Part shown: one piece after another, positions 1 to 64,000 of the stretch
Numbering within the stretch: the stretch's first letter is position 1
How the letters are laid out: every line of letters starts with the position of its first letter
Source: Henckelia pumila
Taxonomy: Eukaryota; Streptophyta; Magnoliopsida; Lamiales; Gesneriaceae
Assembly: GCF_033568475.1 (NCBI RefSeq)
Contig: NC_133120.1
Location: forward strand, 49,035,751 to 49,099,750
Length of the DNA stretch: 64,000 nucleotides
Reading direction: 5' to 3'
Program-made: the position numbers and the translations under genes
Notes under the pieces: model-generated
The model's database searches: none
Seen by the model: the letters and a program-made list of their open reading frames with translations, nothing else
Told to the model about the DNA's origin: nothing

Positions 1-600
1 TCATGATTATAATCTGCTGTGATAGGTCAGAATTGGAGACGTACTTATTGTCCATTGATCTACTATTTAAAAAAAAAAATTTATCGAACATTAAGTGGCC
101 ATCTTATTCATAATATAGGAGATCATTCAATTCATTATTTCTTGAGCTTTTGGGTTTTCCAAACCATCGACACTGCTGAGTTTGCAGTGCTGTTTTCTGG
201 TAAAGTAATTTGAATCCCAGGAATTGTTTATAATTAGTTCATTTTTGTTGATTATTTGATAATTTGTACACTAGTGGATTGACTCTTTGCATGCATGAGT
301 GGTGAAAGAGGCAATGCCGTTTAACATTTAGTATTATAAATCTACATTTGTTCTCCTTGCAACATTTGCAAATCAGTCACCTCAATGATTATAATCTGCT
401 GTAATAAGTCAGAATAAGAGACATACCTATTCTCCATTGATCTACTCTTTTTTTTTTAAAGAAAAAAATTATCTAATGTAAAGTCAGTATCTTATTCATG
501 ATATAGGAGATAGCTTAAATTTATTATTTATCGAGTGTTTGGGTTTTACAAACCATCAACACTTACCCAGTTTGGATTGCTATTGGCAACCTTGAAGTCA
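1..600. repeat. Diverged direct repeat, two copies about 380 bp apart
   Basis: A block of about 200 bp beginning with GATTATAATCTGCTGT occurs at position 4 and again near 385. Both copies continue through a poly-A/T stretch, a CTTATTCATxATATAGGAGAT segment and a GGGTTTTxCAAACCATC segment. They are diverged by substitutions and small indels, so the duplication is not recent. It lies in what is probably an intron of the epsin gene. No coding exon is recognisable in this stretch. Confidence 0.75.
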
Positions 601-614
601 TTCATATAATTTAT

Positions 615-1003
615 TGTGACGCCCGGGGCTGAAGAGGGCGTGGAGTGATCGCCGGTGCCAAGAGGTTGCACGGACAATGAGCGGCTCCTGGCAGGCTTCT
701 AGGCGTAGGGAGACATGAATGAACCGAGCCCATTCCGGAATGAGAGGGATTCTGAAACTGTGTAGGTATAGGACTGCACGGTTGAGGAGGGCTTAAAAGA
801 TTTGATAGGTACTACTTATGTCAAGAAGGTGCATCTTTTTTTCAGGAGCTCATCATATAAGAACTTCAAAGTTAAACGTGCTTGACTTGGGGCAATTATA
901 GGATGGGTGACCCCCTGGGAAGTTTATCAGGGTGCGTGTGAGTGAGGACATAAGCACGCTGGAAAGGCTAGTCTTGATACAGTGAGGATAGTCATCGAAT
1001 CTT
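615..1003 (+). mobile_element. Solo LTR of a Cassandra-like TRIM retrotransposon
   Basis: The block starts with TGTGACGCCC and contains a 5S rRNA-like segment at about 858-935, including AAGTTAAACGTGCTTG and GGATGGGTGACC, followed by TGAGTGAGGACATAAGCACGC. Cassandra elements are the plant terminal-repeat retrotransposons in miniature whose LTRs carry 5S-derived Pol III promoter sequence, and the surrounding sequence fits that family. Only one LTR is present and no primer-binding site follows, so it looks like a solo or truncated LTR. The right boundary (about 990-1005) is uncertain and I could not confirm a target duplication. It lies upstream of the first visible epsin exon, presumably in an intron and in the same orientation as the gene. 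Confidence 0.85.
869..923 (+). promoter_or_regulatory. 5S rRNA-derived Pol III internal promoter (A box and C box)
   Basis: AAGTTAAACGTGC at 869-881 corresponds to the A box of plant 5S rRNA. AGGATGGGTGACC at 900-912, followed by CCCTGGGAAGT, corresponds to the C box region. The flanking 5S sequence is degenerate, so this is a promoter-like relic inside the Cassandra LTR and not a 5S gene. Whether it still recruits TFIIIA cannot be judged from sequence alone. Confidence 0.75.
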
Positions 1004-1596
1004 ATAGTTATGCTATGTAAATCTGAGATATTTAGAAGCAGAATCTGATATTAAACTATAATTTGTTGGGTTCTTAACCTTTTTTTTTTAATTTTTTTTT
1101 CTGTTTTTTATTATTTTGTGTGATTTTTTTGGTCTCCAATGAAGTGCTCTGCTGATGTTAAGTTATTGCTCTATTGATTTATAATCAACAATGAGTTGAG
1201 TGCCTGAAGGAAAACTCTACCTGACCAACCACTTCCATGTAAAATTTGTGACTTTCATTCACGCAAATCTTTGATACTTTTTCTGCGAGCTTCTTTTCAA
1301 TCGAATGCTGTGGGAAATGAGGGCTTTCATGCTGAAGCTGTATTAGTATGGAACAAAACTCGGTCGAGCTTAGTTGTCACTATACTGTGGTGGGGGTATG
1401 AAAGTTATCATTCTGTCACAACCTTCCAGCTCTATCAAACGCCTTTATTAATTGTCCGTCTTTTTCATTAAAATCATAAACATGTTGAAACATAATTCTC
1501 TGTGTGGTTTCAGGTAGAATTTCATTTCTTTTGTTGAGTTATTTTTTATACTCTGCCAGATTTTTTTAACGCGAATTTATTTAAATCTTTCTATAG
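1004..1596. other. Probable intron sequence, no gene seen
   Basis: AT-rich sequence with poly-T runs leading to a polypyrimidine stretch and the acceptor TTTCTATAG at 1596. No reading frame resembles the upstream ENTH domain expected in an epsin, so that domain must be encoded outside the window. Confidence 0.55.
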
Positions 1597-3798
1597 CTGC
1601 CCCAACTAGTTCAAATGTTATTGCTTCCTCGACTTCTGCTCATACAAAAATGGATTTACTAGCTTCATTGGCTCTTGTTCCTGTTACTCAATCTACCATG
1701 GACCCTGATGCAATGGCTGGGGGAACCTTCACTTCTGAAGCCACATTTGCTGCCGTGCCATCGGCATCTTCTATCACGGATCAGGTAGTGTATCTTCTGT
1801 AGTATTTTCATGGAACAGTAACGTTTGTTATTCCTTCTAGTTTTCTATACTTACTATAATGGGAAAGGTTGGTTCTTTATTCACTAAAGATTTTTTTGGC
1901 TTGGAAGATGACGGATCTGAGTACATTGACCATTTAGTATGTTTTTCCTTGTGTTTTAGTTGCATTCTTAGAAAAATCACAGTGCAATAAAGTTGATGTT
2001 AATTTTAATGAAAGTGATAAGATGACTGTTCTAGTGTTCCTCGTTCAACTCTCTCTTTCTTTTAATAAGTAATTCAACTCTTTTTGTAAGAAAGAAAACC
2101 TAAAAAGGAAAATGACATTGTTATCCAGATATCCAAACCAAAATCTATATCTTTACCCATAAGCCAATTTCCATGTATTCATCTGTAACATTTTCGTTTA
2201 CAATTAAATTGAACCTTATGAATCTGTGTTGATTCACACCTAACGAAGTATGACACAGTTATCCCATGGTTACATGCACCCTCTCCTACTCCAACTACAT
2301 GTCGCCCTCATCTCACTGTACAGTCGCATGTACAAAAAGTTGGAAAATAAGTATTGTATTATACCATTTCTCTGTAGCTAACATTTAGACCAGTGGGAAT
2401 ACAAAATAAGTTGCTTTTGACAAATTTATTTGGTTCCTCATTCTCTCTTTCTTGTGTCTTTAACTACATGTAACTCTTTTTCAGCCTTTTGATGATCCTT
2501 TTGGGGATGGTCCATTTAAAGCTGTCCCTTCTATGTATCGTGTAGAAGGTCAACAATACCAGGCTTCATCCACAAATTCTTTCAATTCCAACCCCAGTCA
2601 AATCTCAGATATGCAACAGCCAGTACCTCAAAAGGCAGAGACTGAATTTCCGGGTGATTCGAGTTACATGCCATCTGATCCTTCTGGTGTACAACCTCTT
2701 CCTCGGAACCAGCTGTCTGTGCAACAGGATTTGTCTACCCTCAACCCAGATGATGATATATTAGCAGATATCCTTCCGCTATCCATCTCGTCATCTGTTG
2801 CCACTGCAGGTTTTCCTACTCAACTTGGCCTGCCTTCATCACAAACAAGTCATCCTCCCCAATTACAGATGAGTGCTCCTCAGAGTGTTCAACCCACTTA
2901 CCCTACAGAGTTTCCAGCTCAAATGGCTTCTTCACAGGCTGGTTTTCAGGCTCCGGTTGGGGGTCAGTCTGCGCAGTCATATACTCTGAATCCAAACTTC
3001 TATGGGTCTTACCAGTCGCAAATGGCGTCAACAGGTCCTGACGCTGCCAACATGGTTCCTCCTAGTTCTATTAGACCCACCATGCAGCACAATTTACATT
3101 CACATATTGTTTCTGCAGTTCCTGGAGCTTCACAATCTGGTCCTCCAGCTCCTCATGGGCGACCAAGTATGCCATCTATACCAGCTTCGAGAGGGTCTTC
3201 TGCTGTGATTCCTCATCCATCAAAAGACAAGTTTGAGACAAAATCCACTGTTTGGGCTGACACTCTGAGCCGGGGACTGGTCAATTTGAATATATCTGGA
3301 TGTGAGTGTTTCTAATTTTAGTAATGTCTTATTATGTTTCTTCGTAACACCACTCAACTGATCTAAAGATTTTCTTGTGTAGCTAAAACAAATCCACTAG
3401 CTGACATTGGAGTTGATTTTGATGCCCTAAATCGGAAGGAGAGGAGGATGGAAAAACCTATGACAGCGACGGTAACATCTAGCATAACTATGGGTAAGGC
3501 TATGGGATCTGGTTCTGGTATGGGTCGTGCTGCTGCTGGAGTCCCAAGGCCTTCACCAAACATGATGGGTTCTGGTGTAAATATGAATACTGGCGGCGTT
3601 CGAGGTGCTGGCATGGGTATGGCAGGAAGTTATCAATTAAGCCAACCGATGGTGCGGGGAATGAACGTGGGTATGGCCCAAGGAATAGCCATGCAACAGC
3701 AAGCAGGATTTCCTTCTGCGTCCACCGCACCTGGAAGTTATAATCCCATGATGGGGACAGGCAATTATAGTCAACGACCATACAGGGGTGGCTACTAA
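1597..3798 (+). CDS. Epsin (clathrin interactor EPSIN1/2/3-like), C-terminal half, three exons
   Basis: Plant epsins are clathrin and adaptor-binding proteins that act in vesicle formation at the trans-Golgi network and plasma membrane. Three exons fit GT-AG rules and phase: 1597-1784, 2485-3301 and 3383-3798, with the stop TAA at 3796-3798. Together they give about 472 C-terminal residues. Visible features are the DDPFGDGPF motif at the start of the second exon (DPF motifs bind adaptor appendages), a long Gln/Ser/Pro-rich disordered region, the conserved block STVWADTLSRGLVNLNISG, then NPLADIGVDFDALNRKERR across the last splice junction, and a Met/Gly-rich tail ending RGGY. The N-terminal ENTH domain lies upstream of the window. 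No frameshift or stop is seen in these exons, so the gene looks alive. I cannot decide between the EPSIN1, 2 and 3 paralogues. Confidence 0.9.
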
Positions 3799-4817
3799 TG
3801 ATTTTGAGCCACTGTGAATCATCAGTGAGAATTGTGAAGGTAAATTTTCCAATTGTTTGTTGACAAAATGAGTCATTCATGAATGTGCATGTCCAGTCAT
3901 GATGTAAGCTATAGGTTTTTGGTTCACTTGTATTTTTCTGGTTGGCTGTGGGTAGCATGTACATGTATCCATTTCTTGATTTATTTACAGTGTGTTTTGG
4001 GTCACAAATGTCTACTGTTCAGAAGTAGGAATTACCCACTCTTAAGTCTTGACATTTTGTTTCTTTTATCTTTGTGAGCATCTTGAATAATATTGTGGAC
4101 AGTTGAGGTGAGCTCAGAAGTAACGATCTTACTCTTTAGAAGTGGCAACAAATTAAAGGAGATGAATCTTGTTTGATAATCAAATATCGAACTGACATAA
4201 ATGAAACAGCTAAACGTGTCGTTTGAATATACTAGAAAAAGTGTACGTGTGTTGCATCTATGAACAAGCATTAATTTTTTTAGCTAAAATTTGTTAATCC
4301 ATGTTTCTAATTTCTCCTTAAATTATTATTATCTACCGTTAAACCAAATCATCATAAAATTAACAACAATAACTAATTATTGTACATTTTTTAATTTTAT
4401 GGACCAAAAGTTTTAAGAAGAAATTATTAAGAATAAACAAATATTTTAATAGAAAACTGTAAAACAAAGTGTATTTCGCTTGCCTTGATGTATTAATACA
4501 AACTATTTTACACAATTTCACTATTTTATCTATAATGCATCCATGGAGCTTTACTGTCAGCGACAGTGAATGATGCCGTGAAAAAAAATTGTTTATAATT
4601 AAATATGCTAATAATTGAACTGGACTTGAAATATGGGGCCGAAATCTTGAGACTATTTTATTGTTGTCATTTTAGTTGGGTACTTGGAGACGTTAAAGTC
4701 TAAAAAACTTATAAAAAAAGCATAGCCACTTCACAGTTGGTTTTCAGTATTTTTTTTCAGTAACGACAAAACTCACGGTCGTCACTTTAGGTGTTCATCG
4801 GGTATCTTTTCACAATT
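3799..4817 (+). other. Epsin 3' UTR and intergenic sequence
   Basis: The first few hundred bases after the stop are moderately T-rich and probably include the 3' UTR, with AATAAT near 4087 as a possible polyadenylation signal. From about 4260 the sequence is AT-rich intergenic DNA with no recognisable gene. Homology to the gypsy array begins near 4818. Confidence 0.45.
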
Positions 4818-6532
4818 GATTTTGAGGAGTTCAGATTTCATGGATTATAAATAAAGGCAACTAGAAAATGATATGAAATTAACTATTGAATGTTATATTA
4901 TTATGCTATTTAAAGACGATGACATGTAAATACTATTCGAGAAATTTCACTCCTCCAATAGGAGAATCTAAGTGCCTTAAGCCTAAACTAACCGCAGAAT
5001 TAGAATTCATATATTTTAAGCATATTCCTGACGTTAGGAGAATTTATGTTGTGCATGACGTTTGACACTAAATTCACTTTTTGGGTTTCATGGATTTATA
5101 GCACTCGAGATTTAAGATTTTCAAGCGTTCGATAGTTGAAAGTGTAGTGGTAAATGGATAAGTTGAAGAAAATTGTGATGAATGGCAGATGTTCGACTCA
5201 AAGATGTTTAACTTGTTATAGAAGGCTAGAGTGTGGATAAGCTTTACAAGTTGAATTATTGGGGTTGATATTGTAATCATATGCTTTAATAAGTAAACTT
5301 GGGAACAAAAGTTCGGCTCACGAATGTTGGAAGATTGATAAGTAGAGTGTATAAGCATATAAAATCAGTCAAGTTTTGGCATAGTGTGATTGTTGTGTTT
5401 AGGAAAAAATGATTAGTAAAGTTAATATTTTGTTTATCAGAGTGCGCAGCAGAAGCATGACTTTTGGGATACTGAAACTTGGGAACTAGATGGGTGATCG
5501 TGGATAGACTCACCAAGTCAGCTCATTTCTTGCCGGTGAGGACTACTTACTCGTTGACACAGTATGCAGAGCTTTATATCAAGGAGATTGTTAGACTGCA
5601 TGGTATACCAGTGTCGATAGTATCAGACAGGGATCCGAGATTTACATCTGCTTTCTAGAAGAGTTTGCACACAGCATTGGGGACTAGATTATTATTCAGT
5701 ACAACGTTCCATCCCCAGACAAATGGTCAGTCTGAGAGAGTGATCCAGGTTCTTGAGTTACTAAGAGCTTGTGTCATCGACTTTCAGGGCTCTTGGGAGA
5801 CTAGATTGTCGTTGGTGGAGTTTACCTATAACAACGGCTTTCAGGCATCTATAGATATGGCTTCTTATGCAGCTCTCTACGGGAGGAGATGCAGATCTCC
5901 CGTGCATTGGGATGAGGTTGGCGAGAGGATTCTACTTGGTCCCGAGATTGTACAGTAAACTGCAGACATTGTGATTCAGATTCGGAATCGTATGAGGACT
6001 GCTCAGAGTCGTCAGAAGAGTTATGCTGATACTCGACGACGGGATCTCGAATTTGTTGTTGGCGATCATGTGTTTCTGAAGATATCACCTATGAAAGGGG
6101 TGATGAGATTTGGTCGAAGAGGTAAGCTGAATCCGAGGTATATTGGGTCTTTTGAGATCTTGGAGAGAGTTGGCACGTTGGCCTACCGTTTGGCCTTGCC
6201 ACCCGGGGCTTGCGGCAGTGCACAACGTCTTCCATGTATCTATGCTACGGAGATACATCACGAACCCGTCGCATGTATTGGATTACGAGCCTTTGCGGTT
6301 AGCACCGAATCTAGTGTTTGAGGAGAGGCCTGTTCGGATCTTAGCTAGAGAGGAGCGGAGATTGAGGACGCGGGTCATACCGAGGGTCAAAGTCCAGTGG
6401 GTGAATCATTCCGAGGAGGAAGCCACTTGGGAGACCGAGGCAGACATGAGGACTCGCTACCCGGAGCTATTCGGGCAAGTACTTTAATTTCGAGGACGAA
6501 ATTCAATTTAAGGGGGGGGGGGGGGGGAGAAT
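4818..6532 (+). mobile_element. Gypsy array, internal region 1 (5'-truncated)
   Basis: Homology to the other internal regions starts at TTTTGAGGAGTTCAGATT, which corresponds to position ~30895 in internal region 2, so the primer site and most of the leader are missing. The end is the poly-purine tract AA followed by 16 G (6512-6527) next to TGTAACACCC of LTR1. No promoter or intact gene is present. Confidence 0.85.
5488..6487 (+). pseudogene. Gypsy integrase C-terminal part, copy 1 (broken)
   Basis: The frame encodes the integrase core from [12 protein letters not shown] through [12 protein letters not shown] and HPQTNGQSER to the conserved C-terminal block ending EEATWETEADMRTRYPELFG. Breaks are visible: a TAG where other copies have Trp in SAFWKSL (near 5656), a small deletion in the LEDLL region (near 5758), a TAA after EIVQ (near 5956), and a shift at the run near 6203 that puts NVFHVSMLRRY in another frame. 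The last break is shared by all copies. Confidence 0.88.
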
Positions 6533-7145
6533 TGTAACACCCGGAAATTTTAAAACGTAAATCCGCATGCATAATTAGGAGAAATTAATTTTTTAATTAA
6601 GGGTTAAATGTATTTATATGATATTATGTGATTTATATGCATGATTTAATTTATTTTAGCATTTAACCCATAATTATGGAAATTCTAGATTTTTAAGGAA
6701 TTTAATATTTTGATCGCGTAGACGGGACCGCGGACGGACGAGATACCAAAATTCTTAGCCAAAAATATTTTATGAGTTTTATGAGCCTTAAAATAATATT
6801 TTAAGGTATTTTGTCAAAAAAATTTTAGTATTTACTTATATATTTATTTAAGAATTAATTTTTGGCCAAAATAAGTCATTTTAATGACTTTTATTGATCT
6901 TTAAAAATCCTTTAATATTATATTTCGGGATTTATTATTATATATGAGATTAGTAGGTATTTTTAAAAGTTTAAAATCTTATATTTATGTTATATTATCT
7001 ACCTCATTAATTTATATTAGTTATTATCCTAAATTAATCCTAATTATCAAAATTTAAAACTAAAACCTACCCTACCCTAACTCCATTCAGTCGACCCCAA
7101 CTTTCCCTCACCCCACTATCACGTTTCAGCAGACTCCCAGCAGCC
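6533..7145 (+). mobile_element. Gypsy LTR1, left part (before CACTA-1)
   Basis: Begins TGTAACACCCGG directly after the poly-purine tract, as an LTR should, and matches the starts of LTR2 and LTR3. It stops at ...CCCAGCAGCC, where CACTA-1 is inserted. The LTR resumes after 27177. The two parts together are 2,796 bp. Confidence 0.9.
7143..7145. repeat. Target-site duplication GCC of CACTA-1 (left copy)
   Basis: GCC precedes CACTA at 7146 and is repeated at 27175-27177 after the right terminus. The uninterrupted LTRs 2-4 have one GCC at this place (for example CAGCAGCCCCATAGCC near 33200), as expected for a 3-bp CACTA duplication. Confidence 0.93.
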
Positions 7146-7640
7146 CACTACAAGAAAAATGGCCTACGACAACGCTTTTTTCGCGTTGTTAATGACCCCA
7201 AAAAAGCATTGTCGTAGCCAGTGTTGTAAAAGACCACGCTCAAAGACAACGCGGAAAAAGCGTTGTGGTTTTCGGAAAAAACAACGCTTAAAAAAGCGTC
7301 GTGGTATTTGGATACGACAACGCTTAAAAAGCGTTGTCGTATCTATTAAAAGCGTTGTGGTATTTTGATATTACAACGCTTTAGTACACTGAGGAAGCGT
7401 TGTCGTAGATTCAATCCACAACGCTTTATATGCGTTGTGATTTCTACAAACAACAACGCTTTTGCAGCGTTGTTGTTTGTAGAAATCACAACGCAGATAA
7501 AGCGTTGTGGATTGAAGCTACGACAACGCTTTCTCCGTGTAAAAAAGCGTTGTGCTTGGCAGATGTTGCTTAAAAAATCATTGTGCTACCAATAAAAAAC
7601 GTTGTCGTTAAGAACGTTGTTTTTGATTTTTTTTTCAAAT
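7146..7640. repeat. CACTA-1 left terminal and subterminal repeats
   Basis: After the terminal repeat, the motif GCGTTGT or its complement ACAACGC occurs at least fifteen times in both orientations up to about 7620. Several pairs form long palindromes, such as the one centred near 7327 (ACGACAACGC ... GCGTTGTCGT) and the one centred near 7465 (ACAACAACGC ... GCGTTGTTGT). In En/Spm such subterminal repeats are binding sites for the element's regulatory protein; that role is inferred here. Confidence 0.9.
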
Positions 7641-8318
7641 TTAAATTTCTATATAAATAACACTATTAAAATACATGAAATTGCAAATCTGTGGCAAAAT
7701 ATTCTTATAAAAAAGTATAGAGTCATTGTGTTGCAATATATTGAAATTGCAAAGTATCAACAAGCATTTAACGCTAGCTATCTCCACAAAGATGGTGCTG
7801 CAATATTGAAAGAAAATTGTTCCTAACAATGCAATTTTTCTGAATGCGACCACAGTTAGCGACGATCTCCGCCACCAGTAAGAACCAGACGATCTCCGCC
7901 ACCAGTAAGAACCAGACTTCTGAAATACAACATTAGATAACACATGTTAAATATAACATCATATCAAACCATATAAATCTAACCATAAATTTATAAATGA
8001 CAACACAGTGGAAGCATATCAAACATCATGAAACAGAAAATAGACTAACAAATGTAAACCTCATAACATGGGCTGCTTTCATTTTTATGTAAATTTACAG
8101 TTCATCACACATTAATAAGATTTTTACATTTTATTACTGGGAATATTATTGGACCCTTTAGTCAATCATGACCAAGAACAAGAAGAAAATCAATGATGAT
8201 TCAAAAGATAAGATAAGCCTGCTGCAGGCCTCGCCTACTGTCTAGAACATTAATTATATCATGCATGCGCAGCAACTAATTATATGAATTTTTACTTAAT
8301 CGATCAAATGGATAGCAG
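7641..8318. other. CACTA-1 interior, no gene seen
   Basis: AT-rich sequence with a tandem 29-bp-type repeat near 7858-7912 (GACGATCTCCGCCACCAGTA occurs twice). No coding similarity recognised. Confidence 0.5.
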
Positions 8319-8605
8319 GGGTTCTTGCTAATAGAACTGTTATGGCAGTCAAGCAGTTGGAGGGGATCGAGCAAGGCGAGAAACAGTTCAGAATGGAGGT
8401 GGCGACGATCAGTAGCACCCACCAGTTGAATCTGATGAGATTGATAGGATTCTGATCAGAAGGGAGGCATAGGCTATTAGTATATGAGTTTATGAGAAAC
8501 AGTTCTTTATAAAAGTTTCTATTCACCTCTGAGGAGCAATCTGGGAAGCATTTGAATTGGGAGTATAGGTATAATATCGCACTAGGAACCGCTAAGGGAA
8601 TCACA
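8319..8605 (+). pseudogene. Captured fragment of a G-type lectin S-receptor-like kinase
   Basis: The + strand encodes the N-lobe of a plant receptor-like kinase: GVLANRTVMAVKQLEG (VAVK-type lysine), GEKQFRMEVATISSTH, NLMRLIGF, RHRLLVYEFMRNSSL and LNWEYRYNIALGTAKGI. This closely resembles the At1g34300-type lectin receptor kinases. There are in-frame stops after LIGF (TGA near 8452) and after NSSL (TAA near 8508), and the piece ends before the catalytic loop. It is therefore a dead host-gene fragment carried by CACTA-1, in the orientation opposite to the transposase genes. Confidence 0.9.
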
Positions 8606-8836
8606 GACGCAAAGGAAAAAGAAGCATGAAAATAACGTAAACAACACACATTCGAACCAGTTTCAGAAGGCCTCGCCTACTGTCTGCTTGAAAAAAAAAT
8701 ATGGACAGTAGTTGCATGTGCCCAAACCACCAAATTCACGCATGTACTCCATGCACTCGAGGCTTTAATTAATTCAATGCATCCATGCATTATGATAGTT
8801 GTTGCATTATTCAAGACATAAAATACATGTGCATAC

Positions 8837-11787
8837 CTATTCATAAACGTGTTCTTGTATACATTCTGTCAACTCTGAAAGCACCTCTTTAATTTCTTCT
8901 AACGAGTACTCACCTTTTGAGAACTGTCACATATATATTATGTTAATAAAAAATCATATAACAATAACTTTGCAAATTTAAAACAATTTAGTTGTAATTA
9001 TTTGAGTTAAGAAAGATTACTATTGATCGTAGTGAAACGTTCTCGATATTCTCAACTTCTTGAATAATTTGTCTCATATATCTCATCACATAAAGACCAC
9101 ATTGTTTTGCATCTGGCTGCCGAGGACCCTATGGTAGTAGAGAAAAATTTTTGGTGACAAATTTAGATATTTAAACATAATATATTAAACATAAATTATG
9201 CATACCTGTACTACTACCCACATAGCATTCTTTCTACCCTTCCTTCCTTTGTTTGAGTTAAACAATCGCAAGGCCCTTCAATATACTTGATATATGAGTT
9301 TTTGTATGAGTGAAATAAATATTTGATAAAAATAAATAAATATAAACTCACATATCCACTACATATTTCCAATCATCATCACGAATGCGGTGACTTAAGG
9401 AATCCAACACATAAATAACATCCTTGTATGGTTGAATAACAGTGAGAATCCAATTATAGCTACGCAAAAAAAACATAATTAGTGCTTCTAATTCAATAAA
9501 TAATCGAAATAAAGCAACCAAATTGATATTTAAATTTTTACTTACCCGATATTACATGGCGCCAAAACTAGTTGATCAACCGATGCACCACTCAGTCTAT
9601 CTGCTAAAGCACTCGCCCTTTGGTTCAACCTTTCAAGCTTACTCTTTTTGTCATGTGTAGTTTCTCCCATATCCGAGATTCTGTGTGGATTCACAAATCT
9701 GAATTTTCCTTCCTTGTTATCTTCCAACATTTTTTTGTAAAGATACCTTTCATTGTAAATATAATAAAATAAAAATGAATGTAAGCAAAAATATGAAGTT
9801 GATGTATTACTTAGCTTAAAACCCAAAAAACTTACCATATATAGGCAATTACACAATTGCCTGATATTGGCCCAACATGATACAAACCATCAATGTCCTC
9901 ACAGTGCAAAAGAATTACACAATCATCATCGAACACCTCACGATCTAAACGCAGTGATATAAATCTTCCTTCACCCAAAGCATGCTTGCTATAACAATAC
10001 ATCATATGTAGTGACAGTGGGACAGAAGGTGACACAACATGTTTCTCTTTGGGTGGTGCCAAATCCTTCTTTCGAGGCTTCTATTAATTGTAAATACATA
10101 CAAGTTAGATAGGTTGAATAATGAATAAAGTTGCAATATCACATATACCTTATCTTGCTCCACTATCAAGTGTTGTGGCCAAGCCACATGGGTTCCAAGA
10201 GCATCGCCCACTACTTCACATTCATTTGCAATAGAAAATGGCAAAGGCGCTGATTTATCAACTACTACATCAATAGAGACTCGGTAGCAATTCTTTGGTA
10301 ATGGAACCCCATGAAGCAACTTTTGAGGATCAACACAAATAATTGTACCATAAGCAACAATATTTGTGCTAGATTCCAAAGTTAATGCAGCTGATTTACC
10401 CTAAAAAAGACAAATAGACATGTCAATAAGTTTTATTACATCTATTTAATATGACTCAAACTATTGTCATACCTGTAAAGCATCGACTTTGCTCAAAATC
10501 AGCACGTCTTCATAATCATTGTCTTCCATCTTGGCTTGGTTAACTTGATTTTTCACTGAGCAACTGCCTTTGTCATCCATTAAAATGTCGCGTGCACCCA
10601 TGTTATGCATCATTTCCTCAAGTCTTTGTAAGCGTGCACCTTGTTCAGAAATTATTCTATTTGCTTCCATCAACTTCATTTCATGCTCCACGAGTACATC
10701 TGTGGGAACTCCACTGCTCTTCAATGTTCTGCCAGCATTGAAATATAAGGTTGGAGTGACATGACCTCCAATCCCCCTCACACGCCCATCATATTCTTTG
10801 GTCTCAAGTGCTTTTGTAAGGATATCCTCTTTTGTCCCTTCAATTCTCAGCACACCATCTCTTTTTTGTTGGATATAATCATCATGTCATGCAAATTAAA
10901 AGAATAATTACTAAAACAATTGTCATTTCAAAAAACATGCTGATTTTCTAAAATGTGAATTCACTTACAATCTTTTGTACTCTTTGCGTCAAATCCTCCC
11001 CTTCAAAGTCTCCTGCTTTGTTGGCTCGTCCTTTCTTCCACATAATAGCCCTGTTAATGTCATCATCGTCACCTAATTCAGCCGCCTACAAGGAAGAAAA
11101 ATAAAATAACACATGTGAATAAATTGTATGTGAATAATTTGGATGGTTTGTAAAGAAATACTTACTATTTCAGACGCAAATCATGCATATCCCTTGCGTG
11201 AAAGCCGATGAGGATATACGTTTTGTTTTCTTCTATCTTTTTGTTGCTCACTTAGTTTCTAGTCATTTCAAATATGCGACAAGTCAAATTTGAATAATAG
11301 TTAAAGAAGGACTTTTGGTTGATTATGTACAAATTATAAAATAATAAAAAATCTTACAATGAAGTCTCCAGACATACGACTGATGACAAACGCACTCCAA
11401 TCATCTTTTGGTATACCATGACCAGCAGGTGGCTCATACAACTCCTCAGGTTTATCAAGCTTGCCTAAAATAAACGTCTGCGTAAGATGGGCTTTGTATT
11501 GACGCCACTTAATGTTTGCTGATCTCAAACAACCCTTCTTCCACTTTGCGTCAACATTATATGACAACTACAAATAACAAAAGCGAGAATACATTAGAAA
11601 TTAATAACATAATAATATTAAATATATCCTATATTTTAATACATGATAAATTACTTACATTAACCGAATCCCATATCAATTCTTTAACATCTATTGGAAC
11701 TTGCTTCCATGTCTTGTAAGAAATCTTGACCTTTTCCCGTGCAACCATGCCAATGTAACTCTGCATTCCAATAGCAGCTTCTCCCAT
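8837..11787 (-). pseudogene. CACTA-1 accessory gene: Transposase_24-like and Ulp1-like domains, about 12 exons
   Basis: Exons run from ATG at 11787 (MGEAAIGMQSYIGMV...) to TAG at 8837-8839. The first exons (11659-11787, 11358-11567, 11166-11258, 10969-11085) encode a Transposase_24/TNP1-like region with SANIKWRQYKAHLTQ and INRAIMWKKGR. Later exons (about 10473-10865, 10150-10400, 9837-10080, 9550-9750) include a predicted coiled segment (EHEMKLMEANRII). The last exons (9352-9459, ~9206-9285, ~9022-9129, ~8839-8927) form a C48/Ulp1-like domain with VIYVLDSL and QPDAKQCGLYVMRYM. The family His position reads Asn (YNWILTVI). A TGA at 11181-11183 in exon 3 interrupts SRKGYA-FASEI, so the copy is probably non-functional. 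Boundaries of the middle exons are approximate. Confidence 0.85.
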
Positions 11788-12430
11788 TTTTGCTTCTTTC
11801 ACTAATATTTATTGTTTGCAATTGTAGAGGGCAGAACCAACTTCACTAATCTGATTCTGCAAAAAATTTAATCTGCCATTAGCAAAGTGAGTGATTCTAA
11901 CAAAAAGTTTTAACAAGACTGAAGTTAATAGAATCTATGAGACGAATGGCACATAACAGATAGATTTAACATCAATATAAGATGAAAAAGTTCAGCACAA
12001 AACATAAGCAGACCTAATTTTTATACTAATTGTTGGCTGATGGTGCAACTCTTTGTATTGCAAGCCACCTTTCTAGTCATCACAAATTCGTAGGGATAAA
12101 AGAAAGAGCTGAGCTAAGGAGTTCCTCAACTAAGTTCAAGGTATCATCTGGGTTGAGTTTTTCAGCTCAACTGGAATTAAAGGATCAAACTGAGCTGGGA
12201 CATTTCCCTGCTCAACTTATCTCCACTCAGCTGACATCGATCCATGCAATATACAAAGTATTACTGTGGGGCCTTGCCAATCATCTAAGGGCTTGTCCCG
12301 AAGGATATATGGATATCCACATTAAAAGAAAAAAACCAAAATTACATTAATTTAGGGAAAACCAACGAGTATGCAACATTACTGGTATAAACTACAGAGA
12401 TAAGCCATTCACAAAAATAAAGATACTCAC
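11788..12430. other. CACTA-1 spacer between the two element genes, no gene seen
   Basis: No recognisable coding sequence. An open frame at 12030-12350 on the + strand is low in similarity to anything I know, and I treat it as chance. Confidence 0.45.
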
Positions 12431-12493
12431 AGATGAATACACTATCCCTACGAGCTCAAGAAAACCTGGGAGTAAAGGAACTTTGTCGATGGC
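12431..12493 (-). pseudogene. Captured exon of a CAAD/CURT1-like thylakoid protein
   Basis: A 63-bp segment lies between a good acceptor (TTTTCAAAACAG read on the minus strand) and donor (GTGAGT) and encodes AIDKVPLLPGFLELVGIVYS. This matches the signature of the CAAD domain of CURVATURE THYLAKOID 1-type proteins (ID-VPLLP-x-x-ELVG). Only this exon is recognised. A second possible exon at about 12645-12716 (VLASEKLLENKYKAAQRSKA) has an acceptor but soon meets a stop, and I cannot assign it. These look like host pieces carried between the two element genes. Confidence 0.6.
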
Positions 12494-13038
12494 CTGTTTT
12501 CAAATCAAAGACAGTGGACAGAAATTAAAAGATGAATTAAACCGTTAAATCAAATAAAATATATTGAAAATAAGTGCTTGCTATTCTACAGTTCAAACCA
12601 GATTTAGCCCCAAAAAAGCAGAAAAAACTTTGAAACAGCAGACGCTAATCAGGAACTGCTTTGCTTCGTTGGGCAGCTTTATATTTGTTCTCCAACAGCT
12701 TTTCAGAAGCCAAAACCTACAGCAAATACAAGCACTGATAAGTATTCGCTAGTTGTCGAACTCTTTCCTGTAAACTTTTAGATGCATTATGTAATCACAA
12801 ATAAATGCATTGTCTAGAAATAAGAAAGAAATATAGGCAACAACAAAAAATAAGAACAATTCATGTAAGATAGAAGTACTCTCAATATCCAAGAACTACT
12901 AATTTGCCATTGTTCGATTACTGAATGTCAAAAAATATCTGATCATAACTAACAATGTCAAACAAGCATCTTCAAAGCGTAAATAACATCTCAATGTAAA
13001 TTTTTTACAAATTCATCTCAAATGTGAAACTTAAGTAC

Positions 13039-16000
13039 TTAATTATTTTCAACCCAAATCCCATCACAGTCTTCACGAATGCATGGTTCATTGTCATCTG
13101 CAACATCAACATCCATTGGTGCTAACCCTCTGCTAGAAGACTGATAATGCATTGCAGTTTCTTCCAACTCTTCACCCTTTGTGTATTCAAAGTACTCCCT
13201 ACTTGGAGTCGCAAGTACAACACTCCATAAAGGATCTTCAGGAGCTTCAATGTAAAAAACTTGCTTCGCTTGGCTCGCTAAAATAAATGAATCAGATTTG
13301 TATCCAATTCTATGGAGGTTGACCAACGTGAATCCAAGATCATCTACCTTGATACCATTACTATTCTCCACCCAATTACATTTAAACATCGGAATTTGAA
13401 ATTTGTGGTAATCAACCACCCATATTTCTTGTATTACTCCATAAAAAACCATATCTGACACGATAGGATGTTTATCCTTTGCACTAGAAACTTGCATTGT
13501 CTTTGCAACTAAGCTGACTCCGGAGTTTTGAACAACTCGCATATCATCACGCTCTCTTGTAGCATAAGTAACCCCATCAATCAAATAACTAGAGTACTTT
13601 AAGACTTGCTTGGAAGGTCCACGCGCCATCCACTTTAATCTTTCGGGTACTTGATAAGTGGAATGATCATCAACACGTGCAACCTATATTATTTATGTGA
13701 TAACTTATTATTTATGCACAATCATGATAATAAATGTACGCCAATTGTGATAATAAATGAACTCACACGATCAAGCAACCAGGTACTAAACGTTCGGTTA
13801 TGCTCATCCTGTAACCACCTCTTGGACTTAGCCCTTTGTGGAAATCTTGCATTCAAATATGCCATGTGTTCCCTATTCAAATTATTATTACGAGTAAGCA
13901 AACATGTAGATTTAAGAAAACTTAATGAACATATTAGTAAGTGGAAGAAATTACTCAATATAGCGATCAGTGTCAACATCATTTTCCAATACATAACGAT
14001 GTGCTTGTTTCAACTCATCCTCAGCAATGGATTGCACAATTGCAACCGACAAAGGTTTAGTAAGTTCTATTTGTCGATGACTTGTAGGGATCCCAATTGT
14101 GTGCAAACTACCAAGATAGTCTGAGCAAAATTCAACCGCCTCTTCAGCAATATAACATTCAGCCATGCAACCTTCCGGTCTATTGCGATTTCGCACATAA
14201 CCTTTCAAAATCTTCATGTATCTTTCAAAGGGATACATGTACCTATACCAAACTGGGCCACATAATTTCACCTCTCGCACAAGATGAACTGTTAAATGAA
14301 TCATTATGTCAAAAAACGAAGGTGAAAAATACTTTTCAAGTAAACACAATATGATCACAATCTCTCTCTGCAGCTCATCCAACTTTGAGGGATTCATCAC
14401 TTTATTACATAGCTCATTGAAGAAGAAGAACAAACGAGTGATAGAGTCTCTGACATGTTTGGGCAAGACACCACGTATGGCCACTGGAAGTAATTGCTGC
14501 ATTAAAGTGTGGTAGTCGTGTGACTTAAGGCCAACAAGTTTCAAGTCCTTCATCGAAACAAAGTTTTTAACGTTGGATGAGTAACATGTAGGTAATTGCA
14601 TTCCACACAAAGAATTCAAAATCTTTCTTTTCTCATCTTTTGTAAGTGTATAACATGCTGCTGGCAGAAAAGATTTCTTCTCCCCCATCACTGGAGCCAA
14701 ATCTGTCCTCAAATTCATTTCAGCAAGGTCTAATCTAGCTGCAATTCCATCCTTTGTTTTTCCCGGAATGTCAAGCAACGTACCGAGAAGACTTTCATAG
14801 ACGTTCTTTTCTATATTCATCACATCAAGAACATGTCTAACATATAGATGTTTCCAATACTCAAGTTCAAAGAAAATTGATTTCTTTTTGAAGGATGGTT
14901 TTACATAATCCTTCGTGGACTGAATCTTCTTTCTCATTTTTCCCCAATGACAATGAATTCCATCGACTTTTTTTAACACTTCATCGCCACTCAATGGTTT
15001 GGGTGCAGGGTTGAACTCTTGGTACCCATTAAATGCCTTTCTTTGCCTTAGATAAGGATGATTTGCAGGTAGAAACCTTCTATGGCCTGTGTACGACATT
15101 TTCCTGCTATGTTTCAACCTTGTTGAATATGTTTCTTCACCACAAATCGGACATGCGTGATATCCTTTCACAATACATCCTGACATGTTTCCATATGCAG
15201 GAAAGTCATTGATGGTCCACAGCAAGACAGCTCTGAGCGAGAAGGTTTCTTGTCTATATGCATCATATGCTTCAACACTTGTATCCCATAGGAATTTCAA
15301 GTCATCGATTAGAGGTGCTAAGTAAACATCGATATCATTTCCTGGTTGTTTGGGACCAGAAATCAACATTGTGAGCATCATAAATTTTCTCTTCATACAC
15401 AACCACGGGGGAAGATTGTAAGTGATCATTAAAACTTGCCAACAACTATATGTAGAACTCATCATACCATGGGGATTGATCCCGTCAGCTGAAATGGACA
15501 ATCTAAGATTTCTTGAATCAGCAGCAAAATTTGGCCACTTGTGATCTACTAATTTCCAAGAAGGTGCATCAGCTGGATGGCGTAAGTATCCGTCATTAAG
15601 TCTTTTATCAGCATGCCAAGTCAGCTCCTTGGAAAACTCCTTATTCCAAAACATTCGTACAAATCTCGGAATTGGAGGGAAGTACCATAGAACCTTTGCA
15701 GGAACTCCTTCCTTTATCGTATCTTTTTGGCCCATCTTCCACCTTGACATCCCACAAGTAGGACAACTGTTCATGTCCTCATACTTCTTCCGGTATAAGA
15801 TGCAATCATTAGGACAAGCATGGATTTTCTCATAAGTAATCCCTAATGCACACAAGCTTTTCTTTGCATCGTAGAAAGATAAAGGCAATTCGTTGTCATC
15901 TGGAAGCATTTCTCCTAACAAATTGAGTAGGTCGGTGCAAATTTTGTCACTCCAACTATATTTGGCTTTCAAGTTGAATAATTTTACAACTGCAGATAAC

Positions 16001-16401
16001 CTTGTAAATTTACTGCATCCAGGATATAAAGGTTTCTCAGCATCTTCAAGTAGATTTTTGAATGTGGTTGGATTCTCAGCATAACTATCAAATGCAGCAT
16101 GCACCATATCTATTGGTTCCTCGGCATCAAACTTTGGTACATCTTCCCTTTCTTGATCACGATCATTATTTGAGTTCTTCATCGCAGACCTTTCACCATG
16201 CCATATCCAAGTATGATATGTCAAATCTATACCATTAAAATACACGTGTGCCCTTATAGTCTCTACCTTTTTCTTCTTCAGATTACCACATTTTGTACAT
16301 GGACAAGATATTGCTTCCCGATCCTCGGCATTTTTTATTGCAAATTTCAAGAAAGACTCTACTCCATGCTCATATTCCCTTGATAACCGAGACTTTGACA
16401 T
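13039..16401 (-). CDS. TNP2-type CACTA transposase, three exons, about 1,065 aa
   Basis: This is the protein expected to recognise and cut the CACTA ends. Exons are 16401-13955, 13872-13767 and 13683-13039, joined in phase by GT-AG introns, with start ATG at 16401 and stop at 13039-13041. The N-terminus has the transposase-associated domain with CPCTKCGN and HTWIWHGE. Next come CPNDCILYRKKYEDMNSCPTC, the Transposase_tnp2 core (FPAYGNMSGCIVKGYHACPIC, HLYVRHVLDVMNIEKNVYES), a DUF4218-like region (HLVREVKLCGPVWYRYMYPF) and, in exon 3, a DUF4216-like region (VFYGVIQEIWVVDY). I find no stop or frameshift in the modelled exons. A product of this length fits full-length plant TNP2 proteins. Confidence 0.92.
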
Positions 16402-16625
16402 CCATTCTTTTAGTAAGTAACACTATAGAGAATAAAATATATAATGTTAATATGTATATTTTCAAGCTGATGATAACCAAGACTTTGGCATCCATTCTTT
16501 GTCAATTTCAGGGGACGCAAAGCACATCATTGGCAATTTCAGGGAACTTCTTAAAGAGCTTTAGTATTTTCTGATTCTGATTTTTATACATATCATTGGC
16601 AATTTCAGGGAACGCAAAACAAATA
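16380..16625. repeat. Short local duplications upstream of the TNP2 start
   Basis: The segment around the transposase start codon (GATAACCGAGACTTTGACAT, about 16381-16412) is partly repeated as GATAACCAAGACTTTGGCAT at about 16469-16497. A second motif, ATCATTGGCAATTTCAGGGA, occurs at about 16527 and 16592, with a related piece near 16501. These are short direct repeats in the presumed promoter or 5' leader of the transposase gene. Confidence 0.7.
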
Positions 16626-17308
16626 ATCCATCTTCTGTTTCACCAATTGAGAAGCATATTCATTTAAATAGAAAACAAATAATTACATAGGTTAGCCAAA
16701 CATTAACTAGAATAGCCATCAGCTGGAGTTGGTAGTAATTTGGTGAGAAAAATGAGGTATAACTCAAAGATCATCACCAAAAAAAAAACAAAAAGGCTGT
16801 TATGCCAATTTAAAACAGTTGCCTTGCATGTTCAGGCATAATATATTCTACGGTTTTTATCATGTCAGCATGAACCAGAAAATAAATAAGCATCCACATT
16901 TAAACTACAAAATAAAGAATTAAAAAATAATTTTAATAGTCAGCTTAATGGTCAGCAACAAGATAAAGCAGTTCATAGAGTTGGCTACAGAATCGCCAAA
17001 TATTGGAAGAAATAAAATGTCTAAACAGAAGGGTACCTTCTTGAATTTCATATTTTAAATCAACAGAAAGATCTCTTAAACACAAAAGTTAATGGAAAAG
17101 TTAATGTCAACCCATGCAAACAAAAAAAATTATATGTTAATGGAAAAGAAATCATAATTTAAACCAACTTGAATCAAATCCACGACATTAAGTTAATCAT
17201 CAAAATTGATTTCTAATGATGCTCCTTTAAATTTTAATCTCCATATGGAAATAAGAAACAGGACAATGGGAAATTAAGCGTGCTTCCTCAAAAGCAAAAC
17301 AAGCATAC
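16626..17308. other. CACTA-1 interior, no gene seen
   Basis: AT-rich sequence without recognisable exons. It is likely the promoter side of the transposase gene or intron sequence of the captured fragment that follows. Confidence 0.4.
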
Positions 17309-17772
17309 CTGCTGGCCTCTATCAATGGAAGATGATCATTGTGTGGTTTTTCTATCACATTTTGTACCTGGAAATCCATAAATCATTGCATCATTATCAT
17401 CTGTTGTACAAGTTTTCCTAGACCATCTTTCTAGGCACATAAACTCATGAAAGGGTGAAGAATCTGAGACATATGAAGGCATCTTAGAGCAGTAGATTGA
17501 TATTTTGCATAGTGGGAACATATATTTTAAACAAAAATGTATATGAAACTTTAGCTACAGCAAACCTTGTGGTTTTGATAATTCCAATGACAATCAATCC
17601 TCAATTCTTACCAAAGAAAATGCAGATTCAGTAACTCTTGACTTTCTGGGGGTTGCTTTTTCAAATTCTGCGGCAATATGACAGTGAGCAGCTCTGGTTT
17701 TTTAGCACGAAGAGCTCCTCTGATTACGGCAATATTAGTACATGAAGCTCCTGATGTATAAATATGATTTTT
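17309..17772 (-). pseudogene. Captured exons of an unidentified conserved plant protein
   Basis: On the minus strand, exon 17772-17612 (acceptor TTTTTCTGCAG, donor GTAAGAA) encodes HIYTSGASCTNIAVIRGALR followed by KKPELLTVILPQNLKKQPPE. Exon 17350-17309 encodes EKPHNDHLPLIEASR. The composition and phrasing look like a real conserved protein, and both pieces seem to belong to one host gene, but I cannot name it. The residues between them (about 17351-17611) do not give a clear exon. It has no link to transposition and is best read as another captured host fragment. Confidence 0.5.
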
Positions 17773-18800
17773 CTGCAGAAAAAGAATATGGTTTTGAGAC
17801 AAGAATTCATACAGAAAATCATGGATATAAATGAGTGGACATCATAAAGAAAAAGAATCAACAGTTAAAGTGATAAGTCAGATTGAAAAATTCCAAAAAG
17901 AAGTCACATTTATGTTTACTCATTCCTTCTCAGCCATTTGGATAACTCAGTTTAAGAGAATTCACTTTGAATGGTCTAGGTTCATAAAAAGATAAATTCA
18001 TCACAAATAAGTAAATAATTTACTGGATATTCAAGCTACTACCATGGAACAAAATCAAGTCTCACATGCTTCTAATAAAAGATTGAATAAATGCAATGAT
18101 TGAAGGACATGGACCCATTTAAGGGGATCTCCATTTTTCCATAGAACTCGCAATTCTAAAGTTTACTGACTACCTTGAATTAATAAATTCAATGCTATAC
18201 TAAGTGGAGCACTCGGTCTCAACAAAGCTAGTGGACGCCCCTTTGGCTCTACAATTTTGGGAAGCCAAGTGTTAACAACAGTTTTTCATTAATTTTTTTT
18301 CTTTACGAAAATTGATTCTATAATCATATGGATTCAAGAAAACCAACAGAATATACCAATACAAAATCATAATCTCAGTTTCTATATTAACAAATTTTTG
18401 ATGTAATCACAGCCATGTTTCTCTGGATTAAAGTAGTGTCAGGGATTTTCTTCTAGGAACTGCTTTCTGTTCTTCCATTATAGAATTTTGAAATTCTGTG
18501 AAGGAAAATTTAAAGTAATTGTATTATTTCTCTGAAGAACAAAAATTTATGTAGTTTATTTGCTGTAATCACTGCCCTGTCTTCCCAAATATTATACAGG
18601 TTGGTTATCATGAATGATTGGAATATCAAAGCTTCCTCGAAAAATTGCTAAAGTTTTGGTAAATACATAAACTTTGACGAGAAAATAAAAAAAAAAAAAT
18701 TGGCAGCAACCACATCACACTATCACAGCAAGAAAAGGCAGATGAAAACGTGTACCAAAACAAAGTGTGAAGCAACAATCTTTCATCCGAGGTTGGCCAT
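17773..18800. other. CACTA-1 interior, no gene seen
   Basis: AT-rich sequence with no recognised exon. It may contain flanking intron sequence of the captured terpene synthase piece. Confidence 0.4.
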
Positions 18801-19839
18801 ACTAGAAGATGCCCTTGTTTTCACTAAAAACTGCCTCAAATCCATGGCACCAAACCTCAAGCATTCTCCCCTCAAGAAACAAGTAGAACATGCCCTTGTC
18901 CAAGCTTTACATTTCGGGTATCTAAGATTTGAGTTGTACCATTACATTTGTGTCTATGAAGAATATGAATACTTGAGGGATGAATCGCTTCTCAAGTTTG
19001 CCAAATTGGACTACAATGCATTGCAAATGCTGCACAAAAAAGAACTCTGTGAACTCTCGAGGTAACATTGCTCTCAATAACGTAATGACAATTAGTGCAA
19101 ATTAAATCTGGCCACAACATGCAACTAACCGTGGGAGAGGAATACCTTCGGATGAAAATTTTCATATTTATGAGCTATCTGCGTGTTTAGTTCTCTTATT
19201 ATATATCAGAAATGTTGGCAATCATGTTCAGGAGCTGAACGGCAATAGTTTGATTTTAAATCAACTTTGAAATTGAAATACATTAGGTTAATTATATATT
19301 TTTTAATTTGTTTCACAGGTGGTGGAAAGAATTGAACCTTACATCTAAACTTCCTTATGCTAGAGACAGACTTGTTGAGTGTTACTTTTGGGCTGTGGGA
19401 ACATATCATTTGCCTAAGTATTCTCGAGGCCGAGTCATGTTGACGAAAAACTTGAAAATGCTATCTGTACTCGACGACACATTTGACGTTTATGGTACAA
19501 AGGAAGAATTAGAAGCCTTTACCAAGGCAATTCAAAGGTAAAAGAAAGCATAAATAGCTCTAGTAAGTAATAAACATAAATCGTATCTACTTGACAATAT
19601 TATGGTCATGTTTATAGTTTGTGTCACTTAACCATTGCTCATGGTTGCTAAGACCAATTCATCCCAATTGCTAGCTTAATAATTAATTCATTGTTGGTTG
19701 TTTCAGGTGGGATATTAAAGAGATTGATCTACTGCCGGAGTATATGAAACCACTTTATTCCACCATGTTGACACTCTTTGAGGAATTTAAGGAAGAACTA
19801 GCTGCAGAAGGAAGATCAATTGCAACAAGCATTCACTAA
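18801..19839 (+). pseudogene. Captured fragment of a sesquiterpene synthase (TPS-a type), three exons
   Basis: Exons about 18801-19061, 19319-19537 and 19707-19839 are joined by GT-AG introns in correct phase. They encode the middle of a class I terpene synthase: [44 protein letters not shown], the [10 protein letters not shown] motif, the metal-binding DDTFD aspartate motif followed by [15 protein letters not shown], then RWDIKEIDLLPEYMKPLYS. The exon junctions match the usual terpene synthase positions. Similarity stops after FEEFKEELAAEGRS and the frame ends at TAA 19837-19839. The N-terminal domain and the NSE/DTE motif region are missing, so it cannot be a complete enzyme. It lies inside CACTA-1 in the orientation opposite to the transposase. 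Confidence 0.93.
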
Positions 19840-20640
19840 ATAATGAAACAATCGAGAGAATTTATCTAAAAAAGATCAAGGAAATAAATTATTTTCCCTG
19901 CAACCCACAAACACCTACTCTACAACAACAAAGGAAATCAAAAAGGCGAAACAGGATTGTTCATAAACAGTGAGACACAAAATTTTATAAATCAAGAAGG
20001 AGAGAAAGGGATCGTAATCGAGAAGGGGGAGAAGTCTGATTTGGGGATTTGGGACGAATAGATAACATAGTTTTGTACGAAGCCTGCAATACACTCACTG
20101 AAAAATGCCAGATTTTAGAATACAAAATCAAAGGGAACAAAATACGATAAAAGTTTCCACATACTTTGAGGAAACCAATTCTCCAAAGAGAAACAATGGC
20201 AAATAAACAAACAAACATACTCATTAAAATGCGACAAGAGTAAAATTCTCAAACAGATAGAAGGCATTCTACTCACCAAATTCTTGCCAGCACTTGCGTT
20301 GGATTCGCGACTCTTGGAGGTGAGTCCCGTGAGGGTATACGCATATAAACCCAAGTTGGAAGGAAATTAGAGCTCTTCCACTGGTGGTTGTTCCCTCAAG
20401 AAATAAAAGAAGCCGAGGAAATCGATTGCAAATTTAGAGCTCTTGGAGAAGGCTTGTCGGAGATCACTTCAAAATTCGTCTAAGAATCGAGCAAAAATTG
20501 ACATGGGATTTTCAATTGAAAGAGAGAAAAGGAGAAAGGCTAGGGATCAGACGCGAGAAGAGAAGGAATCGGGAAGCGTTTGATTTGGGGATCTGGTTAA
20601 TATTATTTATTTTATGATTTATTTTAAATAAAAATAATAC
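19840..20640. other. CACTA-1 interior, no gene seen
   Basis: A mixed stretch without recognisable coding similarity. It precedes the right subterminal repeats and may hold the promoter of the minus-strand element genes; I see no specific signal. Confidence 0.4.
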
Positions 20641-20825
20641 ATTTTCTACAACACTATTTAAAAAGGGTTGTTATACATGAAAAAAAAACGCTAATAGACA
20701 ACGCTTTTAAAAGCGTTGTCTTTGACCCCAAAAAAAGTCTATTCCACAACGCTTTGTAAATAAAGCGTTGTCTTTCTTAAATAAAAAACATATAACGACA
20801 ACGCTTTTAGTAAAAAGCGTTGTCT
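20641..20825. repeat. CACTA-1 right subterminal repeats (inner part)
   Basis: AACGCTTTTAAAAGCGTTGTC, CACAACGCTTTGTAAATAAAGCG and similar palindromes repeat the left-end motif. The block is cut at 20825 by CACTA-2 and resumes at 27098. Confidence 0.88.
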
Positions 20826-21540
20826 CACTAGTAGAAAAATCGCATAAGACTTCGGTTATTAACCGAAGTCGTAGGAACTTAATTACCAAAGTAGTGTCAC
20901 GTGAAGTAATAGGGTACTTTTTTACTTCGCTGAATCACCGAAGTCTTATACCTTAAATTACCGAAGTCTTTGGTCATTTTTTGGAGGCAGAATTGGACCG
21001 ATGCCGAAGTAAAAACATATATTTTACTTCGCTTATTTCATAAGTTACGAAGTCAAACATATGCTTCTACTTCGGTAATTAATGAATTTAATGAAGTAAC
21101 AACTATGATTATACTTCGGATGGTATACAAAGTGAAAGATTGTGTTTTACTTCGTTAATTTATTTTATCACCGAAGTAAAATGCAATCTTCTACTTCGCT
21201 TATTAATGAAATTACTGAAGCCATAGAATAGTTTTTTACTTCATCAATTTCATTAACAGACGAAGTGATATAATATCTTTTACTTCGTTAATTTTCTATA
21301 TTACCGTAGTAAAATGCATTCTTCTACTTCGTCTATTAATAAAATTGCCGAAGTAATAAAATTTGTTTTACTTCGGTATTTTGATTAATATACGAAGTAG
21401 AAGATAATGATTTACTTCCATATTTGTCGATTACTAAAATTGCCGAAGCAATAAAATACATATGACTGCAGCATTTAAATCAACAATGAAGTAAATTCTT
21501 CGATTTACTACGTTGATACTAAAATTGCTGAATTAATAGA
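20826..21540. repeat. CACTA-2 left subterminal repeats
   Basis: A hexamer-like core ACTTCG (or CGAAGT) recurs every few tens of bases in both orientations, often as ACTTCGGTAATT or ATTACCGAAGTA. Repeats become more decayed after about 21420. The density and the bidirectional arrangement are typical of CACTA subterminal regions. Confidence 0.9.
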
Positions 21541-21781
21541 ACACATTGCTTGTAAATTAAAATTTAGGTACAATAATGCCATAAATATATTTTTGAAACT
21601 TAAAATACACTAATAATAAATTCATCCCAAAACGACAAGCATACATAAGTCAACAAGTCTATCTACCAAAATAACGCGAAATTATATGCACATATCCACA
21701 CGTACTTTCTCAAAACTAAACGTGTACACATCCACACGTATTTCCTCAAAAGAATTTAATATCCCAACGTGAATGACATAT

Positions 21782-21880
21782 TTAAGCACCTACATGCGAG
21801 TAGACAAATTCACTCCATTCACTTCTAACTTCTTCAAATTGTTCTTGACTGTAACACTGATTCTTGATGCATCCTGCAAA
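21782..21880 (-). pseudogene. Possible terminal exon in CACTA-2 (32 codons plus stop)
   Basis: After an acceptor TGAATGTCAG, the minus strand reads 32 codons with a coding-like composition (CIKNQCYSQEQFEEVRSEW), then TAA at 21782-21784. Its phase (0) matches the end of the last TRAPPC13 exon at 22279. I do not recognise the protein. It may be another captured exon or chance open sequence. Confidence 0.4.
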
Positions 21881-22278
21881 CTGACATTCAAAAAAATATA
21901 GGAATGTCACGGTAAACCAACAAGGCAGCAGTTGCAAAATGAAATCCAAAACAAAGAATAAGCAACAATCTATTTGGTATGCATGTTGACATGTATGATC
22001 AGCTAGTTATGGGTTTTAAAACTTGCCACAAAAATTGTTGTTCAAGATCATCTTTGCTTAAAACAATCCATACACGGTTGAAATTAAATGATTATATTGA
22101 CACTTTTAAAATAGATTTGTTCAAAACATAAATAATTAGAATCCTTTAGCTTATCCACATGTAATAGGAGAAGCATTACACCTGGAATAAAGAGACAATC
22201 TCATCCTATCATGTTCAGGATGGAATCAGTGTTTGAAACTTAGGGTTGCAACAAATCAAGCCATTTTAAAAGACTCAC

Positions 22279-23866
22279 CACTGTCTGACGACCATTTACC
22301 ATTACTATCTTCTCATCAAGTGTATTACTTTCTGATAACCATACTTCAAAGGGCCCAAGAACTCTTTCAGTCTGGTTTACGAGATTCAAGCGTGCCTAAA
22401 TAAGGATATCAAGAATGTGAATGATTAAGCTTAGACATAGTGAATCATGCATTAAAAAAAATAACTTATACTGTGTTTTGTGCATGGCTAAAAGAATATA
22501 AATTTCCAGCGACCTCACTTGGCAATGGTACAGTTGTGATCAGCACTCTTGAGGCCACCATTTACATAATTTAGCAGGCAAACTCTAATAAACAGAAGGA
22601 CAATCCTAAGGGCCACTTTTCTGTGAGAATGCTCATTTTGTGACTACCAAAACAAACGGGAAATCCAAGCTTTATCCTTCAGCGGGATAAAAATATAATT
22701 GATGTTGTTCTTCATAATAAAATAGCTCGATCATAAGTCATTATTTAAAAATAGCAAAGGCATGAGGACATTTCTTCACAAAAGGGGGACCAAATATGAA
22801 TTAAGTAAGAAGTTCAATAAATGCATACGACCATATCTAGAAAAGTATGGAGGTTACCACAAAAGGTTTCTCCATTATAATGACGGAAGGCACCTCAATA
22901 GCTTGCAATTCAATCTCCTTGCGTGTGATGGGCTGCAAAGGAGTAAATAATGATAGCGGTAAGAATAGAAAAATGTGATACTAAAAAAATCTACGTTATT
23001 AACTCTTTTGTTAGGGCATTTGTTTACCCTTTTGTCTGCTGCGGATTTCTTGCCCGCCTTTTGTAACCATTAACTTACTATATTAATATATCATCGTTTC
23101 TTATCCAAAAGAATATATATTAAAATATATACTTTACTGAATCAGCCCTTCACACCAAAACCAAAGTATTCAGACCCTAAATATGGTCAAATTACAATAG
23201 ACAATTCCATTAGTGTTGACTTCTAATTATTGAATTAGATATCAGTGAAAAGATTTCATTTTAAATAATGTTTGTCATTTCAGATGTATCTAGTCAGCAG
23301 GGGGATAAAAGTTAGAATTCAATACATGTCAAAATTTTAAAGTAAAAAACCAATAAAAAAAATCAACTTACATTTCCTAGAATATTTTGAGTCTGCAGGC
23401 GACCAGGTTCGCCCAAATTTGTTCGCCATGTTATCTGAAGCTTACCAAGAATATTACTTCCCTCAAGTTTCACTCGTGCACTGTCCTGTGATGACAACCT
23501 TAACTGATAGAGATAGTTGTAAATTCCTCCTCCAGCTCTAATGAGAATGGGTTCCTTAAACACTTTTCTGCCAAAACAATCTAGTGTTCACTTTAACTAC
23601 TATAAAGAAGGTGATGCCAACACCAAGTTATATAAGTACATACTTAAATGGTTAAATTAAACCATTAAAAAGAATAAAAAACCAAGATTGCGAATTAATT
23701 AGAATAATTTTCAAAATCACCTCGTCAATAGATTGCGTTCCGAAAGGTGACTATCAGCTTTGAGCACTGTTGCAGTCCAATTCTGTGCTGGCTCAAACTC
23801 AACTTGGTCCATGCATAGATTAGATTTTGTATTATTTTCTATACAAGCCTCCAAAAAAGTGTTTTC
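22279..23866 (-). pseudogene. Captured four-exon fragment of TRAPPC13 (TRAPP complex subunit)
   Basis: TRAPPC13 is a subunit of the TRAPP tethering complex in vesicle traffic. Four exons with canonical splice sites and matching phases are visible on the minus strand. 23866-23721 has FLEACIENNTKSNLCMDQVE. 23567-23372 has GGGIYNYLYQLRLSS and the family hallmark WRTNLGEPGRLQT. 22932-22858 has PITRKEIELQAIEVPSV. 22395-22279 has LGPFEVWLSES. They join to 178 codons without a stop. The N- and C-terminal parts of the protein are missing. Introns were captured too, so the piece came from genomic DNA and not mRNA. It lies in CACTA-2 alongside other host fragments in the same orientation. Confidence 0.85.
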
Positions 23867-24119
23867 CTGAGGGGAAGGACGATTTGACGATCATGAAAGG
23901 GAAGAAGCTCAACAGCTACCTCTAATTTACAAATATTTGCATCTCATCCGGAAAAATTAAATGCACGTTTTACTGCAACATCGAACTTTAAAACAGGTCA
24001 AAGAAAACTAGAATGCAGAGAGGTGGAACATTTAATTTCCCCAGCTTCATATTTATGATCCTATGTTTAATAACCAAATAAGAAGTGACTGAACATATAT
24101 ATATATAAAAAAATGATAC

Positions 24120-24226
24120 CTCCCCAGAGAGGTGGAACACCACTGAGTAAAATATAGAGCATCACTCCCGCCACACTCCAAATATCAGCTACAGAGTCGT
24201 AATTTCAACGCAAAACTTCAGGATTT
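24120..24226 (-). pseudogene. Captured fragment of a calcium-dependent protein kinase (CDPK)
   Basis: The minus strand encodes PEVLR, then a stop (TGA near 24207), then NYDSVADIWSVAGVMLYILL and SGVPPLWGE before a GTATCA donor. This is kinase subdomains VIII-IX as found in CDPKs ([31 protein letters not shown]). The stop replaces the second Arg of LRR. No other kinase exon is recognised nearby. Confidence 0.82.
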
Positions 24227-24229
24227 GAA

Positions 24230-25057
24230 ACTTGTTGCAACTAATTAGATCTTTCTCCTTCCAAACTTGTTAGAATTTAAGTAACAAAGGCTGGAATGCA
24301 GAGATTGTTAACGTAGCTAAGTATCTTCGGAAAAGGGCTGATACACATCTGAAACAGTCTGTTAGGATCTGCATTTTAATGAAAAATGCAGTAACAAAAC
24401 TCGCCCAACTTCGAGCTATAACATGGATTTTAGGATCTAAGTTTTTTTGAATGAAAAATGCAACAGCAAAACTCACCCAACACTTACAATTCAGAGCTTG
24501 GATTTAGGGCTTTGGGTCGTGGCTAGGTACAGGGCAGTCGAGACCTCGTTCCGATGTTGCAGAGTTGAAGTGATGCACAACAAAAGGGAGAAAAATACAC
24601 CTGAAATCCAGAAACTCAATAACTCTACCTGAAAAATACACAACCATTACAATATCACAGATTATCAATACTCTACAAAATTATACTTAAGGTGAAGCAG
24701 CAATGGAAAACGCCAAGTGGCTGGAGAAAAATCACGAGTTTTATTTCACAGCAGCAAAACTTTCCAGAATTAGGGCCATGATAGGATTATGGGGTGTTAT
24801 TTCTTGCTAAACACATACAATTTCAATCACATTTATCATTAAGGCTGCGGTTGTACAAATTCCAAGTGTAAGGAATAAAGTTTCCCAAGAATCAGGCACC
24901 ATAGGATTTCTGTATCAATCAACTCCCTAGAAAGAAAAGGCCCGTGTTCACAGTTCTTAAATATCGAACTCCATTAACAGACACAGGAATATTACTAAAA
25001 ATATATGTTCAACAAAGATATACAAGATTTAAAAATAACTGAAAAATTGAAACAAAC
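24230..25057. other. CACTA-2 interior, no gene assigned
   Basis: The sequence includes a short internal direct duplication near 24361-24480 (ATGAAAAATGCA followed by AACAAAACTC or AGCAAAACTC, then GCCCAAC or ACCCAAC). No recognised exon is present. It may contain captured intron sequence. Confidence 0.4.
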
Positions 25058-25105
25058 CTTAGCTAGAGAAACATAATCCTTCAAACCACCGATCAATTCT
25101 CGTAT
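25058..25105 (-). pseudogene. Possible 48-bp captured exon of unknown origin
   Basis: Between acceptor CAAATCTCAG and donor GTTTGT, the minus strand reads exactly 16 codons, IRELIGGLKDYVSLAK, in phase 0 at both ends. The sequence looks like conserved protein but I cannot assign it; it does not belong to TypA as I know that family. Evidence is limited to splice sites and composition. Confidence 0.4.
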
Positions 25106-25424
25106 CTGAGATTTGAAACATAAAATCCATTAATGAGCAGAAACAAATTGAAAGGGATCCCATTTCTAAACTGACTAGACATCAGTATATATTATGAGCA
25201 GAAAATATCTTCTCTATACTTTTATGTTAAACAAAAATCCAATATTTTTCACGCTGCCAGGCTTGAGGCATAATGAGACTCCGCAGTTGTATTACTGCAC
25301 ATGGCTGGGGGTATTTCTTAATGCACCTTAAATTAAAGTACAGAAAATTCAAGAAAAGATAGAAGATTTGTCATCATTTACTTTTATCAGTAGATTAACA
25401 AGGGATGAAAACTTATAACCTTAC

Positions 25425-25776
25425 CTCAGGATCGACAAAAGGTGAATTATTGATAGAGAAAGCCATTGTCGGTTCTTCCACCTTTATAGAGGGTAATGGC
25501 TTCCCAAAAGTTTTGTTTGCAATTGTCTCCCCAATCTGGATCGATGAAAGAAATTTATTGTCATGATTTTCACGATAGCAGAATATGAAAATACATAAGA
25601 CGAGAGACAAATAAATTCTCCTTATACTAATTTGACCCTACCTGAATATCATCGATTCCACAAACGGCACAACTATCGCCAACCTCTATCGTTTCGGCAG
25701 GAACTCTACTGAATTTATCATACACAAATAGTTCACTTACTCTAGCATATCTGCACTCATCATCTGAGGAACAAAC
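25425..25776 (-). pseudogene. Captured two-exon fragment of plastid TypA/BipA GTPase (SVR3-like)
   Basis: TypA/BipA is a ribosome-associated translational GTPase; the plant plastid form is SVR3. Exon 25776-25642 (45 codons) encodes CSSDDECRYARVSELFVYDK and VEVGDSCAVCG-like text (here IEVGDSCAVCGIDDIQ). Exon 25535-25425 (37 codons) encodes IGETIANKTFGKPLPSIKVE and SINNSPFVDPE. This is domain II/III of the protein. Both exons are open and have canonical borders. The second carries a small deletion in the EEPTV-F segment and a changed FVG motif. The GTPase domain and the C-terminus are absent. Confidence 0.87.
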
Positions 25777-26534
25777 CTAAAGGCATGAATAAGACATGTA
25801 AAAAAAATCATCATCTACACAACAAGGATACAATTGATCCAAACATAAGAATTATCATTTTTTAGCATGATTCCTTGATGTGAAGCAAGGGTGAAGCTAG
25901 AGGTGCAAAATTATAAGAATCAAACTCCAGAATAATATGAAGTTGAAATTTTAACAAGAAGGTACAGAGAAATCGAGATAATATATTGTGCAAAACGAAA
26001 AATATAAATACAAGAAACCAAGTCAATACAAATCATTTTTCCTTAAAAATAACAGGACATTCAATTAAGTAGTCTGATATATAAAACACACATCAAGTAT
26101 GAACTTATCCACTCATATCCAAAAACATCAATTAAACTAGATCATTTCAAACAAAACAACGAAAAAAAAATCAAAATAAATTCAGATCTATAAAAATAAA
26201 AACAGATCAATAAAAACTATGACGACATAAACGTCATATCCGAGTCAAGCGTAGTCGATTTCTTCAAAATTACCAATCCTTTCAAATAAAAATCTCGAAC
26301 AAATAAGGTAAAAGTAGATCTGCGCACAAATCAATTTCAAGATCTCACAGTCATGTTACACAAATAGCCAAAAATCGAGTCATAAAATCACAAAAAATGA
26401 AAAAGTATTCAGCTACTAGTAGGAAAATAACAGGAAACAGAGCAATAATAATAACCACCTTTTCGAAAATAGGGAGGCGGCGAGTCTGCAGCGGCGTCGC
26501 TAGCTTCCAATGAGACGAATGATGGGGTGTTCAG

Positions 26535-26597
26535 CCGCATCACACCCATGGATGCCACCCCAACACCGCTCTTCGTCGTGTCATACGCGGCTCCCAT
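26535..26597 (-). pseudogene. Captured fragment of V-ATPase proteolipid subunit c
   Basis: The minus strand reads MGAAYDTTKSG followed by [11 protein letters not shown], which matches the first transmembrane/loop region of plant VHA-c ([20 protein letters not shown]) with two substitutions. Similarity starts at an internal Met of the native protein and ends at MR. The frame continues with unrelated residues to a stop at 26409, and upstream to another ATG at 26714. The piece sits just inside the right subterminal repeats of CACTA-2 and could supply a start codon for a chimeric minus-strand transcript. Confidence 0.82.
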
Positions 26598-26869
26598 ACT
26601 TGCAGGGATAGAGTTGGAATAATCGAAAGAAAAGCCTAAATCTGAAAAAAAAAAAAAAAATTCGAAGAGATCGTGAAGTTTAAAAGAAGGGGAAAAGATG
26701 CGCATACCCATCAAAATTGAAAAGGATCGTGAATCTTGAGGCTTCTGGATCTCGAGGAAGCATCAAGAAAATAGAATCCAGATTGAGAGAAAACTAAGGA
26801 GATCGAGAGAAAGATGGTTTGACGAAGATTATAAGTTAACAGAGAAAACAAGACCTATTACTTCACGAG

Positions 26870-27097
26870 ATATAAATTAAAAATTTTATTTTCATCTTTC
26901 TACTTCATCAAATTTAATTTGATGAAGTAAAAAGTCGAATAAAAATTTAAGTGAAGCCCGGTTTTTTAATTGATGAAGTCTAAAGTATATTTTACTTCGG
27001 TAATTTTATAACCGCAGTAAATAACTATGTATTACTTCGGTAATAGTGATCACCGAAGTAAAAAATAGCGAAGTAATATGCAGAAATTCTACTAGTG
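26870..27097. repeat. CACTA-2 right subterminal repeats
   Basis: ACTTCGGTAAT and CGAAGTAA motifs recur up to the terminus TTCTACTAGTG. The arrangement mirrors the left end. Confidence 0.87.
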
Positions 27098-27174
27098 TCT
27101 TTCAAAAAATTACAACACTTTTCACTAAAAGCGTTGTCTTTTAGGGGTTGTGTTTGTGCATTTTTCTTGTAGTG
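27098..27174. repeat. CACTA-1 right terminus, outer part
   Basis: Begins with TCT, the second target duplication copy of CACTA-2, then holds one more AAGCGTTGTC motif and the inverted terminus CATTTTTCTTGTAGTG. Immediately outside lies GCC (27175-27177), the right duplication of CACTA-1. Confidence 0.92.
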
Positions 27175-29360
27175 GCCCCATAGCCGATCCCTTGTGGATT
27201 TTCAGTGTTCTTCGTCGTCTCGTCGTCCCGGAGCCCCGAATACGCATTCTCCTTCGTTCAAAAATTATCAAGGCATGTCTAAAACTTTTATTTGGCCACC
27301 ATATAAGCTATTACTCTTGCATGATGTGTTTTATTTCAGATTTTTCATGGAAATTTCAAGTTTATGCATGTATGCCTTGTATTGATGCATGTTCTTGCTT
27401 GATTGGTCATGACTCACGTTTTTGCCAAGCATGGTATGGTCCAGAGGCTGGGGCTCGGTCAAGGGGTGTCCTAGGGTGCCTTAGGGTCGAGTGGTTCGAG
27501 TGGTTTGAGCCAAGGTTGGTCTGAACCGAAACAATATCTTCTGGTTGCATAGAAGGTCGCAGTTTGAGCGGTTTTGGGAGAATGGTTCGTGTGCACTGTA
27601 TAGGACGTGTTTGAGGGTGATTCCAATTGGGTTAGAACCCCAAGACATAGAGGAAGTTATCTCAGGTAGTTCTCTAGCCAGTGATTGTCAGAGTTGGGCG
27701 GCCGAACAGCCGGAAGTCCGGCGTCGCGCGCAGCGCGCAAGCAGAAATTAGGCAAATTTTGTTTTGGTTCGTTCTCCTTCGTTAGGACTCCTTTTGGGCT
27801 GGTTTTTAGCTTTCTGGAAACGTCTTGAAGTCTTCTAGGTAGGTGGTGGTGCTCCAGACATTTAATGGCCGGAGTAGGGTGGCCGATGCCTCTGAACAGA
27901 AGCTGGTCGCAGCCGAGAGTAAGGAACAAGAGGGAAACGGGTTTAGGGTTTTGGGCAGGTCCGGGACGGGTCTTGGGGGCCTGGATCGGGTTTGGTAATT
28001 TGTGGATCAGTTCAGGTCGGTCCGGGTCCGGGTTAGGTGGGCCGGGCTCGAGTATTTTTAATTTTTAAGTGTTTAAGGTTTTAATTGGTTTTTGGGCCAA
28101 TTAATTAAAAATAAAATTATTTGGGCTTTCAAATAATTTTATTTTGGGCTTTAAATAATCTATTTAAGTTAGCCCAATGATTTTTATGGGCTTGGGAGCC
28201 CATGGAAATTTTTGGGTCAGTCAGAGGATTTTTGGGCCAGTCTAGTGTCTTATTGGGTTTATTTAAGTTAATGGACTTAAATATTTTTATTTAGGCCCAG
28301 TTAAGTTTAGTTAAGTTATTTGGGCTAAAATATGATAATTGGGCTCTTATTTAAGTTTAATGGGCTTAGAGTGAGTGACTAGCAGTCTGGACCAATCCAT
28401 GAAAAATAACTAAGTCCGGAATATATATTTAATTATTTTTATGCATGAAGTTTATATTTTAAGTATAAGTATATTTATTATGAAAAAATCAATTAAATAT
28501 ATATTACGGACAAATTTTCAGTGCATGCATTCATGAAATTTTATATGATATGATTATGATTATGTATGAGTTGAGCAAAAATATTTTCTTGATGGAAATT
28601 GAAGTAGTGTGACATAAGGGTGGTTATCCACCATATGATATATGATTTATGAAGTAGTTTACTACCATAGGAGGTGATCTATCATCGCCACGTACGTTAG
28701 TTCATGAGACTGATCAGTCGGCACAGATAAGCGTCACACTTACGGATAGGACAATAGACTGTTTCAAAAATACCATGCTCAACTATGTTATGTATGATGA
28801 AGAAAGATGATGTTTATGCTTAAGATTTATGATTCAGCATTTATGTTATGAAAAATGTTTCCATGCATGCTCATGTATCATGTATATGTATTAGTATGAT
28901 TATGTGATGCATTAGTTTAAACCTTGATATCCAAGTTTAGACATGTTGAGCCCCTAGGCTCACTACGCTTATATGGTGCAGGTGAGTCAGATGATACTTA
29001 TGTAGCTCCTACCGGTGGTAAGGACGTATGAGCTCACCGAACAGTGGCCCCGTGATCGTTGCAGTTTTTAGATGATGTTTTAAGATACATTTATTTTTAT
29101 GACGTTGAGTTTTTAAAACAAGTTGCATATTTCTATTTTATTATTTCCCCATATGAGAGTTTCAAACATGTATTATTTACTATTTTTGTTTCATGCATGA
29201 AACTTTTTTTAATTATTTATTTGTTTATTTTTATTTAAGTTACTACTAAGAAGTAGTATTTTATTTTAAATTTGATACATATATGTATGGGTATATATGT
29301 ATTGTTATTATTTTTAAAAAAAAATTCCGCATTTAAGTTTAAAGAGTCTTAGATGTTTCA
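27175..29360 (+). mobile_element. Gypsy LTR1, right part (after CACTA-1)
   Basis: Resumes the LTR with GCC (target duplication) and CCATAGCCGATCC and ends GATGTTTCA at 29360, directly before the primer-binding site. At about 28020-28400 it contains a cluster of TGGGCC/TTGGGCT motifs, which are found as site II-type elements in plant promoters. Open frames of 60-124 codons within it recur in all LTRs only because the LTRs are copies; none resembles a protein. Confidence 0.92.
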
Positions 29361-29362
29361 AT

Positions 29363-29380
29363 TGGTATCAAAGCCAGGTT
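29363..29380 (+). promoter_or_regulatory. Primer-binding site (initiator tRNA-Met type), internal 2
   Basis: TGGTATCAAAGCCAGGTT begins two bases after the LTR end and complements the 3' end of initiator tRNA-Met with one change. The same site follows LTR2 (35386) and LTR3 (41420), but not LTR4, where the array ends. Confidence 0.9.
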
Positions 29381-31555
29381 CTTGGAGGGTGTCCATCTGC
29401 CACGTGAAGCTCAGAAATCTCACTATCGGTCTGTAAGTTTTAAATTGTTTTTCTTATGATCTATAAGGAGCATATGTAATGATTTAAGATTTCATGTTAG
29501 TAGAGTTTTAAAATACTTAGTTATGCATTGCGATTTACGTGAAGAATATGTGGTGATGCAGGATTCCCCAAGACATGTTATACGACAGGTTGACCTCAAA
29601 GAATTTTGAATTTGGGAATTTGGTTTTATTTTGTTGAAACTAAGTTTGATATTTAGGTTGTCACTTGAATTTTTTTTGTAGTAACTTATTGATTTTAAGT
29701 TAGAATGATTTCATTGGTAAATTATTGGGTTGGTGATGGTAAGAGGTAGCGGGCCTATCTAGGAAATTTTTATAAAGGTGTAGCGATAAATAGAACAATA
29801 AAGGTAAATTACAATAAGAGGTATTAAGTTTTTGTGACAGCAATAGAATTATTTCTTGAGGCAAGAGTAGAATTCCTCGCAAGAATGATTAATCGAGGGT
29901 TATATCATTTTCTTCTTTGGTGAATTTAAAATGTTACTTTATAGAGTCTAGTATATATTTTTGGAAATTAAGTTCGCATGTATCAAATTATGCTAGTTGG
30001 GTTCATAGATACCGTATTGTCATTCATTTAACTATTAAGGTTTTTTTTTTAAAAAAAAAGTCATGATTTTCTTGGAGATGACACTTGTACCATAATGTTA
30101 TAGTTTGATGGTTTGTGATTTTAAGTTTGTACTCTTAATTATATGAGGTATAAATTGATGATAAGTATATTTTGTATTAGGTTCTTGAATCTTTGAGAAG
30201 AAGAATAACTGTGGAGTTAGTTTCATAAAGAATTGGATAATCTTTTATAATACTTAAGGGTCGCATGGTTGGTGTTACCAAGTAAGCTGTATTGGGTTTG
30301 ACGTTCAAGTCACTACATTTAAATAAATAGGTTTTGGAACTTGTCAGCCTGACTTATAGATGTTGTGATGACCGAATGATGAAGGTGTAAATTTTTATAG
30401 GCTTGTGTAATTGGTCAGGTGTGGCATAACACTTGTTATAAAATTTTGGTTTCGATGTCAAGTGTAATATAAGCTTTAGATATGACCTAAGAGTTGACGA
30501 TATATATATATATATATATTTTATTGAGTGAGTTCTTTTGTTAAGAGTTGAGTCATTTGAAAATTTGGGTTGTTGGTTCTACGCTTATATGGATAGTTGA
30601 AGCACTTGAAATAATCACGAGTCAACACAATGACTTGATATTATAACTGTTATCTCGATACTTTCGTTTTACGTTGGGGTTAATTGTATATAAGTATTTG
30701 TATGGATGTTCTTTCAATATCCTTGAGTTGTATAAACTAGAATTATTGGATCATGTTATAGGAGTGTCTCCACCAAGATTTTTGGGATGCATGAGCAAAA
30801 AGGTACTGGTTGTGTTTTGACTGTACATGGGACCAACATGTATTACTTGTGTGCGGATTATTTAGTTTATTAGGTAATTGACTTAGTATTTTTATTTTGA
30901 GGAGTTCAGATTCCATGGACTATAAATAGAGGCAACTAGGAAATGATATGGAATTAACTATTGAATGTTATATTATTATGCTATTTAGATACGATGACAT
31001 GTAAATACTATTCGGGAAATTCACTCCTCCAATAGGAGAATCTAAGTGCCTTAAGCCTAAACTAACCGCAGAATTAGAATTCATATATTTAAGCATATTC
31101 CTGACGTTAGGAGAATTTATGTTGTGCATGACGTTTGACACTAAATTCACTTTTTGGGTTTCATGGATTTATAGCACTCGAGATTTAAGATTTTCAAGCG
31201 TTCGATAGTTGAAAGTGTAGTGGTAAATGGATAAGTTGAAGAAAATTGCGATGAATGGCAGATGTTAGACTCAAAGATGTTTAACTTGTTATAGAAGGCT
31301 AGAGTGTGGATAAGCTTTACAAGTTGAATTTATTGGGGTTGATATTGTAATCATATGCTTTAATAAGTAAACTTGGGAACAAAATTTCGGCTTACGAATG
31401 TTGGAGGATTGATAAGTAGAATGTATAAGCATATAAAATCAGTCAAGTTTTGGCATAGTGTGATTGTTGTGTATAGAAAAAAATAATTAGTAAAGTTAAT
31501 ATTTTGTTTATCAGAGTGCGTAGCAGAAGCATGACTTTTGGGATACTGAAACATG

Positions 31556-32545
31556 GGAACTAGATGGGTGATCGTGGATAGACTCACCAAGTCAGCTCAT
31601 TTCTTGCCGGTGAGGACTACTTACTCGTTGACACAGTATGCAGAGCTTTATATCAAGGAGATTGTTAGACTGCAAGGCATACCAGTGTCGATAGTATCAG
31701 ACAGGGATCCGAGATTTACATCTGCTTTCTGGAAGAGTTTGCACACAGCATTGGGGACTAGATTATTATTCAGTACAACGTTCCATCCCCAGACAGATGG
31801 TCAGTCTGAGAGAGTGATCCAGGTTCTTGAGGATCTACTGAGAGCTTGTGTCATCGACTTTCAGGGCTCTTGCGAGACTAGATTGCCGTTGGTGGAGTTT
31901 ACCTATAACAACGGCTTTCAGGCATCTATAGGTATGGCTTCTTATGCAGCTCTCTACGGGAGGAGATGCAGATCTCCCGTGCATTGGGATGAGGTTGGCG
32001 AAAGGATTCTACTTGGTCCCGAGATTGTACAGCAGACTGCAAACACTGTGATTCAGATTCGGAATCGTATGAGGACTGCTCAGAGTCGTCAGAAGAGTTA
32101 TGTTGATACTCGACGACGGGATCTCGAATTTGTTGTTGGCGATCATGTGTTTCTGAAGATATCACCTATGAAAGGGGTGATGAGATTTGGTCGAAGAGGT
32201 AAGCTGAATCCGAGGTATATTGGGCCTTTTGAGATCTTGGAGAGAGTTGACACGTTGGCCTACCGTTTGGCCTTGCCACCCGAGGCTTGCGGCAGTGCAC
32301 AACGTCTTCCATGTATCCATGCTACGGAGATACATCACGAACCCGTCGCATTGCGGTTAGCACCGAATCTAGTGTTTGAGGAGAGGCCTGTTCGGATCTT
32401 AGCTAGAGAGGAGCGGAGATTGAGGACGCGGGTCATACCGAGGGTCAAAGTCAAGTGGGTGAATCATTCCGAGGAGGAAGCCACTTGGGAGACCAAGGCA
32501 GACATGAGGACTCGCTACCCGGAGCTATTCGGGCAAGTACTTTAA
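31556..32545 (+). pseudogene. Gypsy integrase C-terminal part, copy 2 (open, 330 codons)
   Basis: The longest uninterrupted copy. It reads from [12 protein letters not shown] through [18 protein letters not shown] and HPQTDGQSER to EEATWETKADMRTRYPELFG, lacking the zinc-binding N-terminus and the first catalytic Asp region. All copies have one extra base near CCACCC(G/A)(A/G)GGCTTGCGG. In this copy a 19-bp deletion about 60 bp downstream (near 32349) restores the original frame, leaving about twenty altered residues and loss of the DYEP segment. It is open but not a normal integrase. Confidence 0.85.
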
Positions 32546-32586
32546 TTTCGAGGACGAAATTCAATTTAAGGGGGGGGGGGGAGAAT

Positions 32587-35383
32587 TGTAACACCCGGAA
32601 ATTTTAAAACGTAAATCTGCATGCATAATTAGGAGAAATTAATTTTTTAATTAAGGGTTAAATGTATTTATGTGATATTATGTGATTTATATGAATGATT
32701 TAATTTATTTTAGCATTTAACCCATAATTATGGAAATTCTAGATTTTTATGGAATTTAATATTTTGATCGCGTAGACGGGACCGCGGACGGACGAGATAC
32801 CAAAATTCTTAGCCAAAAGTATTTTATGAGTTTTATGAGCCTTAAAATAATATTTTAAGGTATTTTGTCAAGAAAGTTTTAGTATTCACTTATATATTTA
32901 TTTAAGAATTGATTTTTGGCCAAAATAAGTCATTTTAATGACTTTTATTGATCTTTAAAAATCCTTTAATATTATATTTCGGGATTTATTATTATATATC
33001 AGATTAGTAGGTATTTTTAAAAGTTTAAAATCTTATATTTATGTTATATTATCTACCTCATTAATTTATATTAGTTATTATCCTAAATTAATCTTAATTA
33101 TCAAAATTTAAAACTAAAACCTACCCTACCCTAACTCCATTCAGCCGACCCCAACTTTCCCTCACCCCACTATCACGTTTCAGCAGCCTCCCAGCAGCCC
33201 CATAGCCGATCCCTTGTGGATTTTCAGTGTTCTTCGTCGTCTCGTCGTCCCGGAGCCCCGAATACGCATTCTCCTTCGTTCAAAAATTATCAAGGCATGT
33301 CTAAAACTTTTATTTGGCCACCATATAAGCTATTACTCTTGCATGATGTGTTTTATTTCAGATTTTTCATGGAAATTTCGAGTTTATGCATGTATGCCTT
33401 GTATTGATGCATGTTCTTGCTTGATTGGTCATGACTCACGTTTTTGCCAAGCATGGTATGGTCCAGAGGCTGGGGCTCGGTCAAGGGGTGTCCTAGGGTG
33501 CCTTAGGGTCGAGTGGTTCAAGTGGTTTGAGCCAAGGTTGGTCTGAACTGAAACAATATCTTCTGGTTGCATAGAAGGCCGTAGTTTGAGCGGTTTTGGG
33601 ATAATGGTTCGTGTGCACTGTATAGGACGGGTTTGAGGGTGATTCCAATTGGGTTAGAACCCCAAGACATAGAGGAAGTTATCTCAGGTAGTTCTCTAGC
33701 CAGTGATGGTCAGAGTTGGGTGGCCGAACAGCCGGAAGTTTGGCATCGAGCGCAGCACGCGAGCAGAAATTAGGCAGATTTTGTTTTGGTTCGTTCTCCT
33801 TCGTTAGGACTCCGTTTGGGCTGGTTTTTAGTTTTCTGGAAACTTCTTGAAGTCTTCTAGGTAGGTGGTGGTGCTCCAGCCATTTGGTGGCCGGAGTAGG
33901 GCGGCCGATGCCTCTGAACAGAAGCTGGTCATAGCCGAGAGTAAGGAACAAGAGGGAAGCGGGTTTAGGGTTTTGGGCAGGTCCGGGACGGGTCTTGGGG
34001 GCCTGGATCGGGTTTGGTAATTTGTGGATCGGTTCAGGTTGGTCTGGGTCCGGGTTAGGTGGGCCGGGCTCGAGTATTTTTAATTTTTAAGTGTTTAAGA
34101 TTTTAATTGGTTTTTGGGCCAATTAATTAAAAATAAAATTATTTGGGCTTTCAAATAAATTTATTTTGGGCTTTAAATAATCTATTTAAGTTAGCCCAAT
34201 GATTTTTATGGGCTTGGGAGCCCATGAAAATTTTTGGGTCAGTCAGAGGATTTTTGGGCCAGTCTAGTATCTTATTGGGTTTATTTAAGTTAATGGATTT
34301 AAATATTTATATTTAGGCCCAGTTAAGTTTAGTTAAGTTATTTGGGCTAAAATATGATAATTGGGCTCTTATTTAAGTTTAATGGGCTTAGAGTGAGTGA
34401 CCAGCAGTCTGGACCAACCCATGAAAAATAACTAAGTCCGGAATATATATTTAATTATTTTTATGCATGAAGTTTATATTTTAAGTATAAGTATATTTAT
34501 TATGAAAAAATCAATTAAATATATATTACGGACAAATTTTCAGTGCATGCATTCATGAAATTTTATATGATATGATTATGATTATGTATGAGTTGAGCAA
34601 AAATATTTTGTTGATGGAAATTGAAGTAGTGTGACATAAGGGTGGTTATCCACCATATGATATATGATTTATGAGGTAGTTTACTACCATAGGAGGTGAT
34701 TTATTATCGCCACGTACGTTGGTTCATGAGACTGATCAGTCGGCACAGATAAGCGTCACACTTACGGATAGGACAATAGACTGTTTCAAAAATACCATGC
34801 TCAACTATGTTATGTATGATGAAGATAGATGATGTTTATGCTTAAGATTTATGATTCAGCATTTATGTTATGATAAATGTTTCCATGCATGCTCATGTAT
34901 CATGTATATGTATTAGTATGATTATGTGATGCATTAGTTTAAACCTTGATATCCAAGTTTAGACATGTTGAGCCCCTAGGCTCACTACGCTTATATGGTG
35001 TAGGTGAGCCAGATGATACTTATGTAGCTCCTACCGGTGGTGAGGACGTATGAGCTCACCGAACAGTGGCCCCGTGACCGTTGCAGTTTTTAGATGATGT
35101 TTTAAGATACATTTATTTTTATGACGTTGAGTTTTTAAAACAAGTTGCATATTTCTATTTTATTATTTCCCCATATGAGAGTTTCAAACATGTATTATTT
35201 ACTATTTTTGTTTCATGTATGAAACCTTTTTTAATTATTTATTTGTTTATTTTTATTTAAGTTACTACTAAGAAGTAGTATTTTATTTTAGATGTGATAC
35301 ATATATGTATGGGCATATATGTATTGTTATTATTTTAAAAAAAAAAATTCCGCATTTAAGTTTAAAGAGTCTTAGATGTTTCA
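32587..35383 (+). mobile_element. Gypsy LTR2, complete (2,797 bp)
   Basis: TGTAACACCC ... GATGTTTCA between poly-purine tract and primer site. It shows the uninterrupted CACTA-1 target CAGCAGCCCCATAGCC near 33194-33209 and so serves as the empty-site control. It differs from LTR1 and LTR3 by scattered substitutions. Confidence 0.93.
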
Positions 35384-38300
35384 ATTGGTATCAAAGCCAG
35401 GTTCTTGGAGGGTGTCCATCTGCCACGTGAAGCTCAGAAATCTCACTATCGGTCTGTAAGTTTTAAATTGTTTTTCTTATGATCTATAAGGAGCATATGT
35501 AATGATTTAAGATTTCATGTTAGTAGAGTTTTAAAATAATTAGTTATGCATTGCGATTTACGTGAAAAATATGTGGTGATGCAGTATTCCCCAAGACATG
35601 TTATACGACAGGTTGACCTCAAGGAATTTTGAATTTGGGAATTTGGTTTTATTTTGTTGAAACTAAGTTTGATATTTAGGTTGTCACTTGAATTTTTTTT
35701 GTAGTAACTTATTGATTTTAAGTTAGAATGATTTCATTGGTAAATTATTGGGTTGGTGATGGTAAGAGGTAGCGGGCCTATCTAGGAAATTTTTATAAAG
35801 GTGTAGCGATAAATAGAACAATAAAGGTAAATTCCAATAAGAGGTATTAAGTTTTTGTGACAGCAATAGAATTATTTCTTGAGGCAAGAGTAGGATTCCT
35901 CGCAAGAATGATTAATCGAGGGTTGTATCATTTTCTTCTTTGGTGAATTTAAAATGTTACTTTATAGAGTCTAGTATATATTTTTGGAAATTAAGTTTGC
36001 ATGTATCAAATTATGCTAGTTGGGTTCATAGATACCGTATTGTCATTCATTTAACTATTAAGGTTTTTTTTTTAAAAAAAAGTCATGATTTTCTTGGAGA
36101 TGACACTTGTACCATAATGTTATAGTTTGATGGGTTGTGATTTTAAGTTTGTACTCTTAATTATATGAGGTATAAATTGATGATAAGTATGTTTTGTATT
36201 AGGTTCTTGAATCTTTGAGAAGAAGAATAACTGTGGAGTTAGTTTGATAAAAAATTGGATAATCTTTTATAATACTTAAGGCTCGCATGGTTGGTGTTAC
36301 CAAGTAAGATGTATTGGGTTTGACATTCAAGTCACTACATTTAAATAAATAGGTTTTGGAACTTGTCAGCCTGACTTATAGATGTTGTGATGACCGAATG
36401 ATGAAGGTGTAAATTTTTATAGGCTTGTGTAATTGGTCAGGTGTGGCATAACACTTGTTATAAAATTTTGGTTTCGATGTCAAGTGTAATATAAGCTTTA
36501 GATATGACCTAAGAGTTGACGATATATATATATATTTTATGGAGTGAGTTCTTTGTTAAGAGTTGAGTCATTTGAAAATTTGGGTTGTTGGTTCTACGCT
36601 TATATGGATAGTTAAGGCACTTGAAATAATCATGAGTCAACACAATGACTTGATATTATAACTATTATCTCGATACTTTTGTTTTACGTTGGGGTTAATT
36701 GTATATAAGTATTTGTATGGATTTTCTTTCAATATCCTTGAGTTGTATAAACTAGAATTATTGGGTCATGTTATAGGAGTGTCTCCACCAAGATTTTTGG
36801 GATGCATGAGCAAAAAGGTACTGGTTGTGTTTTGACTGTACATGGGACCAACATGTATTACTTGTGAGCGGATTATTTAGTTTATTAGGTAATTGACTTA
36901 GTATTTTTATTTTGAGGAGTTCAGATTCCATGGACTATAAATAGAGGCAACTAGGAAATGATATGGAATTAACTATTGAATGTTATATTATTATGCTATT
37001 TAGAGACGATGACATGTAAATACTATTCGGGAAATTTCACTCCTCCAATAGGAGAATCTAAGTGCCTTAAGCCTAAACTAACCGCAGAATTAGAATTCAT
37101 ATATTTTAAGCATATTCCTGACGTTAGGAGAATTTATGTTGTGCATGACGTTTGACACTAAATTCACTTTTTGGGTTTCATGGATTTATAGCACTCGAGA
37201 TTTAATATTTTCAAGCGTTCGATAGTTGAAAGTGTAGTGGTAAATGGATAAGTTGAAGAAAATTGCGATGAATGGCAGATGTTAGACTCAAAGATGTTTA
37301 ACTTGTTATAGAAGGCTAGAGTGTGGATAAGCTTTACAAGTTGAATTTATTGGGGTTGATATTGTAATCATATGCTTTAATAAGTAAACTTGGGAACAAA
37401 ATTTCGGCTCACGAATGTTGGAGGATTGATAAGTAGAGTGTATAAGCATATAAAATCAGTCAAGTTTTGGCATAGTGTGATTGTTGTGTTTAGAAAAAAA
37501 TGATTAGTAAAGTTAATATTTTGTTTATCAGAGTACGCAGCAGAAGCATGACTTTTGGGATACTGAAACTTGGGAACTAGATGGGTGATCGTGGATAGAC
37601 TCACCAAGTCAGCTCATTTCTTGCCGGTGAGGACTACTTACTCGTTGACACAGTATGCAGAACTTTATATCAAGAAGATTGTTAGACTGCATGGCATACC
37701 AGTGTCGATAGTATCAGACAGGGATCCGAGATTTACATCTACTTTTTGGAAGAGTTTGCACACAGCATTGGGGACTAGATTATTATTCAGTACAACGTTC
37801 CATCCCCAGACAGATGGTCAGTCTGAGAGAGTGATCCAGGTTCTTGAGGATCTACTGAGAGCTTGTGTCATCGACATTCAGGGCTCTTGGGAGACTAGAT
37901 TGCCTTTGGTGGAGTTTACCTATACCAACGGCTTTCAGGCATCTATAGGTATGGATTCTTATGCAGATCTCTACGGGAGGAGATGCAGATCTCCCGTGCA
38001 TTGGGATGAGGTTGGCGAGAGGATTCTACTTGGTCCCGAGATTGTACAGCAGACTGCAGACATTGTGATTCAGATTCGGAATCGTATGAGGACTGCTCAG
38101 AGTCGTCAGAAGAGTTATGCTGATACTCGACGACGGGATCTCGAATTTGTTGTTGGCAATCATGTGTTTCTGAAGATATCACCTATGAAAGGGGTGATGA
38201 GATTTGGTCGAAGAGGTAAGCTGAATCCGAGGTATATTAGGCCTTTTGAGATCTTGGAGAGAGTTGGCACGTTGGCCTACCATTTGGCCTTGCCACCCAG

Positions 38301-38622
38301 GGCTTGCGGCAGTGCACAACGTCTTCCATGTATCCATGCTACGGAGATACATCACGAACCCTTCGCATGTATTGGATTACGAGCCTTTGCGGTTAGCACC
38401 GAATCTAGTGTTTGAGGAGAGGCCTGTTCAGATCTTAGCTAGAGAGGAGCGAAGATTGAGGACGCGGGTCATACCGAGGGTCAAAGTCCAGTGGGTGAAT
38501 CATTCCGAGGAGGAAGCCACTTGGGAGACCGAGGCAGACATGAGGACTCGCTACCCGGAGCTATTCGGGCAAGTACTTTAATTTCGAGGACGAAATTCAA
38601 TTTAGGGGGGGGGGAGGAGAAT
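35384..38622 (+). mobile_element. Gypsy array, internal region 3
   Basis: Same organisation as internal region 2: primer site at 35386, non-coding leader, truncated integrase, and a 10-G poly-purine tract at 38605-38614. Confidence 0.88.
37573..38579 (+). pseudogene. Gypsy integrase C-terminal part, copy 3 (frameshifted)
   Basis: Open from [12 protein letters not shown] to about 38305, where the shared one-base insertion shifts the frame. The C-terminal segment NVFHVSMLRRYITNPSHV ... RTRYPELFGQVL continues in another frame to 38579. There is no compensating deletion here. Several substitutions change conserved positions, for example ADLYGRR for AALYGRR. Confidence 0.87.
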
Positions 38623-41417
38623 TGTAACACCCGGAAATTTTAAAACGTAAATCCGCATGCATAATTAGGAGAAATTAATTTTTTAATTAAGGGTTAAATG
38701 TATTTATGTGATATTATGTGATTTATATGCATGATTTAATTTATTTTAGCATTTAACCCATAATTATGAAAATTCTAGATTTTTAAGGAATTTAATATTT
38801 TGATCGCGTAGACGGGATCGCGGACGGACGAGATACCAAAATTCTTAGCCAAAAATATTTTATGAGTTTTATGAGCCTTAAAATAATATTTTAAGGTATT
38901 TTGTCAAGAAAATTTTAGTATTTACTTATATATTTATTTAAGAATTGATTTTTGGCCAAAATAAGTCATTTTAATGACTTTTATTGATCTTTAAAAATCC
39001 TTTAATATTATATTTCGGGATTTATTATTATATATCAGATTAGTAGGTATTTTTAAAAGTTTAAAATCTTATATTTATGTTATATTATCTACCTCATTAA
39101 TTTATATTAGTTATTATCCTAAATTAATCCTAATTATCAAAATTTAAAACTAAAACCTACCCTACCCTAACTCCATTCTGTCGACCCCAACTTTCCCTCA
39201 CACCACTATCACGTTTCACAGCCTCCCAGCAGCCCCATAGCTGATCCCTTGTGGATTTTCAGTATTCTTCGTCGTCTCGTCGTCCCGGAGCCCCGAATAC
39301 GCATTCTCCTTCGTTCAAAAATTATCAAGGCATGTCTAAAACTTTTATTTGGCCACCATATAAGCTATTACTCTTGCATGATGTGTTTTATTTCAGATTT
39401 TTCATGGAAATTTCGAGTTTATGCATGTATGCCTTGTATTGATACATGTTCTTGCTTGATTGGTCATGACTCACGTTTTTGCCAAGCATGGTATGGTCAA
39501 GAGGCTGGGGCTTGGTCAAGGGGTTTCCTAGGGTTCCTTAGGGTCGAGTGGTTCGAGTGGTTTGAGCCAAGGTTGGTCTGAACCGAAACAATATCTTCTG
39601 GTTGCATAGAAGATCGTAGTTTGAGCGATTTTGGGAATATGGTTCGTGTGCACTGTATAGGACGGGTTTGAGGGTGATTCCAATTGGGTTAGAACCCCAA
39701 GACATAGAGGAAGTTATCTCAGGTAGTTCTCTAGCCAGTGATGGTCGGATTTGGGCGGCCGAATAGCCGTAAGTCCGGCATCGCGCGCAGCGCGCAAGCA
39801 GAAATTAGGCAGATTTTGTTTTGGTTCGTTCTCCTTCGTTAGGACTCCGTTTGGGCTGATTTTTAGCTTTCTGGAAACGTCTTGAAGTCTTCTAGGTAGG
39901 TAGTGGTGCTCCAGCCATTTGGTGGCCGGAGTATGGCGGCCGATGCCTCTGAACAGAAGCTGGTCGCAGCCGAGAGTAAGGAACAAGAGGGAAACGGGTT
40001 TAGGGTTTTGGGCAGGTCCGGGACGGGTCTTGGGGGCCTGGATCGGGTCTGGTAATTTGTGGATTGGTTCAGGTCGGTCCGGGTCCGGGTTAGGTGGGCC
40101 GGGCTCGAGTATTTTTAATTTTTAAGTGTTTAAGGTTTTAATTGGTTTTTGGGCCAATTAATTAAAAATAAAATTATTTGGGCTTCCAAATAATTTTATT
40201 TTGGGCTTTAAATAATCTATTTAAGTTATCCCAATGATTTTTATGGGCTTGGGAGCCCATGGGAATTTTTGGGTCAGTTAGAGGATTGTTGGGCCAGTCT
40301 AGTGTCTTATTGGGTTTATTTAATTTAATGGACTTAAATATTTTTATTTAGGCCCAGTTAAGTTTAGTTAAGTTATTTGGGCTAAAATATGATAATTGGG
40401 CTCTTATTTAAGTTTAATGGGCTTAGAGTGAGTGACCAGCAGTTTGGACCAACCCATGAAAAATAACTAAGTCCGGATATATATTTAATTATTTTTATGC
40501 ATGAAGTTTATATTTTAAGTATAAGTATATTTATTATGAAAAAATCAATTAAATATATATTACGGACAAATTTTCAGTGCATGCATTCATGAAATTTTAT
40601 ATGATATTATTATGATTATGTATGAGTTGAGCAAAAATATTTTCTTGATGGAAATTGAAGTAGTGTGACATAAGGGTGGTTATCCACCATATGATATATG
40701 ATTTATGAGGTATTTTACTACCATAGAAGGTGATTTATCATCGCCACGTACGTTGGTTCATGAGACTGATCAGTCGGCACAGATAAGCGTCACACTTACG
40801 GATAGGACAATAGACTGTTTCAAAAATATAATGCTCAACTATGTTATGTATGATGAAGAAAGATGATTTTTATGCTTAAGATTTATGATTCAGCATTTAT
40901 GTTATGAAAAATGTTTCCATGCATGCTCATGTATCATGTATATGTATTAGTATGATTATGTGATGCATTAGTTTAAACCTTGATATCCAAGTTTTTACAT
41001 GTTGAGCCCCTAGGCTCACTACGCTTATATGGTGCAGGTGAGTCAGATGATACTTATGTAGCTCCTACCGGTGGTGAGGACGTATGAGCTCACCGAACAG
41101 TGGCCCCGTGACCGTTGCAGTTTTTAGATGATGTTTTAAGATACATTTATTTTTATGACGTTGAGTTTTTAAAACAAGTTGCATATTTCTATTTTATTAT
41201 TTCCCCATATGAGAGTTTCAAACATGTATTATTTACTATTTTTGTTTCATGCATGAAACCTTTTTTAATTATTTATTTGTTTATTTTTATTTAAGTTACT
41301 ACTAAGAAGTAGTATTTTATTTTAAATGTGATACATATATGTATGGGCATATATGTACTGTTATTATTTTTTAAAAAAAAATTCCGCATTTATGTTTAAA
41401 GAGTCTTAGATGTTTCA
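38623..41417 (+). mobile_element. Gypsy LTR3, complete (2,795 bp)
   Basis: Starts TGTAACACCC after the poly-purine tract and ends GATGTTTCA before the primer site at 41420. It contains the intact CACTA-1 target site near 39226-39241. Confidence 0.93.
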
Positions 41418-43529
41418 ATTGGTATCAAAGCCAGGTTCTTGGAGGGTGTCCATCTGCCACGTGAAGCTCAAAAATCTCACTATCGGTCTGTAAGTTTTAA
41501 ATTGTTTTTCTTATGATCTATAAAGAGCATATGTAATGATTTAAGATTTCATGTTAGTAGAGTTTTAAAATACTTAGTTATGCATTGCGATTTACGTGGA
41601 GAATATGTGGTGATGCAGTATTCCCCAAGACATGTTATACGACAGGTTGACCTCAAGGAATTTTGAATTTGGGAATTTAGTTTTATTTTGTTGAAACTAA
41701 GTTTGATATTTAGGTTGTCACTTGAATTTTTTTTGTAGTAACTTATTGATTTTAAGTTAGAATGATTTCATTGGTAAATTATTGGGTTGGTGATGGTAAG
41801 AGGTAGCGGGCCTATCTAGGAAATTTTTATAAAGGTGTAGCGATAAATAGAACAATAAAGGTAAATTCCAATAAGAGGTATTAAGTTTTTGAGACAGCAA
41901 TAGAATTATTTCTTGAAGCAAGAGTAGGATTCTTCGCAAGAATGATTAATCGAGGGTTGTATCATTTTCTTCTTTGGTGAATTTAAAATGTTACTTTATA
42001 GAGTCTAGTATATATTTTTGGAAATTAAGTTTGCATGTATCAAATTATGCTAGTTGGGTTCATAGATACCGTATTGTCATTCATTTAACTATTAAGGTTT
42101 TTTTTTTAAAAAAAGTCATGATTTTCTTGGAGATGACACTTGTACCATAATGTTATAGTTTGATGGTTTGTGATTTTAAGTTTGTACTCTTAATTATATG
42201 AGGTATAAATTGATGATAAGTATGTTTTGTATTAGGTTCTTGAATCTTTGAGAAGAAGAATAACAGTGGAGTTAGTTTGATAAAGAATTGGATAATTTTT
42301 TATAATACTTAAGGGTCGCATGGTTGGTGTTACCAAGTAAACTATATTGGGTTTGACGTTCAAGTCACTACATTTAAATAAATAGGTTTTGGAACTTGTC
42401 AACCTGACTTATAGATGTTGTGATGACCGAATGATGAAGGTGTAAATTTTTATAGGCTTGTGTAATTGGTCAGGTGTGGCATAACACTTGTTATAAAATT
42501 TTGGTTTCGATGTCAAGTGTAATATAAGCTTTAGATATGACCTAAGAGTTGACGATATATATATATATTTTATGGAGTGAGTTCTTTTGTTAAGAGTTGA
42601 GTCATTTGAAAATTTGGGTTGTTGGTTCTACGCTTATATGGGTAGTTGAAGCACTTGAAATAATCACGAGTCAACACAATGACTTGATATTATAACTGTT
42701 ATCTCGATACTTTCGTTTTACGTTGGGGTTAATTGTATATAAGTATTTGTATGGATGTTCTTTCAATATCCTTGAGTTGTATAAACTTGAATTATTGGGT
42801 CATGTTATAGGAGTGTCTCCACCAAGATTTTTGGGATGCATGAGCAAAAAGGTACTGGTTGTGTTTTGACTGTACATGGGACCAACATGTATTACTTGTG
42901 AGCGGATTATTTAGTTTTTTAGGTAATTGACTTAGTATTTTTATTTTGAGGAGTTCAGATTCCATGGACTATAAATAGAGGCAACTAGGAAATGATATGG
43001 AATTAACTATTGAATGTTATATTATTATGCTATTTAGAGACGATGACATGTAAATACTATTCGGGAAATTTCACTCCTCCAATAGGAGAATCTAAGTTCT
43101 TTAAGCCTAAACTAACCGCAGAATTAGAATTCATATATTTTAAGCATATTCCTGACGTTAGGAGAATTTATGTTGTGCATGACGTTTGACACTAAATTCA
43201 CTTTTTGGGTTTCATGGATTTATAGCACTCGAGATTTAAGATTTTCAAGCGTTCGATAGTTGAAAGTGTAGTGGTAAATGGATAAGTTGAAGAAAATTAC
43301 GATGAATGGCAGATGTTAGACTCAAAGATGTTTAACTTGTTATAGAAAACTAGAGTGTGGATAAGCTTTACAAGTTGAATTTATTGGGGTTGATATTGTA
43401 ATCGTATGCTTTAATAAGTAAACTTGGGAACAAAATTTCGGCTCACGAATGTTGGAGGATTGATAAGTAGAGTGTATAAGCATATAAAATCAGTCAAGTT
43501 TTGGCATAGTGTGATTGTTGTGTTTAGGG

Positions 43530-44206
43530 TCCAAGAGAGGACATCTAGTATCATGTATGGGATGATATCTACCAGACCGGATGTAGCATTTGCTCTGAGT
43601 GTCACGAGCAGATATCAAGCTAATCCCGGTCAAATGCATTGGAAAGCCGTGAAGGACATTCTTAAGTACTTACAAAGGACTAAGAATATGTTCATGGTAT
43701 ATGGAGGAAGAGAACTAAAATTGGAAGGCTATACCGACTCTAGCTTCCAAAGTGACGTGGATGACTCGAAGTCAACCTCTGGATTTGTGTTCATGCTCAA
43801 TGGCGGTGCTGTCTCTTGGAAGAGTTCCAAGCAGGACACCACAGCAGATTCCACCACTGAAGCAGAATACATTGCAGCATCAGCTGCTGCTAAAGAGGCC
43901 GTTTGGATGAGGAATTTCGTCCAAGAGTTGGGCGTCATTCCTGAAGTTGTTGGTCCAGTCCCGGTGTACTGTGACAACACGGGTGCCGTTGCTCAGGCAA
44001 AGGAACCAAGGTCTCATCAAAGATCCAAACACGTACTGAGGAAATACCACATAATCCGGGAGATTGTGGAAAGAGGAGACATCACTGTCGAAAGAGTGGC
44101 CTCTGCAGACAATATCGCTGATCCACTTACTAAGCCCTTGCCAGGACCATTATTTGACAAACATCGCGAAGCAATGGGTCTACGTAGTATGACTAGTTGG
44201 ATTTAG
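43530..44206 (+). pseudogene. Copia RNase H domain, C-terminal end of pol
   Basis: The frame encodes MYGMISTRPDVAFALSV, YLQRTKNMFMVYGG, GYTDSSFQSDVDDSKSTSGF, STTEAEYIAASAAAKEAVW, VYCDNTGAVAQAKEP and IADPLTKPLPGPLFDKHRE, ending with TAG at 44204-44206. The RNase H acidic residues (D of YTDSS, E of TEAEY, D of YCDN) are present. The upstream RT is missing. The open frame to 43424 extends by chance into gypsy leader sequence. Confidence 0.93.
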
Positions 44207-44220
44207 GGCAAGTGGGAGAT

Positions 44221-46071
44221 TGAAAGAGTGGGTGCCCGGTGAGCCAACTTGTGGCTAAGGGCTTTGATGACTCTTTGTATAAACAATCTTTTGTTTAATA
44301 TTATTTACACATTTATTAATGGCAATGACTTTATCTTTCTTCATATTGTTATATTGTGATATACTATTGTTGTTTTGATAAAGACCTTGAATATACTATA
44401 GTGTATGTAAGATGTGGTAGAACATGGGGATGTCTATCATGAAACACGTCTTATAGTCACTGTATATTCTAAACTGTTCCTAGTCGATTGAGCCGTCCGT
44501 TAATTAGGATAAAGATCGCTCGAGCATGAGACTAGCATTTGCGATGCGGAGTACCACGTTTCATTGGTAAGGAACATAGAGATGTTCGAAGCATGCAAAT
44601 GGATATTCATATGATGAATGATCGAACTACCCTATCCGGACTTTCCAAGTGGTTATCACTTATTGAGTGGATAAAGTCCGCAGTTTTGGTTGTACACCAT
44701 TAGTCCTTACTACTTGAAACATCATTGAGACTCTATATGCTAGTACTGTGCTTTGACTCGTTTACCGACTCTATTGGGGTCATCAGGTGTCGGGATTGGG
44801 TACAGTTACTACACATATAGGAGTCGATGCTTTGTTGTCAAGGATTCACCACATACTTGCGAGTGTGGATATCCTATGCGATCTGAGGAGATATTAGTGT
44901 GACGAATCTCTGGCCAGAGTACATGATGTGATTTAAGAAATGGTTTCTTAGTAGCACATGCGATGTCACTATTTGATCTTCAAGATGTATTGCATAGTTA
45001 TCGAATCTCGAGCGACTCTCGATATACCAATGGTTGTTGATTCGATCGGGATATATGGATGAAGGGATCGTACTGTACGCTAACCAAAATCTACTGGTTC
45101 TTGTAGGCACTATCAGTGATACCTAGGGAATCATGGGGCGATGTTGCTACGCGCTCATACCATGATTCGATGGGCAAGTCAAAAATTGTTGTTCCGAGTC
45201 ACAAGGAGTTGTGAGCCCACGGCTAGCTGTATCCCTGAACCATTGAGGGTCACACAGTGTAATGGATTTTTTAATCCCCGTTGAGATAGTTAAATTTAAA
45301 GAGTTAAATTTAATGAACAAAGAAGTTGGACTTCTTATTTAAGAGTAGAGGAGTAAGATTTCCTAAAATGACATAGGGATGGCTATTTTTGGAAATCACT
45401 GAATTCGGATTCAGAAAAATTTATCTTGACTTTAAAAGGTGCAGAAATGGTTTCTGTGCACATTGGTGAAATCGGTTTATCAATCGGAGTCACGATGAAT
45501 TTTATATTAATTTTTGAACATGCGGGCTTTGCTTGTCGGGCCTGAACTTATGACTAATGGGCCCTAAGCTGTTAGTGGCCTACATTATAAATAAGTTATT
45601 GCAGTACAGAAATTACACACAACAGGTCACAAGGATTTTTCGAAAACCCTAGTTTATTTTAAAAAGGTGGCCGTTCCCCTCTCTCCCTCTACTCGAGAAA
45701 AATCCAGCCTGTGATTTTGAATTAAAGTCTTGTTTAACGGATCAAATTCGTTAATCTCTTCGTAGAAAACTTCTGATAGACTTTCTAGTGCAATCTATCA
45801 GAGGGATTAAATATCCATTCGTGGACCTGATTGAAGAACAGTTCGTCCATCAGTTCCAGGGATATACAACAAGAGCAGAGAAATCTGTTGGTGTCCAAAA
45901 TCTCGATTCGAGATTAAAGGTAAAAATTTTATAATTGTTATTTAATTTTTACACACACAATTTAATCGTAAGGTTTTGATACCCACTATGGAATCGTTCC
46001 ATATAAAATTTTTAAACTTCCGCTGCACCGGGTATCAATCCTAATTGATCTGATCGCCGCGTTCTCCAACA
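44221..46071 (+). mobile_element. Copia 3' LTR (1,851 bp)
   Basis: Bounded by TGAAAGAGTGGG and CTCCAACA. Nearly the same sequence occurs as the 5' LTR at 61638-63495. The family is the same, but the two copies belong to different insertions, because the order is 3' end then 5' end. Confidence 0.92.
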
Positions 46072-46690
46072 ACTAGATTGCCGTTGGTGGAGTTTACCTA
46101 TAACAACGGCTTTCAGGCATCTATAGGTATGGCTTCTTATGCAGCTCTCTACGGGAGGAGATGCAGATCTCCCGTGCATTGGGATGAGGTTGGCGAGAGG
46201 ATTCTACTTGGTCCCGAGATTGTACAGCAGACTGCAGACATTGTGATTCAGATTCGAAATCGTATAAGGACTGCTCAGAGTCGTCAGAAGAGTTATGCTG
46301 ATACTCGACGACGGGATCTCGAAGAGGTAAGCTGAATTCGAGGTATATTGGGCCTTTTGAGATCTTGGAGAGAGTTGGCACGTTGGCCTACCGTTTGGCC
46401 TTACCACCCGGGGCTTGCGGCAGTGCACAACGTCTTCCATGTATCCATGCTACGGAGATACATCACGAACCCGTCGCATGTATTGGATTACGAGCCTTTG
46501 CGGTTAGCACCGAATCTAGTGTTTGAGGAGAGGCCTGTTCGGATCTTAGCTAGAGAGGAGCGGAGATTGAGGACGCGGGTCATACCGAGGGTCAAAGTCA
46601 AGTGGGTGAATCATTCCGAGGAGGAAGCCACTTGGGAGACCGAGGCAGACATGAGGACTCGCTACCCGGAGCTATTCGGGCAAGTACTTT
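46072..46690 (+). pseudogene. Gypsy integrase C-terminal part, copy 4 (5'-truncated, deleted)
   Basis: Starts at LPLVEFTYNNGFQASIG, next to the copia LTR. It has a 67-bp deletion after DTRRRDLE (near 46323) that lies between two copies of TCGAA in the other units and shifts the frame. The C-terminal segment NVFHVSMLRRY ... ELFGQVL continues to 46690. Confidence 0.88.
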
Positions 46691-46740
46691 AATTTCAAGG
46701 ACGAAATTCAATTTAAGGGGGGGGGGGGGGGGGGGAGAAT

Positions 46741-49538
46741 TTTAACACCCGGAAATTTTAAAACGTAAATCCGCATGCATAATTAGGAGAAATTAATTTT
46801 TTAATTAAGGGTTAAATGTATTTATGTGATATTATGTGATTTATATGCATGATTTAATTTATTTTAGCATTTAACCCATAATTATGGAAATTCTAGATTT
46901 TTAAGGAATTTAATATTTTGATCGCGTAGACGGGACCGCGGACAGACGAGATACCAAAATTCTTAGCCAAAAATATTTTATGAGTTTTATGAGCCTTTAA
47001 ATAATATTTTAAGGTATTTTTTCAAGAAAATTTTAGTATTTACTTATATATTTATTTAAGAATTGATTTTTGGCCAAAATAAGTCATGTTAATGACTTTT
47101 ATTGATCTTTAAAAATCCTTTAATATTATATTTCGGGATTTATTATTATATATCAGATTAGTAGGTATTTTTAAAAGTTTAAAATCTTATATTTATGTTA
47201 TATTATCTACCTCATTAATTTATATTAGTTATTATCCTAAATTAATCCTAATTATCAAAATTTAAAACTAAAACCTACCCTACCCTAACTCCATTCAGCC
47301 GACCCCAACTTTCCCTCACCCCACTATCACGTTTCAGCAGCCTCCCAGCAGCCCCATAGCCGATCCCTTGTGGATTTTCAGTGTTCTTCGTCGTCTCGTC
47401 GTCCCGGAGCCCCGAATACGCATTCTCCTTCGTTCAAAAATTATCAAGGCATGTCTAAAACTTTTATTTGGCCATCATATAAGCTATTACTCTTGCATGA
47501 TGTGTTTTATTTCAGATTTTTCATGGAAATTTCGAGTTTATGCATGTATGCCTTGTATTGATGCATGTTCTTGCTTGATTGGTCATGACTCACGTTTTTG
47601 CCAAGCATGGTATGGTCCAGAGGCTGGGGCTCGGTCAAGGGGTTTCCTAGGGTGCCTTAGGGTTGAGTGGTTTGAGTGGTTTGAGCCAAGGTTGGTCTGA
47701 ACCGAAACAATATCTTCTGGTTGCATAGAAGGTCGCAGTTTGAGCGGTTTTGGGAGAATTGTTCGTGTGCACTGTATAGGATGGGTTTGAGGGTGATTCC
47801 AATTGGGTTCGAACCCCAAGACATAGAGGAAGTTACCTCAGGTAGTTCTCTAGCCAGTGATGGTCGGAGTTGAGCGGCCGAACGGCCGGAAGTCCGGCGT
47901 CGCGCGCAGTGCACAAGCAGAAATTAGGCAGATTTTGTTTTGGCTCGTTCTCCTTCGTTAGGACTCCGTTTGGGCTGGTTTTTAGCTTTCTGGAAATGTC
48001 TTAAAGTCTTCTAGGTGTAGGTGGTGGTGCTTTGGCCATTTGGTGGCCAGAGTAGGGTGGCCGATGCCTCTGAACAGAAGCTGGTCGCAGCCAAGAGTAA
48101 GAAACAAGAGGGAAACGGGTTTAGGGTTTTGGGTAGGTCCGGGATGGGTCTTGGGGCTTGGATCGGGTCTGGTAATTTGTGGATTGGTTCAGGTCGGTCT
48201 GGGTCCGGGTTAGGTGGGCCGGGCTCGAGTATTTTTAATTTTTAAGTGTTTAAGGTTTTAATTGGTTTTTGGGCCAATTAATTAAAAATAAAATTATTTG
48301 GGTTTCCAAATAATTTTATTTTGGGCTTTAAATAATCTATTTAAGTTATCCCAATGATTTTTATGGGCTTGGGAGCCCATGGGAATTTTTGGGTCAGTCA
48401 GAGGATTTTTGGGCCAGTCTAGTGTCTTATTGGGTTTATTTAAGTTAATGGACTTAAATATTTTTATTTAGGCCCAGTTAAGTTTAGTTAAGTTATTTGG
48501 GCTAAAATATGATAAATGGGCTCTTATTTAAGTTTAATGGGCTTAGAGTGAGTGACCAGCAGTCTGGACCAACCCATGAAAAATAACTATGTCCGGAATA
48601 TATATTTAATTATTTTTATGCATGAAGTTTATATTTTAAGTATAAGTATATTTATTATGAAAAAATCAATTAAATATATATTACGGACAAATTTTCAGTG
48701 CATGCATTCATGAAATTTTATATGATATGATTATGATTATGTATGAGTTGAGCAAAAATATTTTCTTGATGGAAATTGAAGTAATGTGACATAAGGGTGG
48801 TTATCCACCATATGATATATGATTTTTGAGGTAGTTTACTATCATAGGAGGTGATTTATCACCGCCACGTACGTTAGTTCATGAAACTGATCAGTCGGCA
48901 CAGATAAGCGTCACACTTACGGATAGGACCATAGATTGTTTCAAAAATACCATGCTCAACTATGTTATGTATGATGAAGAAAGATGATGTTTATGCTTAA
49001 GATTTATGATTCAGCATTTATGTTATGAAAAATGTTTTCATGCATGCTCATGTATCATTTATATGTATTAGTATGATTATGTGATGCATTAGTTTAAACC
49101 TTGATATCCAAGTTTAGACATGTTGAGCCCCTAGGCTCACTACTCTTATATGGTGCAGGTGAGTCAGATGATACTTATGTAGCTCCTACCGGTGGTGAGG
49201 ACGTATGAGCTCACCGAACAGTGGCCCCGTGACCGTTGCTGTTTTTAGATGATGTTTTAAGATACATTTATTTTTATGACGTTGAGTTTATAAAACAAGT
49301 TGCATATTTCTATTTTATTATTTTCCCATATGAGAGTTTCAAACATGTATTATTTACTATTTTTGTTTCATGCATGAAACCTTTTTTTAATTATTTATTT
49401 GTTTATTTTTATTTAAGTTACTACTAAGAAGTAGTATTTTATTTTAAATGTGATACATATATGTATGGGCATATATGTATTGTTATTATTTTAAAAAAAA
49501 AATTCCGCATTTAAGTTTAAAGAGTCTTAGATGTTTCA
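46741..49538 (+). mobile_element. Gypsy LTR4, right end of the array (2,798 bp)
   Basis: The first bases read TTTAACACCC, so the terminal TG is mutated to TT. The end GATGTTTCA at 49538 is intact but is followed by unrelated sequence (TTTTCCCTCTTC) and not by a primer site. This is therefore the outer 3' boundary of the array. Confidence 0.92.
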
Positions 49539-50220
49539 TTTTCCCTCTTCTTTGTAATGTACATATGCTATTGTAATATATTTTTTGTTTTTCATTGTCA
49601 CTGTGTTACTTCTTTTATCTTTGCTATTAGGTGAACAGATCCTTACTGATTTCACTTGCTGGTTTATTTAGCAATAACTAAACAATAATTTATTGGAACT
49701 GAGAATTCGAGAGTTTTGATGGTCATCACCGGACCTGGGTCGGGTATGGATAATCTCAGGGAAAGAACAAAACAGTCTAGGGACACAAATGTCCCCGAGG
49801 TGAGATTATGGGGACCCGGGCATAACAAGAAGGAACTAGTCGGGGAGAGAAAAAATTAGGGAAGGGCGATAGCCCGGAAATGAAAATTGCTCTGATGAGA
49901 AGACTGAGTCGACTTCGTGGGCCATATCCATCGATATTCCAAGGGCGCGTTCTCTTCCGTAATCACCCACTCGGGTATGACCAAATCGTGGTCCACGATT
50001 CCACATCGTGGCCACTGCCTGAGAATCACGAAAGGGACCCAACTTCGCTGTCCTATAAATACCTCACGCAGAGGTATAACAGGGAGTTCACTTCATCTTT
50101 TGACATATAATCTCTACATTCTTTCTTGATTTTCTATGTACACTTTGTTGACTTAAGAATCGGAGTGGTCACGCCGGAAAATCTTTCGCGTCCCAACAAT
50201 TCTCTTTTGTTGGAGTGTCA
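49539..50220. mobile_element. Unassigned sequence, then a Tat/Retand-like LTR fragment
   Basis: 49539-49690 has no recognisable content. From about 49700 to 50220 the sequence resembles the promoter and R region of Tat-lineage gypsy LTRs: CTATAAATA near 50053, then a CTTAAGAATCGGAGTGGTCACGCCGG-type block near 50153. No coding sequence belongs to it. Boundaries are uncertain. Confidence 0.45.
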
Positions 50221-50269
50221 ATATCCATGTTGAGCCGAATCTCATTCGTGATAGCCATTTGAGTAGTGT

Positions 50270-51261
50270 CGCTCAGCCCTATGTGCATGTATGCAAGTGA
50301 GACTGGGTACCAAGATACTCAGGTCAAGAAATGCTCATAAACCGGGCCTAGGGTATATAGCACGCTGCGCCGTCGCCTCAGGAGGTGGCTGATATACCCA
50401 ATGGATAATGGTGACCTGATACTAGTACATGTGTTCAACCAATCATGATGACATGACACAAGACTTACGTATTCAACCATCCACGACTCGTAGGATGAGC
50501 GCCCTACTACAGGTTACCTCTAAGGTAATAAAGCTCAATATGCATATGAATGCAACATACAGTCATGACATGCTGTATTTAAAGGTATATAAACATGCAA
50601 TCACATAATACATGCAAGCACATAATACATGCATACTCATCTGGATATCTCAAATAATACTTCCGTACCTCATAAACTAGGCAAGCTAGACCACCTCTAT
50701 GTCCAAGCCTATAAACGCACTACAATGCAAAGTACTCATGCATTATAACCTTATTCTAAAAGCCTTAACTAGACTATAGCATACTTTCTATTTACTATAA
50801 GGATCCAAAGCTATACCTATGTCCGTCGTCAGCCCGCTGATGACGACTGCCCCAGAACTTTGGGCACTTCTCCGTAGCAACCCCGGAGCGCTTTTCCAAC
50901 CTCCGGACCAAGCCTAAGAAGGCTGAAAATCACCTAGAAGGCCTAAATACCTAGAGAGAAACTTGGAAATGGTGTGAAGAAAATGAAATTCGGAACCCCT
51001 ATTTATAAGGCAAGATCAGACGCTCCGATCTGCCCTGCCACGTGTCACGATCTTGTGACATCTGTTGGGACTGCACATCAGACGGTCCGATCTGCACCAC
51101 GTGTCAACTCCGGCTTGACACCTCACAAGGAGCGATCGTACACTTTGTTCCTGGATCGGACGCTCCGATACTGCTCGAGCTTAATTGCAATTTAGTCCTT
51201 AATCATTCCCTTAATCATGTTTAGGTTCTTTAATCTTGTAAAATGGAGCCGGGATACTACA
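50270..51261 (-). mobile_element. Minus-strand gypsy A: 3' LTR, truncated at its far end
   Basis: On the minus strand an LTR starts TGTAGTATCCCGG at 51261, directly after the purine tract GTAGGGGGAGAA. It is related to the LTR at 58742-60011 (shared block around CACGCTGCGCCGTCGC at ~50361) but lacks about 340 bp of its distal end. Within the first 260 bp it contains several copies of the palindrome GATCxGACGCTCCGATC. Confidence 0.75.
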
Positions 51262-54200
51262 TTCTCCCCCTACTTAAGATATTTCGTCCTCGAACAATCT
51301 TAAGTACGGAATGCAATAAAATACTGAATAAACATCTTTTATTCAAACTGATTCATTTTAAAAGATATAACTGAAAATACAACAATTCAAAACAACTTTG
51401 GATAATCTATACGCATACGACTCTCAAGTTCCCAAGTGGCTTCCTCAGTGCCTCGGCGCTGCCACTGAACTAGAACCAGAGGAATGATCTTGTTGCGTAA
51501 TACCTTATCCTTGTGATCAATAATATGCAAAGGTCTTTCCACATATGTCAAATCCGTATCCAACTGTACCTCAGACAGCTGTATGATATGAGACTCATCT
51601 GCCACATACCGTCGTAATAGTGAAACATGGAACACGTCGTGGATACTCCACAAATACGACGGTAAAGCCAATCTGTAAGCCAAATCTCCCACGATTTCCT
51701 GGATCTCAAATGAACCGATGTACCTAGAAGATAGCGTACCCTTGAGACCGAATCTCAAAATCCTGCAAAATGGGGAGAATTTCATGAACACTTTCTCTCC
51801 CACTTCGAACTGCAAAGGTCTGCGCCTGACATTCGCATAGCTAGCCTGTCGATCCCGCGCAATCTTGATTCTCTTCTTAATATGTCCAACAATATCAACA
51901 GCTTGCTGGACTAATTCTGGTTCCTCTACCTGTCGCTCCCCCACTTCCTCCCAGAACAGTGGACTAGGACACCGTCGCCCGTACAACGCCTCAAATGGAT
52001 CCATCCTAATACTGCAATGATAACTGTTGTTGTACGCGAACTCAACCAATGACAACTGATCTTTCCAAGCTGTACCAAAATCCAAAGAAAATGCTCGCAA
52101 CATATCTTCAAGAGTACGAATAGTGCGCTCTGACTGTCCGTCAGTATCTGGGTGATAAGCTGTACTCAAACTGAGAGTAGTACCCATAGCGCGCTGAAGA
52201 CTCCCCCAGAACCTGAAAGTAAACCTGGGGTATCGATCGCTGACTATGCTCACAGGCACTCCGTACAATCGAGCAATCTCCTGGATGTATAAACATGCCA
52301 TCTTGTCAAAACTGTAGTCCCAGTTATAAGAAATGAAATGTGCAGACTTGGTGAGTCGGTCCACCACAACCCAGATAGCATCACAATTCCTCGAGCTCAA
52401 CGGTAAATGGATCATGAAATCCATCGCGATCAACTCCCATTTCCACTCAGGAATAGGTAAACTGTGAAGCTACCCTCTAGGTCATCGGTGCTCTGCCTTG
52501 ACCTGCTGACACACAAAACATCTGGAAACAAGCTGATACACACTCCTCTTCATTTCTTTCCACCAGAACCTAGTACGCAAATCATTGTACATCTTGTTGC
52601 TCCCCGGATGAATACTCAATTTAGAACGATGAGCTTGGGATAAAATCTCCTCCCTTAGAGTATCATCCTCCGAAACAACAATACGGCCAGATAAACAGAG
52701 AAAACCATATGACTGATAGTGGAATCCAGACGTACTATCATCTCTGGCTAAACGAGCCAAACGCTAGGTCTTCGGATCAACCATCTGAGCATCTTGTATC
52801 CGAGAATATAAAGCAGGCTCAGATAAGATCGCAAACATCTGGATACTTTGCATACCTTTCTTATGCTTGAAGGTATACCCTGAAGAACAACAATCTTCAA
52901 TTGCACTTACCATAGAACAAACCTGAAGTGCAGACACTCGCACCTTGCGACTCAAGGCATTAGCAGTGAGATTAGCAGCTCCTTGATGGTACTTGATTTT
53001 ACAATCATAATCCTTAAGCAAATTCATCCAACGTCTCTGTCTTATGTTCAACTTCGCCTGAGTGAACAAATACTTGAGACTCTTGTGGTCTGTGAAAATC
53101 TCAAATCTCTCGCCATAGACATAATGACATCAGATCTTCAATGCAAATACAATAGCTGCTAACTACAGATCATGCACTGGGTAATTATTCTCGTGAACTT
53201 TCAATTGTCTAGAGGCGTATGCAATCACATGCCTATTCCGAGTCAGGACACATCCCAGTCCCTGAAAAGAAGCATTCGTGTACACCACATACCCTCCAGA
53301 TCTAGACGGAAAAGCCAACACAGGCGCAAAAGTCAACCGTCTACGAATTTCACTGAAATTATCTTCACATTCAGAAGACCATTCAAATTTCACGCCCTTC
53401 CGAGTAAGCTGTGTCAAAGGTCGAGCTAGCTGCGAGAAATTTTCGATAAAGCGACGATAATATCCTGCTAGACCCAGAAAACTACGGATCTCAGCTACCG
53501 TCATCGGACTCGACCAGTTCATTACTGCCTCAATCTTTCTCGGATCCACGAAAACTCCATCAATGGATATAATGTGGCCAAGAAATACCACCCGATCCAG
53601 CCAGAACTCACACTTACTCAACTTAGCGTACAACTGTCTATCCCTCAGAGTCTGCAACACAAGCCTGAGATGATACGCGTGTTCATTCACATCATGTGAA
53701 CACACCAAGATATCATCAATAAATATAATGACGAACTTGTCCAGAAATTCCCGAAATACTCAATTCATCAGATCCATAAATACAACCAGCACATTAGTCA
53801 ACCAAATGGCATTACTAGGAACTCATAATGACCATTCCTGGTCCTGAATGCTGTCTTGGCTATATCCTGATCTCGGACTCGCATCTGATGATATCCTGAT
53901 CTCAAATCAATCTTCGAGTAAACCGAAGTACCTTGCAATTGATCAAACAGATCATCTATACGAGGCAAAGGATACTTATTCTTGATTGTTACCCTGTTCA
54001 ACTGGCGACAATCAATGCACAGACGCATAGACTCATCCTTCTTCTTCACGAACATAACAGGCACTCCCCATGGAGATACACTAGGATGAATGTACCCTTT
54101 GTCCAATAGATCCTGAAGCTGCTGCTTCAACGCACGCATTTCTGATGGAGCCAGATGATACGGTGCTCGAGAAATAGGTGAAGTCCCTGGTATCAACTCT

Positions 54201-55210
54201 ATGCCGAACTCAACTTCGCGCACTGGAGGAAACCCTGGAATCTCATCTGGAAATACATCTGGGAATTCATTCACAACTGGAATATACTCAATACCAACAT
54301 TTCCAGCGGATGTATCATCTACATAAATGAGGTAGCCTTTCGCGCTATATTCCAAAGCTCGACGGGCTTTCAAAGCTGATACCAACGACATCTGTGGTCG
54401 CGCTCCCTCACCATAGAAGAACCAACTGTCTCCACCAACTGGATGAAATCTTAAAAATCTTTGGTAACAAGCCACTGAAGCACGGTATGTAGTCAATACA
54501 TCGATTCCCAGAATACAATCGAAATCCTCCCTTGCTAATATCATAAGGTTCACCATCAAGACATTCCCTTCAAACTCTAAAGGGCAGCCCAGCACTAGAC
54601 GCTTAGCCGATGCAGACTGACCCGTCGGAGTAGAGACAACAACCACTGTGTCTAGTGAGATGTATGGAAACTTATACTTCTTAACAAAACGTGCAAAAAT
54701 GAAAGAATGAGATGCACCAGTATCAATGAGTGCAAAATCAGGTATATCAAATAACATGAACATACCCGCTATAACTTTCTCATTCTCATCCACTGCCTAA
54801 TCATGCCTCAAGGCAAACACTTGGCTGAAAGCACGAGGTTTCAGATTAGAACCCCCTGTAGACTGTCCCTGTGGTCCCTGCTACACTGAAGCCTGAAAAC
54901 CAGAACCTGAGCCAGAACCAGCTCTCCCGGCCCGTGGAAAATCCTTCTTCAGGTGGCCAATCTCTCCGAATCGGAAACATGCCCCTGAAACCTTCCGGCA
55001 ATTGTTGGCAGGATGATTCCCGCCACAATGCTTGGAAGGACCCTGATTCTTTCTGCCAAAGATCATCACCTCACCAGATCCTGAGGAAGAATAAGTAGAA
55101 CTAGACTTCTTGAAAGATTGAGCACGGGGACCCAAAGAACTCGCGGGTCTAGAGGAAATGAAGGATTTTTTATGGCGAATACTTTCCTCAGCCTGGTGAC
55201 ACCAAATCAC
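51262..55210 (-). mobile_element. Minus-strand gypsy A: internal region, Tekay-like, 5'-truncated
   Basis: Reads from gag zinc knuckle through protease, RT, RNase H and integrase to the purine tract at 51262-51275. The 5' LTR and most of gag are missing: at about 55210 the sequence switches abruptly to a plus-strand gypsy integrase. Confidence 0.88.
51387..55210 (-). pseudogene. Gypsy A gag-pol polyprotein remnant
   Basis: In order on the minus strand: a degenerate zinc knuckle (CFRFGEIGHLKKDF, two Cys lost, near 54960); aspartic protease ([12 protein letters not shown], near 54730); RT ([42 protein letters not shown], then FIDDILV spanning a break near 53720, FLGHIIS); RNase H ([17 protein letters not shown]); integrase zinc finger (HPGSNKMYNDLRTRFWW, CFVCQQVKAEH); integrase core (VSIVSDRYPRFTF, HPDTDGQSER); and C-terminal block (EEATWELESRMRIDYPKLF). 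In-frame stops occur near 52470 and 52762, with further breaks near 53070-53160 and 53710-53797. It is non-functional. Confidence 0.92.
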
Positions 55211-55221
55211 AAGTACCTCGT

Positions 55222-56398
55222 ATGCTATACTGGTGGCCAGGTATGAAGAAAGACATCGTTAAGTTTGTTAGCGAATGTTTGACATGTCAACAGGTGAAAG
55301 TTGAACATCAAAGGCCAGCAGGACTTCTTACCATTACCCATTCCCACTTGGAAATGGAAAGACGTCACCATGGACTTTGTTATTGTACTGCCAATTACAC
55401 AACGAAGAATGAATTCAATATGGATAATAGTTGAAAGGTTGACAAAGTCAGCTCACTTCTTACTAGTTAGAAACAACTTTTCGATGAATCAATATGCAGA
55501 GTTGTATATTCGAGACGTAGTTAGATTTCATGGAGTTCCAGCAAGGATAGTCTCTGATAGGGATCCTAGGTTCACTTCAAACTTTTGGAAGAGTTTACAT
55601 CATGGATTGGGAACAAAGCTAGCTTTTATTACAGCTTTTCATCCGCAGACAGATGGACAATCTGAGCGAGTGATTCAGATATTGGAGGATTTACTCAGGG
55701 CTTGCATGATTGACTTTGGAAATAATTGGGAATCGAAATTGCCTTTAGTGGAGTTCACATATAACAATAGTTATCAAGCTACTATTGGAATGGCTCCTTA
55801 TGAGGCTTTGTACGGTAGAAATTGTAGGACTCCATTGCATTGGGATGAAGTGGGAGAAAGAGCTTTATTAGGGCAAGAAATAGTGCAACATACAGTTGAT
55901 ATGATAGCAAAAGTCAAGGACAGAATGTTGACAGCTCAAAGTTGACAGAAAAGCTATGCCGATCAGAGGCGTAGAGAGTTGGAGTTCCAAGTAGGTGATC
56001 ACGTGTTTTTGAAGGTGTCACCTTGGAAAGGAGTCTTAATATTTGGGAAGAAAGGAAAGTTGAGCCCAAGATATATAGGACATTTTGAGATCCTAGACAA
56101 GATTGGAACAAGAGCTTACCGAGTAGCATTGCCTCCAAACTTGGAAGGTGTACACAACGTATTCCATGTCTCAATGTTGAGAAAGTATATCTCAAATCCT
56201 TCCCACGTCATTCGCCACAAGCCAGTTCTATGGACACCAGACTTGTCTTATGAAGAAATACCTATCCAAATTTTGGATACACAAGTCCGGAAGCTGAGAA
56301 ACAAAGAGATCAAGATGGTAAAGGTCTTATGGCGCAATCAATTAGTGGAAGAGGCTACTTGGGAGACCAAAAAAGATATGCATAGCCGATACCCATAA
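55222..56398 (+). pseudogene. Gypsy C integrase, C-terminal three quarters (broken)
   Basis: Begins in the zinc-binding region (LYWWPGMKKDIVKFV, CLTCQQVKVEHQ). A frameshift near 55330 moves the frame to LPIPTWKWKDVTMDFV. The catalytic core follows: [39 protein letters not shown] at 55943-55945 interrupts LTAQS-QKSYAD. The C-terminal part (VGDHVFLKVSPWKGV, NVFHVSMLRKYISNPSHV, EEATWETKKDMHSRYP) ends at a premature TAA at 56396-56398. Confidence 0.92.
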
Positions 56399-56450
56399 TT
56401 ATTTGGTAAGTCGAATTTCGAGGACGAAATTCTTTTAAGGAGGGTAGAAT

Positions 56451-58741
56451 TGTAAAGTCCAAAAATCCATTAAACTTGCTCACGATTATTTAAAAATAAA
56501 TTTTTAATGATTTTATGCCTTAAATTGTTTGAGTTATGATTTAATGATTATGATTTCATGATTATGTTTATCTTACATTTAACAATTTTGATTAAGTAAA
56601 TGATTCCAGGTAGAGTTCGATTCTGGACTCGCGGGACGAGCCTAACCTATGAACGAGATAATAGAGTACATTTTTACGAGTATTTTAAGTATGATATTGT
56701 TACGTTTTTTTATAAACGAGTCAAAAGATAGCATTTTTATCAGACGATTCGAGATGTGTTTCTTTGACTGCATTTTAAGCAATCAATACACGATATGAAT
56801 TAATTGTGAAAACTACACTTAACAACCTTATACCCTACATGTTAGTGATTCCCTTGACATATTCTATCAGATTTCTCTATTATCCTTCTATCCCTTACAC
56901 GTTTTTCTCCTCCCCCTCACTATTCATCATCTCCTTCATCAAATCCTTCAAGATTCAAGTGACTTTTTGGTACCAGTTTTTAGTTCGTCCAAGGTTTAGC
57001 TCGTCACCGAAGTTCCGGATCAACTCCTCCTCCATTCAAGGCAAGTTTTTAAAGAATTTTTAAACCACCATTCAAGATATATCTATTTTGATAAGAAATG
57101 ATGTGTGTTGATGAGTTTTATGCATGATTTTAAAGATTTGAGAAACATAAAAGCATGATATTTATGATATCGTGATATGTAAGTCGTTCTTGTGAAATTC
57201 TTGATAAATAATGTGTGTTGATAGATTCTTATGGTTTAGAGTTGGAAAAGGACTGATTTTTAAGGTGTGTGTTGAATTTTGAAGTGTTGAGTTAGTTTGA
57301 GTTAAATCTTTGAAACGTTGCATGTGCTAGGTTGTCTTGGATTAGAGACACTTGTTTCAATTTTGTGGATTAAGTCAAATGTATTAATCCAAATGAGATG
57401 AGGCCAATTTTATATGAAATATAGCTTATTTATCTACAACTTTCATGTTTTAAGTTTTCTCAAAATCATTTTGGAAGATTGGCCAAAATTGCCCCGAAGT
57501 GTGTCGAGTGGTTTGAATTTCCGGTACTAATATATCTCGGTAGAATGAGCATAACATTTTACTGAAAAATCCAATTGAGGTGAGGTTTTCGGCATTAGAA
57601 ATCCATGATCAAGGTCTACAACTTTCATGTTTACTAGGTTTCCAAATCCCGAACTACAAATATAGTTTCAGTGCATACAACATGCTTCTCCAGAACAGGT
57701 CTCGCTCGAGCGAGAGTTAGTGCCGCTCGAGCGAGGATGGTTCTGTCCTAAAAATATTTCCATGCATGTTTTTAAGTTCTAAATGCATGATTATGATGTA
57801 TTAAGGTGTTTTAAGTATGTTTAAGAGTTCCTATGCAAACAGTTTCAAGTTTTACATCAAGAACGAAAAGAACGACTTACGTGGACCGATTACGTTATGT
57901 GATGCATGTACATGTTTATGTTCGTTCATGAAAGCTATATTCAATATGCAAGTATGATTTTAATCATGTATGATATGCATGAATTTATCGAGTAAATTTT
58001 TAAGATCACGACATAAAAGTTTATGAAAGGAATCATGATGTTATGATGAATGTTTTATGACATACTTGTCATACAAAGATGGAATGTTATGATGAAATGA
58101 TAATGATATGATATAAAAAATGAATGATATGTCGATGCATGAAAATATTTTGATGTCTTATGTGTCTTTGTGGTGGCAATACGGGAACGGTACTCCAGTT
58201 TGGGCTCCGGAGGGTCCCTCCCAAATACGGCTCAATGTACGGGTTAGGTCCTCCGGGATGAGCTGCAGAGGGGCCTCGGAAAATGAATGAACGAATATTA
58301 CGAGGCGTAATGCCATATGATTTTTGATCAACAGGAAAAGATGAATGTGCCCATAATGACGGTTGCCACAATTTCGCATAATTCGTCACCAAACGATAAG
58401 TTTATGTTATGTTATGTTACGTTTAAATGATAATTAAAATCTCATGATTTTTACTGCATACTCTTGCTGAGTCTTTAGACTCACTATACTTGAATGGTGA
58501 ATGTAATGAGGATGACATTTATGCATATGTCGACGAGTTCAATGCCGGGAATGAAGAAGAGCAAGGAGTCGGACCGGCGAGCGATGCATGAGTGTGTTAT
58601 GTGTTGAGTGTGTTGGTGTCAAGTTAATGAACTAAATGTTGTTATGTTGATTGAAGAAAATACGCTTTATGTTTCAAATTGTCATGATTTGGTTTGTAAA
58701 CTATTCTGAAATGTTTTAAGTAAGGTTTTATGTATGCATAC
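56451..58741 (+). mobile_element. Gypsy C LTR (at least 2.29 kb)
   Basis: Starts TGTAAAGTCC. It includes the 14-bp palindrome CTCGCTCGAGCGAG at 57701-57714 and a related CGCTCGAGCG at 57724-57733. No protein-coding sequence is recognised. The 3' boundary is not visible. Confidence 0.75.
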
Positions 58742-60011
58742 TGTAGTGACCCTTACCTGGATCACCTACTAAACAGAACTTAGGCATGCAATTAACTTAA
58801 TTAAATGGATATCAAAATAAAACTGTGGAAACCATAAACATTATACAATCCCAAGTAAAGGAATCTGTAAATACCCAAATATTATACAATCAGATCGAAC
58901 AACTGTATTAATCCAAATAACAACAGAAATAAACCTAGACGAAGCTCCAGCTGGCCAACCACTGCCTAGCCCCTCTTGGAATCACCCGCCTCGTCCAATC
59001 GCAAACCTGCCCCATGGAATAGGGTGTTCAGAAACACAGAGTACGAGATGTGAGCATAAAATGCTCAGTACGAGATTATGAGTATACATGCATGCAAAGT
59101 GAACTCCCTATAAACTCGAGGTCAAGGATCAGATAACAGAGACAGACCGGGCCCTGGTATGTAGCACGCTGTGTCGTCGCTTCAGGAGGTGGCTCCCATA
59201 CCATAATACAAGTGGATATGCCGGACCCAAATCGATGGAAGTCCAACCACTAACAAGATAGGGAAAAACCCTACTAACAGACATCTCGAAGGAGATAGCT
59301 CAGTATGCAAATGAATGCAGCATAATCAATGACATATAAACCATGCAGTCACATAATACATGCATACTCAGTCAGGATATCTCGAACAGTACTTCCGTAC
59401 CTCAAATCAGTGCAAGCTCTACCAACTCTAGGTCCACGCCTATAGTCTGCTCTACACTGCCAAATGATACTACTATCATTATAGTGCTCTAAAAGCCTTA
59501 ACTAAGCTATTGCATACTCCTAAATATTTATAGGAAGCAAAATCTATACCTTCGCCCGTCGTTAGCCCTTTGATGTCGATGCCTCCAGAACTTGGGCACA
59601 ACTCCGCTACGACTATTGAACGCCTCGACGAATCCCGGGTCAAGCCTAGGAAGGTTAGAACAACTCGAATATGACTAGAGTAGAGAGGAAATCCGGAATT
59701 GGCAATTGAAAATAAATTCTTGGCCTTCTATTTATAGACAACGATCGGAGCCTCCGATCCTCGATCGGAACGTCCGATCCTGCTATCGGAGCTTTCGAAG
59801 ATCCTGATTTTCCACGTGTCAAAATATCACTTGTTGACTTTGGATAGGGGTGATCGGAGCTTCCGATCCTGCCACACGTCATGCCTGACGTAATACCATC
59901 GGAGCTTCCGATCCTGTTCAGAGCTTCCGAACTCACCTTCGGAGCTTCCGAACTCTTCCCAGTAATTATGATTAATTCCTTAATTACTGATTTTGGTTAC
60001 GGGCTACTACA
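58742..60011 (-). mobile_element. Minus-strand gypsy B: 3' LTR (1,270 bp)
   Basis: On the minus strand it begins TGTAGTAGCCCG at 60011, after the purine tract GTGGGGGAGAA, and ends GGGTCACTACA at 58742. Positions 59740-59960 contain a cluster of GATCGGAGCTTCCGATC-type palindromes in the U3 part. It is homologous to the truncated LTR at 50270-51261. Confidence 0.85.
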
Positions 60012-61637
60012 TTCTCCCCCACTTAAGATATTTCGTCCTCGAAATCAGATCTTAAGTACTGAATATAATACAGAAATCAGAAACATTCTTTATTCAAATC
60101 AAACGTTTACAGAGTTTGTAACTGAATACAACTTAAGAATGAAATCAAAACAACTCAGGATGGTCTTCACGCATCCTGTCCTCAAGCTCCCAAGTAGCTT
60201 CCTTAGTGCCTCGGCGCTGCCATTGAACTAAAACCAGAGGAATGACTTTGTTCCGCAAAACCTTATCCTTATAATCCAGGATACGAATAGGTTTCTCAAC
60301 ATAGGTCAAATCCTTACTCACCTGAACCTCAGACCGCTGCAGAATATGAGACTCATCCGCCACATACCGTCGCAACAGAGATACGTGGAACACATTGTGA
60401 ATACTGGAAAGATGCGGTGGCAAGGCTAGTCGATAAGCCAAATCGTCAATGCTCTCCAAGATCTCAAACGGACCTATAAACCTGGGAGACAACTTGCCCT
60501 TAAGGCCAAATCTGAGAATCTTGCGGAAAGGTGACACTCTCAGAAACACTTTCTCCCCGACATCGAACTGCAAAGGCCTACGCTTGGTATTAGCATAGCT
60601 GGCCTGACGATCCTATGCAGTCTTAATCCGTTTCTTGATCTGATCAACAATGTCTATCGCCTGTTGGATAAACTCCGATCCCTCAGCCTGTCTCTCCCCC
60701 ACTTCTTCCCAAAAGAGTGGAGTACGACAACGTCGCCCATACAACGCCTCAAAAGGTGCCATCCCAATACTAGTATGATAGCTGTTGTTGTACGCGAACT
60801 CGATCAATGGCAAATGATCCTGCCAGGCTGAACCAAAATCCATGACGCACGCTCTAAGCATATCCTCCAAAGTACGGATAGTGCACTCTGACTGACCATC
60901 AGTCTCCGGATGATAGGCAGTACTCAAACTGAGAGTAGTACCCATCGCACGCTGAACACTCCCCCAGAATCTAGAAGTAAACCTGGGGTCCCGATCGCTG
61001 ACAATGCTAACAGGCACTCCATGAAGTCGAACGATCTCCTGAATGTACAACCGAGTCATACGATCCACATTGTACTCCCGGCTATAGGCAATGAAATGCG
61101 CTGACTTGGTGAGTCGGTCCACCACAACCTAGATAGCATCACAGTTCCTCGGGGATAGCGGCAAATGGGTCACAAAGTCCATTGTGATAAACTCCCATTT
61201 CCATTCAGGAATAGGCAGACTGTGAAGCAATCCTCCAGGTCTTCGGTGCTCTGCCTTGACCTGTTGACACACCAAAAATCTCGAAACAAACTGATAAACA
61301 CTGCGTTTCATTCCCTTCCACCAAAAACGAGTACGTAGATCCTTGTACATCTTGATGCTCTCAGGATGAATACTCAACTTAGTGCGATGCGCCTAAGACA
61401 AAATCTTCTCTCGCAACTCTTTATCCTGCGGAATCACAAGCCTACCAGATAAACACAAAAAGCCATCTGACTGATAATGAAATCCAGACGAGCTACCCTC
61501 GTTAGCTAGACGAGCTAAACGCTGGGTCTTTGAATCAGACATTTGAGCATCTCGAATCTGCGAATACAAAGCTGGCTCAGATAATATCGCAAACATCTGG
61601 ATACTCTGCATACCTTTCTTATGCTTGAAGGTATATC
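60012..61637 (-). mobile_element. Minus-strand gypsy B: 3' end of pol, interrupted by copia
   Basis: The internal region runs from the purine tract at 60012-60022 leftward-to-rightward on the plus map up to 61637, where a copia LTR is inserted in the RNase H/integrase connecting region (after the [15 protein letters not shown] segment). The remainder of the element is beyond the copia insertion and outside the window. Confidence 0.87.
60145..61637 (-). pseudogene. Gypsy B integrase and RNase H end
   Basis: Minus-strand segments in order: [40 protein letters not shown], the integrase zinc-finger region (HPESIKMYKDLRTRFWW, FLVCQQVKAEH with one Cys replaced), the core ([31 protein letters not shown], where R is replaced in SER) and the C-terminal block ([55 protein letters not shown], here with K before EATW). 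Stops occur near 61127, 61392 and 60614. It is related to element A (about the same length and layout). Confidence 0.9.
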
Positions 61638-63495
61638 TGAAAGAGTGGGTGCCCGGTGAGCCAACTTGTGGCTAAGGGCTTTTATGACTCTATGTATAAA
61701 CAATCTTTTGTTTAATATAATTTACACTTTTATAATGGCATTTACTTTATCTTTTATCATATTATTATGTTGTGACATACTATAAGATGTTTAGATGAAG
61801 ACCTTGAATATACTATAGTGTATGTAAGATGTGGTGGCACATGGGGATGGCTATCATGAAACACATCTTATAATCACTGTATATTCTAAACAGTTCCTAG
61901 TCGATTGAGCCGTCCGTTAAAAAGGATAAGGATCGCTCGAGATTGAGACTAGCATTTGCGATGCCGAGTACCACGTTTCATTGGTATGGAACATAGAGAT
62001 GTTCAAAGCATGCAAATGGATATTCATACGATGAATGATCAAACTACCCTATCCGGACTTTCCAAGTGATTATCACTTATCGAGTGGATAAAGTCCGCGG
62101 TTTTGGTTGTACACCATTAGTCCTTACTACTTGAAACATCATTGAGACTCTATATGCTAGTACTGTACTTTGACTCGTTTACCGACTCTATTGGGGTCAT
62201 CAGGTGTCGGGATTGGGTACAGTTACGACACATATGGGAGTCGATGCTTTGTTGTCAAGGATTCACCACATACTTGCTAGTGTGGATATCCTATGCAATC
62301 TGAGGAGATATTAGTGTGACGAATCTCTGGCCAGAGTAGATGATGTGTTTTAAGAAATGGTTTCTTAGTAGCACATGCGATGTCACTATTTGATCTTCAA
62401 GATGCATTGCATAGTTATCGAATCTCGAACGACTCTCGATTTACCAATAGTTGTTGATTCGATCGGGATATATGGATGAAGGGACCGTACTGTACGTTAA
62501 CCAAAATCTATTGGTTCTTGAAGACACTATCAGTGATACCTAGGGAATCATGGGGCGATGTTGCTAGGCGCTCTTACCATGATTTGATGGGCAAGTCGGA
62601 AATTGTTGTTTCGAGTCACAAGGAGTTGTGAGCCCACGGCTAGCTGTATCCCTGAACCATTGAGGGTCACACAAGTAATGGATTTTTAATCCCCGTTGAG
62701 ATAATTAAATTTAAAGAGTTAAATTTAGTGAATAAAGAAGTGGGACTTCTTATTTAAGAGTAGAGGGAGTAAGATTTCCTAAAATGACATAGTGATGGAC
62801 ATTTTTGGAAACCACTGAATTCGGATTCAGAAAAATTTATATTGACTTTAAAAGATGCAGAAATGGTTTCTGTGCACATTGGTGAAATTGGTTTATCAAT
62901 CTGAGTCACGATGAATTTTATATTAATTTCTGAACATGCGGGTTTTGCTTGTCAGGCTTGAACTTATGACTAATGGGCCCTATGCTGTTAGCAGCCCACA
63001 TTATAAATAAGTTATTGTAGTACAGAAATTACACACAACAGAGGTCATAATTTCGAAAACCTAGAGAGCCTCCTCTCTTGAGAATTCGGCCGGCCCCCCC
63101 CCCCCCCTCCCTTACAGAGTTCGAAAATCCAGTCTGTGAATTTTTGAATTTGCAGACTGATTTAACAGATCATATCTGTTCTATCTCATCGTAGAAACTT
63201 CTGATAGACTTTCTAGTGCAGTCTATCAGAGGGATTAAACTTCTGTTCGTGGACCTGATTGAAGAATTGTTCGTCAATCAGTTCCTGGGATATACAACAA
63301 GAGCAGAGTTATCTGTTGGTGTCCATAATCTCGTTTCGAGATTCAAGGTAAAAATTTAATTGTTATTTAATTTTTACACGCACAATTTAATCGTAAAGTT
63401 TTGATACCCATGATATGGAATCGTTCCATATAAAATTTTAAAACTTCCGCTGCACCGGGTATCAATTCTAATTGATCTGAACACCGTTTCCAACA
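61638..63495 (+). mobile_element. Copia 5' LTR (1,858 bp)
   Basis: Starts TGAAAGAGTGGG and ends TTTCCAACA, directly before a primer-binding site, so it is the 5' LTR of an element extending past the window. It is inserted in gypsy B. It is highly similar along its whole length to the copia LTR at 44221-46071, with a short C-rich run near 63093-63106 that the other copy lacks. Confidence 0.93.
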
Positions 63496-63496
63496 G

Positions 63497-63514
63497 TGGT
63501 ATCAAAGTCAGGTT
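63497..63514 (+). promoter_or_regulatory. Copia primer-binding site (initiator tRNA-Met type)
   Basis: TGGTATCAAAGTCAGGTT lies one base after the LTR end and complements the 3' end of initiator tRNA-Met with few changes. Confidence 0.9.
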
Positions 63515-63599
63515 GCTCAGATCAAGCGATTAAATTAATCGATTGTACAAAATTTTTAAGCCTTGTTTTTTTGAAACAAAAGGATTTTAAAATTTTAAA

Positions 63600-63750
63600 A
63601 TTAATGGGCAAACCCGGGGCAGTGAACGTCGCTGCCAAGCCGATCGCTGCCCAAGGGCAGCGATTCCATCGCTGCCTGGGCAGCGATCCAATCGCTGCCC
63701 AGGGCAGCGCACGGCGCTGCCCGGGATCGTCCCGGGTGGCCCGGGAAAAT
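63600..63750 (+). repeat. GC-rich hairpin repeats in the copia leader
   Basis: ATCGCTGCCC-AA-GGGCAGCGAT (63643-63664) is a near-perfect hairpin. ATCGCTGCC-GGCAGCGAT (63668-63687) and ATCGCTGCCC-GGGCAGCG (63691-63709) follow, then CCCGGGATCGTCCCGGG (about 63720-63736). They stand out in an AT-rich surrounding. The region is after the primer site and before any gag frame. Confidence 0.85.
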
Positions 63751-64000
63751 TAATTTTTATTTTTAATTAAAATTTTAATATGTTAAAATTCTATTTTTGG
63801 TCCGATCGAAAATTGTTTTTGATTGGTCCTCGAGGCGTCGGATCGAATTGTTCGAGTCCGAAAATTTTAAAATTGATTTTTGGATAAATTTGAATTTTTG
63901 GAAAATTTATAGATTTTATCCGTTAAATCAGATTTTATGAAATTAATTATTTTTGGTACAATTGATGATAAGATATGATCTTATGGAAATATTGAGTAAA
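63751..64000 (+). mobile_element. Copia leader running off the window
   Basis: AT-rich untranslated leader with no gag similarity yet visible. The element presumably continues beyond 64000. Confidence 0.6.

Follow-up and report, generated by a model that had tools for sequence, protein, structure and literature searches.

The window analysed here is a 64,000-nucleotide stretch of Henckelia pumila contig NC_133120.1 (Gesneriaceae; assembly GCF_033568475.1), in which a tandem retrotransposon array surrounds a CACTA transposon (the enclosing CACTA), and this in turn contains a second, smaller CACTA-type element filled with pieces of plant genes, the Pack-CACTA (Table 1). The left junction of the Pack-CACTA reads TCT followed by CACTAGTAGAAAAATCGC and the right one GCAGAAATTCTACTAGTG followed by TCT, which sets its outermost bases exactly at positions 20826 and 27097. 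The precise ends and the TCT duplication that an earlier note had proposed for this interval were confirmed by the exact flanks, the 11-base terminal inverted repeat and the subterminal repeats.

The 52 CACTA and 61 TAGTG sites of the window gave 41 end pairs with a spacing of 300-25,000 bp and matching 3-bp flanks; when these were ordered by the number of mismatches in their first 14 bases, the enclosing CACTA came first (0 mismatches) and the Pack-CACTA second (3 mismatches). The first 600 bp of the Pack-CACTA hold 19 copies of the motif ACTTCG/CGAAGT and its last 230 bp hold 4, compared with means of 0.175 and 0.047 (maximum 2 in both cases) in 1000 single-base shuffles, and a single copy lies between these two regions. 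The CACTA...TAGTG ends, the 3-bp target-site duplication (TSD) and subterminal repeats in both orientations are traits of the CACTA (En/Spm) superfamily. A BLAST search with the element gave no match in the remainder of the window, and no second copy with these ends was seen there.

Table 1. Features of the Pack-CACTA and of the CACTA element that encloses it
Feature	Positions	Strand	Basis or remark
Pack-CACTA element, 6,272 bp	20826..27097		TSD, ends, subterminal repeats, host-gene fragments; no transposase match in scanned frames
Left target-site duplication TCT	20823..20825		flank inspection
Right target-site duplication TCT	27098..27100		flank inspection
Left terminal inverted repeat, CACTAGTAGAA	20826..20836	+	11/11 identical to right end
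Right terminal inverted repeat	27087..27097	-	matches left end over 11 bases
Left subterminal repeat region, 19 ACTTCG/CGAAGT motifs	20849..21398		motif count
Right subterminal repeat region, 4 motifs	26994..27074		motif count
Start-bearing exon-like stretch, 46 codons + 1 base	26459..26597	-	3' limit is a chosen GT
TypA/BipA captured exon 1 of 2	25642..25776	-	PDB match; splice sites/phase
TypA/BipA captured exon 2 of 2	25425..25535	-	PDB match; splice sites/phase
Exon-like piece U1, 16 codons, AG/GT flanks	25058..25105	-	no PDB or Pfam match
Exon-like piece U2, 28 bp, AG/GT flanks; weakest item	24601..24628	-	splice-site inspection
Calcium-dependent protein kinase (CDPK) exon piece, ~34 codons, in-frame stop + extra codon	24120..24222	-	
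TRAPPC13 captured exon 1 of 4	23721..23866	-	Pfam; splice sites/phase
TRAPPC13 captured exon 2 of 4	23372..23567	-	Pfam; splice sites/phase
TRAPPC13 captured exon 3 of 4	22858..22932	-	presumed from order, phase and plant sequences
TRAPPC13 captured exon 4 of 4	22279..22395	-	presumed from order, phase and plant sequences
Possible further exon-like piece U3	21790..21880	-	AG acceptor + open frame
Enclosing CACTA, 20,029 bp, TSD GCC	7146..27174	-	ends identical over first 16 bases
TNP2-type transposase frame of enclosing CACTA, 823 codons open	13954..16422	-	domain matches
DUF4216 frame of enclosing CACTA	13042..13683	-	1.6e-19
TNP1/EN/SPM (Transposase_23) frame of enclosing CACTA, borderline	10005..10400	-	2.8e-4

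Four host genes were recognized in the interior. The TRAPPC13 piece consists of four exons with AG/GT flanks and matching phases, which together keep 178 codons open. Its identity is drawn from Pfam alone, where the TRAPPC13 middle domain was matched by the joined exons (E=1.2e-20) and by two single exons, both passing the cut-off (E=6.7e-11 and 1.4e-7). Exons 3 and 4, which are presumed to belong to the same gene, had no Pfam match individually or joined with the end of exon 2, and a PDB search with the joined exons turned up no relative, its best match (E=0.68) being unrelated. The two exons of the TypA/BipA piece likewise show AG/GT flanks and matching phases, with 82 codons open. The top PDB match of this piece reached E=1.1e-7, and four of its best six matches are named BipA or TypA/BipA, the other two only 'GTP-binding protein'; the Pfam domain GTP_EFTU_D2 was matched at E=1.5e-4, below the cut-off, and exon 2 misses two residues relative to the aligned BipA chains.

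The CDPK piece found calcium-dependent protein kinase 3 as its top PDB match (E=1.5e-6), with Pfam Pkinase below the cut-off (E=0.0082). V-ATPase subunit c is represented by 21 codons (26535-26597, minus strand; estimate 21-27 codons), the opening part of the start-bearing exon, with E=4e-5 over 27 residues and no Pfam match. Both the V-ATPase and the CDPK pieces are very short. As for the exon-like pieces, U1, U2, U3 and the unassigned remainder of the start-bearing exon returned nothing convincing in Pfam, the matches of U3 being at chance level (E=0.16 and 0.18), and the TypA end joined with U1 and U2 returned nothing from the PDB up to E=10. The string 'VMRL..PSF', considered as a possible TRAPPC13 start, found support in no search.

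No transposase family was detected by Pfam in 10 stretches and 70 interior frames of 33 codons or more (42 plus, 28 minus; 2 of them repeat earlier stretches), a set that covers roughly half of the 171 frames listed and not every frame of at least 33 codons, and small remnants are possible. Two weak matches among the 70 frames (E=0.033 and 0.048) were taken as chance. The 42 plus-strand frames contained no captured gene at Pfam sensitivity, in a search for further captured genes that ran without a plant protein library. RNA families were absent across the window, as were tRNAs in a scan under bacterial settings. With host-gene fragments present and a transposase of its own not detected in the scanned frames, the element has the content of a Pack-CACTA.

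The Pack-CACTA is inserted 77 bp inside an end of the enclosing CACTA, a nesting that the earlier note had missed. The enclosing CACTA is 13,754 bp long after removal of the Pack-CACTA with one copy of its TSD, its clean empty site is seen in three sister units of the retrotransposon array, and the TSDs of both nested elements are perfect. The TNP2 frame contains Transposase_21 (1.1e-96), DUF4218 (1.4e-41) and Transpos_assoc (8.7e-22), and the Transposase_23 frame, at 21.1 bits, only just passes the cut-off of 21. A TNP2 transposase and a TNPA/TNP1-like gene thus lie between the CACTA ends, and the predicted gene content is that of an autonomous-type element. Judged by the direction of the transposase frames, the invaded end would be the 5', promoter-side end, so that the Pack-CACTA sits between this predicted promoter side and the transposase gene, with the assigned captured pieces pointing in the transposase direction. 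It is unlikely, though conceivable, that the promoter of the enclosing CACTA drives transcripts in which alternative splicing fuses the captured exons with one another or with the transposase gene, and that the enclosing CACTA carries the whole set along on moving despite the different families. The two elements differ in ends and subterminal motif, and the enclosing CACTA is therefore not an obvious mobilising partner.

Very probably, the smaller element is a non-autonomous Pack-CACTA that took up genomic DNA of at least four plant genes, was moved in trans and was inserted at a TCT inside a CACTA of another family. The earlier note had described pieces of four or more unrelated host genes, all pointing the same way, and a genomic origin indicated by captured introns, and this part of its interpretation stands: the V-ATPase subunit c, TypA/BipA, CDPK and TRAPPC13 pieces are all on the minus strand, and the introns within the TRAPPC13 and TypA pieces suggest that they were taken from genomic DNA. 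The interior would have been copied, introns included, from the four genes, probably those of H. pumila's own genome. Movement may have been driven by a transposase acting in trans on the CACTA ends, with a TNPA-type protein on the ACTTCG subterminal repeats. Acquisition was plausibly stepwise, for instance by aberrant excision of neighbouring copies, which fits the published Pack-CACTA model. The captured fragments would be decaying passengers that yield at most alternatively spliced chimeric RNA. Fossil internal ends were considered as a trace of capture by fusion and rejected, as the best internal matches to the left end (26415-26428) and to the right end (near 21690) were equalled by 20 and 22 of 200 dinucleotide shuffles, respectively; with shuffles scoring equally so often, these matches are not evidence for the fusion of neighbouring copies.

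The earlier note had further suggested from the shared orientation that read-through from one promoter may have been favoured. A rival explanation on this line is selection for one transcript encoding a chimeric protein or serving as regulatory RNA. Besides the common strand of the four assigned pieces, it can draw on a leader-like stretch at the right end (recognized by eye) with a start codon at 26597, on the single frame of 276 codons formed by the TypA exons, U1 and the four TRAPPC13 exons when U2 and the CDPK piece are skipped, and on the GT sites that follow the start codon, 5 of which (26564, 26558, 26543, 26516 and 26438) out of 12 would be in phase with TypA exon 1, by a count of phase and not of splice strength. 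However, four pieces fall on one strand by chance in 1/8 of cases, the CDPK piece carries a stop and an extra codon, and the start-bearing exon fails to keep phase when the donor taken as likeliest (AAG/GTGGTT, 26458) is used. Spliced from this donor to TypA exon 1 or 2, U1 or TRAPPC13 exon 1, 2 or 3, it runs into a stop within 51-75 codons. Of the seven single pieces joined in this way, a set that does not include TRAPPC13 exon 4 and the CDPK piece, U2 (28 bp) is the only one to leave the frame open. Selection for read-through is accordingly very unlikely, and the reading of the common orientation as its sign is not supported. TATA-like strings near 27010, 26874 and 26834 (minus strand) are common in AT-rich DNA and were not counted as evidence.

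A single uptake from one contiguous host locus would equally give one orientation within one element, but each assigned gene contributes only part of its exons, which neighbouring whole genes would not give. The Arabidopsis orthologues, which we take to lie on different chromosomes, were also counted against this origin, and it is highly improbable. Hardly credible at all is a Pack-MULE or Helitron, classes that likewise carry several gene fragments, or a misassembly: Mutator-type elements make a 9-bp TSD and Helitrons have distinct ends of their own, unlike the 3-bp TSD and CACTA ends found here, and both nested TSDs are perfect, with three sister units showing the unoccupied target of the enclosing CACTA. 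The non-autonomous Pack-CACTA with genes captured from genomic DNA is thus the preferred reading, and its precedents are compared below.

The closest precedent is Tgm-Express1 from the wp allele of soybean, a CACTA element of 5.7 kb with the same architecture (6.3 kb in H. pumila), which has captured intronic and exonic segments of five unrelated genes of its host, i.e., an unknown protein, CDC2, FPK, malate dehydrogenase and cysteine synthase (PMC1947982). The view of the earlier note that such an element is unusual is not supported, as five unrelated genes were described within these 5.7 kb (PMC1947982). Tgm-Express1 captured other genes and lies in an intron of F3H rather than at the tip of a second CACTA. 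A promoter outside the element drives chimeric transcripts to which its captured exons are added by splicing (PMC1947982), and the comparison sets an element with transcripts against one known here from sequence.

Pack-CACTA elements of Arabidopsis, rice and maize share CACTA ends, a TSD, captured coding DNA and the lack of a transposase, and those of maize and Arabidopsis hold DNA from several loci, as here; the annotation pipeline requires family copies, i.e., clusters (PMC8903248, PMC13317346). Pack-TYPE elements of maize frequently contain DNA from two or more loci, Pack-CACTAs most of all, while in rice only Pack-Mariners significantly do so (PMC8903248). The Tpn1 family of Ipomoea nil is mostly non-autonomous, with a 3-bp TSD and subterminal repeats; genic regions captured from the host have taken the place of the interiors, and the elements average 7,081 bp. 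The contents of the family differ from those found here, and the likeness is one of description, not of aligned ends (PMC5105172). Among the CACTA elements of Chenopodium, for which the capture of gene fragments is reported, Jozin resembles the Pack-CACTA in its ends (CACTAGTAGAAA in both C. pamiricum and C. iljinii) and in having subterminal repeats, but it carries a transposase, and its C. pamiricum subterminal motif is TATTTGTAACTA instead of ACTTCGG (PMC8978399). The 12-base end common to both does not establish a close relationship. The enclosing CACTA resembles the 20.5-kb Tgmt* of soybean in length (~20 kb), tnp2 and TNP1 domains, 3-bp TSD and asymmetric subterminal repeats (PMC2613891), except that its 20.0 kb include the nested Pack-CACTA of ~6.3 kb.

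CACTA gene capture has been described before in soybean, morning glory, Arabidopsis and maize, and the H. pumila element adds one case: a clean, well-bounded specimen of multi-gene capture, at an unusual address inside the predicted promoter-side end of another CACTA.

The Pack-CACTA, a non-autonomous CACTA element of 6,272 bp (20826-27097), starts with CACTAGTAGAAAAATCGC and ends with GCAGAAATTCTACTAGTG, with the first 11 bases identical in the two termini. TCT adjoins it at each end as a 3-bp target-site duplication (TSD), which bears out the precise ends and TCT duplication claimed in the earlier note. The motif ACTTCG/CGAAGT was found 19 times in the left 600 bp, 4 times in the right 230 bp and once between these end regions, against means of 0.175 (left) and 0.047 (right) and a maximum of 2 in 1000 single-base shuffles per region. 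Among the 41 CACTA/TAGTG pairs of the window lying 300-25,000 bp apart with the same 3-bp flank, the Pack-CACTA ranked second in end similarity, after a larger CACTA element enclosing it. The termini are CACTA transposon ends, and a CACTA-ended element holding pieces of several genes inserted here with a 3-bp TSD. No transposase was detected inside it among ten stretches and 70 frames scanned (two frames repeat stretches); 171 frames overlap the element, those outside the scan being mostly shorter or within the ends.

Gene pieces within the Pack-CACTA
Feature	Position	Strand	Description
Start-bearing open stretch	26597-26459	minus	46 codons + 1 base
TypA/BipA exons T1, T2	25776-25642, 25535-25425	minus	82 codons, best E=1.1e-7
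Exon-like piece U1	25105-25058	minus	
Exon-like piece U2	24628-24601	minus	28 bp
CDPK piece	24222-24120	minus	The portion 3' of the stop matches calcium-dependent protein kinase 3 (E=1.5e-6)
TRAPPC13 exons Tr1-Tr4	23866-22279	minus	Joined E=1.2e-20 to TRAPPC13_M, residues 2-110
Possible further exon-like piece U3	21880-21790	minus	

The first 21 codons of the start-bearing stretch match V-ATPase subunit c, in an alignment of 27 residues (E=4e-5) that includes the five preceding the start codon. The remainder of that stretch and the pieces U1, U2 and U3 gave no convincing gene match. Of the six best PDB matches of the TypA/BipA exons, four are BipA or TypA/BipA and two are GTP-binding proteins only. 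TRAPPC13 exons 3 and 4 alone gave no match of their own and are presumably TRAPPC13, as assigned by order, phase and plant sequences; a PDB search with the joined TRAPPC13 exons found no relative. The CDPK piece carries an in-frame stop and one codon extra relative to the kinase, and this damage, set against the intact TRAPPC13, is only a hint that capture ages could differ. A 36-bp direct repeat (24374-24409 and 24446-24481; 86% identical, starts 72 bp apart) lies in the interval from U2 to the CDPK piece.

Each of the six exons of TRAPPC13 and TypA has AG immediately before it and GT after it; these flanks are non-independent evidence, as exon limits were set at AG/GT by hand with translations as guide. 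Because the intron phases agree within each gene (TypA 0/0; TRAPPC13 2/1, 0/0, 0/0) and the joined exons are without stop (178 codons for TRAPPC13, 82 for TypA), the captured pieces were most likely copied from genomic DNA, the origin that the captured introns had suggested in the earlier reading.

The enclosing element (7146-27174), absent from the earlier note, encodes a transposase. CACTACAAGAAAAATG lies at 7146 and recurs in inverted orientation at 27174; GCC flanks both ends as a TSD, and the subterminal motif ACAACGCTTT/ACAACGCTTA and its complements occur at 7169-7553, 20698-20823 and 27128. The occurrence of this motif on both sides of the insertion indicates that the Pack-CACTA split the right subterminal region of the enclosing CACTA, 77 bp from its end at 27174, the promoter side. 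Its minus strand bears an 823-codon TNP2 frame in which Transposase_21 (E=1.1e-96), Transpos_assoc and DUF4218 were detected; DUF4216 falls in a separate frame, and a TNP1/EN/SPM match is borderline. Empty sites, reading CCCAGCA joined to GCCCCATAG, were found in three sister repeat units at 33197, 39232 and 47351. The host units (4816-49538) form a tandem retrotransposon array with a period of ~6.03 kb and one spacing of ~8.1 kb, and are 96-98% identical. In the scanned unit frame 31550-32542, Tf2-1-like SH3 was matched at E=5.6e-17 and a chromodomain slightly under its cut-off (24.1 vs 25.1 bits), as in Ty3-type elements. The nesting therefore gives the insertion order array unit, enclosing CACTA, Pack-CACTA. 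Further repeat pairs are 44221-46071/61638-63495 (91% identity) and 51250-52884/60000-61641 (79% identity), the latter with a minus-strand frame (51390-52469) that matches Tf2-1-like SH3 and, weakly, integrase and chromodomain. The gene and transposon content points to a plant source.

The shared orientation had been taken to suggest that read-through from one promoter may have been favoured. T1, T2, U1 and Tr1-Tr4 do form a joint frame of 276 codons if CDPK and U2 are skipped, but this frame lacks its own start, and the only assigned start-bearing exon is out of phase at the donor taken as likeliest (26458); joined there to T1, T2, U1, Tr1, Tr2 or Tr3, it runs for 51-75 codons before a stop, and among seven single pieces tried only the 28-bp U2 left it open. 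Moreover, four pieces share one strand by chance with a probability of 1/8. Yet of the 12 GT sites that the start-bearing stretch offers as candidate donors, five would leave the start codon and T1 in one frame, making an in-frame chimeric protein possible, so that selection for one fusion protein is unsupported rather than refuted. Provided that the region is transcribed, chimeric RNA formed without selection is plausible, by analogy with soybean Tgm-Express1 (PMC1947982). Since the assigned pieces and the transposase frames point one way, and the transposase gene has what looks by eye like a leader beginning at ~20600 on the minus strand, read-through from the enclosing CACTA into the pieces would be possible.

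The Pack-CACTA would have been moved by transposase supplied in trans, and its gene pieces may have been captured piecewise. In the published model of Pack-CACTA capture, copies insert locally and are then excised aberrantly, with terminal deletions (PMC13317346, PMC8903248). Internal end remnants, which aberrant excision could leave, did not exceed chance in the Pack-CACTA, a neutral result for this model.

A literature search for CACTAGTAGAAA within words gave two papers, one dealing with CACTA elements of Chenopodium and the other archaeal and unrelated, so that among the papers searched the present element is not described under that string. In Tpn1 elements of morning glory, host genic sequence has replaced the interior (PMC5105172). 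In maize, Pack-TYPE elements commonly contain more than one locus, Pack-CACTAs the most, and in rice this was significant only for Pack-Mariners (PMC8903248). The view that multi-gene capture is unusual is not supported, since the soybean CACTA element Tgm-Express1 carries fragments of five unrelated genes within 5.7 kb, compared with at least four genes in 6,272 bp here, and its captured exons are assembled into varied transcripts (PMC1947982). Multi-gene capture by CACTA elements is thus already known, and 20826-27097 adds one more example.
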